Source: Tsuneonella amylolytica (lineage in GTDB: Bacteria > Pseudomonadota > Alphaproteobacteria > Sphingomonadales > Sphingomonadaceae). From it: a stretch of DNA of 64,000 nt. Of this stretch, positions 1 to 64,000 are shown in pieces. A program made the translations under genes and the position numbers. Every line of letters starts with the position of its first letter. Within the stretch, counting starts at the first letter, position 1. The notes beneath the pieces are model-generated. The model did no database searches, was not told the DNA's origin, and was given only the letters and a program-made list of their open reading frames with translations. The stretch spans positions 1,798,001 through 1,862,000 of the forward strand of contig NZ_CP032570.1 in NCBI RefSeq assembly GCF_003626915.1, given 5' to 3'.

Positions 1-1
1 T

Positions 2-1912
2 CCGACGATCGCCTACGGCGACGAGCGCAAGCGCCGCGACGGCGACACCTGGACTTTCGCCACCAACATCGGCGTGCCGGTGGGCGACGGCTATTTCAAC
101 GTCACGGCCGAATACAAGGACCGCGACCCCACCAACCGTTCGGGCCCCGACATCCGCCGCCAGTACGCGCCAGCGAACGACCCGCGCGAACTCACCTTCG
201 ACCGGTTCAGCCACCGCTACGGCGACGGCCAGTCGCAGGATTACAACTTCTTCATCAACGCCGGCGCACCGCTGTTCGACACGGGGTTCGAGCTTTACGA
301 ATTCGCCAGCTACGGCAACCGGCAGGGCAACGGCGCGGGCTTCTACCGCCGCTCGCTCGACGCGCGGAACATCGACTATTCGAACGGCGGCCGGCCGATC
401 TATGCCGACGGCTTCCTGCCGCTGATCGTGAGCGACATCGAGGATATCGCGGCGGTCGTCGGCGTGCGCGGCGATCTTGCCGGCTTCAACGTCGACCTGT
501 CGGGCAACTACGGCACCAATCGGCTGAACTACCACGTCGAGGAGAGCGTCAACACGTCGCTCGGCGGGGCGGTCAGCCCGCGGCGCTTCTACGCCGGCGG
601 CCTGCGTTCGGGCCAGACCTCGATCAACTTCGACGCCCAGCGCGCGATCGATCTCGGCCTCGGCGACACGTCGATCGCGGCCGGGTTGGAATACCGCAAC
701 GAGAACTACAAGATCGTGCGCGGCGACCGGTTCAGCTACGTGGCCGGTCCCTACACCTTCTCCAACGGCGCGGCGCCCGGTGCCCAGGTGTTTCCGGGCT
801 TCTCGCCCAGCACCGAAGTCGACGCCTCGCGCGACAGCTACGCCGCCTACCTCGAGCTCGATGCCGACCTGTCGGACATGATCAACGTGCAGGCCGCCGG
901 CCGGTACGAGCATTTCTCCGACTTCGGCGGCACGCTCAACGGCAAGCTGGCCGGGCGTATCGAGCCGGTGGACGGCATCGCGGTGCGCGGATCGATCTCG
1001 ACCGGCTTCCGCGCGCCGGGCATGGCGCAGCAGTACTTCTCGACCACGTCCACCAACAACGTGGCGGGCGTGGGCCTGATCGAGATCGGCACCTTCCCGG
1101 TCAGCTCGCCCATCGCGGTGGCACTCGGCGCGCAGCCGCTGGAGCCCGAAAAGTCGGTCAACATCGGCGGCGGCGTGGTTTTCACCGCGGTGCGGGGCTT
1201 CAACCTCACGGTCGATTACTACAACATCAAGATCAACGACCGCATCGTGCTGACCGAGAACCTGCAAGGGGCCGACGTGGTGGCGATCCTGCAGGCGGCG
1301 GGCGTGGTCGGCACATCGGGGCGGTTTTTCATCAACGGCGTCGATACCCGCACACAAGGTCTCGACGTGGTTGCGAACTACCGCGTGCCGGACTTCGGCT
1401 TCGGCCGGGTCAGCCTGACCGCCGGCTTCAACATCAACGATACCAAGATCACCGACCGCAAGACCTTCAGCGGGTTCACCGCGGCCCGCCTGTTCGCGCG
1501 GCCCGAGAGCTTCCGCCTGACCGACGGGCAACCGTCGAACAAGCTCAACCTCGGTCTGGACTGGGATTACGAGCCGGTCGGCTTTACCCTGCGCGCCAAC
1601 CGCTACGGCAAGGTCTTCCTGCCGGTGGGCAACGTCAACGACATCGGAATCGAGAAGGGCGCGGCGCCGGGCGACATCACTTTGTCGCCCAAGTGGATCG
1701 TCGATGCCGAAGTGCGCGTGCAGCCCGGCAACGGGCTGGAGCTGGCGGTGGGCGCCAACAACCTCCTCGACGAGTATCCCGACCGCCTGCCGTTCGGGAC
1801 CGTGAACGGCTACAACTACGGGCTCAACAACAGCTTCCTGCCGTATTCCGCGCAGTCGCCGTTCGGGTTCAGCGGGCGGTTCGTCTACGGCCGGATCGCG
1901 CTCGACTTCTGA
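2..1912 (+). CDS. TonB-dependent outer-membrane receptor, 3' part
   Basis: The reading frame is open from base 2, so the gene starts upstream of the window and the N-terminal signal, TonB box and most of the plug are missing. What is visible is the beta-barrel: alternating amphipathic strands, a late FRAPG-like stretch (residues STGFRAPGMAQQ around base 1000), NNLLDEYPDR near the C-terminus and a terminal strand ending in RIALDF, the usual outer-membrane C-terminal Phe. Members of the family import siderophores, vitamins or oligomers across the outer membrane using TonB energy. The substrate cannot be read from this part. A strong terminator follows at once, so it is the last gene of its transcript. 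Confidence 0.9.
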   Translation, partial: PTIAYGDERKRRDGDTWTFATNIGVPVGDGYFNVTAEYKDRDPTNRSGPDIRRQYAPANDPRELTFDRFSHRYGDGQSQDYNFFINAGAPLFDTGFELYEFASYGNRQGNGAGFYRRSLDARNIDYSNGGRPIYADGFLPLIVSDIEDIAAVVGVRGDLAGFNVDLSGNYGTNRLNYHVEESVNTSLGGAVSPRRFYAGGLRSGQTSINFDAQRAIDLGLGDTSIAAGLEYRNENYKIVRGDRFSYVAGPYTFSNGAAPGAQVFPGFSPSTEVDASRDSYAAYLELDADLSDMINVQAAGRYEHFSDFGGTLNGKLAGRIEPVDGIAVRGSISTGFRAPGMAQQYFSTTSTNNVAGVGLIEIGTFPVSSPIAVALGAQPLEPEKSVNIGGGVVFTAVRGFNLTVDYYNIKINDRIVLTENLQGADVVAILQAAGVVGTSGRFFINGVDTRTQGLDVVANYRVPDFGFGRVSLTAGFNINDTKITDRKTFSGFTAARLFARPESFRLTDGQPSNKLNLGLDWDYEPVGFTLRANRYGKVFLPVGNVNDIGIEKGAAPGDITLSPKWIVDAEVRVQPGNGLELAVGANNLLDEYPDRLPFGTVNGYNYGLNNSFLPYSAQSPFGFSGRFVYGRIALDF

Positions 1913-1936
1913 CGGCGACGAACGAACTACGCGATG

Positions 1937-1970
1937 CCCCGCCGGTTGCCGCCGGCGGGGATTTCGTTTT
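1937..1970 (+). terminator. Rho-independent terminator of the TonB receptor gene
   Basis: Nine-base perfect stem CCCCGCCGG / CCGGCGGGG (1937-1945 and 1952-1960) with a six-base loop, followed by ATTTCGTTTT. It lies 25 bases after the receptor stop codon, and its T-tract overlaps the stop codon of the convergent flavin reductase gene. Confidence 0.85.
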
Positions 1971-2604
1971 AGTCCTCCAGCGGCCAGCGCACGCGGTCGA
2001 TCTTCGTCCGGTCGCTGCCGCGCCAGTACCAGCCGGCCCCGTGCGCGCGGCCGACGAGCTTCATCGCCGGGGCGTCGATGCGCAGGCGCCCGTCCTCGTC
2101 GCCCACGAAGCGGTCGTCGATATGGGTCGCGAGCACCTCGCCGATCACGATGCCGCCGCGATCGTGCGTTTCGACGAAGCGCCACAGGCGGCATTCGAAG
2201 GCGACCGGCGCATCGGCGATGCGCGGCGGGGCGACGAGCGACGATGGCACGAGGGCGACGCCCACTGCCTTCGCCTCGCTCGCATCCGCCGGGGCGTCGG
2301 CGGCGGTAAGGACCATCGCCTCGGCCTGATCCTCGCCCACCAGCGCGATGGTGAACTCCTCGGTGTCCAGGATGTTACGCAGGCTGTCCTTGCGCGCCTC
2401 GCCCGCGCGCACATCGTCGGCGCCGATGCCGATGGCTACCAGCGGGGGCGTGCCGCCCATCGCGTTGAAGAACGAATAGGGCGCGGCGTTCACCATGCCG
2501 CCCGAACCGGTACTGACGATCCAGGCGATCGGGCGCGGGTGGACGGTGTTGACCAGCAGCTTGTAGCGGGTCGCCGGGTCGAGCTCTGCCATCGTGAATT
2601 GCAT
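1969..2604 (-). CDS. Flavin reductase family protein (FMN-binding split barrel)
   Basis: A 211-residue protein resembling the flavoredoxin/DIM6-NTAB flavin reductase-like family, which bind FMN and pass electrons from NAD(P)H to flavin or a partner oxygenase. Family-type features are the early HPRPIAWIVST segment, NAAPYSFFNAMG, and a late DEDGRLRIDAPAMKLVGR. The frame stays open upstream to 2712, but that extension would run through the pstS terminator at 2636-2668, so the ATG at 2604 (or the one four codons later at 2592) is preferred. No partner oxygenase is adjacent; the substrate is unknown. Confidence 0.82.
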   Translation of the reverse strand: MQFTMAELDPATRYKLLVNTVHPRPIAWIVSTGSGGMVNAAPYSFFNAMGGTPPLVAIGIGADDVRAGEARKDSLRNILDTEEFTIALVGEDQAEAMVLTAADAPADASEAKAVGVALVPSSLVAPPRIADAPVAFECRLWRFVETHDRGGIVIGEVLATHIDDRFVGDEDGRLRIDAPAMKLVGRAHGAGWYWRGSDRTKIDRVRWPLED

Positions 2605-2635
2605 CGCCGAGAGATGGGCCGCCCGGCCCCGAACG

Positions 2636-2668
2636 AAAAGACCCCGCCGGATCGCTCCGGCGGGGTCT
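2636..2668 (-). terminator. Rho-independent terminator of pstS
   Basis: On the minus strand a 13-base-pair perfect stem (arms 2639-2651 and 2656-2668, TCGC-type loop) is followed by TTTT. It lies 27 bases past the pstS stop codon and separates pstS from the downstream flavin reductase gene. Confidence 0.88.
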
Positions 2669-2695
2669 CTCGCATACGGTCCTGTCGGGCGCGGC

Positions 2696-3745
2696 TTACT
2701 TGAGGCCTTCACCCGTCATCGCAGTGCCGCCTGTCGCGGCCTGCGTGGCGGCGGCCTGGACGTCGTCCGGCGCGGCGACGAAGCCGATCTTCGACAGCGG
2801 GCCGCCCTTGCCCCAGCTCTTGGCCCACTGGGCCATGTATTCGCCGAGACCCGGGATCACGCCGACGTGCTGCTTCTTGTAGTAGACGTACAGCGGGCGC
2901 GCGCCGGGGTAGGTGAAGTTCGAGATGTTGTCGTAGGTCGCCTCGACCCCGTTCATCGGCAGATCCTGCAGCTTCTGGATGTTCTCCTCGAGGTAGGAGA
3001 ACCCGAAGACGCCCACGGCCTTGGGATTGCCCTCGATCTTCTGCACGATCAGGTTGTCCTGCTCGCCCTGGTCGACATAGGCGCCGTCCGAGCGGACTTC
3101 GGTGCAGACCTGCTCGAACTGGTCCTTGTTGCTGTCTTTCAGCGCCTTCATCGCCGGGTCGCTTTCACAGCCCTTGGTGAGGATCAGTTCCTTCAGCGCG
3201 TCGCGCGTGCCCGAAGTGGACGGCGGCCCGTAGACGAGGATCGGCTCGGCGGGCAGCGAGGGGTCGACGTCGCGCCAGGTCTTGGCGGTCTGGTCCTTGC
3301 CGAACGGCTTGGCGGCCAGCGCCTTGTAGACGATCTCGGGGGTGAGATTCATCATGATGCCGCCCTTGGTCGAGGCGAAGGCGATGCCGTCGAGGCCCAC
3401 CTGCACTTCGACGACGTCGGTCACGCCGTTCTTCTTGCAGTCCTCGAACTCGCTCGCCTTCATGCGGCGGCTGGCGTTCACGATGTCGGGGGTCGACGGA
3501 CCCATGCCGGCGCAGAACAGCTTGATGCCACCGCCCGTGCCGGTCGATTCGATGAGCGGGCTCTTCATGCCGGCATTGGCGGCGACGAAATCCTCGGCGA
3601 CCTTCTTGGCGAAGGGATAGACGGTGCTCGAACCGACCGCGCGGATCGAATCGCGGCTGCCGCCGGCATCGCCGCCCGCGCCGCCGCAAGCGGCGAGCGC
3701 GAGGGTGGAGATGGCGGTGAGCGCGATGGTGGTGAACTTGGTCAT
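2696..3745 (-). CDS. pstS: Phosphate ABC transporter substrate-binding protein PstS
   Basis: A 349-residue periplasmic phosphate-binding protein. The ATG at 3745 gives a lipoprotein-type signal ending in LALAACGG, so the mature protein is probably lipid-anchored, and it has an AGAGGG ribosome site. An upstream in-frame GTG at 3802 is rejected because it lies inside the Pho box. Family motifs are RAVGSSTVYPFAKKVAEDF, STGTGGGIKLFC (phosphate contacts) and PSTSGTRDALKELI. The usual pstCAB partners are not next to it; instead an anion-porin gene lies upstream in the same orientation. Expression is probably PhoB-dependent, from the box at 3796-3813. Confidence 0.95.
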   Translation of the reverse strand: MTKFTTIALTAISTLALAACGGAGGDAGGSRDSIRAVGSSTVYPFAKKVAEDFVAANAGMKSPLIESTGTGGGIKLFCAGMGPSTPDIVNASRRMKASEFEDCKKNGVTDVVEVQVGLDGIAFASTKGGIMMNLTPEIVYKALAAKPFGKDQTAKTWRDVDPSLPAEPILVYGPPSTSGTRDALKELILTKGCESDPAMKALKDSNKDQFEQVCTEVRSDGAYVDQGEQDNLIVQKIEGNPKAVGVFGFSYLEENIQKLQDLPMNGVEATYDNISNFTYPGARPLYVYYKKQHVGVIPGLGEYMAQWAKSWGKGGPLSKIGFVAAPDDVQAAATQAATGGTAMTGEGLK

Positions 3746-3795
3746 TTGGATTGGTGCCCTCTGTTTCAGGTCGCCCGCGCCGCTAGCCTTGCTTT

Positions 3796-3813
3796 GTGAC
3801 ACGGGAATGACAG
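3796..3813 (-). promoter_or_regulatory. Pho box in front of pstS
   Basis: On the minus strand the site reads CTGTCAT-TCCC-GTGTCAC, two seven-base half-sites on an 11-base period, which is the arrangement of a PhoB-binding box. It lies 51 bases upstream of the pstS start codon. Confidence 0.8.
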
Positions 3814-3826
3814 GTTTCTGGCGATA

Positions 3827-5215
3827 TCAGAAATCGATCTGCGCGCGCATGCCGACGGCGTCGACGGCGTAGTTCCGGTCGCCGCCCGCGGCAGGGATGG
3901 CGGCATCCGAATAGACCACATGGCCGTAGTTCAGCACGAAGCGGACGTAGTCGATCGGAGTCCAGATCAGGCTGGCCTCGTAGCCGTTCTGGCGGCCGCC
4001 GACTACGCCTCCGTCGACTAGGTCGAGATAGTCGTAGCGCACGTTGAACTGCACGGCGCCCATGCCGCCCTTGCTGACCGGATTGGCTGGCTTCACCCGG
4101 TCGAACGTGCCGCCCTTGTAGCCGCGAGTGTCGCCCTTGGTCAGGAATACCCCGGCTTCTGCATAACCGCCGAAGAACGTCGGATCGGTCAGCGCGCCGG
4201 GGCGGTTCACCCGCTGCCAGTGCGTTTCGCCGGTGACGTGGAACGGCCCCTTGATGAACGCCGCCTCGAGACCGTAGCCGAGCTCGCTGCGTGCGGAGAG
4301 ATTGCCGGTGTCGATGAAGCGGATGTCGGGCGTGTGGATGAACGGCCGCACGCGGTATCGCACGCTGGAAGCCGAATCGTTGAGGTCGTGCCAGTGGACC
4401 GACCCGCCGAGGTGCAACTGGCCGCCGGCAAGTTTCGGCGCGAAGACCGCCCGCCCGTCGAGCGAGACCGAGTTGTTGCCGTCGTCGTTAAGGTCGGCGA
4501 CATTGTCGGTGAAGGCGCCGGCCTGCACGACGACATCGCCGGCCGAATAGGTGGCGCTTGCGCCCAAGCGCCGCTCGAACCCGAACGCGGTGTTCATCGC
4601 GGCGCGCTCGGTCATCGTCGTGAACAGGTCGCTGGTCAGTTCTTCCAGCCCCCAGAACGGCTTGTGCTGGCCGACCGTGAGGCCAAGTTCCTTCGACGCC
4701 TCGTAGGTGAGGTAGAGGTCGGTGATCTCGACGCTGCTCGCGGCGACGTCGATTTCGGCGCGGTAGCCGAAGCCGCCGGGGATCTTGCCATCGAACCCAA
4801 GATAGGCGCGGCGCAATTCGCTGCCGAAGCCGGTGGCGGTGTCGACGATCCCGTCCGGTGCCGACAGGTTGCCGGCATCGACCTGGATGCGGCCGCGGGA
4901 CTTAAAGCTCCAGCCGCTGGCGGTCGTGAACTCGGGCGCGCCCTTCCAGGCGGTCTTGGTCTCGGCGGCGGGGGCCGGAGCGGGGATCGGAGCTATTGCG
5001 GCGACAGCGACGGGGGCGGGCGGGGACGGCTGCGCCTTCGCGGTCTCGAGCTCGGCTTCCAGCATATCGATGCGGCTGGCCATCGCGGCCATCTGCGCGC
5101 GCATCGCGGCGATCTCGCGGGCGACGGCGGCATCGTCTTGCGCGGCGGCGGGGGCAGCCCAGCCGGCCGCAACGGCGACGGCAAGCGTCGAGATCGAAAG
5201 ACGGTTCGCGGTCAC
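3827..5215 (-). CDS. Phosphate-selective porin, OprO/OprP family
   Basis: A 462-residue outer-membrane porin. It has a signal peptide ending AAPAAAQ, then a short coiled coil (about residues 30-60, AAMRAQMAAMASRIDMLEAE type), a Pro/Ala linker, then the barrel starting near SGWSFKSRGRIQVDAG and ending with MRAQIDF (terminal Phe). These match the OprO/OprP porins, which pass phosphate or polyphosphate across the outer membrane. The neighbour pstS and a Pho-box-like site upstream (5273-5290) support a role in phosphate uptake. Anion selectivity itself cannot be read from the sequence. Confidence 0.9.
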   Translation of the reverse strand: MTANRLSISTLAVAVAAGWAAPAAAQDDAAVAREIAAMRAQMAAMASRIDMLEAELETAKAQPSPPAPVAVAAIAPIPAPAPAAETKTAWKGAPEFTTASGWSFKSRGRIQVDAGNLSAPDGIVDTATGFGSELRRAYLGFDGKIPGGFGYRAEIDVAASSVEITDLYLTYEASKELGLTVGQHKPFWGLEELTSDLFTTMTERAAMNTAFGFERRLGASATYSAGDVVVQAGAFTDNVADLNDDGNNSVSLDGRAVFAPKLAGGQLHLGGSVHWHDLNDSASSVRYRVRPFIHTPDIRFIDTGNLSARSELGYGLEAAFIKGPFHVTGETHWQRVNRPGALTDPTFFGGYAEAGVFLTKGDTRGYKGGTFDRVKPANPVSKGGMGAVQFNVRYDYLDLVDGGVVGGRQNGYEASLIWTPIDYVRFVLNYGHVVYSDAAIPAAGGDRNYAVDAVGMRAQIDF

Positions 5216-5272
5216 TTTCGTGTGTCCCTCATGACAGGAATGTGTCGTTCGCCAGCGCGCCTAGTCGGGATG

Positions 5273-5290
5273 TGTGACAACTGCGTGACG
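5273..5290 (-). promoter_or_regulatory. Pho-box-like site in front of the porin gene
   Basis: Minus-strand reading CGTCACG-CAGT-TGTCACA: two GTCAC-centred half-sites on an 11-base period, as at the pstS box. It lies 58 bases upstream of the porin start and, on the other strand, 116 bases before ald. The match to CTGTCAT is weaker in the first half-site. Confidence 0.65.
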
Positions 5291-5318
5291 ACAAATCCGA
5301 TAGCCGCGCGGAATGGCG

Positions 5319-5389
5319 CCGGTCCCCATGGCGCTTGCGGGGAACCGGTTGCAACTGTAACGGCCCGCGCACGTGGGGACGCTTCCCCA
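5319..5389 (+). repeat. Two inverted repeats in the ald leader
   Basis: Between the Pho-like site and ald are two hairpins: CCGGTCCCC paired with GGGGAACCGG (5319-5327 with 5339-5348, one bulge) and TGGGGA-CGCT-TCCCCA (5374-5379 with 5384-5389). The second sits just before the ald ribosome site. They may be protein-binding dyads (ald genes are often controlled by an Lrp/AsnC-type regulator) or leader hairpins. No regulator gene is adjacent. Confidence 0.5.
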
Positions 5390-5405
5390 TTTGCGGAGAG
5401 TTATC

Positions 5406-6521
<1,116 letters not shown>

Positions 6522-6580
6522 CGCGCTGGCTTTACCGGGGCCGGCCCGCTTTCGATAGGGTCGGCTTCCAGTGGTCCTCG

Positions 6581-7498
6581 TCAGGTCGGCTTCCAGCCGA
6601 TGTCGACGAAGCGGGCCGACTTGGGCACGTCGGTCACGGCCTGGTTAATCGTGACCGTCTCGCCCGCCGCGATCGTGGCCTTGGGCGGGGCGATTTCCCA
6701 GCTGAACACCTTGCGGTCGCGCGCGTCGCTCATCACGATCAGCACCGGCGGCAGGCGCAGTGTCTCGCGGCCCACATTCTTGACCGTGCCGCTGACCCCG
6801 AAGAACTCGGTCCCGTCGGGCAGGGTTCGCCGGTCGAGCTGGTCGCGCGGGAAATCGAGCACCAGGTCGCGCTGGCCGAGCGCGAAGGTCGGCCGGCTGA
6901 TCGGCACCCAGTCGGGCAGGCCCCAGTAGCTGACCGCCGCCACCGTGCCGAGCGCGATCGCAGCGAACAGCGCGGCGGCGATCGTCCAGACCTTCATCAT
7001 GTTGCGCCGCGGCCGGAACGGCGGGGCGTAGTCGAACTGCGAGACTTCCTCGCCGTAACCCTCGGGCTCCGGCTCGGCAGCGCGTTCGCGCTCTACGACG
7101 GTGGGCGGGGGCAGGTCGTCATCGGAATAGGTTGCCGCGACAGGGCGTGGATCGGGGCGGGCCTCGGGTTCGTCTAACGGCTCTTCCGAAAGGCGGCGCG
7201 GCGACACATCCGCGGGCGGGCCGGACAGCGCATCGTCGGGGCGCTCGTCGAAGGCCGGCGGCGCGGCGGGCGGCGGGGCGGGGCGCTGAACGGCGGCCGG
7301 GCGCGGCTCCGGTTGCTGTGCGGGTGCAGCAGGAGCGGGTGCGGGCGGCGGCGGGGCCATCTCCGCCAGGTCGAGCACCGGGCCGTCGACATGCCAGCTG
7401 TGGCGGCATTTCGCGCAGCGCACGGTCCGCCCTTCCGCGCCGATGGCGCTGTCCGGCACGACGTAACGCGTCGAGCACGCAGGGCAGGCGATGATCAT
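6581..7498 (-). CDS. MJ0042-type zinc-ribbon membrane protein with DUF3426-like C-terminus
   Basis: A 305-residue protein. The N-terminus carries a zinc ribbon ([16 protein letters not shown]...CAKC, two CxxC pairs). A long Pro/Ala/Glu-rich low-complexity linker (about 45-165) is followed by one transmembrane helix ([18 protein letters not shown]) and a C-terminal beta domain ([21 protein letters not shown]) like DUF3426. The start ATG at 7498 directly precedes the zinc ribbon. In sphingomonads this gene commonly stands divergent from ftsE, as here. Its function is not established; a surface or envelope sensing role is inference. Confidence 0.85.
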
Positions 7499-7665
7499 TC
7501 CGACGCGATTCCTACGGCCTGCCGCAGCGCGCAACAAGGCTCGCCGCCGCCATGCCGTCACGCAGACGGCTTTTTTCCACATGGAAGCGCGGCTATAGCC
7601 CGCGCGCCGATGCCGTTTTCCCGCAATCCCGCCCCATCCCGCTGGCTCCCGCCGAGGCGATCGCC

Positions 7666-8421
7666 GTGAGCTTCGACGCGCCCGACATCGTGACGTTCGA
7701 CAACGTGGGACTGCGCTACGGCACCGACAGGGAAGTGCTGACCGACGTCTCGTTCACGCTGCATCCGGGGGGTTTCTACTTCCTCACCGGAGCGAGCGGC
7801 GCGGGCAAGACCTCGATGCTCAAGCTGCTCTACCTCGCCCAGAGGCCGAGCCGGGGTGCGATCCGCATGTTCGGCACCGACGTCATCACCGTCCCGCGCG
7901 AACGGCTGCCCGCGTTCCGCCGCCGGCTCGGGGTCGTATTCCAGGACTTCCGCCTCGTGCCGCACCTGTCCGCCTTCGACAACGTGGCGTTGCCGCTGCG
8001 CGTATCGGGCGTGCGCGAGGACGAACTCAACGGGCCGGTATCCGACATGCTCGACTGGGTGGGCCTGACGCACCGCATCGACGCGCGCCCGGCCACGCTG
8101 TCGGGCGGCGAGCAGCAGCGCGTGGCGATCGCGCGCGCGGTGATCGGCCGGCCGGACCTGCTCATCGCCGACGAGCCGACGGGCAACGTCGATCCCGAAA
8201 TGGCGCTCAAGCTGCTCCGCCTGTTCGAGGCGCTCAATCGCCTCGGCACGACCGTGGTCGTGGCCACTCACGACGTGCACCTGCTGCGAAAGGTGCCCGA
8301 TTCCCTCATCATGCGGCTCGACAAGGGGCGGCTACACGACCCCACCGGCGCGCTTCGCTTCCCGCCGCGCCGCGAACCGCGCAACCGCGACGACTTGCTC
8401 GAGGCGGAGGATTTCGCATGA
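7666..8421 (+). CDS. ftsE: Cell-division ABC ATPase FtsE
   Basis: A 251-residue ATPase of the FtsEX complex, which couples septal ring assembly to control of peptidoglycan hydrolysis at the inner membrane. Walker A is GASGAGKTS, the ABC signature [14 protein letters not shown], Walker [13 protein letters not shown] and the H-loop VVVATHD. The GTG at 7666 is chosen: it has GAGG nine bases upstream and gives near-family length, while the open frame upstream to 7552 lacks homologous-looking sequence. The stop overlaps the ftsX start by four bases, so translation is probably coupled. Confidence 0.95.
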
Positions 8422-9350
8422 AGCGCCCGCCGGTCCTCACCCGCGCGGTTGCGCGCAGCCTCGTGCCGTTCGGCGGCGAGCGTGCCGCGGCGCTGGTGCC
8501 GCACGCCCGGTTCGCCGGCCCGATGCCCTGGGTCATCGCCATCATGATCGCGCTGACGACGATCGCGGCGGCAGGCGGTCTCGCGCTCAGCAACCTTGCC
8601 GACGGTGCGCGGACGGAGCTTTCGGGCGCGGCGACGGTGCAGGTCGTCGAACCGCTGCCGGAGGAACGCGACCGGCAGGTCCGCGCCGCCGAGCGCGCGC
8701 TTGCCGCCCTGCCCGAGGTCGCGAGCATCCGCGTCGTGCCGGAAAGCGAGCTCGACGCGCTGATCGAGCCGTGGCTGGGCGGCGGTATCGACGGCGAGGC
8801 GGTGCCGATGCCCGCGCTGGTCGACGTCGAACTGCGCGGCCCCGCCGACGGGACGCGGCTCGCGCGGCTGCGGCAGGCGCTGGCCGCCACCGCCCCGGCG
8901 GCGCGGGTCGATGCCCAGTCGAGCTGGCTCGCCCCGGTGTTCGCGGCGATCCGCTCGCTCCAGCTCCTCAGCCTCGCGCTCGTGGTCCTGCTTGCGCTCA
9001 CGAGCGCGGCGGCCGTCTGGCTCGCGGCCCGCAGCGCGCTCGGCGCCAATCGCCCGACGATCGAGATCGTCCACCTACTCGGCGGGACCGACGGGCAGAT
9101 CGCGCGGATCTTCCAGCGGTCGGTGGGGTTCGATGCAGTGGCCGGCGGGGCGGCGGGCCTTGCCATCGGGATGGTCGCGGTCTTCGTGCTCGGCAACCAG
9201 TTCGCCGCGCTCGGTTCGGGCATGGTCGCAGGCGGCGGGCTGGGTCCGTTCGACTGGCTGGCCATCGCCGCGATCCCCATCGCGGGCGTCGCCATCGCGA
9301 TGCTGACTGCCCGTTGGACGGTCCTGTCGGCCTTGAGGAAGATGCTGTGA
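8418..9350 (+). CDS. ftsX: Cell-division membrane protein FtsX
   Basis: A 310-residue membrane partner of FtsE. It has one transmembrane segment near residues 35-55 (WVIAIMIALTTIAAAGGLAL), a periplasmic domain, then three helices near the C-terminus (LLSLALVVLLALTSAAAVWL, a Gly/Ala/Val-rich helix, and FDWLAIAAIPIAGVAIAML). This is the FtsX topology. It starts with ATGA overlapping ftsE and ends overlapping the GTG of the next gene. Confidence 0.93.
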   Translation: MKRPPVLTRAVARSLVPFGGERAAALVPHARFAGPMPWVIAIMIALTTIAAAGGLALSNLADGARTELSGAATVQVVEPLPEERDRQVRAAERALAALPEVASIRVVPESELDALIEPWLGGGIDGEAVPMPALVDVELRGPADGTRLARLRQALAATAPAARVDAQSSWLAPVFAAIRSLQLLSLALVVLLALTSAAAVWLAARSALGANRPTIEIVHLLGGTDGQIARIFQRSVGFDAVAGGAAGLAIGMVAVFVLGNQFAALGSGMVAGGGLGPFDWLAIAAIPIAGVAIAMLTARWTVLSALRKML

Positions 9351-9877
9351 TCCGCCGCGCCGTGTCGTTCGTGCTGGTGGTCTACGCCCTCGGCTTCATC
9401 TGGTTTGCCGCCGCACTGCCGCAGCCTTCGCCAAACGTGCGCACCGATATCGTCGTCATTCCCACCGGCGGGCCCGGGCGGATCGAGCACGGGCTCGAAG
9501 TCGTCGCCGGCGGACGGGCGCGCAAGATGCTCGTGACCGGGGTCGACCGCGAGGTGAAGCCGCGCGAATTCGCCGCCCAGTTCGAGGTGCCCGACCGCTT
9601 GATGGAATGCTGTGTGGTGCTGGGCTACGCCGCCGTCGATACCCGCAGCAATGCTGCCGAGACCGCCGCCTGGGTGGCCGATCACCGCGTCCGTTCGATC
9701 CGCCTCGTCACGACCGACTGGCACATGCGCCGCGCCGCGGGCGAGATCGAGGAGGTGCTGCCCGAAGGCGTCACGGTGGTGCGCGATGCCGTCCGGTCCG
9801 AGCCGAGCCTTCCGACCCTGTTCCTCGAATACAACAAGCTGATCGCGAGCGCGCTCGTGCGGCTGCTTCCGGCGTAG
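9347..9877 (+). CDS. YdcF/DUF218 family membrane-anchored protein
   Basis: A 176-residue protein with an N-terminal membrane anchor (RRAVSFVLVVYALGFIWFAAAL) and a DUF218/YdcF-type domain: DIVVIPTGGPGRIEHGLE at the start, then VLGYAAVDTRSNAAETAAWV and VTTDWHMRRAAGEIE. The family includes SanA and ElyC, linked to envelope and undecaprenyl-phosphate functions. The GTG start at 9347 overlaps the ftsX stop, so it belongs to the ftsEX operon. The exact role is unknown. Confidence 0.88.
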   Translation: MIRRAVSFVLVVYALGFIWFAAALPQPSPNVRTDIVVIPTGGPGRIEHGLEVVAGGRARKMLVTGVDREVKPREFAAQFEVPDRLMECCVVLGYAAVDTRSNAAETAAWVADHRVRSIRLVTTDWHMRRAAGEIEEVLPEGVTVVRDAVRSEPSLPTLFLEYNKLIASALVRLLPA

Positions 9878-9888
9878 GAGTCCCGACC

Positions 9889-10569
9889 ATGACCGTCCTG
9901 CGCAGTATCGCCTTCTACCTTGCGTTCTACCTCGGCTCGATCTTCTACACCTCGGCCTCGCTCCTGGCGGTGCCGGTGGGCCGCGACCTGTCGCACCGGA
10001 TCGTGCAAGCCTGGTCGCGGTATCACCGAGCCTGCGCGCGGGTATTCCTGGGCATCCGGCTCGTGCAGGAAGGCGCGCCGATTAATGGGCCGGTGCTCTA
10101 CGCGCTGAAGCACGAGGCCTTCTACGAGGCGATCGACATGCCCGCGCTGTTCCGCGATCCGGTCGTATTCGCCAAGCAGGAATTGTTCGACATCCCGCTG
10201 TGGGGCCGCGCGGCGCTCGCCTACGGCCTCATCCCGGTGGCCCGCGATCAGGGCGCGAAGACGCTGCGCACGATGCTCAACGCGGCGAAGGCACACGCGG
10301 CGACGGGCCGCCCGCTGGTGATCTTTCCCGAAGGCAGCCGGATGCCGCACGGCACGCAGCCGCCGCTGCTTTCTGGCTTCGCGGGCCTTTACAAGCTGCT
10401 CGGCCTGCCGGTCGTCCCGGTCGCGATCGACAGCGGGCCGCTCTATCACCGCAAGTGGAAACGCCCCGGCACGATCACCTACCGCTTCGGCGAACCGATC
10501 CCCCCGGGCCTTCCGCGCGAGGAAGCCGAGCGCCGGGTGCACGAGGCGATCAACGCGCTGAACGCGTGA
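9889..10569 (+). CDS. 1-acylglycerol-3-phosphate O-acyltransferase (PlsC family)
   Basis: A 226-residue acyltransferase that would convert lysophosphatidate to phosphatidate at the inner membrane. There is an N-terminal hydrophobic helix (SIAFYLAFYLGSIFYTSASLL). Block I reads KHEAFYEA, the H-x4-E form rather than the textbook H-x4-D; block III is FPEGSRMPHG. Block IV is around LPVVPVAIDSGPLY. The gene is 11 bases after the ydcF-like gene and has TAGGAG upstream. It closes the ftsEX operon. Confidence 0.9.
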   Translation: MTVLRSIAFYLAFYLGSIFYTSASLLAVPVGRDLSHRIVQAWSRYHRACARVFLGIRLVQEGAPINGPVLYALKHEAFYEAIDMPALFRDPVVFAKQELFDIPLWGRAALAYGLIPVARDQGAKTLRTMLNAAKAHAATGRPLVIFPEGSRMPHGTQPPLLSGFAGLYKLLGLPVVPVAIDSGPLYHRKWKRPGTITYRFGEPIPPGLPREEAERRVHEAINALNA

Positions 10570-11475
10570 TTAGTGATCCGAGCGGCCGAAGTCGGGCCGC
10601 GCGTCGTCCTGTCCCTGCTCGACGATCGAGCGGCGAATGTCGCGGGTGCGGGTGAAGAGGTCGAACAACGCCTCGCCGTCGCCGCGGCGGATCGCGCGCT
10701 GGAGCGCGGTCAGGTCTTCGGTGAAGCGGCCTAGCATCTCCAGCACCGCCTCGCGGTTCGACAGGAAGACGTCCCTCCACATGACCGGATCGCTGGCGGC
10801 AATGCGGGTGAAGTCACGGAAACCGCCGGCCGAGTACTTGATGACTTCCCCCCGGGTCACTTCCTCGAGGTCGCTGGCGGTGCCGACGATGGTGTAGGCG
10901 ATGAGGTGCGGGATGTGGCTGGTGACCGCGAGCACGAGATCGTGATGCGCGGCGTCCATGATCTCGACCCGCGCGCCCAGCGCTTCCCAGAAAGCCGACA
11001 GCCGCGCGGTGGCGGCGTGGTCGGCGTCGGCAGGCGGGGTGAGGATGCACCATCGGTGGCGGAAGAGGTGGGCGAAGCCGGCGTCGGGCCCGCTGTTCTC
11101 GGTGCCCGCGACCGGGTGGGCGGGAATGACCGTGGCGCCGGGCAGCGCGGCCCGCAGCGCCTCGGCAACGGAGGCTTTCGACGAGCCCACGTCGCTGACG
11201 ATCGCACGTTCGGGCAGGGCATCCGCGATCTGCGCGGCCGCATCGCCCATCGCGCCCACGGGCACGCAGAAGATCACGAGATCGGCGCCCGCCACGGCTT
11301 CGGCAGCGGTGTCGCAGACCCGGTTCACCAATCCGCGTTCGGCGGCGCGGAGGCGGGTGGCGGGATCGGCGTCGTAACCGGTGGTCGTGCAATCGGGCAG
11401 GTTGTCGGCGATCGCGAGACCCACCGACCCGCCCAGGAGGCCGAGCCCGACGACCGCGACGCGCCCGAACGTCAC
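10570..11475 (-). CDS. tyrA: Prephenate/arogenate dehydrogenase (TyrA family)
   Basis: A 301-residue NAD(P)-dependent dehydrogenase of tyrosine synthesis. The N-terminal Rossmann stretch reads [20 protein letters not shown]. Family segments are [41 protein letters not shown], the [12 protein letters not shown] stretch and [20 protein letters not shown]. The GTG start at 11475 overlaps the hisC stop, so the two are translationally coupled. Whether prephenate or arogenate is preferred cannot be told from sequence alone. Its stop abuts the plsC stop on the other strand. Confidence 0.94.
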
Positions 11476-12572
11476 CCTGCTTTCTCCACCGCGCGGCGAA
11501 TCGCCTCGGCGACCGCTTCCATGTCGATCGCCTTGCCCACGGTAATCCTCAGCGCGTTGCCGAGCCCCTGGCCCGGCAGGTGCCGCACCGCGTAACCGGC
11601 AGCGGCGATCGCCTCCATCGCGGCCGCGGCGTTCAGCGCGCCGTCGAACAGCACGAGCACGAAGTTCCCCTCGCTCGGAAGCGCGCGAATGCCGTGATTG
11701 CCGAGCGGGGCGAGCGCACCCGCCAACCGCTCGCGGTTGGCGGCGTTCTCGGCCCGGCTTCGCTCGACGAACGCCTCGTCGCCCAGTGCGGCCAGCGCGG
11801 CCGCCTGCCCGGTGGCGGTGACATTGAAGGCGCCGCGCAGCCGGTTGATCGCGTCGATCAGGTGCGGCGCGCCGGTTGCCCAGCCGACCCGCTCGCCGGC
11901 GATGCCGTAGGCCTTGGAGAACGTGCGGGTGACCAGCACGTTGTCGTGCGCCGCTGCTAGCGCGAGGCCGCCGTCGTCCTGTCCCTCGCCGAGATACTCG
12001 GCATAGGCCTGATCGACGACGAGCAGCACGTCCGTCGGCAGCCCGGCGTGGAGGCGCGCGACCTCGCCGGCATCGAGCCAGCAACCGACGGGGTTGTTCG
12101 GGTTGTCGAGCAGGACGACTCGCGTGCGGTCGTCGACGCTGGCCAGCAGGCTGTCGGCGCTGGCGGCGTAATCCGCGTCCGGCGCCGGCACCGCTTCTGC
12201 CCCGACCTTTGCCGCCAGCAGCGGGTAGAGCGAGAACGAGTAGCGCGGCATGACCACGGTGTCGCCCGGCCCGGCGAAGGCCTGCACCGCGCAGTGGAGC
12301 AGTTCGCCCGAGCCGGTACCGCATACGATGCGTGCCGGATCGATGCCGAACCTCGCCCCCAACGCTTCGCGCAGGTCGGTGCTGTCGGGATCGGGGTAAA
12401 GGCCGGGCGCTGCGGCCTGCGCGCGAGCGTCGAAGACCGCGGGCGAGCAGCCGAGCGGGTTCTCGTTGGCCGAGAGCTTGACCAGCGGTGTGCCGTCCGC
12501 CCCGGCGGACTTGCCCGGGACGTAGGCATGGATGCACTCGATCCAGGGCTTCAGGGTGGGTCTGTCGGCCAT
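11472..12572 (-). CDS. hisC: Histidinol-phosphate aminotransferase (HisC, aromatic-type context)
   Basis: A 366-residue PLP-dependent class I/II aminotransferase. Visible: [27 protein letters not shown], the GTGSGELLH phosphate loop, [20 protein letters not shown] and the PLP lysine in [20 protein letters not shown] at 12572 is chosen for family length. Because it is coupled to tyrA rather than to histidine genes, the enzyme may also serve as the aromatic (phenylpyruvate, prephenate) aminotransferase; that is an inference from context. Confidence 0.93.
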
Positions 12573-12662
12573 CGGGCCGCGCTTATGACAGCGGTGAAGG
12601 CGTTGCATCAAAGAAAAAGCGGTGGTTGGCCACGGCGAGCTTCCTCTCTATCGGGACGGTCG

Positions 12663-13760
12663 ATGCCGCCCGCGACAGCCCCGCAGACATACACCCTCCC
12701 CGCGCCCCTGCCGCTCGACGGCGGGCAGGCGCTGGACGGCGTCGAGATCGCTTACGAGACGTACGGCGAACTGGCCGAGGATCGTTCGAACGCCATCCTC
12801 GTCTGCCACGCGCTGACGGGCGACCAGTACGTCGCCAGCACCCATCCCCTGACCGGCAAACCGGGTTGGTGGGAGCGGATGGTCGGCCCCGGCAAGCCGG
12901 TCGACACGGGCCGCTACCACGTGATCTGCGCCAACATTCTGGGCGGGTGCATGGGTTCGACCGGCCCGGCAAGCCTTGCGGCGGATGGCGCGCCCTATGC
13001 CATGCGCTTTCCCGTCATCACCATCCGCGACATGGTCCGCGCGCAGGTCGCGCTGCTGGACGGATTGGGGATCGGGCGCCTGCACGCGGTGGTCGGCGGA
13101 TCGATGGGTGGGATGCTGGCGCTGAGCATGGCGGCGAATTTTCCGGACCGCGCCGCCCGAGTGCTCGCGATCGCGACGACCGCGCGGCACTCGGCCCAGA
13201 ACATCGCTTTTCACGAGGTCGGCCGGCAGGCAGTGATGGCCGACCCCGACTGGCAGGGGGGCGACTACTACGGATCGGGCCGCGCGCCGGACAAGGGGCT
13301 TTCGGTCGCGCGGATGGCGGCGCACATCACCTACCTTTCCGAAGGGGGCCTGACCGAGAAGTTCGGGCGCAACCTGCAGGAACGCGACGAGAAGACATTC
13401 GGCTTCGACGCGGATTTCCAGGTCGAAAGCTACCTGCGCCATCAGGGCAGCGGCTTCACCCGGCGGTTCGACGCCAACAGCTACCTCTACATCACCCGCG
13501 CGATGGATTACCTCGATCTGGCCGAGGAGCACGGCGGGCGGCTTGCCAACGCCTTCGCGGGCACGGACGCGCGGTTCTGCCTCGTCAGCTTCGACAGCGA
13601 CTGGCTCTATCCCACCGCCGAAAGCCGGCACGTCGTGCACGCATTGAACGCTGCCGGCGCGGCGGTGAGCTTCGTCGAACTGAGTGCGCCGCACGGGCAC
13701 GACAGCTTCCTGCTCGAACACGCAGCGCTCGACCGCGTGGTGGCGGGGTTCGTCGGATGA
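12663..13760 (+). CDS. metX: Homoserine O-acyltransferase MetX
   Basis: A 365-residue alpha/beta-hydrolase-fold enzyme that acylates homoserine in methionine synthesis. Visible: [13 protein letters not shown], nucleophile elbow VVGGSMGGM, and the late acid and base SFDSDWLYP and [10 protein letters not shown]. An acetyl or succinyl donor cannot be distinguished by eye. It is the first gene of an operon in which metX, metW, gltX and an amidohydrolase gene each overlap by four bases. I looked in the 90-base divergent region with hisC for a SAM-II riboswitch and did not find its conserved core. Confidence 0.95.
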
Positions 13761-14344
13761 CCGAACTGCGTCCCGATCTCGCGGTTATCGCCGCCCATGT
13801 GACGCCCGGCACCCGCGTGCTCGACGTCGGCTGCGGCGACGGGGCGCTGATGGCTGCGCTGCGCGACCGCGGATGCGACGCGCGGGGGCTGGAACTCGAC
13901 CCCGCGCTGGTCGAACGCTGCGTGGCACGCGGCCTCAGCGTGGTGCAGGGCGATGCCGACCGCGACCTCGCCGATTATCCCGACAAGGGGTTCGACACCG
14001 CGATCCTGTCGCAGACCCTCCAGACCGCCGCGCGGCCCGACCGGATGCTCGACGAGCTTTTGCGCGTCGGGCGGCAGGCGTTCGTGTCGTTTCCCAACTT
14101 CGCGCACTGGCGGATGCGCGCCGCGCTGACGTTCGGCGGGCGGATGCCGGTCACCCGCAGCCTGCCGGTGAGCTGGTACGAAACGCAGAACATCCACCAC
14201 GTCACCGTCGCCGATTTCCGCGAGCTCGCCGCGGCGAAGCGCGTGCGGATCGAACGCGAGTGGTTCTTCGCCGGCGACCGCCCGATCGGCAGCGCCGGGG
14301 CCAACTGGCGCGCCGAGCACGCCGTATTCGAGATCAGCGCATGA
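13757..14344 (+). CDS. metW: Methionine biosynthesis protein MetW
   Basis: A 195-residue SAM-methyltransferase-fold protein. Motif I reads [13 protein letters not shown]; other MetW signatures are [36 protein letters not shown] and the NWRAEHAVF end. MetW is known as the partner of MetX and is needed for its full activity in several proteobacteria. ATGA overlap with metX supports a fixed stoichiometry. Confidence 0.95.
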
Positions 14345-15693
14345 CCACCGTCACCCGTTTCGCCCCGTCGCCGACCGGCCTGCTCCATGTCGGCAACATC
14401 CGCACCGCGCTCCACAACTGGATGCTGGCGAAGAAGGCCGGCGGACGTTTCGTGCTGCGGATCGACGATACCGATGCGGAGCGCAGCCGCGAGGACTACG
14501 TCGACGCGATCCGCGCCGATCTCGCCTGGCTGGGGATGGAACCGGACGCGGAGGAGCGGCAGTCGGCCCGGACGGCGATCTACGAGGACGCGTTCGAGCG
14601 GCTGCGGCAGGCGGGGCGCGTCTATCGCTGCTACGAGACGGCGCAGGAACTCGACCTCAAACGCAAGGTGCTGCTGGGGCGCGGGCTCCCGCCGATCTAC
14701 GACCGGGCGGGATTGTCGCTGACCGAGGCCGATCACGTCCGGTTCGCGGCCGAGGGGACTGCACCGCACTGGCGCTTCGCGCTCGATCCGGCGGAACCCA
14801 TCGAGTGGAACGACGGCATCCGCGGGCCGCAACACTTCGATCCCGCGCAGCTCTCCGATCCGGTGGTGCGCCGCGCGGACGGAAGCTGGCTCTACATGCT
14901 GCCGAGCTGTATCGACGATATCGAGATGAGCATCACCGACGTGTTGCGGGGCGAGGACCATGTCAGCAACACGGCCGCGCAAATTCAGATGTTTACCGCG
15001 CTTCATGCTGCGGGCTTCGGTGCAGCAAGGCCGCTACCGCGGTTTGCCCACGAGGCTTTGCTGGTGGGTACCGAGGGCAAGCTGTCGAAGCGGCTGGGAT
15101 CGCTGTCGGGCGCGGCCCTACGCGAGAGCGGGATCGAATCGGACGCCGTGGTGGCGTTGCTCGCGCGGCTCGGCACCTCGTTGCCGGTGGAGCCGATCGC
15201 CGACCGGCAGACCCTCGTCGACACGTTCGACCTTTCTACCTTCGGGCGCGCGCCCGCTCGGTTCGACGAGGCCGAGCTCGACCGGGTCAACCACGGCATC
15301 GTCCACCAGCTTCCCTTTGTCGCGGTGGCCGATCGCTTGCCTGCGGGCATGGACGAGGCGGCCTGGCTCGCGATCCGTCCGAACCTCGAAAAGGTCGCGG
15401 ATGCGGCGGACTGGTGGCGTGTGGTGACGGGGCCCATCGACCTGCCTGTTTTCGACGCCGACACGCGCGCTTTTCTCCGGCAGGCGGAGGCTGATCTTGC
15501 ATGGCAGGACGATGCGTGGGCCGTCTGGACGGGGGCGCTCAAGGAGGCCACGGGCCGCAAGGGCAAGGCGCTGTTCCTGCCCCTGCGCCGGGCACTGACA
15601 GGCCAGGATTCGGGCCCGGAAATGGCGCGCCTGCTGCCGCTGCTGGGGGAAGATACGGTCCGCCGGCGGCTGCTGCGGGCGGCCGGCGCATGA
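14341..15693 (+). CDS. gltX: Glutamyl-tRNA synthetase, second-type (GluRS2)
   Basis: A 450-residue class I aminoacyl-tRNA synthetase. The HIGH-type motif is PSPTGLLHVGNIRTAL at the N-terminus, followed by LRIDDTDAERS; the KMSKS-type motif is GKLSKRLGS. Many alphaproteobacteria have two gltX genes, one of which can charge tRNA-Gln for the amidotransferase pathway. The shortish C-terminus and KLSKR loop suggest this is the variant copy, but specificity is not provable here. It sits unexpectedly inside the metXW operon with four-base overlaps on both sides. Confidence 0.93.
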   Translation: MTTVTRFAPSPTGLLHVGNIRTALHNWMLAKKAGGRFVLRIDDTDAERSREDYVDAIRADLAWLGMEPDAEERQSARTAIYEDAFERLRQAGRVYRCYETAQELDLKRKVLLGRGLPPIYDRAGLSLTEADHVRFAAEGTAPHWRFALDPAEPIEWNDGIRGPQHFDPAQLSDPVVRRADGSWLYMLPSCIDDIEMSITDVLRGEDHVSNTAAQIQMFTALHAAGFGAARPLPRFAHEALLVGTEGKLSKRLGSLSGAALRESGIESDAVVALLARLGTSLPVEPIADRQTLVDTFDLSTFGRAPARFDEAELDRVNHGIVHQLPFVAVADRLPAGMDEAAWLAIRPNLEKVADAADWWRVVTGPIDLPVFDADTRAFLRQAEADLAWQDDAWAVWTGALKEATGRKGKALFLPLRRALTGQDSGPEMARLLPLLGEDTVRRRLLRAAGA

Positions 15694-16694
15694 AGGTGTT
15701 CCACGATCCCCGCCAGCGGGACCATGCTCCGGTGCGCGAACTGCACAACGGCGAGTGGACCCCGTTCGCCGAAGTGCCCGAACGGCTCGACGCGATCGTC
15801 GCCGCGATCGGTGCGGGCGAGTTGCCGGATGATCGGGGGATGGACCCGATCCTGGCGGTGCACAATCCCGGCTACCTCGCCTTCCTGCAGACCGCCCATG
15901 ACGACTGGCTGGCCGCGGGCCGGACGGGCGACGCCATCGGCTACAGCTTCCCGGTCGTCCGCCGCCGCCCGCTGGCGCTGAAGCGGGTCGATGCGCGGAT
16001 CGGTGCCTACGCGATGGACGCCAGCAGCCCCATCGCGGCGGGCACGTGGCAATCGGCCTACTGGGGTGCGCAAGCCGCTCTCGCCGCGACCCACGCGGTG
16101 CTGGGCGGGGACCGCAGCGCCTTCGCGCTCTGTCGTCCGCCCGGCCATCACTGCGGCCGCGACTATCTGGGCGGCTATTGCTTCCTCAACAACGCCGCCA
16201 TCGCCGCCCGCGCGGCCGAGGCGGCCGGACACCGCGTGGCGATCCTCGACGTCGACTATCACCACGGCAACGGGACGCAGGATCTGTTCTACGAGGATGG
16301 CGGGGTGCTCTTCGCCTCGATCCACGCCGATCCCCGGACCGACTACCCGTTCTTCTGGGGCCATGCCGACGAGCGCGGCGCAGGCGAGGGCGAAGGCGCG
16401 ACGCTGAACCTGCCGCTGCCGCGCGGTACGGGATGGGCCGACTACGCCCCGGCGCTCGGCACCGCGCTGCGGGCCATCGCCGACTTCGGCGCGACCATCC
16501 TGGTCGTGTCCTACGGCGCCGACACCTTCGCGGGCGACCCGATCTCGCAGTTCCGGATCGAAACCGCGGACTACACCGCGATGGGCGCCGCGATCGCCGG
16601 TCTCGGGTTGCTGACCGCGATCGTCATGGAAGGCGGCTACGCGGTGGACGCGCTGGGCGCGAACGTCGCCGCATTCCTCGAAGGGTTCGCCTAG
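15690..16694 (+). CDS. Acetylpolyamine amidohydrolase / histone deacetylase family
   Basis: A 334-residue zinc hydrolase of the arginase/deacetylase fold. Motifs: RPPGHHCGRDYLGGYCFLNN, the zinc pair in ILDVDYHHGNGTQD (second Asp and first His), SYGADTFAGDP (third zinc ligand) and the catalytic-Tyr loop EGGYAVDALG. The sequence is closest to acetylpolyamine amidohydrolases, which remove acetyl groups from acetylated polyamines. It ends the metXW-gltX operon; its stop overlaps the convergent pyk stop. Confidence 0.92.
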   Translation: MKVFHDPRQRDHAPVRELHNGEWTPFAEVPERLDAIVAAIGAGELPDDRGMDPILAVHNPGYLAFLQTAHDDWLAAGRTGDAIGYSFPVVRRRPLALKRVDARIGAYAMDASSPIAAGTWQSAYWGAQAALAATHAVLGGDRSAFALCRPPGHHCGRDYLGGYCFLNNAAIAARAAEAAGHRVAILDVDYHHGNGTQDLFYEDGGVLFASIHADPRTDYPFFWGHADERGAGEGEGATLNLPLPRGTGWADYAPALGTALRAIADFGATILVVSYGADTFAGDPISQFRIETADYTAMGAAIAGLGLLTAIVMEGGYAVDALGANVAAFLEGFA

Positions 16695-18154
16695 GCGTCG
16701 TTGCTCACGTGCCGCTTCAGTTCGTCGCCGGTCAGCGTGACGACATGGAGCAGGTTGGTGCTGCCGGGCGTGCCGAAGGGGACGCCGGCGAGCGCGATCA
16801 GTTTGTCGCCCGCCTTGCCGAACCGATGGCGCAGCGCCATCCGTTTTCCCTTGGCGATCATCTCCTCGAAGCTGCCGATATCCTTGGTGGCGACGGCGGT
16901 CGCGCCCCATAGCAGCCCGACACGGCGTGCGGTCTTCACGCTGGGGGTCAGGACCAGCATCGGCACGCTCGGCCGCTCGCGTGCGACGCGGCGGGCCGTG
17001 CTCCCCGAACCGGTGAATACGACGACCGCGGAGATGGCGACCGTATCGGCGATGGTCATGCAGGCGTGCGCCAGCGCGTCGGCGGTCGTGCGGTCGGGCG
17101 GGGTGTCGAGATAGCGCACCCGGCCAATGTAGGCGTCGTCGCGTTCGACCTGGGTGGCGATGCGGCTCATGATCGCGACGCTTTCGACCGGCCAGTCGCC
17201 CGCCGCGGTTTCCGCGCTGAGCATCACCGCGTCGGCGCCGTCGTAGACCGCGTTGGCCACGTCCGAGACCTCGGCGCGGGTGGGCGTCGGGCTCTCGATC
17301 ATCGATTCGAGCATCTGCGTCGCGACGATCACCGGCTTGCCGGCGTTGCGCGCCAGGTCGACGATCTTCTTCTGGAGCGGCGGCACTTCTTCCGGGTCGA
17401 GCTCGACCCCGAGATCGCCGCGCGCGACCATGATGCCGTCGCTCATCTCGAGGATTTCCGCGAGGCGCTTCACCGCGCTCGGCTTCTCGATCTTGGCGCA
17501 GAGTGCGCCGTATCCGCCCATCAGCTTGCGCGCTTCGGCCAGATCCTCGGGCCGCTGGACGAAGCTGAGGCCGATCCAGTCGACCCCCTGCTGGACGGCA
17601 AAGGCGAGGTCGCGCCGGTCCTTTTCGGTGAGCGCCGGGATCGGCACTTCGGCATCGGGCACGTTCACACCCTTGCGGTCGGAGATGACCCCGCCGACTT
17701 CGGCCGAACACAGGATCGCGTCTTCATCGGCCTTGATCACCTTCAGACGGATCTTGCCGTCGTTGATCAGCAGCCGCTGCCCTTTCTGCAGGATGCCGAA
17801 CAGTTCGGGATGCGGCAGTTCGACGCGCGTCTCGTCGCCGGGGGCGGGGTCGCGGTCGAGCGTGAAGTGGCCCGAATGGCGGATCACCGCCTGTCCGTCC
17901 TTGAAGCGGCCGACGCGCAGCTTGGGACCCTGCAGGTCGGCGAGGATGGAGATCGGACGGCCCGATGTCTTCTCGAGCTCGCGGATGGCCTTGATCGTGG
18001 CGGCATGGTCGGCATGCTCGCCGTGGCTCATGTTGACCCGGAAGGCGTCGGCACCCGCGACGAGCAGCTTCTCGAGCATTTCGGGACTGCGGCTGGCGGG
18101 GCCGACGGTGGCAAGGACCTTGACCTTGCGGCTGCGCGGTTCGAGCTTCTGCAT
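16691..18154 (-). CDS. pyk: Pyruvate kinase
   Basis: A 487-residue glycolytic enzyme that converts phosphoenolpyruvate and ADP to pyruvate and ATP. Motifs: KVKVLATVGPASRSPEML, FRVNMSHG, ILADLQGPKLRVGRF, the signature around MSDGIMVARGDLGVE, and MLESMIESPTPTRAEVSD with DAVMLSAETA. Normal full length. Divergent from the DUF1244 gene. Confidence 0.97.
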   Translation of the reverse strand: MQKLEPRSRKVKVLATVGPASRSPEMLEKLLVAGADAFRVNMSHGEHADHAATIKAIRELEKTSGRPISILADLQGPKLRVGRFKDGQAVIRHSGHFTLDRDPAPGDETRVELPHPELFGILQKGQRLLINDGKIRLKVIKADEDAILCSAEVGGVISDRKGVNVPDAEVPIPALTEKDRRDLAFAVQQGVDWIGLSFVQRPEDLAEARKLMGGYGALCAKIEKPSAVKRLAEILEMSDGIMVARGDLGVELDPEEVPPLQKKIVDLARNAGKPVIVATQMLESMIESPTPTRAEVSDVANAVYDGADAVMLSAETAAGDWPVESVAIMSRIATQVERDDAYIGRVRYLDTPPDRTTADALAHACMTIADTVAISAVVVFTGSGSTARRVARERPSVPMLVLTPSVKTARRVGLLWGATAVATKDIGSFEEMIAKGKRMALRHRFGKAGDKLIALAGVPFGTPGSTNLLHVVTLTGDELKRHVSNDA

Positions 18155-18206
18155 GACGTCCGCCTATGGCAGGGCAACGGTGCAAGACAAAGGATTGTTA
18201 GCTTCG

Positions 18207-18518
18207 ATGGATACGAATTCGGACCCGCTCGACCGCCTCGACGATGCGCAGGCCGCCGCCGCCTTCCGCCGGCTGGTGCGCCACCTGCGCCACCGGACCG
18301 ACGCGCAGAACATCGACCTGATGGGGCTCGCCGGGTTCTGTCGCAACTGCCTCGCCGACTGGATCGGCGATGCCGGCTTCCCGGGCGACAAGGCCGAGGC
18401 GCGCGAACTCGTCCACGGAATGCCGGCCGCCCAGTGGAAGGAGCGCCACCAGTCGCCCGCCACGCAGGAACAGCTCGACCGCATGGCCGCGAGCATGGAG
18501 CGCAACGCGCCCGAATAG
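18207..18518 (+). CDS. DUF1244 family protein
   Basis: A 103-residue cytoplasmic protein. The core is [20 protein letters not shown] followed by [13 protein letters not shown] and [13 protein letters not shown], the pattern of the DUF1244 family found in alphaproteobacteria. The conserved Cys pair C-R-N-C could bind metal. The function is unknown. It is divergent from pyk and 82 bases upstream of gapR. Confidence 0.88.
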
Positions 18519-18600
18519 TTTTCCACGGCACCTTCAAACGCTCCGTACGGCTGGCTATCGCGCGGCCGACCGATTCTCACATTGCCGGAGTTACCCTGAA

Positions 18601-18837
18601 ATGGCCGACGCCACCGACGACCGCCTGCGCCTTCTCATCGAGCGCATCGAACGCCTCGAGGAAGAGAAGAAGGGCATCGCCGACGACATCCGCGACGTCT
18701 ATGCCGAGGCCAAGGCGGTCGGTTACGACGCCAAGATCATGCGCCAGATCGTCCGCTTGCGGAAGATGAAGCCCGACGACCGCGCGGAGATGGAAATGGT
18801 GCTCGACACCTACAAGGCGGCGCTCGGTCTCGGCTGA
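18601..18837 (+). CDS. gapR: GapR family DNA-binding domain protein (UPF0335/DUF2312)
   Basis: A 78-residue, almost wholly helical coiled-coil protein: [20 protein letters not shown] then [19 protein letters not shown]. This is the UPF0335/DUF2312 family. Its Caulobacter member GapR is a nucleoid-associated protein that binds AT-rich, overtwisted DNA and is needed for normal replication and growth. The last codons (KAALGLG and stop) are part of a 41-base tandem repeat that continues past the gene. Confidence 0.9.
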
Positions 18838-18919
18838 CGCCTGCGACCGATGGCAAGGCAGCGCTCGGCCTCGGCTGACGCCTGCGACCGATGGCAAGGC
18901 AGCGCTCGGCCTCGGCTGA
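18814..18919 (+). repeat. 41-base tandem repeat copying the 3' end of gapR
   Basis: Copies at 18814-18854, 18855-18895 and a partial copy at 18896-18919. Each contains the last codons and stop of gapR. The first copy differs by two substitutions in its first 20 bases; copies two and three are identical over their shared 24 bases. The repeat extends only past the stop, so it does not lengthen the protein. Confidence 0.92.
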
Positions 18920-19001
18920 GCGCGCTTCTATCGCAGGATAAGGAACGCCCGTTCCGCCCCGTTCATTGCAACCTCGAACCCCAATTCGAGGAACTGCAAA
19001 G

Positions 19002-19880
19002 ATGACCACCGATACCGAAACCGTCGACCAGGCCTTCGTCGAGGAGACGAACGAAGAGCCGCGGATGCCCGGCCACGAATCGCAGATGGACGACAAGCCT
19101 GAGTGGCAGCCGCGCTATCCCGGTTCGGGCCGGCTTAAGGGCAAGGTGGCGATCGTTACCGGCGCGGACAGCGGTATCGGGCGGGCCACCGCGATCCTCT
19201 TCGCGCGCGAGGGCGCCAAGGTCGCGATCGCCTATCTCGAGGAAGACGACGACGCACAGTTCACCGCCGACCGCGTGGCGGACGAAGGCAGCGAGGCGAT
19301 CCTGCACAGGGGCGACCTCGGCGATCCCGACGTGGGCAAGGCGCTGGTCGACAAGACCATCGAGAAGTGGGGGAAGCTCGACGTCCTCGTCAACAACGCG
19401 GGCGAGCAGCACCCGGACGAGGACGTGACCGACATCACGGTCCAGCAATTGCAGCGCACGTTCCAGTCGAACATCTTTTCCATGTTCTACCTCGTCCAGG
19501 CCGCCCGCCCGCACCTCAAGAAGGGTGCGGCGATCGTGAATTGCACCAGCGTGACGATGTACAAGGGCGCGCCGATCCTGCTCGACTACAGCGCCACGAA
19601 GGGCGCGATCACCGCGTTCACCCGTTCGCTGTCGGAGAACCTGATCGAGCACGGCATCCGCGTGAACGCCGTGGCGCCGGGGCCGATCTGGACGCCGCTC
19701 AACCCCTCGGGCGGGCAGCCGCCCGAAAAGATGGACGACTTCGGCAAGGACACGCCGATGGGCCGCCCGGGCCAGCCGAACGAGGTCGCCCCGGCGTTCC
19801 TGTTCCTGGCGTGCGAGGATTCCAGCTACATGTCGGGACAGGTCCTGCACCCGAACGGCGGGATCGTCGTCAACGGCTAG
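19002..19880 (+). CDS. SDR family oxidoreductase (YhdG/general-stress type)
   Basis: A 292-residue short-chain dehydrogenase. An acidic, charged N-terminal extension (HESQMDDKPEWQPRYPGSG) precedes the NAD(P) motif TGADSGIGRAT, then NNAGEQHPDED, the catalytic Ser in VNCTSV and YSATKGA. The C-terminus is SYMSGQVLHPNGGIVVNG. This type, with the PxxxxYPG extension, is common among general stress proteins. ATG 19002 follows GAGGAA. A hairpin CCTCGAA/TTCGAGG (18972-18978 with 18985-18991) covers that ribosome site, and a 14-base palindrome GGAACGCCCGTTCC lies at 18942-18955. The stop overlaps the convergent protease gene. Confidence 0.93.
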   Translation: MTTDTETVDQAFVEETNEEPRMPGHESQMDDKPEWQPRYPGSGRLKGKVAIVTGADSGIGRATAILFAREGAKVAIAYLEEDDDAQFTADRVADEGSEAILHRGDLGDPDVGKALVDKTIEKWGKLDVLVNNAGEQHPDEDVTDITVQQLQRTFQSNIFSMFYLVQAARPHLKKGAAIVNCTSVTMYKGAPILLDYSATKGAITAFTRSLSENLIEHGIRVNAVAPGPIWTPLNPSGGQPPEKMDDFGKDTPMGRPGQPNEVAPAFLFLACEDSSYMSGQVLHPNGGIVVNG

Positions 19881-20611
19881 GCGGCGCTGCTGCCCAGCAG
19901 CATCAGCCCGACGAACAGCGCGTTGTGGAGCACGTGGAACACCATCGAACTCCACAACCCGCGCTGGACCCGGATGTAGGCCAGCAGCAACCCGAGCACG
20001 AACTGCGGCACGACGAGCGGCACGAGCAGCGCCGTCGCCATGCCGCTGTTCGCGTAGTTGGTCAGGTGGACGAGTGCGAAGATCGCCGCGCTCACGTAGA
20101 ACAGCACCGGAAACGCCCTCGCGAACCAGCTCATCGCGTCGCGCCGGCGCAGCAGGAACAGCGCGGCGAGCGCAAGCACCGGCGCGATCAGGGCTACCAC
20201 CAGCATCGCCATGTTCTCTCGCCCGAACACCGCGGCGGCGACCGCCACCAGCAGCAGGATCGTCGCCAGGACGTGGCCCGGCCGCCCGGAGACCCATCCG
20301 CGAAAGACGATCTCCTCCCCGATCGGCGCGGCGAGGACGAGGGCGGCGACGACCGCCGGCGTCAGCGCCATGTCGGCCAGCAGGTGTTCGGGCATCTCGA
20401 AGCCCAGTCCCGCCGCGATCCCGACGCCGCCGATCAGCACGACCATCAGCGCCACGTCGAGCAGCAACAGCGGCCCCAGCATGCGCAGGGTCCCGCCGGG
20501 TGAAAGCTCGGCCCGCGGTGGAAGGACGGGGCGCTTCAGCAAATCCCATACCCGCGCCCATTCGCCTCGCACCAGTCCGCGCGATCCGGCTCTTGTCGGC
20601 TGCCCGTCCAT
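19877..20611 (-). CDS. CPBP family intramembrane metalloprotease
   Basis: A 244-residue polytopic membrane protein with about six helices. The glutamate pair motif is GEEIVFRGWV, followed by FALVHLTNY and the last metal-binding motif MVFHVLHNALF. This is the CPBP (CAAX protease / bacteriocin-processing) family. Substrates are unknown; some members process or give immunity to bacteriocins, but there is no bacteriocin gene nearby. Confidence 0.92.
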   Translation of the reverse strand: MDGQPTRAGSRGLVRGEWARVWDLLKRPVLPPRAELSPGGTLRMLGPLLLLDVALMVVLIGGVGIAAGLGFEMPEHLLADMALTPAVVAALVLAAPIGEEIVFRGWVSGRPGHVLATILLLVAVAAAVFGRENMAMLVVALIAPVLALAALFLLRRRDAMSWFARAFPVLFYVSAAIFALVHLTNYANSGMATALLVPLVVPQFVLGLLLAYIRVQRGLWSSMVFHVLHNALFVGLMLLGSSAA

Positions 20612-20664
20612 GTGGCTAATGCGCCCCCACTTTTCCCGCCCAGAACAACAGTCAGAACGGACCC

Positions 20665-21408
20665 ATGGCAGGCCATTCCAAATTCAAGAACATCATGCAC
20701 CGCAAGGGCGCGCAGGACAAGAAGCGCTCGGCGCAGTTCAGTAAGCTCAGCCGCGAGATCACCGTGGCGGCCAAGAGCGGGATGCCCGATCCCGACATGA
20801 ACCCGCGCCTGCGGCTGGCGGTGAACAACGCCAAGGCGGCCTCGATGCCCAAGGACAACATCCAGCGAGCGATCGACAAGGCGAGCGCCAACGAAGGCGA
20901 CGATTACGAGGAAATCCGGTACGAGGGGTACGGCCCCGGCGGCGTCGCGCTGATCGTCGAGGCGCTGACCGACAACCGCAACCGCACCGCCACCAATGTG
21001 CGCACCGCGTTCAGCAAGAACGGCGGCAACCTGGGCGCTACCGGCGCGGTCAGCCACGGGTTCGAGCGCAAGGGCCTGATCGAATACCCGGCGAGCGCCG
21101 GCGACGAGGACAAGGTGCTGGAAGCCGCGATGGAAGCGGGTGCCGACGACATCGAGAGCACCGCCGACGGCCACACCATATGGACCGACATGGAAGCCCT
21201 GCACGAAGTCGCGAGCGCGCTCGAAAAGTCGCTCGGCGAACCCGAATCGGTCAAGCTCGCGTGGAAGCCCAACCTGACGGTCGACGTCGACGAGGCCAAC
21301 GCCGCGACACTGCTGAAGCTGGTCGACGCGCTCGACGACGACGACGACGTCCAGACCGTTTGGGGCAACTACGAGGTCAGCGACGAGATTCTCGAGAAGA
21401 TGGGCTGA
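20665..21408 (+). CDS. yebC: YebC/PmpR family transcriptional/translational regulator
   Basis: A 247-residue protein starting [20 protein letters not shown], the YebC/TACO1 signature, with [27 protein letters not shown] and a C-terminal acidic domain. Some members act as DNA-binding regulators; recent work on others supports a role in ribosome stalling relief. Directly upstream of ruvC, as in many bacteria. Confidence 0.95.
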
Positions 21409-21483
21409 TGGGCCGGGCGGTCGTCGCCTGTTCGGCGATACCGACCGCTCCGACAGCGTTCATCCGCCGATGATCGTGCGCCG

Positions 21484-21948
21484 ATGATCATCCTCGGCCT
21501 CGACCCGTCGCTCAGCTGCACCGGGTGGGGCGTGATCCGTGCCGAAGGATCGCGCCTGTCGCACCTTGCCAACGGACAGGTGCCGACGCACGCGAAGGCG
21601 CCGATGGCCGAGCGTCTGCATCATCTCCACGACGCCATCGCCGCGCTGATCGCGGTCCACGCGCCCGACCGGGTCGCGGTGGAGGAAGTCTTCGTGAACA
21701 AGAACCCGCAATCGACTCTGAAGCTCGCCCAGGCGCGGGGCGCGGTGCTGGCGGCGTGCGGCCGCGCGGGCGTACCGGTGCGCGAACACGCGGCGCGGCT
21801 GGTCAAGAAGGCGGTCGTCGGCACCGGCGGGGCGGAAAAGGCGCAGGTCCAGGCGATGCTGCGTGTACTCCTGCCCGGCGCGCGGGTCGCCGGCGCGGAC
21901 GCGGCCGACGCGCTCGCGGTCGCCATCGCCGACGCGCACCTCGGCTGA
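21484..21948 (+). CDS. ruvC: Crossover junction endodeoxyribonuclease RuvC
   Basis: A 154-residue Holliday-junction resolvase. Catalytic acidic residues lie in [16 protein letters not shown] (Asp7), [12 protein letters not shown] (first Glu) and [16 protein letters not shown] (last Asp pair). Full family length. ruvA and ruvB are not adjacent, so in this genome ruvC is apart from ruvAB or follows later. Confidence 0.96.
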
Positions 21949-21966
21949 GCGGGGGAGGGCGGCGCG

Positions 21967-22311
21967 ATGTTCCTCGTCGTCTTCCGCAACCGCAAGCGCG
22001 CCGACATCGATAGCGGTGCCTACGCCGCCGATGCCGCGGCGATGGAGCGCCTCGCGCAAGCGCAGCCGGGCTTCCTCTCGTTCAAGTCCTACACCGCCGA
22101 CGACGGCGAGGTCGTCGCGATAAGCGAATGGGCGGACGAGGCCGCGGCCCGCGCATGGGGAAGGCTGGAGGAGCATCGCGGCGTCCAGCGGCGGGGCCGC
22201 GCCGAATACTACGCCGACTACACCCTGTTCGCGTGCGGCGACGTGCGGGTCCACCGCTTCGCCGCCGACCGACCGCACCCCTCGCGGAACGACACGCGGC
22301 CTGCCGCGTAG
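21967..22311 (+). CDS. Antibiotic biosynthesis monooxygenase (ABM) domain protein
   Basis: A 114-residue protein of the dimeric alpha/beta barrel ABM type: MFLVVFRNRK, a helix, PGFLSFKSYTADDGEVVAISEW and a final strand YYADYTLFACGDVRVHRF. Homologues include quinone-forming monooxygenases and heme-degrading enzymes; most are unassigned. It is 18 bases after ruvC. Confidence 0.8.
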   Translation: MFLVVFRNRKRADIDSGAYAADAAAMERLAQAQPGFLSFKSYTADDGEVVAISEWADEAAARAWGRLEEHRGVQRRGRAEYYADYTLFACGDVRVHRFAADRPHPSRNDTRPAA

Positions 22312-22368
22312 AGTCGGCATTCCGGCGCGATGGTGGACGTGTCGCCCTCTACCCAAAAGGATACAGAC

Positions 22369-22758
22369 ATGCGCACATCCGTTATCGCCGCAGCACTCGC
22401 CGGCTCCCTCGCTCTTGGCGGTTGCACCACCTACGGAGGCGGCTACGGCGGTGGATACGGCGGCGGCTACAACAACGGGTACGGCTACGATCCGCTGGGC
22501 GGCCTGCTCGCCGGCATTCTCGGCGGCACGACCGGCAACTACAACAACAACTACAACATGAACGATTTCGAGCGCGCCGCGGTCGATGCGTGCGGCCGGC
22601 AGGCCTCGCGGTACGGCCGGGTCCAGATCACCGACGTGCGCCAGGGCGGCGACACCGTCCGCGTGCTCGGCCGGATCGACAGCCGCGACAGCCGCACCGA
22701 CGAATTCACCTGCACCTTCCGCAGCGACGGCCGCATCGTGGATTTCCGCGTCGGCTGA
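22369..22758 (+). CDS. Glycine/tyrosine-rich putative lipoprotein
   Basis: A 129-residue exported protein. The signal ends in a lipobox-like LALGGC, followed by repeats of GGGYGGGY and Asn/Tyr-rich sequence (residues 20-60). A small soluble domain follows: FERAAVDACGRQASRYGRVQITDVR ending FRSDGRIVDFRVG, a pattern seen in many sphingomonad exported proteins. ATG 22369 has AAGGATA upstream. Function unknown. Confidence 0.78.
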   Translation: MRTSVIAAALAGSLALGGCTTYGGGYGGGYGGGYNNGYGYDPLGGLLAGILGGTTGNYNNNYNMNDFERAAVDACGRQASRYGRVQITDVRQGGDTVRVLGRIDSRDSRTDEFTCTFRSDGRIVDFRVG

Positions 22759-22815
22759 CTTCGCGACCGCGCACGCCCGCGCTAGGCGGGCGGTGACGAC
22801 AGGAGATTCCCCACC

Positions 22816-23163
22816 GTGACCGCCCGCTTCTATGGCATTCCCAACTGCGACACCGTCAAGAAGGCGCGCGCCTGGCTGGATACGAACGGCGTCGATTACG
22901 CTTTCCACGACTACAAGAAGGAAGGCACCGATCCCGACCAGCTGCGCGCCTGGGTTGCGGCAGTCGGCTGGGAAGCGCTGCTCAACCGGCGCGGTACAAC
23001 CTTCCGCCAGCTCGAGCCCGCGCAAAAAGTGGATCTCGACGCCGAGAAGGCGATCCGGCTGATGACCGCGCAGCCTTCCATGATCAAACGCCCGGTGGTC
23101 GAGCACGACGGCGGCCTGCTGGTCGGGTTCGACGAAGCCGAATGGACCGCCGCGCTCCGATGA
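22816..23163 (+). CDS. ArsC/Spx-like family protein (YffB type)
   Basis: A 115-residue thioredoxin-fold protein: FYGIPNCDTVKKARAWL, DYAFHDYKKEG, RRGTTFRQL and SMIKRPVVE. This is the YffB branch of the ArsC family, with one Cys in PNCDT. Arsenate reduction is unlikely for this branch; a glutathione-dependent thiol role has been suggested. GTG start with AGGAGAT upstream. Confidence 0.85.
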   Translation: MTARFYGIPNCDTVKKARAWLDTNGVDYAFHDYKKEGTDPDQLRAWVAAVGWEALLNRRGTTFRQLEPAQKVDLDAEKAIRLMTAQPSMIKRPVVEHDGGLLVGFDEAEWTAALR

Positions 23164-23173
23164 ACGGCCGGGC

Positions 23174-23752
23174 GTGAACCCGCTGGAGATCGCCGGGACC
23201 GCTCTCGGCTTCCTCAACATCGTCCTCCTCATCCGCCGCTCGGTGTGGAACTTCCCCGCCGCGATGGCCATGGTCACGTGCATCGGCTTCGTCCTGTTCG
23301 AGGCGAAGCTCTATGCCGAGACGGGCCTGCAAGCGTTCTTTTTCATCGCCAACATCTGGGGCTGGGTCCTGTGGTCGCGGGCGGGCACGAGCGGAGGCCC
23401 GGATACCGCGGTTCCGGTCGGCTGCATGCAGTGGCCGGCGCGGATCGCATGGCTCGGCGTCACCGCCGCGGCGAGCATCGCGGTGGGGCTCCTCCTCGGC
23501 GTGCATACCGATGCCGCGCTGCCGATGGCCGACAGCGCGGTCGCGGGGATGAGCGTGGCCGCCCAGCTCCTCCTCGCGTTCCGGCGCATCGAGAACTGGA
23601 TCCTGTGGATCGTCGTCGACGCGGTCTCGATCGTCCTCTATCTGGTGCGCGACCTGCACCTGCTCGCGGTGCTCTATGCCGCGTTCCTGGTGCTGTCGGT
23701 CGTGGGCCTGCGTGAATGGAGGCGCGCGGCCCGGGGGGAAGTGGCGGTATGA
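23174..23752 (+). CDS. pnuC: Nicotinamide riboside transporter PnuC
   Basis: A 192-residue membrane protein with about seven hydrophobic segments. PnuC landmarks are RRSVWNFPAAMAMV, FFFIANIWGWVLW and RRIENWILWIVVD (the NxxW elements that line the substrate path). PnuC imports nicotinamide riboside by facilitated diffusion, trapped by phosphorylation. The next gene, overlapping by four bases, is an NadR-like kinase, which fits that logic. Confidence 0.92.
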   Translation: MNPLEIAGTALGFLNIVLLIRRSVWNFPAAMAMVTCIGFVLFEAKLYAETGLQAFFFIANIWGWVLWSRAGTSGGPDTAVPVGCMQWPARIAWLGVTAAASIAVGLLLGVHTDAALPMADSAVAGMSVAAQLLLAFRRIENWILWIVVDAVSIVLYLVRDLHLLAVLYAAFLVLSVVGLREWRRAARGEVAV

Positions 23753-24264
23753 TCAGGGTGTGTTTCCACGGGGCCGAGAGCACCGGCAAGTCGAGCCTCG
23801 CGGCGCTGCTGGCGGGCGAGCTGGGCTGTCCGCTGGTGCCCGAATACGGCCGGACTTATGCCGAGACGGTGACGACCGATTTCACGATGCAGGACCTTTT
23901 GACCATCGCGCGCGAACAGGACCGGCTTATGCACGCGGCGAGTGAAGGCGATCCGCCGCTGGTCCTGCTCGATACCGATCCGCTGATGACCGCCGCCTGG
24001 GCGCACATGCTGTTCGGCGAGATACCCGGCGAGCTCGTCTCGTTCGAGAAGGCCGAACTCTACCTGCTGTTCGCGCCAGACGTGCCGTGGGTGTTCGACC
24101 GCACGCGCTTCTTCGGGCTGGAGGAAGCGCGCGCGCAGTTCGCCGGAATCGCGGAGGAATTGCTCCGCACTGCGGGCGTGCGTTACGAGACGATTTCCGG
24201 CGACTGGGCCCAGCGTGAGGCGGCGACCCGCGCGGCAATCGCCCGCGTGGCCGGGTACCGGTGA
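23749..24264 (+). CDS. NadR-type nicotinamide riboside kinase (AAA P-loop)
   Basis: A 171-residue P-loop kinase: FHGAESTGKSSL (Walker A), PEYGRTYAET, LLDTDPLMTAAW, and a basic lid segment FDRTRFF. It corresponds to the kinase part of NadR without the adenylyltransferase or DNA-binding domains. Predicted reaction: nicotinamide riboside plus ATP to NMN. Coupling to pnuC (ATGA overlap) is strong support for NAD salvage. Confidence 0.88.
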   Translation: MIRVCFHGAESTGKSSLAALLAGELGCPLVPEYGRTYAETVTTDFTMQDLLTIAREQDRLMHAASEGDPPLVLLDTDPLMTAAWAHMLFGEIPGELVSFEKAELYLLFAPDVPWVFDRTRFFGLEEARAQFAGIAEELLRTAGVRYETISGDWAQREAATRAAIARVAGYR

Positions 24265-24304
24265 TCGGGTGAGGTTCAGGATCGCATCGGCAAGGGGCGG
24301 GGCG

Positions 24305-25330
24305 ATGCGCTTCCTCCCCGTTCTGCTCGCCGCGCTGGGCGCGTTCGCCGCCGCCGGTCCCGCCCACGCCCAGACCGTCATCGCCCACCGCGGTGCCAGC
24401 GGCGAACGGCCCGAGCACACGCTGGCCGCCTACGAACGGGCGATCGACGCCGGGGCCGACTTCATCGAGCCCGACCTGGTGGCGACCAAGGACCTCGTCC
24501 TCGTCGCGCGGCACGAGAACGAGCTGTCGGACACGACCGACGTCGCTGCCCGCGAAGAATTCGCGGATCGCCGCAAGACTGCCGAGATCGACGGCCGGCT
24601 GGTGTCCGGTTGGTTCGCCGAGGATTTCACGCTTGCCGAATTGCGCACCCTTCGCGCCAAGGAGCGGCTGGGCGTGCTGCGGCGCGGCAACATGCGCTAC
24701 GACGGGCTGTACCAGGTGCCGACCTTCCACGAGATCGTGACGCTCGTGCGCGCCAAGGTGGCGGAAAGCGGGCGGGCGGTCGGGCTCTATCCCGAACTCA
24801 AGCACCCGACCTACCTGCTGCAACAGGGCATCGACACCGTCGACCTGTTCGTCCGCGCGCTGAAGACCGAAGGGCTCGACGGGAAAACCGTGCCGATGTT
24901 CGTCCAGAGCTTCGACATCGCGCCCCTGAAACGGCTCGACCGGCTGACCGACCTGCCGCTGGTGCAGCTCGTCGCCGCGGAGGGCGGGCCGGCGGACGAA
25001 GCGGGCATGACCTATGCCGGGATGATCGCGCCAGCGGGTCTTGCGGAGATCGCCGGGTATGCCGACGCCATCGGGGTCGACACGCGCCTGGTCGTTACGG
25101 CCGACGGCAAGCCGACCGGGCTCGTCGATGCCGCGCACGAGGCGGGCCTGAAAGTGCATGCGTGGACATTGCGCAAGGAAAACGCCTTCCTCCCCGCGCC
25201 CTTCCGCAAGGGCGGCGGCGAGGCGGCGGCCGGGGACTATGCCGCCGCGTTCGGGGCGCTGGCGGCGACCGGGGTCGACGGCATCTTCACCGACGATCCG
25301 GCGCTCGCCGTGCCGCTGAGGAAACGATGA
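24305..25330 (+). CDS. Glycerophosphodiester phosphodiesterase, exported
   Basis: A 341-residue periplasmic GDPD-family enzyme. It has a signal peptide (FLPVLLAALGAFAAAGPAHAQ), the catalytic start VIAHRGASGERPEHT, metal-binding FIEPDLVATKD and RHENELSDTTDV, and a TIM-barrel end VDGIFTDDPALAV. It hydrolyses phospholipid head-group diesters to glycerol-3-phosphate and an alcohol. ATG 24305 has AGGGGCGGGG upstream; the frame before it is not signal-like. Its stop overlaps the deaminase gene by four bases. Confidence 0.92.
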   Translation: MRFLPVLLAALGAFAAAGPAHAQTVIAHRGASGERPEHTLAAYERAIDAGADFIEPDLVATKDLVLVARHENELSDTTDVAAREEFADRRKTAEIDGRLVSGWFAEDFTLAELRTLRAKERLGVLRRGNMRYDGLYQVPTFHEIVTLVRAKVAESGRAVGLYPELKHPTYLLQQGIDTVDLFVRALKTEGLDGKTVPMFVQSFDIAPLKRLDRLTDLPLVQLVAAEGGPADEAGMTYAGMIAPAGLAEIAGYADAIGVDTRLVVTADGKPTGLVDAAHEAGLKVHAWTLRKENAFLPAPFRKGGGEAAAGDYAAAFGALAATGVDGIFTDDPALAVPLRKR

Positions 25331-25824
25331 GCAAGCCTTCCGACGCAGACTGGATGCGGGCGGCCCTCGATCACGCGGTGGCCGAGAAGGGCACCGATCC
25401 CGCCGACACGCCCATCGCCGCGATCGTGGTGCTGGACGGGCGCGAGGTCGCACGCGGGGTCAACCGCACCGCCGAATGCTGCGATGCCACCGCCCATGCC
25501 GAAATCGTCGCCCTGCGCGCAGCCGGCGCGGCGCACGGCGACATGCGGATCGAGGGCGCGACGCTCTATTCCACGCTCCAGCCGTGCGGGATGTGCACCT
25601 TCGCCAGCATCTGGGCGGGGGTCGGCCGCATCGTCTACGGCGCGGGCCGCGACGAGGTGCACGAGATGTATTTCGAGGACCGGCACCTCTCGACGCTCGA
25701 CTACGTCGCCGACGCCTACAAGGACGACCTGACGCTGGAGGGCGGGGTCCTGGCCGGCGAGTGCGCCGCGCTCTATTTCCGCCCCGGCGACGACGTGCCC
25801 GAGGACATGCAAGCGAACGACTAG
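25327..25824 (+). CDS. Nucleoside/nucleobase deaminase family protein
   Basis: A 165-residue zinc deaminase. The proton shuttle and first ligand are in ATAHAEIVALR and the zinc Cys pair in TLQPCGMCTFA. The family covers guanine, cytosine and tRNA-adenosine deaminases; the FEDRHLSTLDYV segment resembles guanine-deaminase-like proteins more than TadA, but this is uncertain. Coupled to the upstream glycerophosphodiesterase by ATGA, with a stop overlapping the convergent ubiG stop. Confidence 0.85.
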   Translation: MSKPSDADWMRAALDHAVAEKGTDPADTPIAAIVVLDGREVARGVNRTAECCDATAHAEIVALRAAGAAHGDMRIEGATLYSTLQPCGMCTFASIWAGVGRIVYGAGRDEVHEMYFEDRHLSTLDYVADAYKDDLTLEGGVLAGECAALYFRPGDDVPEDMQAND

Positions 25825-26579
25825 GCCCGCGTCGCGGTGACGATGTAGTTGAGCGACAGGTCGTTCGACAGGTGCAGGCCCTTCGCGGGCGAGAATGCGA
25901 TCCCGGTGGGCGTGCCCATCGCCAGCCCTTCGGCAGCCAGCAGGTCGGCGAGTTCGTCGGGCGTGACGAAGTCGTCCCAATGGTGGGTGCCGCGCGGGAC
26001 CATCCCCATCGCCTCGGCCGCGCCCACCAGCAGCAGGCGCGACTGCACCGTGCGGTTGGGCGTGGACAGCACCATCAGGCCGCCCGGCGCGAGGCTGCCC
26101 GCCAGCGCCGCGACGAAGGCGGGCTTGTCGGCGACGTGCTCGATCACCTCCATGCTGGTGACGAGATCGAACGTGCCGAGGTCGAGGTCGCCGATCTCGC
26201 CGGCCATGTAGCGGATGTCGAGACCGCCGCCTTCGGCATGGGCGGCGGCGGCCATGACGTTCTCGGCCGCTGCGTCCACCCCGGTCACGTCTGCCCCCAG
26301 CCGCGCGAGCGGTTCGGTGAGGAGCCCCGCGCCGCACCCCACGTCGAGCGCGCTCCTGCCCGCCAGCGGCCGTACGCCGAACACGTCGCCGCCCCAGTGC
26401 ATGTCGATCGCCTCGCGGATGAACTTCAGCCGGACGGGGCCGAGGCGGTGAAGCATCGCGCTCGACCCTTTCGGGTCCCACCAGTCCGCCGCCAGCCGGC
26501 CGAAATGCGCCGCTTCTTCCGGCCGGATCGTTTGGCCGCGCGAAGTTTTGGTATCGGCGGGGGTTGTTGCATCGCTCAT
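25821..26579 (-). CDS. ubiG: Ubiquinone biosynthesis O-methyltransferase UbiG
   Basis: A 252-residue class I SAM methyltransferase: HFGRLAADWWDPKGSSAMLH at the N-terminus (typical for UbiG), motif I SALDVGCGAGLLTE, VTSMEVIEHVADKPAFV, and LSTPNRTVQSR and GTHHWDDFVTPDEL. It performs both O-methylations of the ubiquinone ring. Divergent from lysC with a 43-base gap. Confidence 0.96.
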   Translation of the reverse strand: MSDATTPADTKTSRGQTIRPEEAAHFGRLAADWWDPKGSSAMLHRLGPVRLKFIREAIDMHWGGDVFGVRPLAGRSALDVGCGAGLLTEPLARLGADVTGVDAAAENVMAAAAHAEGGGLDIRYMAGEIGDLDLGTFDLVTSMEVIEHVADKPAFVAALAGSLAPGGLMVLSTPNRTVQSRLLLVGAAEAMGMVPRGTHHWDDFVTPDELADLLAAEGLAMGTPTGIAFSPAKGLHLSNDLSLNYIVTATRA

Positions 26580-26622
26580 GCCGCATCCCTAACAGCGCGG
26601 GCGTGGGTCATCCAGCAGGAGC

Positions 26623-27912
26623 GTGAACGGCTTGGCGCGGATCGTGATGAAATTCGGCGGCACCAGCATGGCCGGGACCGAGCGCATCCGGCGCGTGGCC
26701 AACATCGTGCGCAAGCAGGCTGCAGGGGGCAACGAAGTCGCCGTGGTCGTCAGCGCGATGGCGGGCGAGACCGATCGCCTCGTCAATTTCTGCCGCGAGG
26801 CCAATCCGCTCTACGACCCGGCCGAATACGATGTGGTGGTCGCATCGGGCGAACAGGTAACGAGCGGCCTCCTCGCACTCACGCTGCAGGCGCTTGGCTG
26901 TCCGGCGCGAAGCTGGCTCGGCTGGCAGCTGCCGATCCACACGATCGAGGCGCATGCCAAGGCGCGGATCGAGGACGTCGATTCCGACGCGCTCCTCGCC
27001 AGCATGGCGGCGGGCGAGATCGCGGTGATCCCCGGCTTCCAGGGCGTAGGTCACGACGGACGGGTCACCACGTTGGGGCGCGGCGGCAGCGACACCAGCG
27101 CGGTGGCGGTGGCCGCGGCGATCGGGGCGGACCGCTGCGACATCTATACCGACGTCGACGGGGTCTACACCACCGACCCGCGGATCGTCGCCAAGGCGCG
27201 CAAGCTGAAGGCGGTGACCTACGAGGAAATGCTCGAACTCGCGAGCGTGGGGGCCAAGGTCCTTCAGACCCGCAGCGTCGGCCTCGCGATGAAGGAGGGC
27301 GTGCGGGTGCAGGTCCTCTCCAGCTTCATCGGCGACGACGCGGTTCCCGCCGACGACCTCCCCGGCACGATGATCGTTTCGGAAGGGGAAATGAACGACC
27401 TAGTGGAGAAGGGCGAAATGGAACGCCAGCACGTCACCGGCATCGCGCACGACAAGAACGAGGCCAAGGTCATCCTCACCCGCGTGCCCGACAAGCCGGG
27501 CGCGGTGGCGCACATCTTCGAACCGCTGGCGCAGGCGAGCATCAACGTCGACATGATCATCCAGAACGTCGGCCGCGACAAGGGCGAGACCGACGTGACC
27601 TTTACCGTGCCCCAGGCCGACCTCGCCCGGGCCGAGGCGCTGCTGGAGAACCGGCGGCAGGAGATCGGCTTCAACCGCATCATCACCGACAGCCGCATCG
27701 CCAAGATCAGCGTCGTGGGCGTGGGCATGAAAAGCCATGCGGGTGTCGCCGCGACGATGTTCAAGAGCCTCGCCGAGCGCGGCATCAACATCCAGGCGAT
27801 CTCTACGTCCGAGATCAAGGTCAGCGTGATGATCGACGAGGACGAGACCGAACTGGCGGTCCGCGTGCTGCACACCGCCTACGGCCTCGACTCGGTGGAC
27901 GGCGCGGCTTGA
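26623..27912 (+). CDS. lysC: Aspartate kinase
   Basis: A 429-residue enzyme for the first step to lysine, threonine and methionine. The kinase domain starts [12 protein letters not shown] and includes [15 protein letters not shown]. It is followed by two ACT domains (from [18 protein letters not shown] and [16 protein letters not shown] to SEIKVSVMI), which carry feedback inhibition. GTG start with GCAGGAGC upstream. It is followed 10 bases later by purT. Confidence 0.96.
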
Positions 27913-27922
27913 GACGGGGGCG

Positions 27923-29086
27923 ATGAGCCACATCGCGACCATCCTCCTGCTCGGTTCGGGCGAACTGGGGCGCGAGTTCGTCGTCTCGGCCAAGCGGCTC
28001 GGCGCGCGGGTGATCGCGGACGATGCGCCCGCGATGCAGGTGGCCGACGCGCGCGAGGTGTTCTCCATGCTCGACGGCGCGGCACTGCGCACGGTGGCGG
28101 AAAAGCACCGCCCCGACCTCATCGTGCCCGAGATCGAGGCGATCCGCACCGAAGTGCTCGCCGAACTCGAGGCGGAAGGCTTCGCCGTGGTCCCTTCCGC
28201 CCGCTCGGCGCAGCTCACCATGAACCGCGATGCGATCCGCGATCTCGCGGCAGGTGAGCTGGGCCTCGCGACCTCGCGCTACCGCTATGCCGAAAGCATC
28301 GAGGAGGTTCGCGCGGCGGCCGGCTTCACCGGCTTTCCCTGCGTGATCAAGCCGGTCATGTCGTCGAGCGGCAAAGGGCAGTCGACCGTGCGCGACGCGG
28401 GCGAACTCGATGCGGCCTGGGACCATGCCGTCGCGGGCATGCGCGGCGACCGTACGCGGGTGATCGTCGAGGCGTTCGTCGACTTCGACTACGAGATTAC
28501 CCTGCTCACCGTCAGCCACGCGGGCGGCATCTCGTTCTGTCCGCCGATCGGGCACCGGCAGGAACGCGGCGATTACCAGGAAAGCTGGCAGCCCGCGCCG
28601 ATGTCCGCCGCGGCGATCGCCAGCGCGCAGGACATGGCCCGCACCGTTGTCGAGGCGCTGAAGGGCGACGGGCGCGGCTGGGGCCTGTTCGGGGTCGAGT
28701 TCTTCGTGAAGGGAGACGAGGTCGTCTTCTCCGAGCTCAGCCCGCGCCCGCACGATACCGGGATGGTCACGCTGGCAAGCCAGAACCTCAGCGAATTCGA
28801 CCTCCACGCCCGGGCGATCCTGGGGTTGCCGGTGCCCGCCGCGATCCGCGCGCGCCCGGCCGCCTCCGCGGTGATCCTGGCCGACCGCGAGAGCGACCGG
28901 CTCGGCTACTCCGGCCTTGCCGAAGCGCTGGCGGAGGACGGCACCGACCTGCGCATCTTCGGAAAGCCGACCAGCCGCCCCTATCGGCGGATGGGCGTGG
29001 CGCTTGCCACCGCGGGCGACGTGGACGAGGCCCGCCGCAAGGCGCGCGATGCTGCCGCCAAGGTGCGGATCGACTACGGCGCGTGA
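27923..29086 (+). CDS. purT: Formate-dependent phosphoribosylglycinamide formyltransferase
   Basis: A 387-residue ATP-grasp enzyme that uses formate and ATP to formylate GAR in purine synthesis. Motifs: [48 protein letters not shown] (ATP-grasp lid), [20 protein letters not shown] and [27 protein letters not shown]. Full length and ungapped. Confidence 0.96.
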
Positions 29087-29126
29087 CGCTTGCCCGCGTG
29101 GCCGCCGCCGCCTAATCGCGCTGGCC

Positions 29127-30152
29127 ATGACTACCGAGACCAAGACCTCCTATCCGAAGACCGACGCTCTCATGGCCCGCGGCCGGGACTTCCTCGGCAG
29201 CGAGTACGCCATCCTGTGCGGAGCGATGAGCTGGGTCAGCGAGCGCAACCTCGTCTCCGCGATCAGCAACGCGGGCGGGTTCGGCGTGATCGCCTGCGGG
29301 GCGATGACGCCCGAACTGCTCGATGCCGAAATCGCCGCGACGAAGGCGATGACGGACAAGCCCTTCGGCGTGAACCTCATCACCATGCACCCACAGCTCA
29401 CCGATCTGATCGAGGTCTGCGGTCGGCACGGGGTCGGCCACGTGGTGCTGGCGGGCGGCATCCCGCCCAAGGGCAGCGTCGAGGCGATCAAGTCCTTCGG
29501 GGGCAAGGTGATCGTCTTCGCGCCCACGCTCGCGCTCGCCAAGAAGCTGCTGCGTTCGGGCGGCGACGCGCTGGTGATCGAGGGGATGGAGGCCGGCGGC
29601 CACATCGGCCCGGTATCCACCAGCGTGCTGGCGCAGGAATTCCTGCCCGAACTCAGCGAAGACCACCTCGTGTTCGTCGCCGGCGGGATCGGCCGGGGCG
29701 AAGCGATTGCGGGCTACCTCGAAATGGGCGCGGTCGGCGTCCAGCTCGGCACCCGGTTCGCCTGCGCGACCGAGAGCATCGCGCACCCCGACTTCAAGAA
29801 GGCGTTCTTTCGCGCCGGCGCGCGCGATGCGGTGGCGAGCGTGCAGGTCGACCCGCGCCTGCCGGTGATCCCGGTCCGCGCGCTGAAGAACAAGGGCACC
29901 GAGCATTTCACCGCCAAGCAGCGCGAGGTCGCCGGCCTGCTCGACAGCGAAAGCGTCGAGATGATGGAGGCCCAGCTCCAGATCGAGCATTACTGGGCCG
30001 GCGCCCTGCGCCGCGCGGTGATCGACGGCGATGTCGAGAACGGCAGCCTGATGGCCGGTCAGTCGGTCGGCATGGTCAAGGAAGAGGAACCGGTCGCCGC
30101 CATCATGGCCCGCCTGATGGCTGAAAGCGAGGCCGCGCTCGCCCGTAGGTGA
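29127..30152 (+). CDS. NAD(P)H-dependent flavin oxidoreductase / nitronate monooxygenase
   Basis: A 341-residue FMN-binding TIM barrel of the 2-nitropropane dioxygenase family: ILCGAMSWVSERNLVSAISNAG, GVNLITMHP, ALVIEGMEAGGHIG (with the active-site His) and FVAGGIGRGEAIAGYLEMGAVGVQ with GTRFACATES. The family includes true nitronate monooxygenases and NADH:quinone reductases; this one could be either. Confidence 0.9.
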   Translation: MTTETKTSYPKTDALMARGRDFLGSEYAILCGAMSWVSERNLVSAISNAGGFGVIACGAMTPELLDAEIAATKAMTDKPFGVNLITMHPQLTDLIEVCGRHGVGHVVLAGGIPPKGSVEAIKSFGGKVIVFAPTLALAKKLLRSGGDALVIEGMEAGGHIGPVSTSVLAQEFLPELSEDHLVFVAGGIGRGEAIAGYLEMGAVGVQLGTRFACATESIAHPDFKKAFFRAGARDAVASVQVDPRLPVIPVRALKNKGTEHFTAKQREVAGLLDSESVEMMEAQLQIEHYWAGALRRAVIDGDVENGSLMAGQSVGMVKEEEPVAAIMARLMAESEAALARR

Positions 30153-30189
30153 GCAAGCGACGTGACGGCTGATCAGGAAGGCGCGGCGG

Positions 30190-30579
30190 TCAGGCGGGCG
30201 CCATCGGCCTAGGCTCCCACAGTTCGACCTTGCGGCCGTCGCAGTCGAGGACGTGGGCGAACCTGCCGTTGGCCTCGTCGAGGATCGCGCCCAGCGGCCC
30301 GACTCCGTGCTCCCCGCACCGGACCAGCACGGCGTCGAGGTCGTCGACCATCAGGTTGATCATGAACGGTTCGGCCGACGGCGCGAAGTATTCGGTATCC
30401 GCGGCGAACGGGGCGAAGACCGTGGCCGCACCCGGATGCGCCGCCGCGGTGGCGGGCAGGAAGACGGCGCCGCCCCATTCGCCGAACTCGATGCCGAGGA
30501 CGCGGCCGTACCAGTCGCAGGTGGCGGCCGGATCGGGCGCCTTGAAGAACACGCCGCCTATTCCGATTATGCCCGCCAT
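30190..30579 (-). CDS. VOC (glyoxalase-fold) family protein
   Basis: A 129-residue protein with two beta-alpha-beta-beta-beta modules: IGIGGVFFKAPDPAATCDWYGRVLG then FMINLMVDDLDAVLVRCG and VLDCDGRKVELWEP. This is the glyoxalase/extradiol dioxygenase fold. The metal ligands and substrate are not assigned. The ATG at 30579 lies six bases after the previous gene's stop, so the two form an operon. Confidence 0.82.
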   Translation of the reverse strand: MAGIIGIGGVFFKAPDPAATCDWYGRVLGIEFGEWGGAVFLPATAAAHPGAATVFAPFAADTEYFAPSAEPFMINLMVDDLDAVLVRCGEHGVGPLGAILDEANGRFAHVLDCDGRKVELWEPRPMAPA

Positions 30580-30584
30580 GCCGC

Positions 30585-30827
30585 TCAGGCGAACCAGCGC
30601 CGCTTCCTGGCGGGCTGCGGCAGGCGGCCGGAAATGCCGAACAGGTAGTTCGCCAGCACCGCGGCCTGGTTCTTGGTCATCATCAGGCGCGTTTCGTCGG
30701 CCATGCCATCGGGGCTGAGCGGGCGGCGCGACTGCATGCAGATCATGACCCGGTCGCCCAGGTCCTCGTGCGTCCATCCCACCAGCGCGCCGTGATGCTG
30801 GATCGGCTCATCCTCGGCAGTCGCCAT
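30585..30827 (-). CDS. Small conserved hypothetical protein (80 aa)
   Basis: Starts ATG 30827 behind a very good AGGGAGGA ribosome site. The 80-residue protein reads like a compact soluble domain: VGWTHEDLGDRVMICMQSRR, then PLSPDGMADETRLMMTKNQAAVLANYLFGISG and a basic tail PARKRRWFA. I do not recognise a named family. It is co-oriented with, and nearly touching, the VOC gene. Confidence 0.75.
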   Translation of the reverse strand: MATAEDEPIQHHGALVGWTHEDLGDRVMICMQSRRPLSPDGMADETRLMMTKNQAAVLANYLFGISGRLPQPARKRRWFA

Positions 30828-30936
30828 GCGTGTCCTCCCTCGACCCGGGCGCGACCCCGCCACCGAATGGACCGGGGCGCGCGCGGTGGCAAGCGCGCCC
30901 CGGTGGCGTGCGGCGGATGTCGCCTGGCGCCGAGGC

Positions 30937-32361
30937 TTAGGCGAAGGCGTCCTTCTTCACCGTGATGACCTGCGGATAGGTGAATTCGCGCAGCCCATCG
31001 ATGCCGTATTCGGCGCCGAAGCCCGACTGCTTGTGCCCGCCGAACGGGGCAAAGGGCGACAGGTGCATGAACTCGTTGACCCAGACCGTGCCGGTCTCGA
31101 GCTGTTCGGCGACCTCCACGCCCTTGTCGGGGTCGGACGTCCAGACCGCGCCGGCGAGCCCGTAGTCGGAGTTGTTGGCCCGCTCGATCGCTTCCTCGGT
31201 GGTCGAGAACTTCATCAGCGGCATGATCGGGCCGAACTGCTCCTCGGCGACGATCCGCGCATCTTCCGGCGGGTTGTCGAGGATGGTGATGGGCACATAG
31301 TAGCCCGAGCCGGACGGATCGGTCTCGCCGCCGACGAGGAACTTGTAGCCGTTGTCCTTGGCATCCTGGATCAGCTCGACCACGCGGTCGAACTGCTTCT
31401 TGTTCTGGATCGGGCCCACGGCCGTGCCCTGTTCGCTGCCGTCGCCCACCTTCACGTTCTTGGCGTAGTCGGCGATCGCCTGGCTTAGCTCGTCGTAGAT
31501 GTCTTCGTGGATGTAGATCCGCTTGGCCGCGATGCAGACCTGCCCGGCGTTGGTGAAGCTCGACCAGAACAGCTGTTCGGCCACCTTCTTCACGTCGGCA
31601 TCGGGCAGCACGATCGAGGCGTCGTTGCCGCCGAGTTCGAGCGTGATGCGCTTCAGGTCCTTGCTGGCGCCTTCCATGATCTTCTTGCCGGTGGCGGTGC
31701 TGCCGGTGAAGGTGATCTTGTCGATGTCCGGGTGCTCGGTGATGAGCGGGCCCAGGCTGTCCTCGCCGGTGATGATGTTGACCGTGCCGGCGGGGACCAC
31801 GTCCTTGATCAGCTCGGCGATGCGCAGCGTGGTGAGCGGGGTGAAGGGCGAAGGCTTCAGCACGATGGTACAGCCCGAAACCAGCGCGGGAACGATCTTC
31901 TGGATCGCCATCATCACCGGGAAGTTCCACGGCACGATGCCGCCGACCACGCCCACCGGCACGCGGCGGGTGCGGCTGTGGCGGGTGTCGTCGTCCTGGT
32001 TGATGACCTCTTCGAGGTTCAGCCCGCCCTGCGCTGCGGCAAGCCCCGCGGCGCCGTAGATTTCCTGCTGGGCCTGCGCGTGCGGCTTGCCCTGTTCGCT
32101 GGTGAGCAGCCGGAACAGTTCCTCGGCATTGTCCTTGATCGCCGCGGCGATGCCCATGACGACCTTCTGGCGTTCTTCGGCGGGGGTCTTCTTCCAGCTC
32201 TTGAAGGCGCGGCGGGCGGCGGCGACCGCGCGGTCGAGCTCGTCCTTGCCGCAGGCGGGCACGGTGGCGATGACCTGCTCGTTGGCCGGATTGACGACCT
32301 CGATGGTGGCGTCGGCGGATACCATCTCGCCGTCGATCAGGTTCTTGTAGGCTTGGACCAT
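30937..32361 (-). CDS. NAD-dependent aldehyde dehydrogenase
   Basis: A 474-residue aldehyde dehydrogenase. Visible: VVGGIVPWNFPVMMAIQKI, TGSTATGKKIM, catalytic Glu in TLELGGNDASIV, catalytic Cys in NAGQVCIAAKRIY, and EEQFGPIMPLMKF. Start ATG 32361 has GGAGAG upstream. It lies just downstream of a quinohemoprotein alcohol dehydrogenase on the same strand, so the pair would oxidise an alcohol to an acid. The 107-base gap between them carries a three-copy nine-base repeat. Confidence 0.95.
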   Translation of the reverse strand: MVQAYKNLIDGEMVSADATIEVVNPANEQVIATVPACGKDELDRAVAAARRAFKSWKKTPAEERQKVVMGIAAAIKDNAEELFRLLTSEQGKPHAQAQQEIYGAAGLAAAQGGLNLEEVINQDDDTRHSRTRRVPVGVVGGIVPWNFPVMMAIQKIVPALVSGCTIVLKPSPFTPLTTLRIAELIKDVVPAGTVNIITGEDSLGPLITEHPDIDKITFTGSTATGKKIMEGASKDLKRITLELGGNDASIVLPDADVKKVAEQLFWSSFTNAGQVCIAAKRIYIHEDIYDELSQAIADYAKNVKVGDGSEQGTAVGPIQNKKQFDRVVELIQDAKDNGYKFLVGGETDPSGSGYYVPITILDNPPEDARIVAEEQFGPIMPLMKFSTTEEAIERANNSDYGLAGAVWTSDPDKGVEVAEQLETGTVWVNEFMHLSPFAPFGGHKQSGFGAEYGIDGLREFTYPQVITVKKDAFA

Positions 32362-32372
32362 CGTCTCTCTCC

Positions 32373-32399
32373 AGTGTTCGAAGTGTTCGCAGTGTTCGC
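32373..32399 (-). repeat. Three tandem 9-base repeats upstream of the aldehyde dehydrogenase
   Basis: Plus-strand units AGTGTTCGA, AGTGTTCGC and AGTGTTCGC lie head to tail, 12 bases upstream of the start codon and just before the ribosome site. One turn spacing is roughly nine to ten bases, so they could be a regulator-binding array or simply slipped-strand repeats. Confidence 0.85.
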
Positions 32400-32468
32400 G
32401 TTCGGTTTCTGGGGGCAACCTATCACGCCGGCCCCCGCCGCCCCAAGGGCAATCGGCGGGCCCGGCGG

Positions 32469-34613
32469 CTACCCGCCCTTCTTTTCGAGCGTCTTGTCCT
32501 CGTTGGCGCGCTTGATGAGGTACTGGCGGATCGCCTCGGCATCGGCGGAGCTCAGCGCCTTGGCGAAGCTGACCATGCCGTTGTGCTGCAGCGCGCCGTC
32601 GATCACGATGCCCTTGATCGTGTCGGCATAGCCGATCGCACTGGAATGGCGGAGATCGGGTACCAGCCCGCCCGCGACCGCCGCGTCGCCGTGGCAGACG
32701 AGGCAATAGCGCGCGTACTGCTGCTGGCCCAGGGCGACCTGTTGCGCCGTGCCGGTGAAGGGCGGCGGATCGAGCGGCGTCTCCTTGAGCGGCGGCGGAT
32801 AGGGCAACTTCGCGGTTGCGCCGAGCTTGAACACCAGCAGCCGGCTGATGTTGCGCACCGGGCCCGACTTGCCCGCCAGCGTCCCGCCGACGAGATCCCA
32901 CACGCCGCCCCAGCCGGCCAGCACGGCGACGTACTGTTCCCCGTCGACGGTATAGGTCATCGGCGCGGCGACGATCCCGGTCTGCGCGGGGAACGACCAC
33001 AGCTTGCCGCCGGACTTCGCGTCGTAGGCGACGAAATCGCCCGCCGCGGTGCCCTGGAACACGAGCCCGCCGGCGGTCGCCAGCGTGCCGCCGTTCCACG
33101 GGCCGGGATAGCTGACCGTCCATGCCGGCGCCTGCTTCGCCGGGTCCCATGCGAGCAACGCGCCGGTGACGGTCTTCGCCACCGCGTCGCGGGTGGCGGC
33201 GTCGGCGGGCATCATCGTCTTGGAACTGTCGAGCCCGATCTGGAAGCCGATGTCGGTCGGCGAAAAGTCCTTCGCCGCCATGTACGCCTGCCCGACCTGG
33301 TTCGTCGGAATGTAGACGAGCCCGGTGTCGGCGCTGCGGCTCATCGGGTGCCAGCTGTGCGCGCCGATCGCGCCGGGCATGCCTACGAACGGGGTATCGC
33401 TCTTCTCGTAGCGCGCTGCCTCGGCGACGATCGCCTTGCCGGTCCTGGGATCGACCCCGGTGGTCCAGTTCTGCTGGGCGAATGGCTTTGCCGACAGGAA
33501 TTCGCCGGTCTTCGCGTCGAGCACGTAGAAATAGCCGTTCTTGGGCGCGTGCAGCGCCACGTGGCGCATCTTGCCGTCCACCTCCATGTCGGCGAGCATG
33601 ATCGGCGCGTTGCTGTCGTAGTCCCAGCGGTCCTCCGGCGTTTCCTGGAAATGCCAGCGATAGGCGCCGGTCTTGGCGTCGACCGCCACGATCGACCCGG
33701 TGTAGAGCGCGTCGCCCGATCCGCGGTCGTTGGCCGCAGGGTTCCACGGTTCGGCATTGCCGGTGCCGAACAGGACGAGATCGGTGGCCGGATCGTAGAC
33801 GATCGAGTCCCACACCGTCCCGCCGCCGCCGAGCTTCCACCACTCGCCGCCCCAGGTCTTCGCGGCGGCCTCCATCGCCTTGGCGTTCACGCCTTCGCCG
33901 CCGAAGCCTTTCGACGGATCGCCCGGCACGACGTTGAAGCGCCAGACCTCGTTGCCGGTCGCCCAGTCGTAGGCCGACAGGTACCCGCGCGCCTTGTATT
34001 CCGACCCGCCGCTGCCGATCAGGATCAGGCCCCCGGCCGCGCGGGGCGCCCCGGTGATCGTGTAGCTGTCCTGGTCGGGCACGGCGGTCTTCGTCCAGGC
34101 GACCTTGCCGGTCTTCTGGTCGAGCGCGACCAGCCGCCCGTCGAGCGTGCCGAGATAGACCTTATCGCCGTAGAGCGCGACGCCGCGGTTCACCGCGTCG
34201 CAGCAGGCGCGCACCAGCGTCTCGCGCGGCACCTCGGGGTCGTAGGACCACAGCGGCTTGCCGTTCGCCGCGTCGTAGGCGAAGACCTTGCTCCACGCGC
34301 TGGTGACGTAGAGCACGCCGTTGTGGACCAGCGGCGTCGCTTCCTGCCCGCGCGCCGTGTCGAGATCGGCGAACCATGCGAGCCCGAGCTGGCCCACGCT
34401 GCCGGTGTCCACCTGTTCGAGCGGCGAGAACCGCTGTTCGTCGTAGGTGCGGCCGTACGTCAGCCAGTCGCCGCCGTCGGCCGCGGCGATCATCGCATCG
34501 GTCACCCCCTCGGTCGGCGGCGAGACGCCTGCGGTGCCCCCGTCGCCTTCAGCCCCCGGCATCGAACACCCGGCGAGCGCCAGCAGCGCAGCGGCGACGA
34601 TCGTGGATCGCAT
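32469..34613 (-). CDS. PQQ-dependent alcohol dehydrogenase with C-terminal cytochrome c (quinohemoprotein)
   Basis: A 714-residue exported enzyme. A lipoprotein-type signal (VAAALLALAGCS) precedes an eight-bladed propeller. Seen: DWLTYGRTYDEQRFSPL, the vicinal Cys pair in RACCDAVNRG, NAEPWNPAA, and EDRWDYDSNAP (catalytic Asp region). The C-terminus (from about residue 620) is a cytochrome c domain with CLVCH and a later Met. Electrons from alcohols pass from PQQ to heme and on to the respiratory chain in the periplasm. No pqq synthesis genes are in the window. ATG 34613 follows GAGGAAGAG. Confidence 0.93.
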   Translation of the reverse strand: MRSTIVAAALLALAGCSMPGAEGDGGTAGVSPPTEGVTDAMIAAADGGDWLTYGRTYDEQRFSPLEQVDTGSVGQLGLAWFADLDTARGQEATPLVHNGVLYVTSAWSKVFAYDAANGKPLWSYDPEVPRETLVRACCDAVNRGVALYGDKVYLGTLDGRLVALDQKTGKVAWTKTAVPDQDSYTITGAPRAAGGLILIGSGGSEYKARGYLSAYDWATGNEVWRFNVVPGDPSKGFGGEGVNAKAMEAAAKTWGGEWWKLGGGGTVWDSIVYDPATDLVLFGTGNAEPWNPAANDRGSGDALYTGSIVAVDAKTGAYRWHFQETPEDRWDYDSNAPIMLADMEVDGKMRHVALHAPKNGYFYVLDAKTGEFLSAKPFAQQNWTTGVDPRTGKAIVAEAARYEKSDTPFVGMPGAIGAHSWHPMSRSADTGLVYIPTNQVGQAYMAAKDFSPTDIGFQIGLDSSKTMMPADAATRDAVAKTVTGALLAWDPAKQAPAWTVSYPGPWNGGTLATAGGLVFQGTAAGDFVAYDAKSGGKLWSFPAQTGIVAAPMTYTVDGEQYVAVLAGWGGVWDLVGGTLAGKSGPVRNISRLLVFKLGATAKLPYPPPLKETPLDPPPFTGTAQQVALGQQQYARYCLVCHGDAAVAGGLVPDLRHSSAIGYADTIKGIVIDGALQHNGMVSFAKALSSADAEAIRQYLIKRANEDKTLEKKGG

Positions 34614-34737
34614 GATCTCTTCCTCTTCTCCCGGCGACGATATTGCCAAAGCGCAAGGCCTTGCGCGAGTCCCGAATTGCAACCCGCCGGTCGCCTGCTA
34701 GGCTGGCCCCCGAACAGACATCGAGGAGAGCGAGATC

Positions 34738-35613
34738 ATGTGCGACGAAACCGATCTGGAGGCATTCGCCAAGACGGACAGCGAGAAGACGGGCCTGACT
34801 CGTCGGGGCTTCGCCGCGACCGGCGCGGTGGCGAGCCTCGCCGCCTGCACGTCGATGCCGGGCGGCGGCATGGGCGGGGCGCTCACCGAAAGCATGGTCA
34901 TGATCCCCACCAGCGACGGCACGATGGACGCGTTCTTCGTCCATCCGGCCAAACCCGCGCCGGCGGTGATCCTGTGGCCCGATATCGCGGGTCTGCGCGA
35001 GGTGAAGATGCAGATGGCCCGGCGGCTTGCGGGCGAAGGCTACGCGGTGCTGGTCGCCAACCCCTACTACCGCGACGTGAAGGCGCCGCAGTTCGCCGAC
35101 TTCGCCGCGTTCCAGGCGCAGAACGGGTTCGAGAAGGTCGGCCCGTGGCGCGCCAAGGCGACCGAGCCGGCGGCCGTGAACCGCGATGCGACCGCGCTGG
35201 TCGCGTGGCTCGACAAGCAGGCCGCGGTGAACACTAGGCGGGGGATCGGCAACCAGGGCTACTGCATGGGCGGACCCTACACGGTCTATACCGCCGCGGC
35301 GGTGCCGGGGCGGGTCAAGGCGGCGGGCAGCTTCCACGGCGGCGGCCTCGTCAGCGACAAGCCCACGAGCCCGCACCTGATGCTGCAGGCCGGCACGCAG
35401 TACCTCATCGCCATCGCCCAGAACGACGACGCCAAGCAGCCGGCCGCCAAGGACGAACTGCGCAAGGCGGCCGCTTCGGTGGGCGCAAAGGCCGAGATCG
35501 AGGTCTATTCTGCCGACCACGGCTGGTGCGTGCCCGACAGCCCGGCCTACGACCAGGTCCAGGCCGAACGCGCGTGGAGCCGCCTGCTGGCGACCTACAA
35601 GGCGGCGCTCTGA
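34738..35613 (+). CDS. Dienelactone hydrolase family protein with Tat signal
   Basis: A 291-residue alpha/beta hydrolase. The N-terminal segment LTRRGFAATGAVASLAAC is a twin-arginine type signal with a possible lipobox. The nucleophile is a Cys in NQGYCMGGPY, the His lies in SADHGWCVPDSPAYD and the acid is probably near IAIAQNDDAKQP. Soluble dienelactone hydrolases act in chlorocatechol breakdown, but exported ones have unclear substrates. Confidence 0.9.
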   Translation: MCDETDLEAFAKTDSEKTGLTRRGFAATGAVASLAACTSMPGGGMGGALTESMVMIPTSDGTMDAFFVHPAKPAPAVILWPDIAGLREVKMQMARRLAGEGYAVLVANPYYRDVKAPQFADFAAFQAQNGFEKVGPWRAKATEPAAVNRDATALVAWLDKQAAVNTRRGIGNQGYCMGGPYTVYTAAAVPGRVKAAGSFHGGGLVSDKPTSPHLMLQAGTQYLIAIAQNDDAKQPAAKDELRKAAASVGAKAEIEVYSADHGWCVPDSPAYDQVQAERAWSRLLATYKAAL

Positions 35614-35634
35614 CGCTTCCGCCTGCACACCACA

Positions 35635-35719
35635 CCCGCTCTCGCCGAGCTTGTCGAAGGGTTTCGCGAACCGGCCCACGTCGGCGAAGCGCCCTTCGAC
35701 AGTCTCAGGACGAGCGGGG
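35635..35719. repeat. REP-like palindromic repeat between convergent genes
   Basis: Arms 35635-35661 (CCCGCTCTCGCCGAGCTTGT... ending CGAAGGG) and 35692-35719 (CCCTTCGACAGTCTCAGGAC... ending GCGGGG), with a loop of about 30 bases. The CCTTCGACAAGCTCAGGACGA-type sequence is a dispersed repeat frequent in sphingomonads and some xanthomonads (from memory). Here it lies between two convergent genes and could act as a terminator for both. Confidence 0.82.
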
Positions 35720-35733
35720 TTGGTTTGCCGGAC

Positions 35734-36735
35734 TCAGTCCGCGAAATCCTCGGTGTCGATCGAGGCCTGCATCGCCGAATTGTAGCGCGGGCCGCTGACC
35801 GAACGGCGGCCCACCAGCGCGCCGGCCTCCGCAATCGTCTCGGGCGCGATGTCGCACGACAGCATCCCGAAATTCTCTTCAAGATGCGCGATGCTGGTCG
35901 TGCCGGGGATGGCGTGGACGTGCGGCCCCTGCGCCAGCACCCAGGCGAGCGCGAGTTGTGCCGGGGTGACGCCCGCGCGGTTTGCCAGAGCGCAGAATTC
36001 GGCGATCAAAGCGTGGTTGGCGGGCCAGTGCTCGGCATCGAAGCGGGGCATGCCCGCGCGGATGTCGGCCTGGCCGAACGCGGGCGCCTCGCCGATCGTG
36101 CCGGTGAGCGCCCCGCGCCCCACGGGCGAGAACGCGACGAACGCGATGCCCAGTTCGCGCGTGGTCTCCAGAACGGCGATCTCAGGCTGGCGGGTCCATA
36201 GCGAGTATTCCGTCTGCACCGCGGCCATCGGGCATTCGGCATGCGCCTCGCGGATGTGCGCGGCGGACCACTCGCTGACCCCGTAGCTGCCGATCTTGCC
36301 CGCTTCGATCAGGCGCGCCATCGCGCCCGCCATTTCGGCCACCGGCACCGCGGGATCGAACCGGTGCATGTAGTAGAGGTCGATGCGGTCCGTCTTCAGC
36401 CGCGCCAGGCTCTCGTCGATCGAGCGCGCGATGGCCCCTGGCGAGCAGTCGATCCCGCGCTTGCCGTCGTCGCGCACGATGATGGCCATCTTGCTCGCCA
36501 GCAGGAAGTCCGCCCGCCGGTCCATGACCGCCTCGCCCAGCAGCTCCTCGTTCTTGCCGAGGCCGTAGATGTTGGCGGTGTCGAGGTGGTCGATGCCGAG
36601 ATCGAGCGCGCGCTCCAGCAACCGGATGCGGTCGCCATGCGGGGGCGGGTCGCCGTAAGCCCACGACAGGTTCATGCAGCCGAGGCCCACGGGGTGGACC
36701 TGCCGGCCGGCGAGCGCGCGTTTCTCGAATGCCAT
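35734..36735 (-). CDS. Aldo/keto reductase
   Basis: A 333-residue NADPH-dependent reductase of the TIM-barrel AKR family. Catalytic residues: Asp and Tyr in HLDTANIYGLGKNEELLG, Lys in LLASKMAI, His in DLYYMHRFD. The NADPH-binding end is IPGTTSIAHLEENFG. The ATG 36735 is chosen because the family begins MAFEKRALAG; the frame upstream is low-complexity. Confidence 0.93.
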   Translation of the reverse strand: MAFEKRALAGRQVHPVGLGCMNLSWAYGDPPPHGDRIRLLERALDLGIDHLDTANIYGLGKNEELLGEAVMDRRADFLLASKMAIIVRDDGKRGIDCSPGAIARSIDESLARLKTDRIDLYYMHRFDPAVPVAEMAGAMARLIEAGKIGSYGVSEWSAAHIREAHAECPMAAVQTEYSLWTRQPEIAVLETTRELGIAFVAFSPVGRGALTGTIGEAPAFGQADIRAGMPRFDAEHWPANHALIAEFCALANRAGVTPAQLALAWVLAQGPHVHAIPGTTSIAHLEENFGMLSCDIAPETIAEAGALVGRRSVSGPRYNSAMQASIDTEDFAD

Positions 36736-37075
36736 CGCCGTGAGCCTACAAGCGGCGGGCGGGTGGAGAAACCGTTTTCCTACTGCCGGCGAGGTGGGGC
36801 AGGGGGGCGGCGATGCCGTTTTCCTGCCTCTGCTTGCCATCCGCCGCCTTCGGTCCCGGCGCGAGGTGCCGGCCAAACGGCCTCGGTCGGAAGGTGACAA
36901 CCGAGACACGCGGAAACGGCCTCGTCACCGAGGTAGATCAGCCGAATCGACGATATCAAAAATTAAGCCCTGTTGGCGTGACACGGCTTGCGGAATCGGA
37001 GAACCGCGGTCCGGTTTTCCTTGCCCGCCGCCCCCCCGTCTCTAGGATGCGCGGGCTAAACAGGAGGCAATCGAA
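36736..37075. other. 340-base intergenic region before qmcA
   Basis: I see no convincing gene here. It holds three copies of a GTTTTCC-centred element: CCGTTTTCCT at 36772-36781 and 36816-36825, and CCGGTTTTCCT at 37011-37021. There are also several short CTCGGT/ACCGAG inverted repeats around 36880-36940 and an AT-rich patch at 36940-36970. The end carries the strong CAGGAGG ribosome site of qmcA. No promoter could be fixed with confidence. Confidence 0.55.
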
Positions 37076-38098
37076 ATGGGTCCGCTGATAACACTCGCGC
37101 TGGTGGTCGCGGTTCTGTTCATCTTCGTCATGTCGGCGATCAAGGTCGTGCGGCAGGGCTACGTCTACACCATCGAACGCTTCGGCAAGTTCACCAAGGC
37201 GGCCGATCCCGGCATGCACGTCATCATCCCCTTCGTCGACCGCGTCGGCCAGAAGGTGAACATGATGGAACAGGTGCTCGACATCCCGGGTCAGGAGATC
37301 ATCACCAAGGACAACGCCATGGTCGGCGTGGACGCGGTGGTCTTCTTCCAGGTGCTCGACGCGGGCAAGGCGGCGTACGAGGTGCACAACCTCTACAACG
37401 CGATCATGGCGATCACGACCACCAACCTGCGCACAGTGATGGGCTCGATGGACCTCGACGAGACGCTGTCGAAGCGCGACGAGATCAACGCCCGCCTGCT
37501 GGGCGTGGTCGACCACGCGACTTCGCCGTGGGGCGTCAAGATCACCCGGGTGGAGATCAAGGACATCCGCCCGCCGCTCGACATTTCCGAAGCGATGGCC
37601 CGCCAGATGAAGGCCGAACGCCTGAAGCGCGCCGAGATCCTCGAGGCGGAGGGCGAGCGCGCCAGCCGCATCCTGCGTGCCGAGGGCGAGAAGCAGTCGG
37701 CGATCCTTTCGGCCGAGGGCAAGAGGGAAGCCGCGTTCCGCGATGCCGAGGCGCGCGAACGCGCCGCCCATGCCGAGGCGGAGGCGACCCGCGCCGTCAG
37801 CGACGCCATCGCCCAGTCGGGCAACCAGGCGATCAACTACTTCATCGCGCAGGAATACACGAAGGCGGTCGGCAAGTTCGCCACATCGCCCAACGCCAAG
37901 ACCATCCTGTTCCCGGTGGAGGCGACGCAGCTCATCGGCTCGCTCGGCGGGATCGGCGAACTGGTGAAGGACCTTGCGCAGCCCGGGGCGCAGCCCGGCG
38001 ACGTGCGCGTGCCGGACCAGCGGGCCGCCTCCGGCACGCCGCTGCCGCCGCAGCGCCCCCGCGTCGGCGTGCCGCGGACGGGCAGTAGCGACAGCTGA
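37076..38098 (+). CDS. qmcA: SPFH domain membrane protein (QmcA/stomatin family)
   Basis: A 340-residue protein with one N-terminal membrane helix ([18 protein letters not shown]), an SPFH domain ([22 protein letters not shown]...[11 protein letters not shown]), then a long Ala/Glu/Arg-rich coiled coil (about 180-250, [20 protein letters not shown]) and a Pro-rich tail. It would form large inner-membrane ring or raft-like scaffolds that work with FtsH-type proteases. The CAGGAGG site is nine bases upstream. Its stop overlaps the nfeD start (TGATG). Confidence 0.93.
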
Positions 38099-38574
38099 TG
38101 GACTGGCTGGGCGACATCGACGCCTACTGGCTGTGGTTCGCGCTGGGGCTGGTGCTCGCGGGCGCGGAAATGGTCGTGCCCGGCGTCTACCTCATCTGGC
38201 TCGCGCTCGCGGCGCTGGCGACCGGCGCGCTGACCTTCGCCTTCGACCCCGGCATACCGCTCCAGATCGTGAACTTCGTGTTCCTGTCGCTGATCATCGT
38301 GTTCAGCGCGCGGCGCATCCTCGCCGACACGCCCATCGCCAGCTCCGACCCGCTGCTCAACAACCGCATGGGGCGGCTGGTGGGGCAGACGGGCACGGTC
38401 GCGCTCGCCATAGAGCACGGCGAAGGGCGCGTGCGGCACGGCGACAGCGAATGGAGCGCCCGCGGGCCCGAGCTTGCCGCCGGCACCCGCGTGCGGATCA
38501 CCGGCTTCGACGGCGGGACCCTGATCGTGGAGCCGCTGGCCCTGCCCGATGCGAGGGCCGACGGGGCGGCCTAG
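38098..38574 (+). CDS. NfeD family membrane protein (short form)
   Basis: A 158-residue protein: three hydrophobic segments (WLWFALGLVLAGAEMVVPG, YLIWLALAALATGAL, and FVFLSLIIVFSARRIL) then an OB-fold (GRLVGQTGTVALAIEHGEGRV...GTRVRITGFDGGTLIVE). Short NfeD proteins are coded with SPFH proteins and are thought to assist their assembly. The overlap with qmcA fits. Confidence 0.92.
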   Translation: MDWLGDIDAYWLWFALGLVLAGAEMVVPGVYLIWLALAALATGALTFAFDPGIPLQIVNFVFLSLIIVFSARRILADTPIASSDPLLNNRMGRLVGQTGTVALAIEHGEGRVRHGDSEWSARGPELAAGTRVRITGFDGGTLIVEPLALPDARADGAA

Positions 38575-39521
38575 CCGGCGAGCTTCTCGTTGAAGCGGCC
38601 GTGCTTGCGGTAGCGGGTCATCCACCGATCGAGAAACAGGCCGAGCGGGCGGGGCGTGATCCCGAGTTCCGCCAGCCCCGGGTGGTCGCCGGACGGGCGG
38701 TTGCCGGACTTGAGCAGTGTCCACTGGTCGGAATTCATGGGCGTGCCCGGCAGCGAGGCGAACAGCGCGCTCGCCCCGTCGGGCACGTCGATGAAAGTGC
38801 GCTTGCGGTTCTGCGCCGCGGTGATGCGTTCGTTAAGCTGGCGCATCGTGATGGGTTCGGGTCCGGCGATCTCGAAGGTCTTGCCGCCGTGCGCCGCCGG
38901 ATCGGCAAGGGCGACGACGATCGCCGTGGCCGCATCGTCAACATAAAGAGCCTGGATCGGCGCTGTGGGTGCGAAGACCGGCAGCACGGGGAAGGTGGAC
39001 ACCAGCCCGGCGAACATCTGGACGAAGTTGTCATCCTCGCCGAACAGCACCGACGGGCGCACGATCGTGGCGTTGGGGAAGGCGGACAGGACCTCCGCCT
39101 CGCTCGCCGCCTTGGCCTGCGCGTAGCCGGCGGGCGAATCGGCATCGGCCCCGATCGCGCTGACGTGGACGAACGCGCCGCATCCCGCCTCCGCCGCCGC
39201 CTTGGCCAGGTTCGCGGCGCTCCCGGCGATCGTTTTCATGAGGTCGCCCTCGAACGATCCGACGAGGTTCACCACCGCGTCGGCGCCGGAGACCGCTGCG
39301 GCGGCGCTGTCGGCCCGCGTGGCGTCGCAGCGGGCGAACTGGATCTGGCCGAGCTGGGCCAGCGTCTTGAGGCGGTAGGCCTTTTCCGGATGGCGACTGG
39401 CGACCCGCACACGCGCTCCGCGCGCCAGCAGTGCCTGCGCCACGTGATCGCCCACGAAACCGCTTCCGCCGACCACAATCACCAGCTTGCCATCGAGAGG
39501 ATCGCGCCGCGCCATCTTCAT
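38571..39521 (-). CDS. Complex I NDUFA9-like NAD(P)H-binding protein
   Basis: A 316-residue extended SDR. Rossmann motif: LVIVVGGSGFVGDHVAQAL; then AVVNLVGSFEG, FVHVSAIGAD, and YAQAKAASE (YxxxK-type). This matches the NDUFA9/NAD-dependent epimerase-type accessory proteins of complex I in alphaproteobacteria. Start ATG 39521 is kept; the next ATG at 39515 has better spacing from AAGGTG. Its stop overlaps the nfeD stop. Confidence 0.9.
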   Translation of the reverse strand: MKMARRDPLDGKLVIVVGGSGFVGDHVAQALLARGARVRVASRHPEKAYRLKTLAQLGQIQFARCDATRADSAAAAVSGADAVVNLVGSFEGDLMKTIAGSAANLAKAAAEAGCGAFVHVSAIGADADSPAGYAQAKAASEAEVLSAFPNATIVRPSVLFGEDDNFVQMFAGLVSTFPVLPVFAPTAPIQALYVDDAATAIVVALADPAAHGGKTFEIAGPEPITMRQLNERITAAQNRKRTFIDVPDGASALFASLPGTPMNSDQWTLLKSGNRPSGDHPGLAELGITPRPLGLFLDRWMTRYRKHGRFNEKLAG

Positions 39522-39594
39522 TTCACCTTCGTTGCCGTCGCCGCGCGCCCTGCCGCAATCGTCGCTTCCGCGCAACACGCGAGCACGACTTGCG

Positions 39595-39623
39595 TTGACA
39601 AGCCCGCCCGCCCTTCGTATCGG
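39595..39623 (+). promoter_or_regulatory. Sigma-70-type promoter of tRNA-Leu
   Basis: A perfect -35 TTGACA (39595-39600), a 17-base spacer and -10 TATCGG (39618-39623) lie about 50 bases before the tRNA. Consensus -35 with weak -10 is common in stable RNA genes of this group. Confidence 0.65.
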
Positions 39624-39671
39624 CGCGCCCCTACCCGCCGGACGGCTCAGACGACCGTCCGCGCATCCGGT

Positions 39672-39758
39672 GCCCAGATGGCGGAATTGGTAGACGCACC
39701 AGCTTCAGGTGCTGGCGCTCGCAAGGGCGTGGAGGTTCGAGTCCTCTTCTGGGCACCA
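39672..39758 (+). tRNA. tRNA-Leu (anticodon CAG)
   Basis: The acceptor stem is GCCCAGA with TCTGGGC at the 3' end, and CCA is encoded. The D-arm is GCGGAATTGGTAGACGC, the anticodon stem-loop CCAGC-TTCAGGT-GCTGG gives CAG, the long variable arm CGCTCGCAAGGGCG is the class II form of leucine tRNAs, and the T-arm contains GGTTCGAGTCC. It is the insertion site of the element to its right. Confidence 0.96.
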
Positions 39759-39923
39759 TTTGTTCTTCTCACGTTCTCCCAAATAGTCTATAAAAACCGC
39801 AGAAATCCTAGGGAATTGGCCCTCGGATAGTGCCGGACCGTCCCGCGTTTTCCCGGGGGTTCCGCACATTTTTGCGGGCCTTTTGCGGGCTTTGCAAAAA
39901 CCGCATTGAGAAAAGGCCCGCAC

Positions 39924-41141
39924 GTGCCTCTGACCGAGACTCGGCTTCGCGCCCTCAAACCCAAGGACAAGCCCTACAAGGTGGCTGACGACCGTGGCCT
40001 CTACGTAGAGGTCACTCCTTCGGGCGGGAAGCTCTGGCGGTTTCGCTATCGCATCGGCAAGCTCGAGAAGAAGCTTTCAATCGGAAACTATCCAGACATC
40101 AGCCTTAAGGATGCGCGCCAAGCCACCTACGAGGCGCGGCAGGCCGTCGCCCGGGGAGGCGATCCGGCGCTGGAGAAGCGGAAGCAGAAGATACGCTCCG
40201 AGTTCCTGTCCGCGCAAACCTTCGAAGCAGTCGCCCGCGAGTACATCGAACAGATGATGGTTCAGAACGGCCGGGCCGAAGGCACGGTCGTCAAGGCGAA
40301 CTATTTTCTGGACCAGCTTGCTCCGGCTATCGGCAAGCGGCCCATCGATCAGATCGAACCGTTCGAAATTCTTGCCCCGCTCAAGCGGCTTGAGGCGCAG
40401 GGAAAGCACGAGACAGCCAAGAAGTGTCGATCATTCGCCGGTCGCGTGTTCCGCTATGGCGTGGCCACGACGCGCTGCCAGGCTGACCCGACGAGTATGC
40501 TGAAAGGAGCGTTGGTGACGCCGCGAGCAACGCATTACGCGGCGATCATTGAACCGACTGAGCTCGGCGGCCTTCTCAGATCGATCGATGATTATACGGG
40601 CTATCCGATCACCAAGTTCGCCTTGCAGATCGCCCCCCACGTGTTCGTCCGGCCTGGTGAACTTCGGCACGCGGAGTGGCACGAATTCGATCTGATCGAA
40701 GGAATCTGGAAGATACCCGCAGGCAAGATGAAGGCCCGCCGAGCCCACGCCGTCCCTTTGTCAAAGCAGGTCGTCAATCATCTGACCGATCTGGCTGAAA
40801 TGCTCGGCTATGACGGTTACGTATTTCCTTCGGCGCGGACGTCCAAACGGCCAATGAGCGAGAACACGCTCAACGCCGCGTTTCGCCGGATGGGTTATTC
40901 GAAGGACGAAGTCACTGCACACGGCCTCAGAGCGACCGCTTCCACCCTTTTGAACGAATCCGGCCTCTGGAATCCGGATGCGATTGAGCGGGCGCTTGCC
41001 CATGGCGATAGCAATGCGGTGCGGGGTGTTTACCACCGAGGAAAGCACTGGGACGAACGGGTGCGCATGGCCCAATGGTGGAGCGATCATCTGGACCAGC
41101 TAAAAGCAGGTGGCCGCATCCTCAACCTTCGGGCGGGATGA
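39924..41141 (+). CDS. int: P4-type tyrosine integrase
   Basis: A 405-residue site-specific recombinase. N-terminal arm-binding DUF4102 domain (ALKPKDKPYKVADDRGLYVEV), core-binding domain, then the catalytic domain with Arg in VRPGELRHAEW, Lys in KMKARRAHAVPL, HxxR in HGLRATAS, His in LAHGDSNAVRG and Tyr in VYHRGKHW. It would catalyse integration at, and excision from, the tRNA-Leu. GTG 39924 with GAGAAAAGG upstream is preferred over the TTG at 39906. It is co-oriented with the tRNA. Confidence 0.95.
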   Translation: MPLTETRLRALKPKDKPYKVADDRGLYVEVTPSGGKLWRFRYRIGKLEKKLSIGNYPDISLKDARQATYEARQAVARGGDPALEKRKQKIRSEFLSAQTFEAVAREYIEQMMVQNGRAEGTVVKANYFLDQLAPAIGKRPIDQIEPFEILAPLKRLEAQGKHETAKKCRSFAGRVFRYGVATTRCQADPTSMLKGALVTPRATHYAAIIEPTELGGLLRSIDDYTGYPITKFALQIAPHVFVRPGELRHAEWHEFDLIEGIWKIPAGKMKARRAHAVPLSKQVVNHLTDLAEMLGYDGYVFPSARTSKRPMSENTLNAAFRRMGYSKDEVTAHGLRATASTLLNESGLWNPDAIERALAHGDSNAVRGVYHRGKHWDERVRMAQWWSDHLDQLKAGGRILNLRAG

Positions 41142-41345
41142 TCAGGCGCTCGCCGTGCCGATCCAATCTGTCCGCAGGCGATCCAAGCCGTGGCTTTCAC
41201 CCTCGGCCGTCACCTGATTGCCAATCATGTCACCATCGGGCTCGCAACCTACGAGCACCCAGTGAACTCCGGCTTCGGTCACGATTGCATAGCCGCGCGG
41301 GCCGAGTTCGAGCTTGCCCGTTATGCGCCTGCGATTAGTCGTCAT
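41142..41345 (-). CDS. DUF5818-like small protein
   Basis: A 67-residue protein: RRRITGKLELGPRGYAIVTE, VHWVLVGCEP, GNQVTAEGESHGLDRLRTDWIG. This looks like the single small beta-domain of DUF5818 proteins, common in sphingomonads. Function unknown. It starts TAATG-overlapped with the stop of the transglycosylase gene, so the two are coupled, and its stop codon is adjacent to that of the integrase. Confidence 0.75.
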   Translation of the reverse strand: MTTNRRRITGKLELGPRGYAIVTEAGVHWVLVGCEPDGDMIGNQVTAEGESHGLDRLRTDWIGTASA

Positions 41346-41929
41346 TAGTTGGCGTAACTCATCCAGCGTTCGAGCACGCTTCGAACATAACCGGGCGTCT
41401 CGCGATTTCTTGGAATTCCGCCCGCCTTCGTCACGGCGCCGGGTCCAGCGTTGTATGCGGCAAGGGCGAGATGCACCGACCCAAACCGATCGAGCATCTG
41501 TCTGAGATAGCGCGCACCACCATCGATGTTCTCCTGCGGATCGTGTCGGTTCGCGACGCCGAGTTCGCGGGCGGTGGCCGGCATCAGTTGCGCAAGACCT
41601 GCTGCGCCTGCGGGACTGACCGCAAGCGGGTTGAACCGGGATTCCGCCCAGATCAGAGCCTGAAGAAGCCGCGGCGGTAGGCGATACCTTAATTCGGCTT
41701 CGCGGATGAGCGGCAGGTAGATCGCTTCTCGATAGCCGGGAACGACTGCGCGGAATGCAAAAGTGCTTTCCTTCGAGCGTGGGCTGCTCTCGCTGCTGAA
41801 GCTTCCTGCGCCTGGGTCCCCCGCCGTGCCATGGTCGTGATCAAAAATTCGAAATTCCTGAGCGAATGCTCCTTCGCCGGCCGTCAGGCTCGCTGCACAG
41901 ATCAAGCATGCAATGAACCGGCTTACCAT
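41345..41929 (-). CDS. Lytic transglycosylase (SLT domain, conjugation-type)
   Basis: A 194-residue exported protein with signal VSRFIACLICAASLTAGEGAFAQ and an SLT domain: catalytic Glu in QALIWAESRFNPLAVSP, then AGAAGLAQLMPATARELG, DPQENIDGGARYLRQML and ALAAYNAGPGAV. It cuts peptidoglycan glycan strands, as VirB1-type proteins do to let a transfer apparatus through the wall. ATG 41929 is chosen for its GAGGAGAA site and signal peptide. Confidence 0.92.
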   Translation of the reverse strand: MVSRFIACLICAASLTAGEGAFAQEFRIFDHDHGTAGDPGAGSFSSESSPRSKESTFAFRAVVPGYREAIYLPLIREAELRYRLPPRLLQALIWAESRFNPLAVSPAGAAGLAQLMPATARELGVANRHDPQENIDGGARYLRQMLDRFGSVHLALAAYNAGPGAVTKAGGIPRNRETPGYVRSVLERWMSYAN

Positions 41930-42059
41930 TTCGCGTTCTCCTCGAGTGCACCGAATCGCAAGAGAACATAAAAAGAACATCAACCTGTAGGAAAGCGATT
42001 AGAACATCACAAAGAGGAGAGGCAGCGCTGGGGAATAGCAGACGATACGGAGTCTTCCG

Positions 42060-42971
42060 ATGCAGTCCCGAAGTGAAGGTCAGAACACACAATCCCTCGA
42101 AGCAACTGCTCGCCAGCTCTGCAAAAGCCGCGGCGGGCGCTGGTCCGGTTTCAAGGGCATGGCTCGGTGCCCGGCTCACGATGATCGCACTCCCTCGCTC
42201 GGCGTCACGCTGGGCCGACGTGCTATCCTGTTCCATTGCTTTGCCGGGTGCGACCAAGCGAGCGTGATTGACGCTTTCAGAAGGGAGGGGCTTTCGCCCT
42301 CTCAGCTGTTCGACGGTTCTCCGCTGAATGCCGCGGAATCGAAGATTGAGCTATCGCCGTCGCGAAGTGCGCTCCGGACATGGCGCGGCGCCTCCCCCCT
42401 GATCGGCAGCCCGGCCAAAGCTTATCTCGAAGCGCGCGGCATTACGGCTATCTCGCCCGCGCTGCGCTTCAACAGTCGAACGCCTCTCGGACCCAAAGGC
42501 CGCGCGCAATTTCTGCCAGCGATGATTGCAGCCGTCAGCCTTGACGAAGGTCCGATCGCTATTCACCGAACATTTCTCGATGCGGAGGCGCCCAGGCTTG
42601 CCACATTCGACGGTCCCAAGCGCGCACTCGGTGCGCTCCGAGCAGCCGCCGTCCGACTGTTCCCCGCGATCGATGGAGTGCTTGGCATCGCCGAAGGTGT
42701 CGAAAGCGCGCTCTCGGCCCGTGCACTCACCGGCGTTCCATGCTGGGCAACGCTGGGTAATGAGCGCTTTGCGCTCGTCTCGATCCCGCAGAGCGTCACC
42801 GAGCTCCATCTCTTTGTCGATTACGATGCAGGCGGCAAATTGGCGGCGGAACGCGCGCTACGGAGCCATGCGCTCGAAGGCCGGACTATCCATGTCCGGC
42901 GTCCTTCAAAGCGCGAGACCGACTGGAACGACGAACTGGTGAACTGGCTCGCCCGCAAGCAGGCTTCCTAG
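42060..42971 (+). CDS. Primase-like protein: CHC2-type zinc finger plus Toprim domain
   Basis: A 303-residue protein of the DUF7146/Toprim type used by integrative elements and plasmids. The N-terminal zinc finger is C-P-A-H-D-D-R-T-P-S with a later FHCFAGC. A middle helical region follows. The Toprim domain carries the Glu in GIAEGVESALSA and the Asp pair in LHLFVDYDAGG. There is no helicase domain. It may prime or handle element DNA replication. Confidence 0.88.
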   Translation: MQSRSEGQNTQSLEATARQLCKSRGGRWSGFKGMARCPAHDDRTPSLGVTLGRRAILFHCFAGCDQASVIDAFRREGLSPSQLFDGSPLNAAESKIELSPSRSALRTWRGASPLIGSPAKAYLEARGITAISPALRFNSRTPLGPKGRAQFLPAMIAAVSLDEGPIAIHRTFLDAEAPRLATFDGPKRALGALRAAAVRLFPAIDGVLGIAEGVESALSARALTGVPCWATLGNERFALVSIPQSVTELHLFVDYDAGGKLAAERALRSHALEGRTIHVRRPSKRETDWNDELVNWLARKQAS

Positions 42972-43042
42972 AGAAGAGAGAGCTTTGGCCTCGTGATCGG
43001 CAGACGGCTTCGTGCCCGATGCCTCCATCAGGAGAACCCAAA

Positions 43043-46000
43043 ATGCTTCAGTTCGAACTCTTAGAACCCGACGCCGAACCTCGTGCTCACCTATTGCCTG
43101 TGACGATCGGCGATCGGATCGCCTCTCGTCTGGTCGACGGCTACCATCTCACGCGTAGCTCCATTTCTGCGCTTTTTGCCGAAGAGACCGGGATCCAGAG
43201 CTGGGGGACGGCTTGGTCCATCGACGACTACAACGATGCGATCGAGATTGGCGCGCTCCTGTGGCTGAAGTCTCACGGCCGGATTACGCTCGATACAGCG
43301 ATCCATGAGGCGGACGCGCGCTTCGAATGGCTCGATACCGCCTTGCCTGCCCGTCATGTGCGTAGCGAGGCGCAGATCGAGCTGCAGCAGTTCTCGACCC
43401 CGCCCATGCTGGGCTGGCTCATGGCGCGAGCGGCCCAGCTTCGCTCATGCGACCTGGCTCTTGAGCCCTCCGCAGGTAACGGTGCGCTCGCCCTGTGGGC
43501 GGCGATGCAAGGCTGCGACCTCGCTCTCAATGAAATCGATCCTGATCGGCGCCTGTCCCTTGCCCATCTGTTTTCCGACGCAACAGTGACCGCCCACGAC
43601 GGTGAGGTCATCGACCATCTCCTGACCCACAGGCCGCCCACCGTCGTCCTCATGAATCCGCCGTTTGCGCGCAGTCGCGAGCGCGGGGTCAGTGCGGCAA
43701 CGGCGTTGCGCCACCTTCGCAGCGCGTTCCGTCTCTCGAAGAGCGGCGCTCGCCTCGTCGCGATCATGCCGGAAGGTTTCAATGCGTCTCGCTTCGCCAG
43801 CTCATTGAGCGATGCCAGACTGCGGCTTGATGTGCGCATCGCCGGCGCGTTCCGGAGAACGGGCACAGGCATTCGCGTGCGCATGGTGGTGTTCGACAAG
43901 GCCGTCGACGACCAGCCGGTGGTCACTGCGGAAGCGGACGATTTGTCCGATCTGGCAACGCTGATCGGCCGACTCCCGCCGCGCCCTCGCGATACTCCGG
44001 AAGTTCCCGTGCTGACCGCGCGGCCCGCGACCGGCACTTTGAGAAAGCCAGCGAACGCCCGGCCCGCGGCTCCGTTTGGAACTCGCCCTGCACCTGGCGA
44101 GCCGTTCGAAGAGCTCGGCTATGTGACGCTCGATGAGCCCGCGCCCGTCCCGGAGCAGACAGGGATCTATCTTCCCTATCGCCCGAGCCGGGTTCAGATC
44201 GGAGGCGCGCCCGTCCATCCGACGCCGCTTGTGGAATCCATCGCGATGGGGTCGGTCGCGGCTCCGAAACCCACCGTGCGCCCAAAGATGCCCGCCGACT
44301 GGCGAACACGCGAACTGCTTTCCGAAGCCCAACTCGAAACGCTCGTCTATGCCTGCGAGGCGTTTTCGCACGATCTGCCAGGGCGCTTCCGAGCCACTCA
44401 GGAAGGAACCACGCTCGAGCAGGCGGATGATGGAGCCCGTTATCGCCAGGGCTTTTTTCTCGGCGACGGCACCGGAGCGGGAAAGGGGCGGCAGATTGCG
44501 TCGGTGATCATGGATCGCTGGCTTGACGGCGAACGCCGACACATCTGGATTACCAAGAATGAGGCGCTGCTCGAGGATGCCCGCCGCGACTGGGAAGCAC
44601 TCGGCGGCATGCGCCTCGACATTCAGCCACTCTCCAGTTGGAAACTGGGAGTACCGGTTTGTTGGTCCCAGGGCATCCTCTTCATTACCTATCCGACGCT
44701 TCGCTCGGGTCGCGCAGACGATACGCGGCTTGACCAGATCCTCGCTTGGACTGGCGATGATTTCGAAGGCGTGATCGCGTTTGATGAGGCCCACGCGATG
44801 GCCAACGCCATAGGCAGCCGTAATGCGCGCGGCGCTTCCAAAGGCTCCGAACAGGGCATGGCTGGACTAAGACTGCAGAACCGGCTTCCTCGCGCCCGGA
44901 TCCTCTACGCCTCGGCTACCGGCGCTTCGGACATTTCCAACCTCGGATATGCGACCCGCCTCGGCTTGTGGGGAGCCGCAACCGCTTTCCCGACACATGA
45001 GGCGTTCACGACCGAAATCCGGGCAGGCGGTGTCGCGGCGATGGAGCTCGTCGCCCGGGATCTCAAGGCTCAGGGACTTTACCTCTCGCGCGCGTTGTCC
45101 TTCGCGGGAGTCGAGTACGAAATCCTCGAGCACCGTCTGACTGATGCCCAAGTCGCGATCTACGATGCCTATGCCGAGGCCTGGGCGATCATTCATCGCA
45201 ATCTCGACGAGGCGCTCCAGGCCACCCGGATCGTCGACGAGGACAGCGGCGATACGCTCAACCGCAACGCGAAGGCTGCCGCGATTTCGATCTTCGAAGG
45301 CACCAAGCAGAGGTTCTTTGCTCAGCTCCTGCTCTCCATGAAACTCCCGAGCCTGGTCCCCGCGATGGAGGAGTCGCTCGCGGTCGGCCACTCGGTTGTC
45401 GTGCAGCTGGTCTCGACGGCCGAGGCGATGCTCGACCGCCGCTTGGCCGATCTCACTCCCGAGGAACGCGAAGCGCTCGATATCGACCTTTCGCCGCGCG
45501 AGTACGTCATCGACTATCTCGCCCAGAGCTTCCCCACTCGTCTGATGCAGGTCTTCACCGACGAAGACGGCAATCTGCGTTCCGAACCGATGAGCAACGA
45601 CGATGGTAATCCGGTCATGTGTCCACGCGCCGTCGCCGCGCGCGATGCACTGATCGAACAGCTCTGCGGTCTGCCGCCGATCGCAACTGCGCTCGATGCG
45701 ATTATCGAACACTTTGGAACCGGCAGCGTCGCCGAAGTGACGGGCAGGACGAGACGACTGGTCTTGGGGCGGGACGGACAGCAGCGGCTCGAACGCCGCG
45801 GCGGTTCGGCCAATGTTGCCGAGGCTCAGGCCTTCATGGATGGCGCCAAGCGCATCCTGGTCTTTTCCGACGCCGGCGGAACGGGCCGTTCCTACCACGC
45901 CGACCTCAATTGCGAAAACCGGCAGCGGCGCGTGCATTTCCTGCTCGAGCCGGGGTGGCGCGCCGACAATGCAATCCAGGGCTTGGGCCGGACCAATCGC

Positions 46001-47275
46001 ACCAACCAGGCTTGCGCGCCGCTGTTCCGACCTGTGACCACGGATGTGAGGGGTGAGCGGCGGTTCATCTCGACGATCGCCCGGCGGCTCGACAGCCTCG
46101 GTGCGCTCACCCGCGGACAGCGGCAAACGGGCGGACAGAACCTGTTCGATCCGGCCGATAATCTCGAAAGCGATTACGCCAGAGACGCGCTGACCCGCTG
46201 GTTCCACCTGCTATACGACGGCAAGCTCGAGGCCACGAGCTTCGCCGGGTTTGTGCGTCAGACCGGTCTGCGGCTCGAAGGCCCCGAGGGTGGTCTTACG
46301 GACGACCTGCCCTCGATCCAACGTTGGCTCAACCGCGTGCTCGCGCTGCGGATTGGGATGCAGAACGCGATCTTCGACGAATATCTTGCTCTGATCGAAG
46401 CGCGCGTAGAGGCCGCCCGCGAAGCGGGAACACTCGATCTCGGGCTCGAAACGGTCAAGGTCGACAGCTGTCGAGTAATTTCGGATCAGATCCTTCGCAG
46501 CGACCCGCTCACCGGTGCTGAAACCCGCCTCCTCTCGCTGGAGATCGAGCGGCACTTGCGGCCGCTGCGCTTCGGGCGGCTCGCGCGACTGAATGACATT
46601 GGCTCGCCCGATGGCATACCCCTGCACAATGCACGCTCCGGCCGCGTGGCGCTCAGCGTTCCCGCGCGCCGTTTGATTGCCGACGACGGCGGTGTGATCG
46701 AGCGGCGGCGTCTGCTGCGTCCGCTCAAATCCGCCAACTGGACCCGCGAGGCGCTCGCCGAAAGCGCTTGGGAGGCCATCGATCCGGCTTCGTTCGAACG
46801 TCTCTGGCGCGCGGAAGAGATCGAAGCCGCGAAAGAGCCGGTCCGCGAACGCGTGCACCTCGCAACCGGGCTGCTACTCCCGGTCTGGAAGCGCCTGCCC
46901 GGCGATCACGTGCGCGTAACCCGTATCGTTTCGGCCGACGGGGCCTCCATCATCGGCCGCGAGGTGGTGGCCGCGGATATCGCCAAGGTGTCGGAGACCT
47001 TCGGCCTCGGCAACTCGGCCTTGCCTACTCAGGGTGAATTGGCCGCTCTCGTCCTGTCTAGCGGCACCGCACAGACCTTGCAGAGCCATGATCCGCTGAT
47101 CGTCAAGCGCAGTCTCGTCGGTGGTGAGCAGCGCATCGAGCTCACTGGCTTCGCGCCCGATCGGCTCGACTGGTACAAGGCCAAAGGCTGCGTCACCGAG
47201 ATCATCCGCTACCGAACGCGCTTGTTCGTGCCTGTGCCCAATGGGGCGGCCATTCTTCAAGCGCTCGCCCCCTGA
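43043..47275 (+). CDS. Strawberry-notch-like NTPase with N-terminal DNA methyltransferase domain
   Basis: A 1410-residue protein. After about 120 residues of uncertain fold comes an N6-adenine-type methyltransferase region: LALEPSAGNGALALW (motif I) and VVLMNPPFARSRERG (motif IV NPPF). Then a linker with repeated Pro/Ala, and a Strawberry-notch superfamily-2 NTPase: FFLGDGTGAGKGRQIASV (Walker A), GVIAFDEAHAMANA (Walker B). The C-terminal helicase half contains IQGLGRTNRTNQAC. It would remodel and perhaps methylate element DNA. Such proteins are core genes of alphaproteobacterial elements. The ATG 43043 is chosen for its CAGGAGA site. Confidence 0.9.
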   Translation: MLQFELLEPDAEPRAHLLPVTIGDRIASRLVDGYHLTRSSISALFAEETGIQSWGTAWSIDDYNDAIEIGALLWLKSHGRITLDTAIHEADARFEWLDTALPARHVRSEAQIELQQFSTPPMLGWLMARAAQLRSCDLALEPSAGNGALALWAAMQGCDLALNEIDPDRRLSLAHLFSDATVTAHDGEVIDHLLTHRPPTVVLMNPPFARSRERGVSAATALRHLRSAFRLSKSGARLVAIMPEGFNASRFASSLSDARLRLDVRIAGAFRRTGTGIRVRMVVFDKAVDDQPVVTAEADDLSDLATLIGRLPPRPRDTPEVPVLTARPATGTLRKPANARPAAPFGTRPAPGEPFEELGYVTLDEPAPVPEQTGIYLPYRPSRVQIGGAPVHPTPLVESIAMGSVAAPKPTVRPKMPADWRTRELLSEAQLETLVYACEAFSHDLPGRFRATQEGTTLEQADDGARYRQGFFLGDGTGAGKGRQIASVIMDRWLDGERRHIWITKNEALLEDARRDWEALGGMRLDIQPLSSWKLGVPVCWSQGILFITYPTLRSGRADDTRLDQILAWTGDDFEGVIAFDEAHAMANAIGSRNARGASKGSEQGMAGLRLQNRLPRARILYASATGASDISNLGYATRLGLWGAATAFPTHEAFTTEIRAGGVAAMELVARDLKAQGLYLSRALSFAGVEYEILEHRLTDAQVAIYDAYAEAWAIIHRNLDEALQATRIVDEDSGDTLNRNAKAAAISIFEGTKQRFFAQLLLSMKLPSLVPAMEESLAVGHSVVVQLVSTAEAMLDRRLADLTPEEREALDIDLSPREYVIDYLAQSFPTRLMQVFTDEDGNLRSEPMSNDDGNPVMCPRAVAARDALIEQLCGLPPIATALDAIIEHFGTGSVAEVTGRTRRLVLGRDGQQRLERRGGSANVAEAQAFMDGAKRILVFSDAGGTGRSYHADLNCENRQRRVHFLLEPGWRADNAIQGLGRTNRTNQACAPLFRPVTTDVRGERRFISTIARRLDSLGALTRGQRQTGGQNLFDPADNLESDYARDALTRWFHLLYDGKLEATSFAGFVRQTGLRLEGPEGGLTDDLPSIQRWLNRVLALRIGMQNAIFDEYLALIEARVEAAREAGTLDLGLETVKVDSCRVISDQILRSDPLTGAETRLLSLEIERHLRPLRFGRLARLNDIGSPDGIPLHNARSGRVALSVPARRLIADDGGVIERRRLLRPLKSANWTREALAESAWEAIDPASFERLWRAEEIEAAKEPVRERVHLATGLLLPVWKRLPGDHVRVTRIVSADGASIIGREVVAADIAKVSETFGLGNSALPTQGELAALVLSSGTAQTLQSHDPLIVKRSLVGGEQRIELTGFAPDRLDWYKAKGCVTEIIRYRTRLFVPVPNGAAILQALAP

Positions 47276-47379
47276 TCAGCGGCAGCACGTCCCACAGCAG
47301 AGAGAAGAGAGTGCCATGGGCTGGCGAACCTTGTGGGATGCACCCGCACCGGTTCGTTCAATCCATCAGGAGACGATCG

Positions 47380-49353
47380 ATGATCCAGTCCATTCCCTTG
47401 AAGAAGCTCGTCCCGAGCCCACGCAACGTCCGGAAGGTGAGCGATGCCACTGCCGATGCACAGCTCAAGGCCGATATCGCGGCCCGCGGCCTCCTCCAGA
47501 ACCTCGTCGTGCGCAAGGCTGCGCGCGGCAAGTTTGAAGTCGAGGCCGGCGGCCGGCGGCTTGCCGCGTTGCAGTCGCTCGCCGAGGACGGCGCAATTCC
47601 CACAACCCACGAAGTGACCTGCCTCGTCATTGAAGGCGACGAATGCGAAGTGCGCGAAGCGAGCCTGGCCGAAAACTTCCAGCGCCTGGCGATGAATCCC
47701 GCTGACGAAGCGCAGGCATTCGCCGCAATCATCGAAGCGGGCGCCACGACCGAGGACGTCGCCCGGCGCTTCGGCCTGACCGTCCGCTTCGTCGAAGGCC
47801 GACTGCGGCTCGCTTCGCTTGCGCCGTGCGTCTTCGAAGCGCTGGCGGAAGGCGCGATCACGCTCGACATGGCCAAGGCCTATGGCGCGGTCTCGGACAC
47901 CGAGCGGCAAGCTCACGTCTTCGCCGAGCTGCAAGATGCCTGGTACCAGATCACGCCCGATACGATCCGACGGATGGTGCTGGACGCGACCGTGCGCGGC
48001 GGCGATCCGCGCGCGATCCTGGTCGGTCGCGAGGCCTATCTCCAGGCCGGCGGGCGGATCGAGCGCGAGCTTTTCGACGACGATGCCAGCGAGAGCTGGG
48101 TCGATATCGCGCTGCTCGAGGGTCTCGCTCACAAGAAAATGGAGGAGGCAGCGAGCGTCAAGGCGCGCGAACTCGGTCTTGCTTGGGTCCGTCCGACGCT
48201 CGGGGCCTATGTCTGCCACGATCTGATCGAGGGGCTCAGCCGCCTTTCCGCCGAGCCGGCCCCGTTGAATGAAGCGGAAGCTGAGGAACTTTCGATACTC
48301 GAGGCAGACTACGACCGTGAAGCGGCAGTCCTCGAGGACGAGGACAGCAGCGAGGAGGAGGTCGCGAGAGCCGAGGAGCAACTGGCCCGCATCGATCGGG
48401 CGATGCGAGCGCTCAATGATCGCCCGCCGGTGCTTGCCGACGATCTGAAGGAAGAAGCGGGGGCGTTCCTGGTCCTGTCGCGCGGTGGCGAGCCTACTCT
48501 TGTTCCGCAGTACTACACGGAAAGCGAGGTGGCACAGCCGGACGAAGGCATCATCGAGCCCGTCGAAGATGGCGGCGATGCGTCGGGCAAGCCTGCAACC
48601 TATTCGCAGCGGCTGCTCGACGAACTGGCGATGCAGCGCCGCGACGTCCTCGCCATCCATCTCGCCAACGACCCCGGCCTGGCGCTCGACCTCATGATCT
48701 TTACGTTGGCCGATGCCGATGGTCACGACTGGCGCGCCAAGAAGGCGGTCACGATCTCTGGGCCGACTGCGAACGGCCCGGTCTCGGGATTTGAAGCCAA
48801 AGATGCTCCGGCGAGTGCGGCGCTAGCGGAGTTCACTGGTTCGCTCGACGAAAGCTGGCGCGCCGGCGCTTCGGACGTCGAGCGATTTGCCGCCTTTCGG
48901 GCACTCCCCGAAGAGGCGCGCAGCCTATGGCTCGGCTTCGTGGTTGCCCGCACGCTCATTGCCAGCCACAACATCGATGCGGAGCGCGGACTCCCACTCC
49001 ACGACGCACTGGGCGCCTTGCTTGAGATCGAGATGGCGCACTGGTGGAGGCCGACGGCTGCGAACTTCTTCGATCGCGTGCCGAAAGCGCGCATCCTCGA
49101 AGCCTTCGATGCCGTGGGCGGGCCCGAGCTTGTCAGCCGCTATGCCGGTTCCAAGAAGGCCGATCTCGCATCGGCTGCCGAACGAATCTTCTCGGGCGAG
49201 TTCATCGGCGAGGCGGAGGTGAAGCAGCAGGCGTTGGCCTGGGTTCCAGCCGTCATGCGTTTCGGCACTCCGAGGGAAGAACCCATCGGCAACGATGAAA
49301 CGTCTGCTGAGTCGGAAGACGCCAACGACGAATTGACCGAGCAAGCTGCCTGA
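47380..49353 (+). CDS. ParB/RepB/Spo0J family protein, large form
   Basis: A 657-residue protein. The ParB N-terminal (CTPase) domain is at residues 1-100: IPLKKLVPSPRNVRK, GLLQNLVVR, EVEAGGRRLAALQ, and EASLAENFQRLAMNPADEAQAF. A helix-turn-helix like ATTEDVARRFGLTVRFVEGRL follows. A long acidic region (about 300-360) and a C-terminal domain without known counterpart follow. No parA is next to it, so a role other than classical partition (element maintenance, nuclease or regulator) is possible. It is co-oriented with, and 104 bases after, the Strawberry-notch gene. Confidence 0.87.
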   Translation: MIQSIPLKKLVPSPRNVRKVSDATADAQLKADIAARGLLQNLVVRKAARGKFEVEAGGRRLAALQSLAEDGAIPTTHEVTCLVIEGDECEVREASLAENFQRLAMNPADEAQAFAAIIEAGATTEDVARRFGLTVRFVEGRLRLASLAPCVFEALAEGAITLDMAKAYGAVSDTERQAHVFAELQDAWYQITPDTIRRMVLDATVRGGDPRAILVGREAYLQAGGRIERELFDDDASESWVDIALLEGLAHKKMEEAASVKARELGLAWVRPTLGAYVCHDLIEGLSRLSAEPAPLNEAEAEELSILEADYDREAAVLEDEDSSEEEVARAEEQLARIDRAMRALNDRPPVLADDLKEEAGAFLVLSRGGEPTLVPQYYTESEVAQPDEGIIEPVEDGGDASGKPATYSQRLLDELAMQRRDVLAIHLANDPGLALDLMIFTLADADGHDWRAKKAVTISGPTANGPVSGFEAKDAPASAALAEFTGSLDESWRAGASDVERFAAFRALPEEARSLWLGFVVARTLIASHNIDAERGLPLHDALGALLEIEMAHWWRPTAANFFDRVPKARILEAFDAVGGPELVSRYAGSKKADLASAAERIFSGEFIGEAEVKQQALAWVPAVMRFGTPREEPIGNDETSAESEDANDELTEQAA

Positions 49354-49381
49354 CCCTCCTGACAGATCGGCTTGCGCGGTC

Positions 49382-49414
49382 GGCGGTCCGTCCATTTTTG
49401 GACGGGCCGCCTTT
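49382..49414 (+). terminator. Rho-independent terminator of the parB-like gene
   Basis: Stem GGCGGTCCGTCC with GGACGGGCCGCC (49382-49393 with 49400-49411, one mismatch), then TTT and a further TTTT. It ends the Toprim-Strawberry-notch-ParB transcript, 28 bases after the ParB stop. Confidence 0.85.
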
Positions 49415-49545
49415 GGTCGTTTTGGCCAAGTCTGAACCGTCAGTCGTTCTACCTAGTGGATGAGACGTCCTCGCTAGATAATCAGCAGGAGCGCCGTTGC
49501 GAACGTCTGCCTGGAGCTCCATGATGAGCAGCGAGAGGATGCGAG

Positions 49546-49902
49546 ATCGATCACGCCACAGCCAACCTGCCGTCGAGGGATTTTGAGGTCACCTCAATAT
49601 TTTACGCCAAGCTGGGGTTCGAGCGGGACTGGCGGGATGACGGCTGGATGATTTTGAAGCGTGACAGCGTGATCCTGGAGTTCTTCCCGCATCCAGACCT
49701 GAACCCAGCCGAAAGCTGGTTCAGCTGTTGTCTTCGGCTTGATGACGTGGCCGCGTTTTACTCGGTCTGTTTAGACGCTGGAGTGCCAGAGCAATGTTGG
49801 GGTCACCCCCGGGCTCAGCCCCCGCAGCAGGAAGATGGCGGTCTCCTGATCGGAGCCCTGATCGATCCAGACGGAACCCTCATTCGCCTTATTCAAAACT
49901 GA
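49546..49902 (+). CDS. Bleomycin-resistance-type VOC protein lacking a canonical start
   Basis: The frame from 49546 encodes about 118 residues with the classic opening IDHATANLPSRDFEVTSIFY, then KLGFERDWRDDG, ILKRDSVILEFFPHPD, SCCLRLDDVAAFYSV and LIDPDGTLIRL. This is the bleomycin-binding (BLMT/Ble) VOC family, which sequesters the drug as a dimer. There is no in-frame ATG, GTG or TTG at the beginning: the expected Met is an ATC codon at 49546, and the next in-frame ATG is at 49648, which would remove the first third of the fold. It is therefore either started at an unusual codon or is a recent start-loss pseudogene. Confidence 0.62.
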   Translation: MDHATANLPSRDFEVTSIFYAKLGFERDWRDDGWMILKRDSVILEFFPHPDLNPAESWFSCCLRLDDVAAFYSVCLDAGVPEQCWGHPRAQPPQQEDGGLLIGALIDPDGTLIRLIQN

Positions 49903-50043
49903 TTGCCGCGCCGGCTTTCAAGGTCACCAGAAATCGACGAGCGCATTGATTGTCAGCGGGGTCACACCCCAGTGGACAGCCTTTGATCCTCTTGGGGAAC
50001 CCGTACCAACTATAGCATCGTTCCTCTCTTGAGGAGCGCGCAA

Positions 50044-51384
50044 ATGCAATACGATTTGATCATCATCGGCACGGGCACGGCGGCAATGGTCGCAGCGATG
50101 CGGGTGCGCGATGCAGGTTGGGCGGTTGCTGTAATCGACGAGAAGCCGTTTGGCGGCACTTGCGCCTTGCGCGGTTGCGACCCCAAGAAGATGCTCGTCT
50201 CGGGCGCAGAGGTCATCGATGCGGAGCGCCGGATGAGCGGACACGGCGTCGACGGTGATTTGCGGATCGACTGGCCGGAATTGATCGGTTTCAAGCGCAC
50301 CTTCACCGATCCCGTGCCGGAGAAGCACGAGCACCGCTACCGCGATAAGGGCATCGACACTTTTCACGGTGCGGCCAAGTTCACCGGCCCGAACTCCCTC
50401 AAGGTCGATGCAGCAGAGCTAAGCGGCCGTCATGTTCTGATTGCCTCGGGCGCCGCACCCGTGCCGCTCGGTATCCCGGGCGAGGACCATCTGGTCGATA
50501 ATGAGTTCTTCCTGGCCATGGAGCAACTGCCACGGCGGATCGTCCTGGTCGGCGGCGGCTACATTGCAGCGGAGTTTTCCCACATTGCCGCACGCGCTGG
50601 CGCCAAGGTGACGGTGGTCCAGCGCAGTCCGCGCATGCTGACGCACTTCGAGCCGGAGCTCGTCGGCTGGCTGACGGAGTCGTTCGACAGTATCGGGGTG
50701 CAAGTCCTGACCGATACGACCGTCGTTGCGATCGAGCGCAAAGACAGCGGATTTGTCGTGCATGGCGAAAGGGGTGACGACAGGATCGCCGTGGAGGCCG
50801 ACCTGGTCGTTCACGCCGCCGGCCGCGCCCCTGCACTCGACCGTCTGAACCTCGAAGTCGCCGATGTTGCTGTCGCTCAAGGTCGGCTCAAACTCAACGA
50901 GTACCTGCAAAGCGTGACAAACCCGGCAGTATATGCGGCCGGCGATGCTGCCCAGCAGGGACCGCCGCTGACGCCTGTTTCGAGCCATGATGCGAAGGTG
51001 GTCGCGGGCAACCTGCTCGAAGGCAACCAGCGAACGCCGGACTATCGGGGCGTGCCGAGTGTCGCCTTTACGCTTCCGCCGATTGCAGCTGTGGGCATGG
51101 GCGAGGACGAGGCGCGCAGATCGGGAGCGCAATTCCGGTTGAAATGCGAGCGCGCTTCGCGCTGGTACACGGCGAGGCGGCTTGCCGAGCCGGTTTACGG
51201 ATACAAGACGCTGGTCGAGGAAGGCACGGGTCGAATTCTGGGTGCGCACCTCGTCGGTCCTCACGCGGACGAGGTCATCAACATCTTCGCCCTGGCTATC
51301 CGGCACAATCTCACCGCCGATGATCTGAAGAGCACCATGTTTGCTTATCCTACCGGGGCATCGGACGTAGGCTACATGCTCTAG
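50044..51384 (+). CDS. MerA-like FAD-dependent pyridine nucleotide-disulfide oxidoreductase
   Basis: A 446-residue flavoprotein of the class I disulfide reductase group. FAD-binding IIIGTGTAAMVAAMRV; redox cysteines 40 and 45 in GGTCALRGCDPKK; NADPH-binding IVLVGGGYIAAEFSHIA; ending STMFAYPTGASDVGYML. Unlike classical mercuric reductase it has no N-terminal heavy-metal domain, no CC tail and no His-x-Glu pair at the dimer interface. The neighbours (MerR, MerT, GDCCVxC) imply metal, most likely mercury, reduction, but substrate is unproved. Ribosome site GAGGAGCG; ATG 50044. Its stop overlaps the convergent merR stop. Confidence 0.85.
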   Translation: MQYDLIIIGTGTAAMVAAMRVRDAGWAVAVIDEKPFGGTCALRGCDPKKMLVSGAEVIDAERRMSGHGVDGDLRIDWPELIGFKRTFTDPVPEKHEHRYRDKGIDTFHGAAKFTGPNSLKVDAAELSGRHVLIASGAAPVPLGIPGEDHLVDNEFFLAMEQLPRRIVLVGGGYIAAEFSHIAARAGAKVTVVQRSPRMLTHFEPELVGWLTESFDSIGVQVLTDTTVVAIERKDSGFVVHGERGDDRIAVEADLVVHAAGRAPALDRLNLEVADVAVAQGRLKLNEYLQSVTNPAVYAAGDAAQQGPPLTPVSSHDAKVVAGNLLEGNQRTPDYRGVPSVAFTLPPIAAVGMGEDEARRSGAQFRLKCERASRWYTARRLAEPVYGYKTLVEEGTGRILGAHLVGPHADEVINIFALAIRHNLTADDLKSTMFAYPTGASDVGYML

Positions 51385-51785
51385 GGGGCAACGCCGTCCA
51401 GCATGTCGATGACCGGACAGTCGGGCACGTGCCCACCCGAACAGCGCTCGACCGTCGAGGCGAGCAGTCGCTCCAGTCGCTCGAGGTCCGCCATTTTGCG
51501 CCTGACCTGGTCCAGATGATGAACCGCGATTTCGCGAACTTCGTCGCAGCACGCCTCTTCGGGGCCGCCCAGTTCAAGGATGGCGCGCACTTCGCCAGGC
51601 GTGAAGCCAAGCTCCCTCGCCCGCTTTATAAAGCTCAGGGCCCTGACATGCTGGTCGGTAAAGACCCTGTGGCCGCCTTCGGTTCGATCGGGCTCGGCGA
51701 GCAGGCCAACTTTTTCGAAGTAGCGAATTGTCTCGATATGCACGCCTGTGCGGCGGGCGAGTTCGCCTATCGAAAGACCGCCCAC
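51381..51785 (-). CDS. merR: MerR family regulator, heavy-metal (mercury-like)
   Basis: A 134-residue regulator. The helix-turn-helix is LSIGELARRTGVHIETIRYFEKVGLL. A long dimerisation helix follows, with Cys79-Cys80 at its start (EEACCDEVREIA) and Cys115 and Cys123 in RCSGGHVPDCPVIDML. In Tn501 MerR the three mercury ligands Cys82, Cys117 and Cys126 hold the same places. The GTG at 51785 (with AAGGAG upstream) is chosen over 51824, which lies in the operator. It binds the dyad at 51802-51818. Confidence 0.85.
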   Translation of the reverse strand: MGGLSIGELARRTGVHIETIRYFEKVGLLAEPDRTEGGHRVFTDQHVRALSFIKRARELGFTPGEVRAILELGGPEEACCDEVREIAVHHLDQVRRKMADLERLERLLASTVERCSGGHVPDCPVIDMLDGVAP

Positions 51786-51796
51786 GCAGAAACTCC

Positions 51797-51827
51797 TTGA
51801 TCCTGTAGCGACTACAGGTGGCACATA
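51797..51827 (+). promoter_or_regulatory. MerR-type operator-promoter of merT
   Basis: -35 TTGATC (51797-51802), a 19-base spacer and a -10 CACATA (51822-51827). Within the spacer is a perfect dyad CCTGTAG-CGA-CTACAGG (51802-51818). A long spacer with a central dyad is the hallmark of MerR-activated promoters. merR is read in the other direction from the same region. Confidence 0.85.
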
Positions 51828-51853
51828 GCGCCGAATCGCGCTGGAGACGAGAC

Positions 51854-52252
51854 CTGACTGATCGAAGTGCCCCTTCCGTTATCCGACTGCAGGGACCCGA
51901 GCGAGGCGTCGCTGCCGTTGGAACGGCAGCCAGCTTGACCGCCCTGTTCTCTGCTGCTGCGTGCTGCGTGCTGCCTCTCGCGCTCGCCGGGCTAGGGCTC
52001 GGAGCAGGCGGTCTCGCTATATTCGTCCCCTACCGATGGCCGATGACAATCATCGCCTCGGTTCTGATCATTGCGGGTTGGATGCTCTACTTGCGCAAGC
52101 ATCGCGCTTGCTCTGCTGACGCGGACTGTGCGGTGCCGGCGCCAAGTCGAGCCACGCTGGCGATGCTCGTGGGTGCGACGGTGATCGTCGTTATCAGCGC
52201 GTTGTGGGGTTTTATCGAGCAGCCGCTGATGCGCGTGCTGGGCGGCGCGTGA
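51854..52252 (+). CDS. merT: MerT-like mercuric ion transporter
   Basis: About 132 residues, three membrane helices. MerT landmarks are the Cys pair in FSAAACCVLPLALAG in helix one and the loop pair C-S-A-D-A-D-C between helices two and three. It would move mercuric ions across the inner membrane. The frame is open from a GTG at 51818, but that codon lies upstream of the predicted transcription start. A CTG at 51854, eight bases after GGAGACGA, is the best remaining start (TDRSAPSV follows); this is an inference. Its stop overlaps the next start. Confidence 0.82.
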   Translation: MTDRSAPSVIRLQGPERGVAAVGTAASLTALFSAAACCVLPLALAGLGLGAGGLAIFVPYRWPMTIIASVLIIAGWMLYLRKHRACSADADCAVPAPSRATLAMLVGATVIVVISALWGFIEQPLMRVLGGA

Positions 52253-52479
52253 TGCAGACAACCTCTACCATCACATGTCCCAAGTGCGGCGGCACTTCGG
52301 TCGAAACAATGCCGACCGATGCCTGCTGGTTTTTCTACGACTGCCGCCATTGCGGCGTGAAGCTCAGACCGCTTTCCGGCGATTGTTGCGTCTTCTGCTC
52401 CTTCGCAGATGTTCCGTGTCCGCCGATCCAGGAAGCCCAACAGTCCGGTTCGCCGTCCGGATGCTGCGGAGCTGGATAG
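52252..52479 (+). CDS. GDCCVxC domain protein
   Basis: A 75-residue cysteine-rich protein: ITCPKCGGTS, FYDCRHCGVKL, the signature LSGDCCVFCSFADVPCPP, and a terminal GCCGAG. Proteins with this domain are coded in metal-resistance, often mercury, operons and probably bind the metal or carry it to the reductase. Start ATG 52252 overlaps the merT stop (TGATG). Confidence 0.85.
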   Translation: MQTTSTITCPKCGGTSVETMPTDACWFFYDCRHCGVKLRPLSGDCCVFCSFADVPCPPIQEAQQSGSPSGCCGAG

Positions 52480-52628
52480 CAGATATCCCCCGCGCCGCTC
52501 CGCTCGAGGCGGAGGACGCCGGTCGCACCTATGCGACTCTTGGGCGAGATCTACAGTCTCTCCGCACTATTCGTCGCAGAGCGCAAAGCTGACACGACGT
52601 CCAGATGAGAGGAAAGAAGGCTTCTTCT

Positions 52629-52660
52629 GATTGCCACGGGACAACCTCGTTCCGGCAATC
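52629..52660 (+). repeat. Hairpin in the ardC leader
   Basis: GATTGCC and GGCAATC (52629-52635 with 52654-52660) are perfect complements separated by 18 bases and immediately precede the GGGAGA ribosome site of ardC. Possibly a translation-control element. Confidence 0.6.
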
Positions 52661-52672
52661 GGGAGACACCTT

Positions 52673-53608
52673 ATGTCCAGGTTTGAACGCCGCAGCGGCG
52701 GGCAATCCCCTGCTGCGCAAATCACCTCTGTGATTATCGAGAAACTCGAGCAGGGAACCAGACCATGGGTAAAGCCATGGCGCGGGGTACCGGTATCACG
52801 ACCCCTGCGCAGTTGCGGCACGCCCTATCGGGGCATGAACACCTTCTGGCTGTGGATGATCGCCGAAGCGGCCGGGTTTCTGTCGCCCTACTGGATGACA
52901 TACCGGCAATGCCAGAAGCTCGGCGGGCAGGTCCGCAAGGGCGAGAAGTCGACGATCGCGATCTTCTACAAGAGCTACGACAAGCAGGTGGAGCGCGAAG
53001 ATGGCGAAGAAGGCACCGAGACGCGGCGTGTCCTGAAGGCCTATGCGGTCTTCAACGCCGACCAGTGCGATGGCTTGCCTGAGATGTACCGCGCCAGGCA
53101 TGAACTCGAGCCGGTCGAGCCTGCGGGGCGGGAAGAGCGGCTCGACGCTTTCTTTTCAGAGGTGGGCGCTGAACTTCGGCATCAAGGAGCCGAAGCCTAC
53201 TACGAGCCCATCCTGGATCGGATTACGATGCCGCCGGCGACGCTGTTCAATGGCTACGACCACTACTACGCAACGCTGGCGCACGAACTCTCGCACTGGA
53301 CCGGACATGGCTCTCGCCTAGGTCGCGATCTCAAGAACCGCTTTGGAAGCGGATCCTACGCGGCCGAGGAACTGGTGGCGGAGTTGTCCGCCGCGATCCT
53401 GGGCGCCGAGCTCGGTCTGCCGGTCGCGCATCTCGACCACCATGCGAGCTACATCGCGCATTGGCTTGAGCTTCTGAAATCCGATGATCGAGCCATGCTC
53501 ACGGCAGCCGCCAAGGCGGAAGAGGCTGCGAGCCTCATCCTGAAGCTCGGAGGGCGTTCGGGCGCCGGTAGCGAGGCTGCGGCAGCCGATCTCGCCGAAG
53601 CGGCTTGA
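52673..53608 (+). CDS. ardC: ArdC family antirestriction protein
   Basis: A 311-residue protein. The N-terminal ssDNA-binding ArdC domain has ITSVIIEKLEQGTRPWVKPWRG, PYRGMNTFWLW and EKSTIAIFYKSY. The C-terminal zincin domain has the HExxH motif in ATLAHELSHWTGH. ArdC proteins protect incoming single-stranded element DNA against restriction in the new host. ATG 52673 has GGGAGAC upstream. Confidence 0.94.
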   Translation: MSRFERRSGGQSPAAQITSVIIEKLEQGTRPWVKPWRGVPVSRPLRSCGTPYRGMNTFWLWMIAEAAGFLSPYWMTYRQCQKLGGQVRKGEKSTIAIFYKSYDKQVEREDGEEGTETRRVLKAYAVFNADQCDGLPEMYRARHELEPVEPAGREERLDAFFSEVGAELRHQGAEAYYEPILDRITMPPATLFNGYDHYYATLAHELSHWTGHGSRLGRDLKNRFGSGSYAAEELVAELSAAILGAELGLPVAHLDHHASYIAHWLELLKSDDRAMLTAAAKAEEAASLILKLGGRSGAGSEAAAADLAEAA

Positions 53609-53617
53609 GGGAGGTGG

Positions 53618-54055
53618 ATGATGGGACGTTCCGTCAGCTATCCGTCCGGCGCAATCGTCGCCTTCCGTACTTTGGAGATCGAAGACGAGGATGATTGGGA
53701 GTGGGAATACGAGTGTCTCGTCGAGGAGGTGATCGAAACCGCGCGCAGCACCTTTCCCTCACTTGAACCCTGCGAGGGGTGGCGCGGCCGCGAAGATCGC
53801 ATTCTGCTGCGCAACGCCTTTGCCGATTGCGGGATCTCCACCTACTGCGGACTTGCCGCCATCTGGCTCGCCGAGCGCGACGACAGCCGGTACTTGGAAG
53901 CCGATGCCTCTCATCCGCGGTCCGGGCGGGCGCAGCGCTGGCTTTCGCAGGTGGCGAGCCGGTTCGAAGCGACATTCGGTGAGCTACGCATGATTGGGCG
54001 GTTTTCGAACGGCGAGGCGTTATTTGAACGAAGTTCTGTTCAAATGAGCCCCTAA
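53618..54055 (+). CDS. Conserved hypothetical protein (145 aa)
   Basis: A 145-residue soluble acidic protein starting after a GGAGGTGG site, nine bases beyond ardC. Sequence features: IEDEDDWEWEYECLVEEVIE, PSLEPCEGWRGREDRILLRNAFADCGIS, and a helical end. I do not recognise a family. Its last codons carry half of the inverted repeat proposed as operator for the following toxin-antitoxin pair. Confidence 0.75.
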   Translation: MMGRSVSYPSGAIVAFRTLEIEDEDDWEWEYECLVEEVIETARSTFPSLEPCEGWRGREDRILLRNAFADCGISTYCGLAAIWLAERDDSRYLEADASHPRSGRAQRWLSQVASRFEATFGELRMIGRFSNGEALFERSSVQMSP

Positions 54056-54076
54056 GAGCTATATCGTTCATATGAA
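54022..54076 (+). promoter_or_regulatory. Candidate operator of the RES-Xre operon
   Basis: An inverted repeat ATTTGAAC-N8-GTTCAAAT (54022-54029 with 54038-54045) lies partly in the preceding gene, and a palindrome TTCATATGAA is at 54067-54076, 12 bases before the antitoxin start. All contain GTTCA/TGAAC half-sites, which suits autoregulation by the Xre antitoxin. Confidence 0.6.
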
Positions 54077-54087
54077 AGGATTCGCCG

Positions 54088-54465
54088 ATGGCAACGAGAG
54101 CCGCTGAAGTCGAGGAGGGAGATGGCAAGGTCCTGACCGCCGCAATCACAAGAATTGCGGAGTTCTGGGGCCTCACCAATGCCAAACTTGGTGCGGTTCT
54201 CGGGCTGTCTCAGGCCACCGTCTCGCGGTTGCGCTCGGGCAGGTCCGAGCTCGATCCGGCCAGCAAGTCGTTCGAAGCCGGCCAGTTTCTGCTTCGCCTG
54301 TTCCGCTCGCTCGATGCGCTGCTCGGCAGCGACGATTTGGCTGCTCGAGCCTGGCTCGCGACCCCAAATCTCGACCTCGAGGCACGGCCGCTTGACCTGA
54401 TCGACAGCTTCAAGGGCCTCATGACGGTTTGCGACTATGTGGACGCCCACCGCGCTCGCGTCTGA
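54088..54465 (+). CDS. Xre/MbcA/ParS family antitoxin
   Basis: A 125-residue protein. The Xre-type helix-turn-helix spans LTNAKLGAVLGLSQATVSRLRSG; the toxin-binding domain shows ARAWLATPNLDL and RPLDLIDSFKGLMTVCDYVDAHR. It pairs with the RES toxin whose gene overlaps the last 29 bases of this one. Confidence 0.92.
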   Translation: MATRAAEVEEGDGKVLTAAITRIAEFWGLTNAKLGAVLGLSQATVSRLRSGRSELDPASKSFEAGQFLLRLFRSLDALLGSDDLAARAWLATPNLDLEARPLDLIDSFKGLMTVCDYVDAHRARV

Positions 54466-55165
54466 GCTGCGCCGGTATCGCAGGACGGTCTGGCGTGTCG
54501 TCGAGGCGCAGCATCGCATCTCGACCAATCGCCTTGCCGCAACTCTCGCGGACCAGAAGCGGCTCGAAGAACTTGCCGATGCTGCCAAGCCCGATCTGCC
54601 CAAGGCAGCGCGCGGCCTGCACTACCTTCTCGCCTCGCCCTTTCGCTACGGCCACGGCGTTGCCAGCCGTTTTCGGCGCGCGAACGAGCGCCCCGGCATC
54701 TTCTATGCAAGCGAGGCCGAGCAGACCGCGATCACTGAAACCGCCTACTGGCGGCTCCGCTTCATCAGCCGCTCACCCGGGTTCGTCCCCGGCAACCGCA
54801 CCAGCGAGCATCTGAGCTTCTCCGTTCCCGTCTCCATCGCCCGCTTGCTTGACACCACGCGCCCGCCTCTGTCGCGCGACAGCAAACGCTGGGCCGACCC
54901 GGTCGACTATTCCGCGTGTCAGGATCTCGCCGAGGCTGCTCGTGCCGCGGGCGGACAGGCGATCCGCTCGCCGTCGGCGCGCGATCCGCAGGGGATCAAT
55001 CTCGCGCTGTTCGATCTCGCCTGCTTTGCCAAGGCCCAGCCCGATCACGGACGCGGCTGGCACCTGCGCCTCGAAGGCCGGCGCCTCACTGCACTGGCTG
55101 CGTTTCCTTCGGACGAGGTGCTGGAATTTACGGCCGAGCAGTTCGGGTTACCTTCGCTCGGCTGA
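54437..55165 (+). CDS. RES domain NAD+-degrading toxin
   Basis: A 242-residue RES family protein: RRTVWRVVEAQHRISTNRL, RFRRANERPGIFYASE, ETAYWRLRF, and DLAEAARAAGGQAIRSPSARDPQGIN. Characterised RES toxins deplete cellular NAD+ by phosphorolysis. The antitoxin gene ends 29 bases inside this gene, so the two are translated together. In an integrative element it would stabilise inheritance or guard against phage. Confidence 0.92.
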   Translation: MWTPTALASELRRYRRTVWRVVEAQHRISTNRLAATLADQKRLEELADAAKPDLPKAARGLHYLLASPFRYGHGVASRFRRANERPGIFYASEAEQTAITETAYWRLRFISRSPGFVPGNRTSEHLSFSVPVSIARLLDTTRPPLSRDSKRWADPVDYSACQDLAEAARAAGGQAIRSPSARDPQGINLALFDLACFAKAQPDHGRGWHLRLEGRRLTALAAFPSDEVLEFTAEQFGLPSLG

Positions 55166-55211
55166 AGCTCGACCCGCACGGTCCCTCTTCGCGGGGCCTG
55201 CCGGAGCCAGA

Positions 55212-55408
55212 TTTCCTGCCTGTCCTGTTCGCTCGTGCGGGCCCTGGACCGGTCCGGTTCCGCCGCAACCCGCGCAAGGCTGCGGCCCGTGTGGCCCGCG
55301 CCAGCCTTGCCTTGCGGGGTTTCCCGCTGCGCGGTGCGGCGGCCCCCTCGACCCGGTCCCTTTTGGGCCCGGCGAACAGGCCGCAGGAAACTTCTCTTCC
55401 CCTGCGGC
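55212..55408 (+). ncRNA. Long self-complementary leader before the DUF2493 gene
   Basis: Between the RES gene and the DUF2493 gene. Arms TTTCCTGCCTGTCCTGTTCGC (55212-55232) and GCGAACAGGCCGCAGGAAA (55372-55390) pair with a small bulge; inside them GGGCCC and ACCGG elements pair on both sides, and CCGCCGCA and AAGGCTG elements match too. A second hairpin GCCGCAGG with CCTGCGGC (55380-55387 with 55401-55408) overlaps the right arm and would compete. It precedes AGGAGG and the start. A structured RNA leader or a protein or transfer site; unproved. Confidence 0.55.
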
Positions 55409-55436
55409 TGTCGCCTTCGCTCAGGAGGAATGACCC

Positions 55437-56375
55437 ATGTACGACAGCTTCACCGCCCAGCTTGCCGGACTCGATCTGACCGGCTTTTCGGTTCAACCCG
55501 CACCTTTCAACGAAACCGATTTTCCCGCCGAACAGGCGAGCGCGCAAACCCTCGCGGCCGTCTGGTCGGACATGTTCGCCTTGTTCGCCGACACCGCGCT
55601 CGAGGCCGATGCCGAGGACATCGCCTGGGGCTTCGTCAATCTCTTCCACCGCGCGGCGACCCGCAAATCCGCGCAGGTCGATCGCGCGAGCGACGAGATC
55701 CGGGCGCTGCTTGCCGCGGCCGATGGCTCGGAAATCCACTCGAGCAACCTCGAAGAGCAGGTCGAGCGCGCGCAAGCAGCCGAAGCCAGCATGCTCGCTT
55801 TCGAGCACATGCGCGAGGTCGCGGCGATGCTGTACCGCGAAGAGACCGGGGCATCCTGGAAGCCGATGACGGGGTCGCGCATAGCGCAGGGAAGGAACCT
55901 CACCTCTGCGGTCATCGATGCGCGCGATTTCCTCAAGGTCCGCTCAGAACGTCGGCGAGCCGCACTCACGCCCGAAGGCACCGCCGTGGTCTTCGCCGGA
56001 GGACGCGCGAGCTTCGCCACGACCGAGGAGGCGAAGAGCTATGCGGACAACATCTGGGCCACGCTCGACCGAGTGCGTGAGCAGGTGCCCGATATGCTCC
56101 TCGTCCATGGCGGCGACGGCAAGGGCGCCGATCGGCTTGCAGCCGCTTGGGCCGAACGCCACGAGGTACAGCAACTGACCTTCGGTCTCGATCGCAGGCT
56201 GGGTGCCCGGGCCGGGTTCAAGCGCAACGAGCAGATGCTGGCGATGGCCCCGCGCTATGTGATCGCCTTTCCCGGCAATGGCGTCACCGAGCGTCTCGTC
56301 ATCGAAGCCAAGGCACACCGCATCACGGTGGTCGATCGCCGCGGTCCGCTGGGCACTAAGCCTTCCGGCAGCTAA
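55437..56375 (+). CDS. DUF2493 domain protein
   Basis: A 312-residue protein: an N-terminal helical part (FNETDFPAEQASAQTLAAVW, DMFALFADTALEADAEDI) and a C-terminal Rossmann-like DUF2493 domain of the SLOG type: VVFAGGRASF, DMLLVHGGDGKGADRLAAAWA and YVIAFPGNGVTERLVIEAK. The glycine loops may bind nucleotides or nucleotide-derived signals. DUF2493 proteins are common near ssb in these elements; exact role unknown. AGGAGG is upstream. Confidence 0.87.
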   Translation: MYDSFTAQLAGLDLTGFSVQPAPFNETDFPAEQASAQTLAAVWSDMFALFADTALEADAEDIAWGFVNLFHRAATRKSAQVDRASDEIRALLAAADGSEIHSSNLEEQVERAQAAEASMLAFEHMREVAAMLYREETGASWKPMTGSRIAQGRNLTSAVIDARDFLKVRSERRRAALTPEGTAVVFAGGRASFATTEEAKSYADNIWATLDRVREQVPDMLLVHGGDGKGADRLAAAWAERHEVQQLTFGLDRRLGARAGFKRNEQMLAMAPRYVIAFPGNGVTERLVIEAKAHRITVVDRRGPLGTKPSGS

Positions 56376-56584
56376 GCGCCCCGCTTGCTGCCGTTCAGGG
56401 GATGTCGTCGCATTCCCCCAGCAGACAATGAGGTGACCTCGACCGCCGCTGTGGGAGCGGCAGAAACTCGCGACCAGAATATCGCCATTCAGGATCGCGT
56501 GGGTGTTGTAACTGAACGGCAATCGAAATCGAGCTCAGGAAGCCATTGAATGTGCGAATTCAATCGTGTGGTCTCTTCAGAGAC

Positions 56585-57451
56585 CTAGGCGAACAGCTTC
56601 AAGGCAAAGCTCATCGCCCGGCCTGTCCCGGCCGTCAGAGAACCTGCATGGTCCTCGCCTTCGAATGCTACATATTGCACTTCGCCGAGAGGCAAAGTCG
56701 ACAAGTCCTCGGCGAACTCACGTGCGGCATCTACCATGCGAACCCATCGAATGGTGGCGCGCAGATCCTCCAAGTCCAAGCCGGCTGGCGCGGTTTGCGG
56801 ATCGTCCTGCTCAGTCGATCCGACGCCGACCAGCACTCGAGGCCGCGCGCTGGTCTCAGCCAACCGCTTCACGAACTGCTGACGCTCTTTGAGCACGGCA
56901 AACTCATTCCACCACAATGAAGGGGCGATGATCGAAAACACCTCAAACGCTTCCGGCCGCTTCAGAAGCGCGTAGGCTGCGAATAGCCCGCCGAGTGAGA
57001 ACCCATGCAGCATGAGCCGATCGGCCGACGCCTCGGGCACGCGGTCCCGCACCGCCGGCGCCAGCTCGTCTATGAGAAAGGCGAGGAACGCGTCTGCCCC
57101 GCCATATTCCGTGCCGGTCAGGGAGGTCATCGGGTTGCGGGCGTCCCTCGGGGTTTCGGGCGTGAAATCGACTGTCCGTGCCTGCAGGCTGTCGAACACG
57201 CCTCCAGCATAACCCACCCCCACGATGACGGCTGAATGAAGCGCTCCCATGGCCGAATACATGCTGACGCGCTCGACCGCGGTGCCGAACGTTAGAGAAG
57301 AGTCGAGCACAAAGAGTATCGGACAATTCTCAGGAGACCTGCCGGTCGCAAGGAGCGGCAGGGGCCGGGCCAAGCTGATATCGAAGGAGCGGCCCGTTTG
57401 GGCTGCCTCAATCGAAAAGCGTTCTGCTCGTTCGAGAGTGGCGGTCGGCAT
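56585..57451 (-). CDS. Alpha/beta hydrolase, esterase D / Fes-IroE type
   Basis: A 288-residue hydrolase: FDISLARPLPLL, ILFVLDSSLTFG, catalytic Ser in LMLHGFSLGGLFAAY, FSIIAPSLWWNE, and His in EGEDHAGSLTAG. The putative-esterase family includes Fes/IroE enzymes that open the lactone ring of enterobactin-type siderophores and D-formylglutathione hydrolases. There is no signal peptide, so it acts in the cytoplasm. Three ATGs lie in a row (57457, 57454, 57451); the last has best spacing from GGAG. Confidence 0.88.
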   Translation of the reverse strand: MPTATLERAERFSIEAAQTGRSFDISLARPLPLLATGRSPENCPILFVLDSSLTFGTAVERVSMYSAMGALHSAVIVGVGYAGGVFDSLQARTVDFTPETPRDARNPMTSLTGTEYGGADAFLAFLIDELAPAVRDRVPEASADRLMLHGFSLGGLFAAYALLKRPEAFEVFSIIAPSLWWNEFAVLKERQQFVKRLAETSARPRVLVGVGSTEQDDPQTAPAGLDLEDLRATIRWVRMVDAAREFAEDLSTLPLGEVQYVAFEGEDHAGSLTAGTGRAMSFALKLFA

Positions 57452-57463
57452 CATCATTCTCCT

Positions 57464-57485
57464 AAAGAGAGCAGCTTCTCTCTTT
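57464..57485. promoter_or_regulatory. Candidate TetR operator between esterase and tetR genes
   Basis: A perfect inverted repeat AAAGAGAG-CAGCTT-CTCTCTTT lies immediately upstream of the esterase ribosome site and 53 bases before the tetR start. Symmetric 8-base arms with a 6-base centre suit a dimeric TetR protein. Confidence 0.7.
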
Positions 57486-57537
57486 GCAATAGCTCGTGAT
57501 CGCGGGTATGAGAAGAGCCAATGGGGTGAAGGATTGG

Positions 57538-58110
57538 ATGCCGAAACGCAGCCGGGAGTATATGGACAGTCAGCGGCTTCGGTTCTGCGAGGCGGCGATG
57601 GCTTGTTTCAGTCGCAACGGCGTGGTGGCGACCAATCTCACCGATATCTGCGACGAGACTGGCCTCAGCATGGGCGCGCTCTACAAGCATTTCGCCAGCC
57701 GCGACGAGCTGTTGGTCGCGGTTTTGCAGCTCAGGCTTGAGCACCGGAACGCGCTGCTTCGCGGCGAGACTTGGGCCGAGTTGAGGGACGCCCTCCTTCG
57801 CTATCGGAACGATTTGGATGGATTGCCTTTCTGGCGCGAGCTACAGGCCATGGCCGACTGGAACGAGCGCTTGGCCGGCATCCGGGTCGAGCAGGCGGGC
57901 CTGATCCTTGCCCAGATCAAGGAGCAACTCGCGCGCTACGTCGCTACCGGCGAAATTAGCCCGGCGTTCGACCTGTCGCGGACGACGCAGCTGGTCAGCA
58001 TCATATTTGAGGGTTCGCTCACCAGTGTGAGGTCGTCGGGCGATCTCCACATCGTTTTGGAAGACCTGGCCGACTATCTTGACCTGGCCGTGGGGGTGAT
58101 CAGCGACTGA
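57538..58110 (+). CDS. TetR/AcrR family regulator
   Basis: A 190-residue repressor. The N-terminal helix-turn-helix region reads FCEAAMACFSRNGVVATNLTDICDETGLSMGALYKHFASRDELL. The remaining helices form a ligand-binding domain that I cannot assign. It is divergent from the esterase and presumably represses it from the inverted repeat at 57464-57485. ATG 57538 has GAAGG upstream; an upstream GTG at 57496 is in frame. Confidence 0.93.
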   Translation: MPKRSREYMDSQRLRFCEAAMACFSRNGVVATNLTDICDETGLSMGALYKHFASRDELLVAVLQLRLEHRNALLRGETWAELRDALLRYRNDLDGLPFWRELQAMADWNERLAGIRVEQAGLILAQIKEQLARYVATGEISPAFDLSRTTQLVSIIFEGSLTSVRSSGDLHIVLEDLADYLDLAVGVISD

Positions 58111-58133
58111 AGCGTCAGCGGTCGAAGATTTCG

Positions 58134-59615
58134 TCAGTCGCCGAGTCCGCTTTCTAATCCAGCCAGCCAGCGGTCGAGCAGAAATACGCCGAACCCGGTC
58201 GCGCCAGGCCCCGAGCGCGCAGTGCGCCGAGTGGCCCAAGCCGTGCCGGCGATATCGATATGTGCCCATTTCGTCCCGTGCGCGAATCGTTCGAGAAACT
58301 TAGCGCCCGCGGTCGATGAGCCGCCGCCCACCCCGAGAAACCCTACCGCGCCGAAGTTGGAGACATCGGCGACTGCGGAGTCGACGAGGTAATCCTGTGA
58401 CGCGCTCAGCGGCATTCGCCATAGCGGCTCGCCGGCCACTTCGCCGGCACGCATCAACGCATTGGCCAAGCCGGCATCGGAGGCATAGAGGCCAGCAAAC
58501 TCCTCATGAAGGACGCCGGCTATCATCCCCGTTAATGTTGCGATGTCGACGACGTACGCGGGCGCGTAGTTCTCAATTGCATAGGTGATCCCGTCAGCCA
58601 GAACGAGCCGCCCCTCGGCATCGGTGTTGACAATTTCCACGGTGAGCCCGGCGAGCGAGCGCACCACATCGCCAGGGCGGGCGCTACGACCATCGATGAC
58701 GTTCTCTGCCATGGGAACGATGACAACGATATTGGTGCGCGCCTTACGGGAAGCGGCGAGTTCGATTGCGCCGAGCACCGACGCGGCGCCCCCCATATCA
58801 AACTTCATCTTCTCGATAATTGGCCGCGTCTTGATGTTGAGCCCGCCTGCATCGAAGGTCAGCCCCTTACCGACAAAAGCTGCGTCCCAGCCTTCGCGGG
58901 CAGGGTCACCACGCCACTCGGCTATGACCATCCGCGGTTCGTGTTCAGAAGAGCGGCCCACGGCCAACAGCGCGCCGGTACCCAGCTCTTCCAGCTCCGC
59001 CGGTCCGAGCACGCGTACCGAGACGCCATGCCTCTCAAGCGCCGATGCGGCTTCATCTGCGAACACAGCCGGGGTCAGCAGATTAGCGGGTTGCTCCACC
59101 CAGGCTCGCGCTCGGTTGATTGCTTCGGAGACACGCTGCGCCTCCTCGGCATGGACCATATCGGCTGAGTTGATCACCAGCCGCTCTGGTTGAAAGCCTG
59201 GCACCGCATCGCTTCGGCCCTGCTCGAGGCGATAGCTGTGGAGCAGTGCTCCTGTGAGCAATGACTGGAGAGCGTCGGGGCCGCCCAGATCATCGCAGCC
59301 CGGCAAGCGCACGCTCGCGATCCGCAGGGTCCGCATGGCGTCCACCAAGTGTCCGCCGGCGGCAAGCCATCGCTCGGTTGTGTCCGTACCCTCCGCACCA
59401 GTGCCGACCACAAGCAACCGCGGCAAGGCGTCGTCGCCCACGATGTCGAGCCAACGACCTTGATCCGGCGCAAAGTCCGCTGAGCGGATGGCGGCCGAGG
59501 CGCGGGGCCGCTGAGGATCAGCGCCGATTATCTCGCCCGATCCTCGCGCCGCAAATAAGGCCGTTGTCGACGGCGTCTCGTGCGAGACCATCATGAGGGT
59601 GTGCCAACTCGTCAT
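58134..59615 (-). CDS. Leucyl aminopeptidase family (M17)
   Basis: A 493-residue M17 peptidase. Metal ligands and catalytic residues: FVGKGLTFDAGGLNIK (Lys, Asp), KMKFDMGGAASV (Asp), and the NTDAEGRLVL signature (Asp, Glu, catalytic Arg). It releases N-terminal amino acids in the cytoplasm. It converges with the TetR gene and diverges from the TonB receptor gene. The ATG 59615 is kept; a second ATG pair eight codons in is possible. Confidence 0.93.
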   Translation of the reverse strand: MTSWHTLMMVSHETPSTTALFAARGSGEIIGADPQRPRASAAIRSADFAPDQGRWLDIVGDDALPRLLVVGTGAEGTDTTERWLAAGGHLVDAMRTLRIASVRLPGCDDLGGPDALQSLLTGALLHSYRLEQGRSDAVPGFQPERLVINSADMVHAEEAQRVSEAINRARAWVEQPANLLTPAVFADEAASALERHGVSVRVLGPAELEELGTGALLAVGRSSEHEPRMVIAEWRGDPAREGWDAAFVGKGLTFDAGGLNIKTRPIIEKMKFDMGGAASVLGAIELAASRKARTNIVVIVPMAENVIDGRSARPGDVVRSLAGLTVEIVNTDAEGRLVLADGITYAIENYAPAYVVDIATLTGMIAGVLHEEFAGLYASDAGLANALMRAGEVAGEPLWRMPLSASQDYLVDSAVADVSNFGAVGFLGVGGGSSTAGAKFLERFAHGTKWAHIDIAGTAWATRRTARSGPGATGFGVFLLDRWLAGLESGLGD

Positions 59616-59692
59616 CGCTTCACTAATACCCCTTGCACCGATAAAAGAAAGAGGACATAATCTTTTTATTGGATTGAGATTGGAGGGTGTCG

Positions 59693-61966
59693 ATGAAACC
59701 TCAAGCTGGGCGATTCACCGGAATTTCCGTTACCGCGTTTCTCGTCAGCCTATCTGCGGTGCCTGCCTGGGGGCAGGCGTCCACGCCGGCTACAGCACCC
59801 TCGCAGGAACCGCAGCCGCCGGCCGCAGCCGCGACCGGTCCGGCCGAAACAGCCGATATCGTCGTGACCGCGCAAAAGCGGTCGGAGCGCCTGCTGGACG
59901 TTCCCGCGTCCGTCACCGCCCTTTCGAACGATACGCTGCTGGCGCGGGGCGCAGTCCGCTTCGAGGATTACCAAGCATACATTCCAGGCCTGTCGACCAC
60001 GGCAGTCGCTCCCGGCTACAATCAGATCAATATCCGCGGAGTGACGACGGGTGCCAACCAGCTTTCGGCTACGGTGGGCACATATTTCGACGAGTCGCCG
60101 ACCAATTCGAGCACCGCGGCCGCAATCGGCAACAGGCTGACGCCGGACCCCGACCTGCTCGACATTGCCCGGGTCGAGGTGCTGCGCGGCCCGCAGGGGA
60201 CGCTTTATGGGGCCAACGCACTCGGCGGTGTCGTCAAATACGTATTCGTTCGCCCCGAGTTGAATGAGGTGCACGGACAGGCGCAGCTCGGCATCTCGTC
60301 GATCGCGCACGGCGAGACGGGCTATATTGCCCGCGCTGCAATCGGAACGCCGCTCGTCCAGGACACGCTTGGCGTGCGGGTCAGCGGCTTCTACACGCGC
60401 GATCCAGGTTTCATCGACAATGTCGCGACCGGCGAAGAAGACGTCGATACCTCGACCAACTTCGGCGGTCGGGTTGCGCTGCTGTGGAGGGCGAGCGACT
60501 GGCTGACCGCAACAGCTTCAGCTCTCTACCAGAAGCGCGATACGCAGGGGTTTCCGTCCGAAACCGTTTCTTCGACGACGCTTGAACCTGGCGCCGGCGA
60601 ATATCGGCAATCCGTTGGCACCGACGAGTTCGTCAGAACGCGCTACCAGCTTTACAACCTCACGCTCGACGCCGACCTCGAGTTTGCGAATGTGGTTTCA
60701 GCGACGAGCTACGGACGACAGCAGGTCGACCTGGCCTTCGACTACAGCCCGAATCTGGGAACGGTTCTCGATCTGATCGGCATTCCAGGTGTCCCGTTTG
60801 TCTCGCTGCCGATCGACAATGAGGTGAAGAAGTTCACCCAAGAACTCAGGTTGGCCTCGCCCACCGGGAGGATTTTCGAATACATAGTTGGTGGTTACTA
60901 CACGCACGAGCGCTCCCGCTCGCTCAACGGCGGCACGGCTTTCTTGGCGTCAGGCGAACCGGCGCCTGCCCCGATCAACCCGCTCCAGGAAGTCGACCTC
61001 CGGAACCGCTACCGCGAGTTCGCCGTGTTCGCGAACGGGACGATCAACTTCACCGATCGGTTCAGCGTGCAGGCCGGAGGGCGGTGGAGCCGCAACAAGC
61101 AGCGCTCGAGCGAGCCGTTGGAAGGACTATTGTTTGGACCCCTCGCCGGAACGATCATAGCCAACCGATCGTCCGAAAGTGCCTGGACCTTCGCAGTGTC
61201 GCCTCAGTTCAAGATCACCCGCGATCTCAATGTTTATGCACGCGTAGCAAAGGGGTTCCGTCCGGGCGGCGCGAACCTCGTCCTTCCCGGTGGCGGCGGC
61301 ACGCCCACCTACAATTCGGACTCGCTGATCAACTACGAGACGGGCATCAAGGCTTCGCTGTTCGATCGGCGGCTCAGCCTCTCGACCGCAGCGTTCTGGA
61401 TTGATTGGGAGGACATTCAGACGACCGCCAAGGACGCCATTGGGTTTAACTTCCTGATCAACGGCGGGCGCGCGCGAAGCCGCGGCATCGAAACCGAGGC
61501 GCGGTGGAACGCTGACGGCCTCAGCCTTGGCGCGAACTTGAGCTATATCGACGCCGAGACGCGCGAGGCGATACCGGCCGTCGGCGCGCAGCGCGGTGAT
61601 CGCCTGCCCTATAGCCCGCGCTGGTCAGGCGCGATCACCGCCGACTATGAAGTCCCGGTCGACGGTAACATTCGGCCGACGATCGGCGGCGGCGTCCGCT
61701 ACACCGGCTCACGGCAGGCTTACTATTCGCTGCCGACTGCGACCAATCCCGGCGACCTGCGACTGCCTGGCTATGCGCTTTTCGACCTTCGGGCTGGTCT
61801 TCGCTGGGACCGCTACGAAGTGAGCGTGTTTGCGCAGAACATCACGGATAAGCGCGCGATACTTTCGGCGCAGACGGAGGGAGCAAACCCGTTAACCGGC
61901 CTGGACGCACGGGCGACCATTGCGCGTCCTCGGACGATTGGCGTCACCTTCGGAGCGGGCTTCTGA
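59693..61966 (+). CDS. TonB-dependent receptor (complete)
   Basis: A 757-residue outer-membrane receptor. Signal peptide to PAWGQA, then a plug with DIVVTAQKRSERLLDVPASVTAL (TonB-box-like), VEVLRGPQGTLYGANALGGVV, and a barrel ending LDARATIARPRTIGVTFGAGF with terminal Phe. This type (OMR with QKR-LLDVP) is usual in sphingomonad nutrient uptake. ATG 59693 lies after GGAGGG. It is divergent from the aminopeptidase and 48 bases before the hydroxy-acid oxidase gene, so probably in one transcript with it. Confidence 0.95.
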   Translation: MKPQAGRFTGISVTAFLVSLSAVPAWGQASTPATAPSQEPQPPAAAATGPAETADIVVTAQKRSERLLDVPASVTALSNDTLLARGAVRFEDYQAYIPGLSTTAVAPGYNQINIRGVTTGANQLSATVGTYFDESPTNSSTAAAIGNRLTPDPDLLDIARVEVLRGPQGTLYGANALGGVVKYVFVRPELNEVHGQAQLGISSIAHGETGYIARAAIGTPLVQDTLGVRVSGFYTRDPGFIDNVATGEEDVDTSTNFGGRVALLWRASDWLTATASALYQKRDTQGFPSETVSSTTLEPGAGEYRQSVGTDEFVRTRYQLYNLTLDADLEFANVVSATSYGRQQVDLAFDYSPNLGTVLDLIGIPGVPFVSLPIDNEVKKFTQELRLASPTGRIFEYIVGGYYTHERSRSLNGGTAFLASGEPAPAPINPLQEVDLRNRYREFAVFANGTINFTDRFSVQAGGRWSRNKQRSSEPLEGLLFGPLAGTIIANRSSESAWTFAVSPQFKITRDLNVYARVAKGFRPGGANLVLPGGGGTPTYNSDSLINYETGIKASLFDRRLSLSTAAFWIDWEDIQTTAKDAIGFNFLINGGRARSRGIETEARWNADGLSLGANLSYIDAETREAIPAVGAQRGDRLPYSPRWSGAITADYEVPVDGNIRPTIGGGVRYTGSRQAYYSLPTATNPGDLRLPGYALFDLRAGLRWDRYEVSVFAQNITDKRAILSAQTEGANPLTGLDARATIARPRTIGVTFGAGF

Positions 61967-62014
61967 TCTCCGAGTCTCGGAGGACGAAGCCTCGAGTTGA
62001 CGCGGAGCGGTACG

Positions 62015-63181
62015 ATGAGGGCCTTGCGGCGCGCGAATAACATTGCCGACTTGCGCGCGCTGGCCCGCCGAAGACTGCCGCGTCCGATATTCGACTATAT
62101 TGACGGCGGTGCCGACGACGAGGTGACGCTCAGGCGTAACGCAGCGGCATTCGCGCAGTACGAGCTGGTGCCGGACGTGTTGAACGACGTGTCGCGGATC
62201 AGGACCGGGACGACGTTGTTCGGCGAGCGGATCGCATGGCCGTTGATGCTTGCGCCGACGGGGTTGACCCGCATGTTCCACGGCCACGCCGAGCTGGCAG
62301 TGGCGCGCGCGGCGGCCAGGCATGACCTGCTCTACAGTCTGTCCACCCTGGGAACGACGCGGCTCGAAGCACTGGCGGAGACGTTTGGCGGTCCCAAGGT
62401 GTTCCAGATCTACATCTTCAAGGATCGTGGGCTCACGACCGAGTTCGTGGCGCGATGTAAGGAAGCGGGGTTCCATGGGCTCGCGCTGACCGTCGACACT
62501 CCGGTAGCAGGTAACCGCGAACGCGACCGGGTTAACGGCCTTTCGCTTCCGCCCCGCCTGACGCTGAAATCGATGCTGAGCTTCGCGCTTCACCCCCGAT
62601 GGTCATTGCCTGCGCTCACCGGATCTCGGTTCGACCTCGCGAACGTCAGTCACAAGGTCGATGCGCTCGCGGCCGGGCCGATGAGCCTGTTCGACTATAT
62701 CGGCGGTCAATTCGACCGCGCTGTAACTTGGCGCGACGTGGAATGGCTTGCTGCCGAGTGGGGCGGCCCGCTTGCAATCAAAGGCGTCATGACGCCCGAA
62801 GATGCCAAACGGGCGATCGGTTCGGGCGCTACCGGCGTGATGATTTCCAACCATGGCGGCCGCCAGCTCGACGGAGCTCCTGCTCCGATCGATCAAATCG
62901 GACTAGTTCGTGATGCAATCGGCGAAGGCCCCGATGTGATTTGTGATGGCGGTGTGCGGCGCGGCTCCGACGTGGTGAAGGCGCTGGCGCTTGGCGCGAC
63001 CGCTTGCTCGATCGGTCGTCCTTACCTTTACGGGTTGGCGGCCGCCGGCGAAGCAGGCGTGAACCGTGCGCTGTCCCTCCTCTTTGAAGAGTTCGAGCGA
63101 ACCCTGATCCTTGCCGGCGTCAATGACATTACACAGCTCGGTTGCAGACATATTAGACGATTGAACGAGCTTTGGTGCTGA
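62015..63181 (+). CDS. FMN-dependent alpha-hydroxy-acid oxidase/dehydrogenase
   Basis: A 388-residue FMN TIM-barrel enzyme of the lactate dehydrogenase (LldD)/glycolate oxidase family. Landmarks: LPRPIFDYIDGGADDEVTLRRN, WPLMLAPTGLTRMFH, LALTVDTPVAGNRERD, GPLAIKGVMTPEDA (Lys) and ISNHGGRQLDGAPAPID (catalytic His and Arg). It oxidises an L-alpha-hydroxy acid to a 2-oxo acid. The start ATG 62015 fits the family and has GAGCGG upstream. Confidence 0.93.
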   Translation: MRALRRANNIADLRALARRRLPRPIFDYIDGGADDEVTLRRNAAAFAQYELVPDVLNDVSRIRTGTTLFGERIAWPLMLAPTGLTRMFHGHAELAVARAAARHDLLYSLSTLGTTRLEALAETFGGPKVFQIYIFKDRGLTTEFVARCKEAGFHGLALTVDTPVAGNRERDRVNGLSLPPRLTLKSMLSFALHPRWSLPALTGSRFDLANVSHKVDALAAGPMSLFDYIGGQFDRAVTWRDVEWLAAEWGGPLAIKGVMTPEDAKRAIGSGATGVMISNHGGRQLDGAPAPIDQIGLVRDAIGEGPDVICDGGVRRGSDVVKALALGATACSIGRPYLYGLAAAGEAGVNRALSLLFEEFERTLILAGVNDITQLGCRHIRRLNELWC

Positions 63182-63383
63182 TTTGACGCACTTAGAGCAC
63201 CCCGCAACTTACCGTGTAAGCGTATAACCCTTTGAATGTTAGCGATGAGGTAAATACCGAAGGTTATCTTCGTTCAGTTAGCCGTCTCAAAGCGTTCGAT
63301 CCGCTTCCGCCCCAGTAAGCGACGATCAATCCCGTCGCGAACCAACGCCGCTGTCCCCTGTGAAATAGAGCTATGTCTTCGTT

Positions 63384-63656
63384 ATGGACCTCGATGACCT
63401 GCTTCGACGCTACTTTTCATCCACCGATCTATCGGAGGTCAGTCCCGACGTGCTGGCCTCGGGTTTGGAGCGCTGTCAGGTAGATCTCGGCCTCGAAAAG
63501 GACCGCGGCAAGCGCTTTGCCCTGTGGGCGCTGCTTTACATGCTTGGCTCTGCGCCTGACCTTGAGGCGGCGCTCAAAGATGCTGACGATCGGGAGGCGG
63601 CCCGCAATTTCATGGACCTGCTGGCGGCTAGCGAGGGTGAGGGGCAGGGCGGATAG
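63384..63656 (+). CDS. Small acidic hypothetical protein (90 aa)
   Basis: A 90-residue protein: MDLDDLLRRYFSSTDLSEVS, LASGLERCQVDLGLEKDRGKRFALWALLYMLGSAPDL, and EAARNFMDLLAASEG. Helical and acidic; no family recognised. The 200 bases before it (63182-63383) are lower in GC than the surroundings, and I see no gene in them. It lies just before the ssb leader. Confidence 0.72.
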   Translation: MDLDDLLRRYFSSTDLSEVSPDVLASGLERCQVDLGLEKDRGKRFALWALLYMLGSAPDLEAALKDADDREAARNFMDLLAASEGEGQGG

Positions 63657-63712
63657 GAGAGCGGCGCCGCGTGCGCCTTCGCCAGGCCACCCGAACCCAA
63701 TCCGGCTTTTTC

Positions 63713-63900
63713 GCGAACAGTCCTGAATCAGGTCAGCTGAGGCCGGCAACGCCTTTGCTTCGGGCCGTGTTGGCAGCTGCGCTGCCTGCCCGCACCACCC
63801 CTTGCAAACGGCGTTTCCCTTGGGCGCGGGCGCGCCCTGCGGTGCAGTCCTCCCATGCCCTGCTTCTTTCAGCTGTTCGCAAGCCGGAAATGGTTTCCGG
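63713..63900 (+). ncRNA. Long self-complementary leader before ssb
   Basis: Bounded by GCGAACAG (63713-63720) and CTGTTCGC (63873-63880), then a perfect seven-base hairpin CCGGAAA-TGG-TTTCCGG (63884-63900) just before the ssb ribosome site. Inside, GGGCCGTGTTGGC (63762-63774), CTTGC (63801), GTTTCCC (63813) and GCGGTGC (63839) occur in the same order as close matches in the DUF2493 leader. It may be a structured RNA or a protein/transfer site. Confidence 0.52.
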
Positions 63901-63925
63901 TTTGGCACACCGAAGGACCAGTCAC

Positions 63926-64000
63926 ATGACCAATCTCGTAATCCTGACCGGCCGTCTCGCCCGCGATCCCGAATCCCGCGAGACCAAGGGCGGAACCTCC
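63926..64000 (+). CDS. ssb: Single-stranded DNA-binding protein, 5' part
   Basis: The first 25 codons are visible (MTNLVILTGRLARDPESRET and five more) and the gene runs out of the window. The opening VILTGRLARDPE matches the Ssb OB-fold start, in the form carried by integrative elements. GAAGGA lies about 10 bases upstream. It would coat element DNA during replication or transfer. Confidence 0.88.
   Translation, partial: MTNLVILTGRLARDPESRETKGGTS

What the first reader, a model, noticed from the sequence alone, without database searches (positions are those of the whole stretch)
55212..63900. Two related GC-rich structured leaders in front of DUF2493 and ssb
Two leaders of about 180-200 bases (55212-55408 and 63713-63900) precede two different element-core genes. 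Each is bounded by GCGAACAG and CTGTTCGC in inverted orientation, each can fold along almost its whole length, and both carry GGCC(C)GTGT(T)GGC, CTTGC, GTTTCCC and GCGGTGC in the same order. Two copies within 9 kb in front of maintenance genes suggest either a riboregulator family, binding sites for an element-encoded protein, or single-stranded (ssi/leading-strand type) promoters that work when the element enters a new cell. The outer arms lie in opposite polarity in the two copies, which is odd for one RNA fold and may favour a DNA-level function.
Basis: partly seen in the sequence, partly recalled or inferred. Interest (0 to 1): 0.72.

Follow-up and report, generated by a model that had tools for sequence, protein, structure and literature searches.

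The report
Folded DNA leaders before ssb
Two related folded sequences sit in front of two early genes of a mobile DNA element, and comparison with relatives suggests that they fold as single-stranded DNA, on the strand that is read to make those genes, much like the single-strand promoters known from the F plasmid.

Summary
Both leaders carry one covarying core (22 of 37 pairs change on both sides). It recurs in 121 of 397 genomes of the family; the 130 distinct leaders examined precede ssb (97) or DUF2493 (33). No Rfam match.

The decisive question was which strand folds. After composition correction the template strand is favoured in 18 of 20 leader clusters, in 3 of 3 Frpo sequences, and in 2 of 15 cobalamin riboswitches. 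In pairs predicted on both strands, A-C exceeds G-U on the coding strand (50:28), the reverse of RNase P RNA (13:64). Apical triloops are GNA, the ultrastable DNA mini-hairpin, on the template strand only: 100 of 128 versus 0 in ssb cores; F Frpo1 and Frpo2 carry one too. The genes point at the transfer genes, as in F.

Best reading: an Frpo-like single-stranded-DNA promoter/initiator family, unrelated in sequence to Frpo, used when the element enters as ssDNA. The mRNA riboregulator reading is disfavoured. Promoter boxes, nic site and activity are unproven; the window's own ssb leader is neutral after correction (z -0.23).

The parts
55170..55436 (.). DUF2493 leader: structured intergenic region; proposed functional strand is the minus (template) strand
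   Evidence: folds: RNA + strand z -4.46, DNA - strand z -4.82; corrected strand asymmetry z +1.17 toward template
55257..55345 (+). conserved core (three-way junction: outer P0, long P1/P2 arm, P3 hairpin), DUF2493 copy
   Evidence: R1 E 2.2e-11; covariation
55225..55232 (+). 5' outer arm CTGTTCGC
   Evidence: sequence
55372..55379 (+). 3' outer arm GCGAACAG
   Evidence: sequence
55380..55408 (.). hairpin GCCGCAGG/CCTGCGGC between the core and the ribosome-binding site
   Evidence: sequence
55437..56375 (+). DUF2493 gene (Pfam YAcAr, SLOG-family)
   Evidence: E 2.5e-20
63700..63925 (.). ssb leader; proposed functional strand is the minus (template) strand
   Evidence: RNA + strand z -2.78; DNA - strand z -3.46; corrected asymmetry z -0.23, i.e. 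neutral for this one copy
63738..63853 (+). conserved core, ssb copy (extra hairpin in the P1/P2 loop; GCA triloop on the minus strand)
   Evidence: R1 E 2.5e-20; triloop
63713..63720 (+). 5' outer arm GCGAACAG
   Evidence: sequence
63873..63880 (+). 3' outer arm CTGTTCGC
   Evidence: sequence
63884..63900 (.). hairpin CCGGAAA-TGG-TTTCCGG before the ribosome-binding site; its 5' arm can alternatively pair with the CCGGCTT upstream of the whole structure
63926..64000 (+). ssb gene start (continues past the window)
   Evidence: Pfam SSB E 7e-27
63384..63656 (+). 90-aa ORF between DUF2493 and ssb, no leader of this kind found before it
   Evidence: no NCBIfam match
52631..53608 (+). ArdC-type anti-restriction protein, same strand
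47311..49353 (+). ParB-like protein, same strand
43019..47275 (+). strawberry-notch helicase, same strand
42060..42971 (+). DUF7146/Toprim protein, same strand (DnaG zinc-ribbon match below its cut-off)

Best explanation
The two leaders are single-stranded-DNA elements of the conjugative leading region, functionally like Frpo/ssi of F-type plasmids. When the element enters a recipient as a single strand, that strand (inferred to be the template strand of ssb and DUF2493) folds into a long hairpin with a conserved three-way-junction core, capped by DNA-type GNA triloops. The folded DNA gives the transcription machinery a duplex-like start site, so ssb (which coats the incoming strand) and DUF2493 are made before the second strand exists; conversion to double-stranded DNA removes the fold and switches it off. 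Shown here: homologous covarying structure, gene association, template-strand bias, GNA triloops, orientation toward the transfer genes. Inferred: that the template strand is the transferred strand, that RNA polymerase is the partner, and that the effect is transcription.
For: Covariation: 156 cells changed on both sides against 59.8 in shuffles and at most 53 in slid structures. 130 of 130 distinct leaders assigned to ssb or DUF2493 (nine by eye, one of them at a contig end); start codon 62-76 nt (ssb) or 68-94 nt (DUF2493) after the core where the script picked the right ORF. Template strand favoured after composition correction in 18 of 20 cluster representatives (mean z 1.79), as for 3 of 3 Frpo sequences (two of F, one homologue: z 1.80, 2.95, 2.80), against 2 of 15 cobalamin riboswitches. 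RNAalifold stronger on the template strand in 6 of 6 clusters and in Frpo2 (-215.9 v -179.1), weaker in both RNA controls. Pairs predicted on both strands, G-U:A-C on the coding strand: leaders 28:50, Frpo2 2:7, RNase P 64:13, cobalamin 28:16. GNA triloops template/coding: 100/0 of 128 (ssb cores), 29/0 of 59 (DUF2493 cores); 13 of 20 clusters template, 0 of 20 coding; F Frpo1 and Frpo2 each have a GAA triloop on a 7-bp stem. GNA mini-hairpins are exceptionally stable DNA (PMC4686876, passages read). The element has a MobF relaxase (above cut-off) and a TraD-like coupling protein (F-type TraD model below its cut-off); leader genes lie on the same strand and point to them, as ssb and its neighbours point to traM in F. 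In three plasmids, two of them closely alike, DUF2493 and ssb point to mobC-relaxase. In F, Frpo2 lies upstream of ssb and is needed for its early expression (PMC9849209, passages).
Against: No promoter-like site in either leader, though the same scan finds none in real Frpo2 either. The core is GC-rich and lacks an A+T-rich UP-like stem. The model has no hit in the F leading region. The window ssb leader is neutral after correction (z -0.23) and L021 is negative (-1.13). The raw strand difference is confounded: coding-sequence controls favour the same strand raw (20 of 20) but not after correction (7 of 20). As a corrected control RNase P is weak: 4 of 10 favour the template strand (mean z -0.90). 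GNA can be enriched by shared descent: a coding control had 19 on one strand, 1 on the other; 7 of 20 clusters have none. The strand-symmetric pair count is weak (A-C 91, G-U 71), and 50:28 is p 0.017 without allowing for relatedness. Nic site and direction of transfer were not determined; in pSWIT02 no relaxase gene was annotated in the about 90 kb fetched, and none in the 41 kb of OTU29MARTA1, so their layout is untested.
Confidence: 0.6

Rival explanations
1. A cis-regulatory mRNA leader (riboswitch-like or protein-bound) that controls translation of ssb and DUF2493, for example SSB feedback as for T4 gp32 (recalled).
For: Covarying core with highly conserved unpaired stretches; tight spacing to the start codon; a hairpin before the ribosome-binding site whose 5' arm can also pair upstream, mutually exclusive (ssb 73 of 92 at p<=0.05, mostly one cluster; DUF2493 2 of 28).
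Against: Coding strand folds less well than the template strand after correction (18 of 20 clusters); A-C exceeds G-U on the coding strand; few GNRA/UNCG tetraloops but many GNA triloops on the other strand; no Rfam match.
Confidence: 0.15
2. A priming site (ssi / primosome assembly or primase recognition) for second-strand synthesis, possibly used by the element's own Toprim protein.
For: Same strand evidence; a DUF7146/Toprim gene lies on the same strand upstream; Frpo was described for both transcription and primer RNA synthesis (title of ref. 6 in PMC11541004).
Against: Does not explain why copies sit 62-94 nt upstream of a start codon in the same orientation.
Confidence: 0.12
3. An antisense RNA transcribed from the opposite strand that pairs with the ssb and DUF2493 leaders.
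For: The same template-strand bias would be expected.
Against: Loops are DNA-type GNA triloops rather than RNA-type GNRA/UNCG (ssb cores: GNRA 2, UNCG 1 of 28 tetraloops on that strand); no promoter-like site found on either strand.
Confidence: 0.06
4. Double-strand binding sites or cruciforms for an element-encoded protein.
For: Palindromic hairpins before the ribosome-binding site.
Against: Compensatory changes keep pairing, not sequence; cruciforms would show no strand bias.
Confidence: 0.05

Closest known systems
Frpo1/Frpo2 of F and the ssi sequences of ColIb-P9 (single-stranded DNA promoters)
   Same: Non-coding, upstream of ssb and other leading-region genes, more than one copy per element, long hairpin favoured on the template strand, GAA triloop on that strand; papers PMC9849209 and PMC11541004 (passages)
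   Different: No hit of the model in the F leading region; GC-rich, conserved three-way-junction core instead of an A/T-rich apical stem; no visible -35/-10; found in sphingomonad-family genomes
STAXI motif (Rfam RF01728)
   Same: Structured motif near ssb and anti-restriction genes; its authors considered a single-stranded-DNA role (PMC2864571, passages)
   Different: STAXI is a tandem pseudoknot listed for Enterobacteriales that its authors judged more likely RNA; the Rfam search gives no match here
Riboswitches / protein-bound mRNA leaders
   Same: Position, conserved unpaired nucleotides, covarying stems
   Different: Opposite strand bias and loop types

Membership tests
Frpo/ssi single-stranded DNA promoters | Sequence similarity to known Frpo/ssi | tested here: not met
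   R1 finds nothing in the F leading region L249; blastn of the two leaders against 72,556 plasmid records gives no match and one match (Aurantiacibacter)
Frpo/ssi single-stranded DNA promoters | Upstream of ssb / leading-region genes, several copies | tested here: met
   130 of 130 before ssb or DUF2493; two per element here
Frpo/ssi single-stranded DNA promoters | Stable fold of the template (T-)strand | tested here: met
   18 of 20 clusters after correction, same direction as Frpo; the window ssb copy alone is neutral
Frpo/ssi single-stranded DNA promoters | Template strand is the transferred strand | tested here: inconclusive
   Gene layout agrees; nic site not mapped
Frpo/ssi single-stranded DNA promoters | -35/-10 boxes and A+T-rich UP element in the fold | tested here: inconclusive
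   None found, but none found in Frpo2 either
Frpo/ssi single-stranded DNA promoters | Transcription from a single-stranded template | not testable with these tools
   needs in vitro or in vivo assay
cis-regulatory structured RNA | Coding-strand fold and G-U excess | tested here: not met
any Rfam family | Score above gathering threshold | tested here: not met
   nothing near threshold
STAXI | RF01728 match | tested here: not met

The most novel reading that the evidence does not exclude
Alphaproteobacterial conjugative elements carry a widespread class of single-stranded-DNA start elements, in several families unrelated in sequence to each other and to Frpo, built from a conserved folded DNA core with DNA-specific GNA triloops, placed before ssb, DUF2493 and DUF736, that switch on establishment genes only while the element is single-stranded. 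DUF2493 is preceded by template-strand-biased structure in 66 of 77 loci across Alphaproteobacteria.
Probability: 0.45. Interest if true: 0.85.

Novelty: new variant of a known kind. Interest (0 to 1): 0.74.

Why it matters
The survey of leading regions that I saw started from five known Frpo/ssi sequences and from E. coli promoter boxes (PMC11541004, passages). A family with neither, shared by an element with a MobF relaxase and by MOBP plasmids, would show that expression from incoming single-stranded DNA is more general, would help explain why ssb sits where it does, and gives a sequence-independent test (corrected template-strand fold bias plus GNA triloops) to find more.

Tried and rejected
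A pseudoknot GCRCC x GGUGC looked attractive on 34 sequences but breaks in distant members where GGTGC becomes GGTGG together with G-to-C at the paired P0 position. The inner pairing GUGU/GCRC (columns 33-36/93-96 of A2) shows no change on both sides and is broken in some members (A-A, U-U), so those nucleotides are more likely unpaired and conserved. The upstream/downstream strand-exchange idea is statistically good for ssb leaders but not for DUF2493 leaders and is left unexplained. Presence of a hairpin before the start codon is not special in itself (121 of 130; coding control 82 of 126). The raw energy difference between strands was not used alone, since composition explains part of it.

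Paper searches for prior description; I saw listings with abstract starts, capped, and no title there names a sphingomonad or alphaproteobacterial single-strand promoter. Searches were for GNA hairpins. Passages were read in PMC11541004, PMC9849209, PMC2864571, PMC4686876 and PMC11292364; no paper was read in full. T4 gp32 feedback is recalled.
Full report
OBSERVATION. Both leaders exist at the stated places and fold better than shuffles. Blast of the ssb leader and the DUF2493 leader over 197 relatives found matches in 31 and 21 genomes at E<=0.001; the weakest of these are short and may be chance. Aligning 34 cores from both leader types gave one consensus: an outer stem P0 closing on GC/GC, a long arm P1 starting AACC/GGTT, an internal stem P2, conserved stretches GGCCGTGTTG and CCCGCRCCA (with an extra hairpin between them in ssb leaders), then GTTTCCC, a third hairpin and CGGTGC. 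22 of 37 pairs have changes on both sides; 156 such cells against 59.8 in shuffles and at most 53 when partners are slid. Later members show G-C to C-G, A-U and U-G at the P0 pair next to the junction.

DISTRIBUTION. A covariance model (R1) finds the two known copies in the own genome and nothing else below E 0.1, hits in 121 of 397 genomes of the same family, 59 of 296 in the order, all 59 in the same family, and 3 of 385 in the class, one of them outside the family (G801, E 8.4e-5, upstream of an ssb). These searches overlap in genomes and used stricter filters. Up to eight copies are reported per genome. Of 166 extracted copies, 130 are distinct; 97 precede ssb and 33 DUF2493 (121 by an automatic motif, nine by eye). 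By look of their first residues the SSB proteins are diverse while the core stays recognisable. The model was trained on leaders of these two genes, but the search itself is blind to genes. Not every DUF2493 gene in the family has this leader: in the 57 named loci searched, which include sphingomonads, no hit lies before DUF2493.

WHICH STRAND FOLDS. A leader that works as mRNA should fold on the coding strand and tolerate G-U there. I compared both strands. RNAalifold energies are stronger on the template strand in 6 of 6 leader clusters (75, 18, 7, 5, 5 and 4 sequences), weaker in cobalamin riboswitches (29 sequences) and RNase P RNA (30 sequences) of the same family. Pairs predicted from both strands have G-U 28 and A-C 50 on the coding strand, against 64:13 (RNase P) and 28:16 (cobalamin). 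Counting with strictly Watson-Crick-defined helices gives a weaker A-C 91, G-U 71. Single-sequence folding favours the template strand raw in 97 of 97 ssb and 30 of 32 DUF2493 leaders, the sense strand in 30 of 30 RNase P and 22 of 29 cobalamin sequences; but composition explains part of this, since coding-sequence controls favour the template strand too (20 of 20 raw). After dinucleotide-shuffle correction, 22 of 25 and 19 of 25 sampled leaders favour the template strand, against 5 of 20 cobalamin and 4 of 10 RNase P sequences (mean z 1.40, 0.97, -0.67, -0.90). With one representative per cluster it is 18 of 20 (mean z 1.79) against 2 of 15 cobalamin riboswitches. The window DUF2493 leader is +1.17, the window ssb leader -0.23. 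The core alone folds at -17.1 (template) and -13.3 (coding).

FRPO CONTROL. The F-plasmid leading region and eight Frpo2 homologues behave like the leaders: RNAalifold -215.9 on the template strand, -179.1 on the coding strand, template better in 9 of 9 raw, shared-pair G-U 2, A-C 7, corrected z 1.80 and 2.95 for Frpo2 and Frpo1 of F and 2.80 for a homologue.

DNA-TYPE LOOPS. On the template strand the triloops of stems of five or more pairs are GNA in 100 of 128 cases in ssb cores (81 of 97 leaders); in DUF2493 cores (stems of four or more) 29 of 59, in 29 of 33 leaders; none is GNA on the coding strand. GNA makes up 0.106 of template trinucleotides in the cores; among 43 distinct triloop hairpins 22 are GNA. 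By cluster, 13 of 20 have it on the template strand and 0 on the coding strand. The RNA controls instead show GNRA tetraloops on their sense strand (cobalamin 23 v 1, RNase P 72 v 8). GNA and GNNA mini-hairpins are described as extraordinarily stable DNA structures (PMC4686876, passages). F Frpo1 and Frpo2 each carry a GAA triloop on a 7-bp stem on the template strand. This argues for DNA rather than for an antisense RNA. A caution: a coding-sequence control shows 19 v 1 on one strand, so shared descent can mimic such a bias.

CONTEXT. To the right of ssb on the same strand lie a TraD-like coupling protein (F-type model below its cut-off) and a TrwC/MobF relaxase; to the left on that strand lie Toprim, strawberry-notch, ParB, ArdC, RES and DUF2493 genes. 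A small minus-strand DUF6437 gene lies between ssb and traD, where I would place oriT (inference). F has a similar layout: anti-restriction, ssb, ParB-like and psiB genes on the strand that leads to traM (the place of oriT there is recalled). pSPHCH01, the Sphingobium sp. CAP-1 plasmid p1 and pCFD-1-2 show DUF2493 and ssb pointing at mobC-relaxase. R1 located two leaders each in pSPHCH01, pSWIT02 and the OTU29MARTA1 plasmid; CAP-1 p1 and pCFD-1-2 were not searched. For pSWIT02 and OTU29MARTA1 no relaxase gene was annotated in the stretches fetched. Published work found, among the 300 most prevalent leading-region gene families, SSB genes exclusively on the T-strand (PMC11541004, passage) and Frpo2 needed for early ssb expression in F (PMC9849209, passage).

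WIDER PATTERN. DUF2493 homologues occur in 696 of 72,556 plasmid records. In 77 of 80 fetched alphaproteobacterial loci (three left out) the 300 nt before the gene have mean z -4.46 (template) and -3.13 (coding); corrected asymmetry favours the template strand in 66 of 77, coding-sequence control 7 of 20. The sample holds many close Rhodobacterales relatives (72 distinct upstream regions). Of eight plasmid loci folded one by one, four favour the template strand (z 3.54, 3.13, 2.17, 1.02) and four do not (S. meliloti -0.27, Mesorhizobium -0.06, Rhizobium -1.86, Sphingomonas sp. R1 -0.44). R1 was run on 57 of the 80 loci and on these eight plasmid loci; it gave no significant match before their DUF2493 genes. 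It matched 1.0-1.3 kb downstream, before an ssb (L319, E 4.3e-9) and, as a shortened core with weak E-values (0.0037-0.051), in six Rhizobiales loci, plus one Rhizobium plasmid (E 0.0011). That short form ends 61 nt before a gene that the plasmid record annotates as DUF736, with an ATGG-loop hairpin between; all 7 favour the template strand after correction. 38 of 77 upstream regions share TTCCTCGCG, which suggests at least one further family.

WHAT REMAINS OPEN. No -35/-10 was recognised, which is uninformative because Frpo2 also fails that scan. The nic site, the partner protein and activity are unknown. The hairpin between core and ribosome-binding site, with its alternative upstream partner in ssb leaders, is unexplained.

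Noticed in passing
L267:1148-1458, L268:1152-1449, L269:1182-1461, L271:1150-1437: A second, sequence-unrelated set of very strong hairpins before DUF2493 in Rhodobacterales, Caulobacterales and Rhizobiales plasmids, with A/T-rich inner stems in several by look, and a TTCCTCGCG motif in 38 of 77 related loci.
   Followed up: partly
L272:3562-3619, L346:4646-4703, L329:4399-4455, L351:4624-4681, L324:4484-4538, L344:4643-4697, L347:4622-4679: Shortened form of the core before a DUF736-type gene in Rhizobiales, start codon 61 nt downstream, with an ATGG-loop hairpin in between.
   Followed up: partly
window 63884-63900 and related leaders: Loop of the hairpin before the ribosome-binding site is TGG or ATGG in 84 of 121 leaders with such a hairpin; shared by descent in part, function unknown.
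   Followed up: partly
window 39672-39755 and 39906-41141: tRNA gene directly followed by an integrase-like ORF (name recalled from its look, not searched): probable insertion site of the element.
   Followed up: no
window 54088-55165: Xre/RES toxin-antitoxin pair directly upstream of the DUF2493 leader (RES; Xre models below their cut-offs).
   Followed up: no
window 56585-63181: About 6.6 kb of other genes (not searched for families) separate DUF2493 from the 90-aa ORF and ssb; in several relatives the two leaders are only about 1.5-2.5 kb apart.
   Followed up: no
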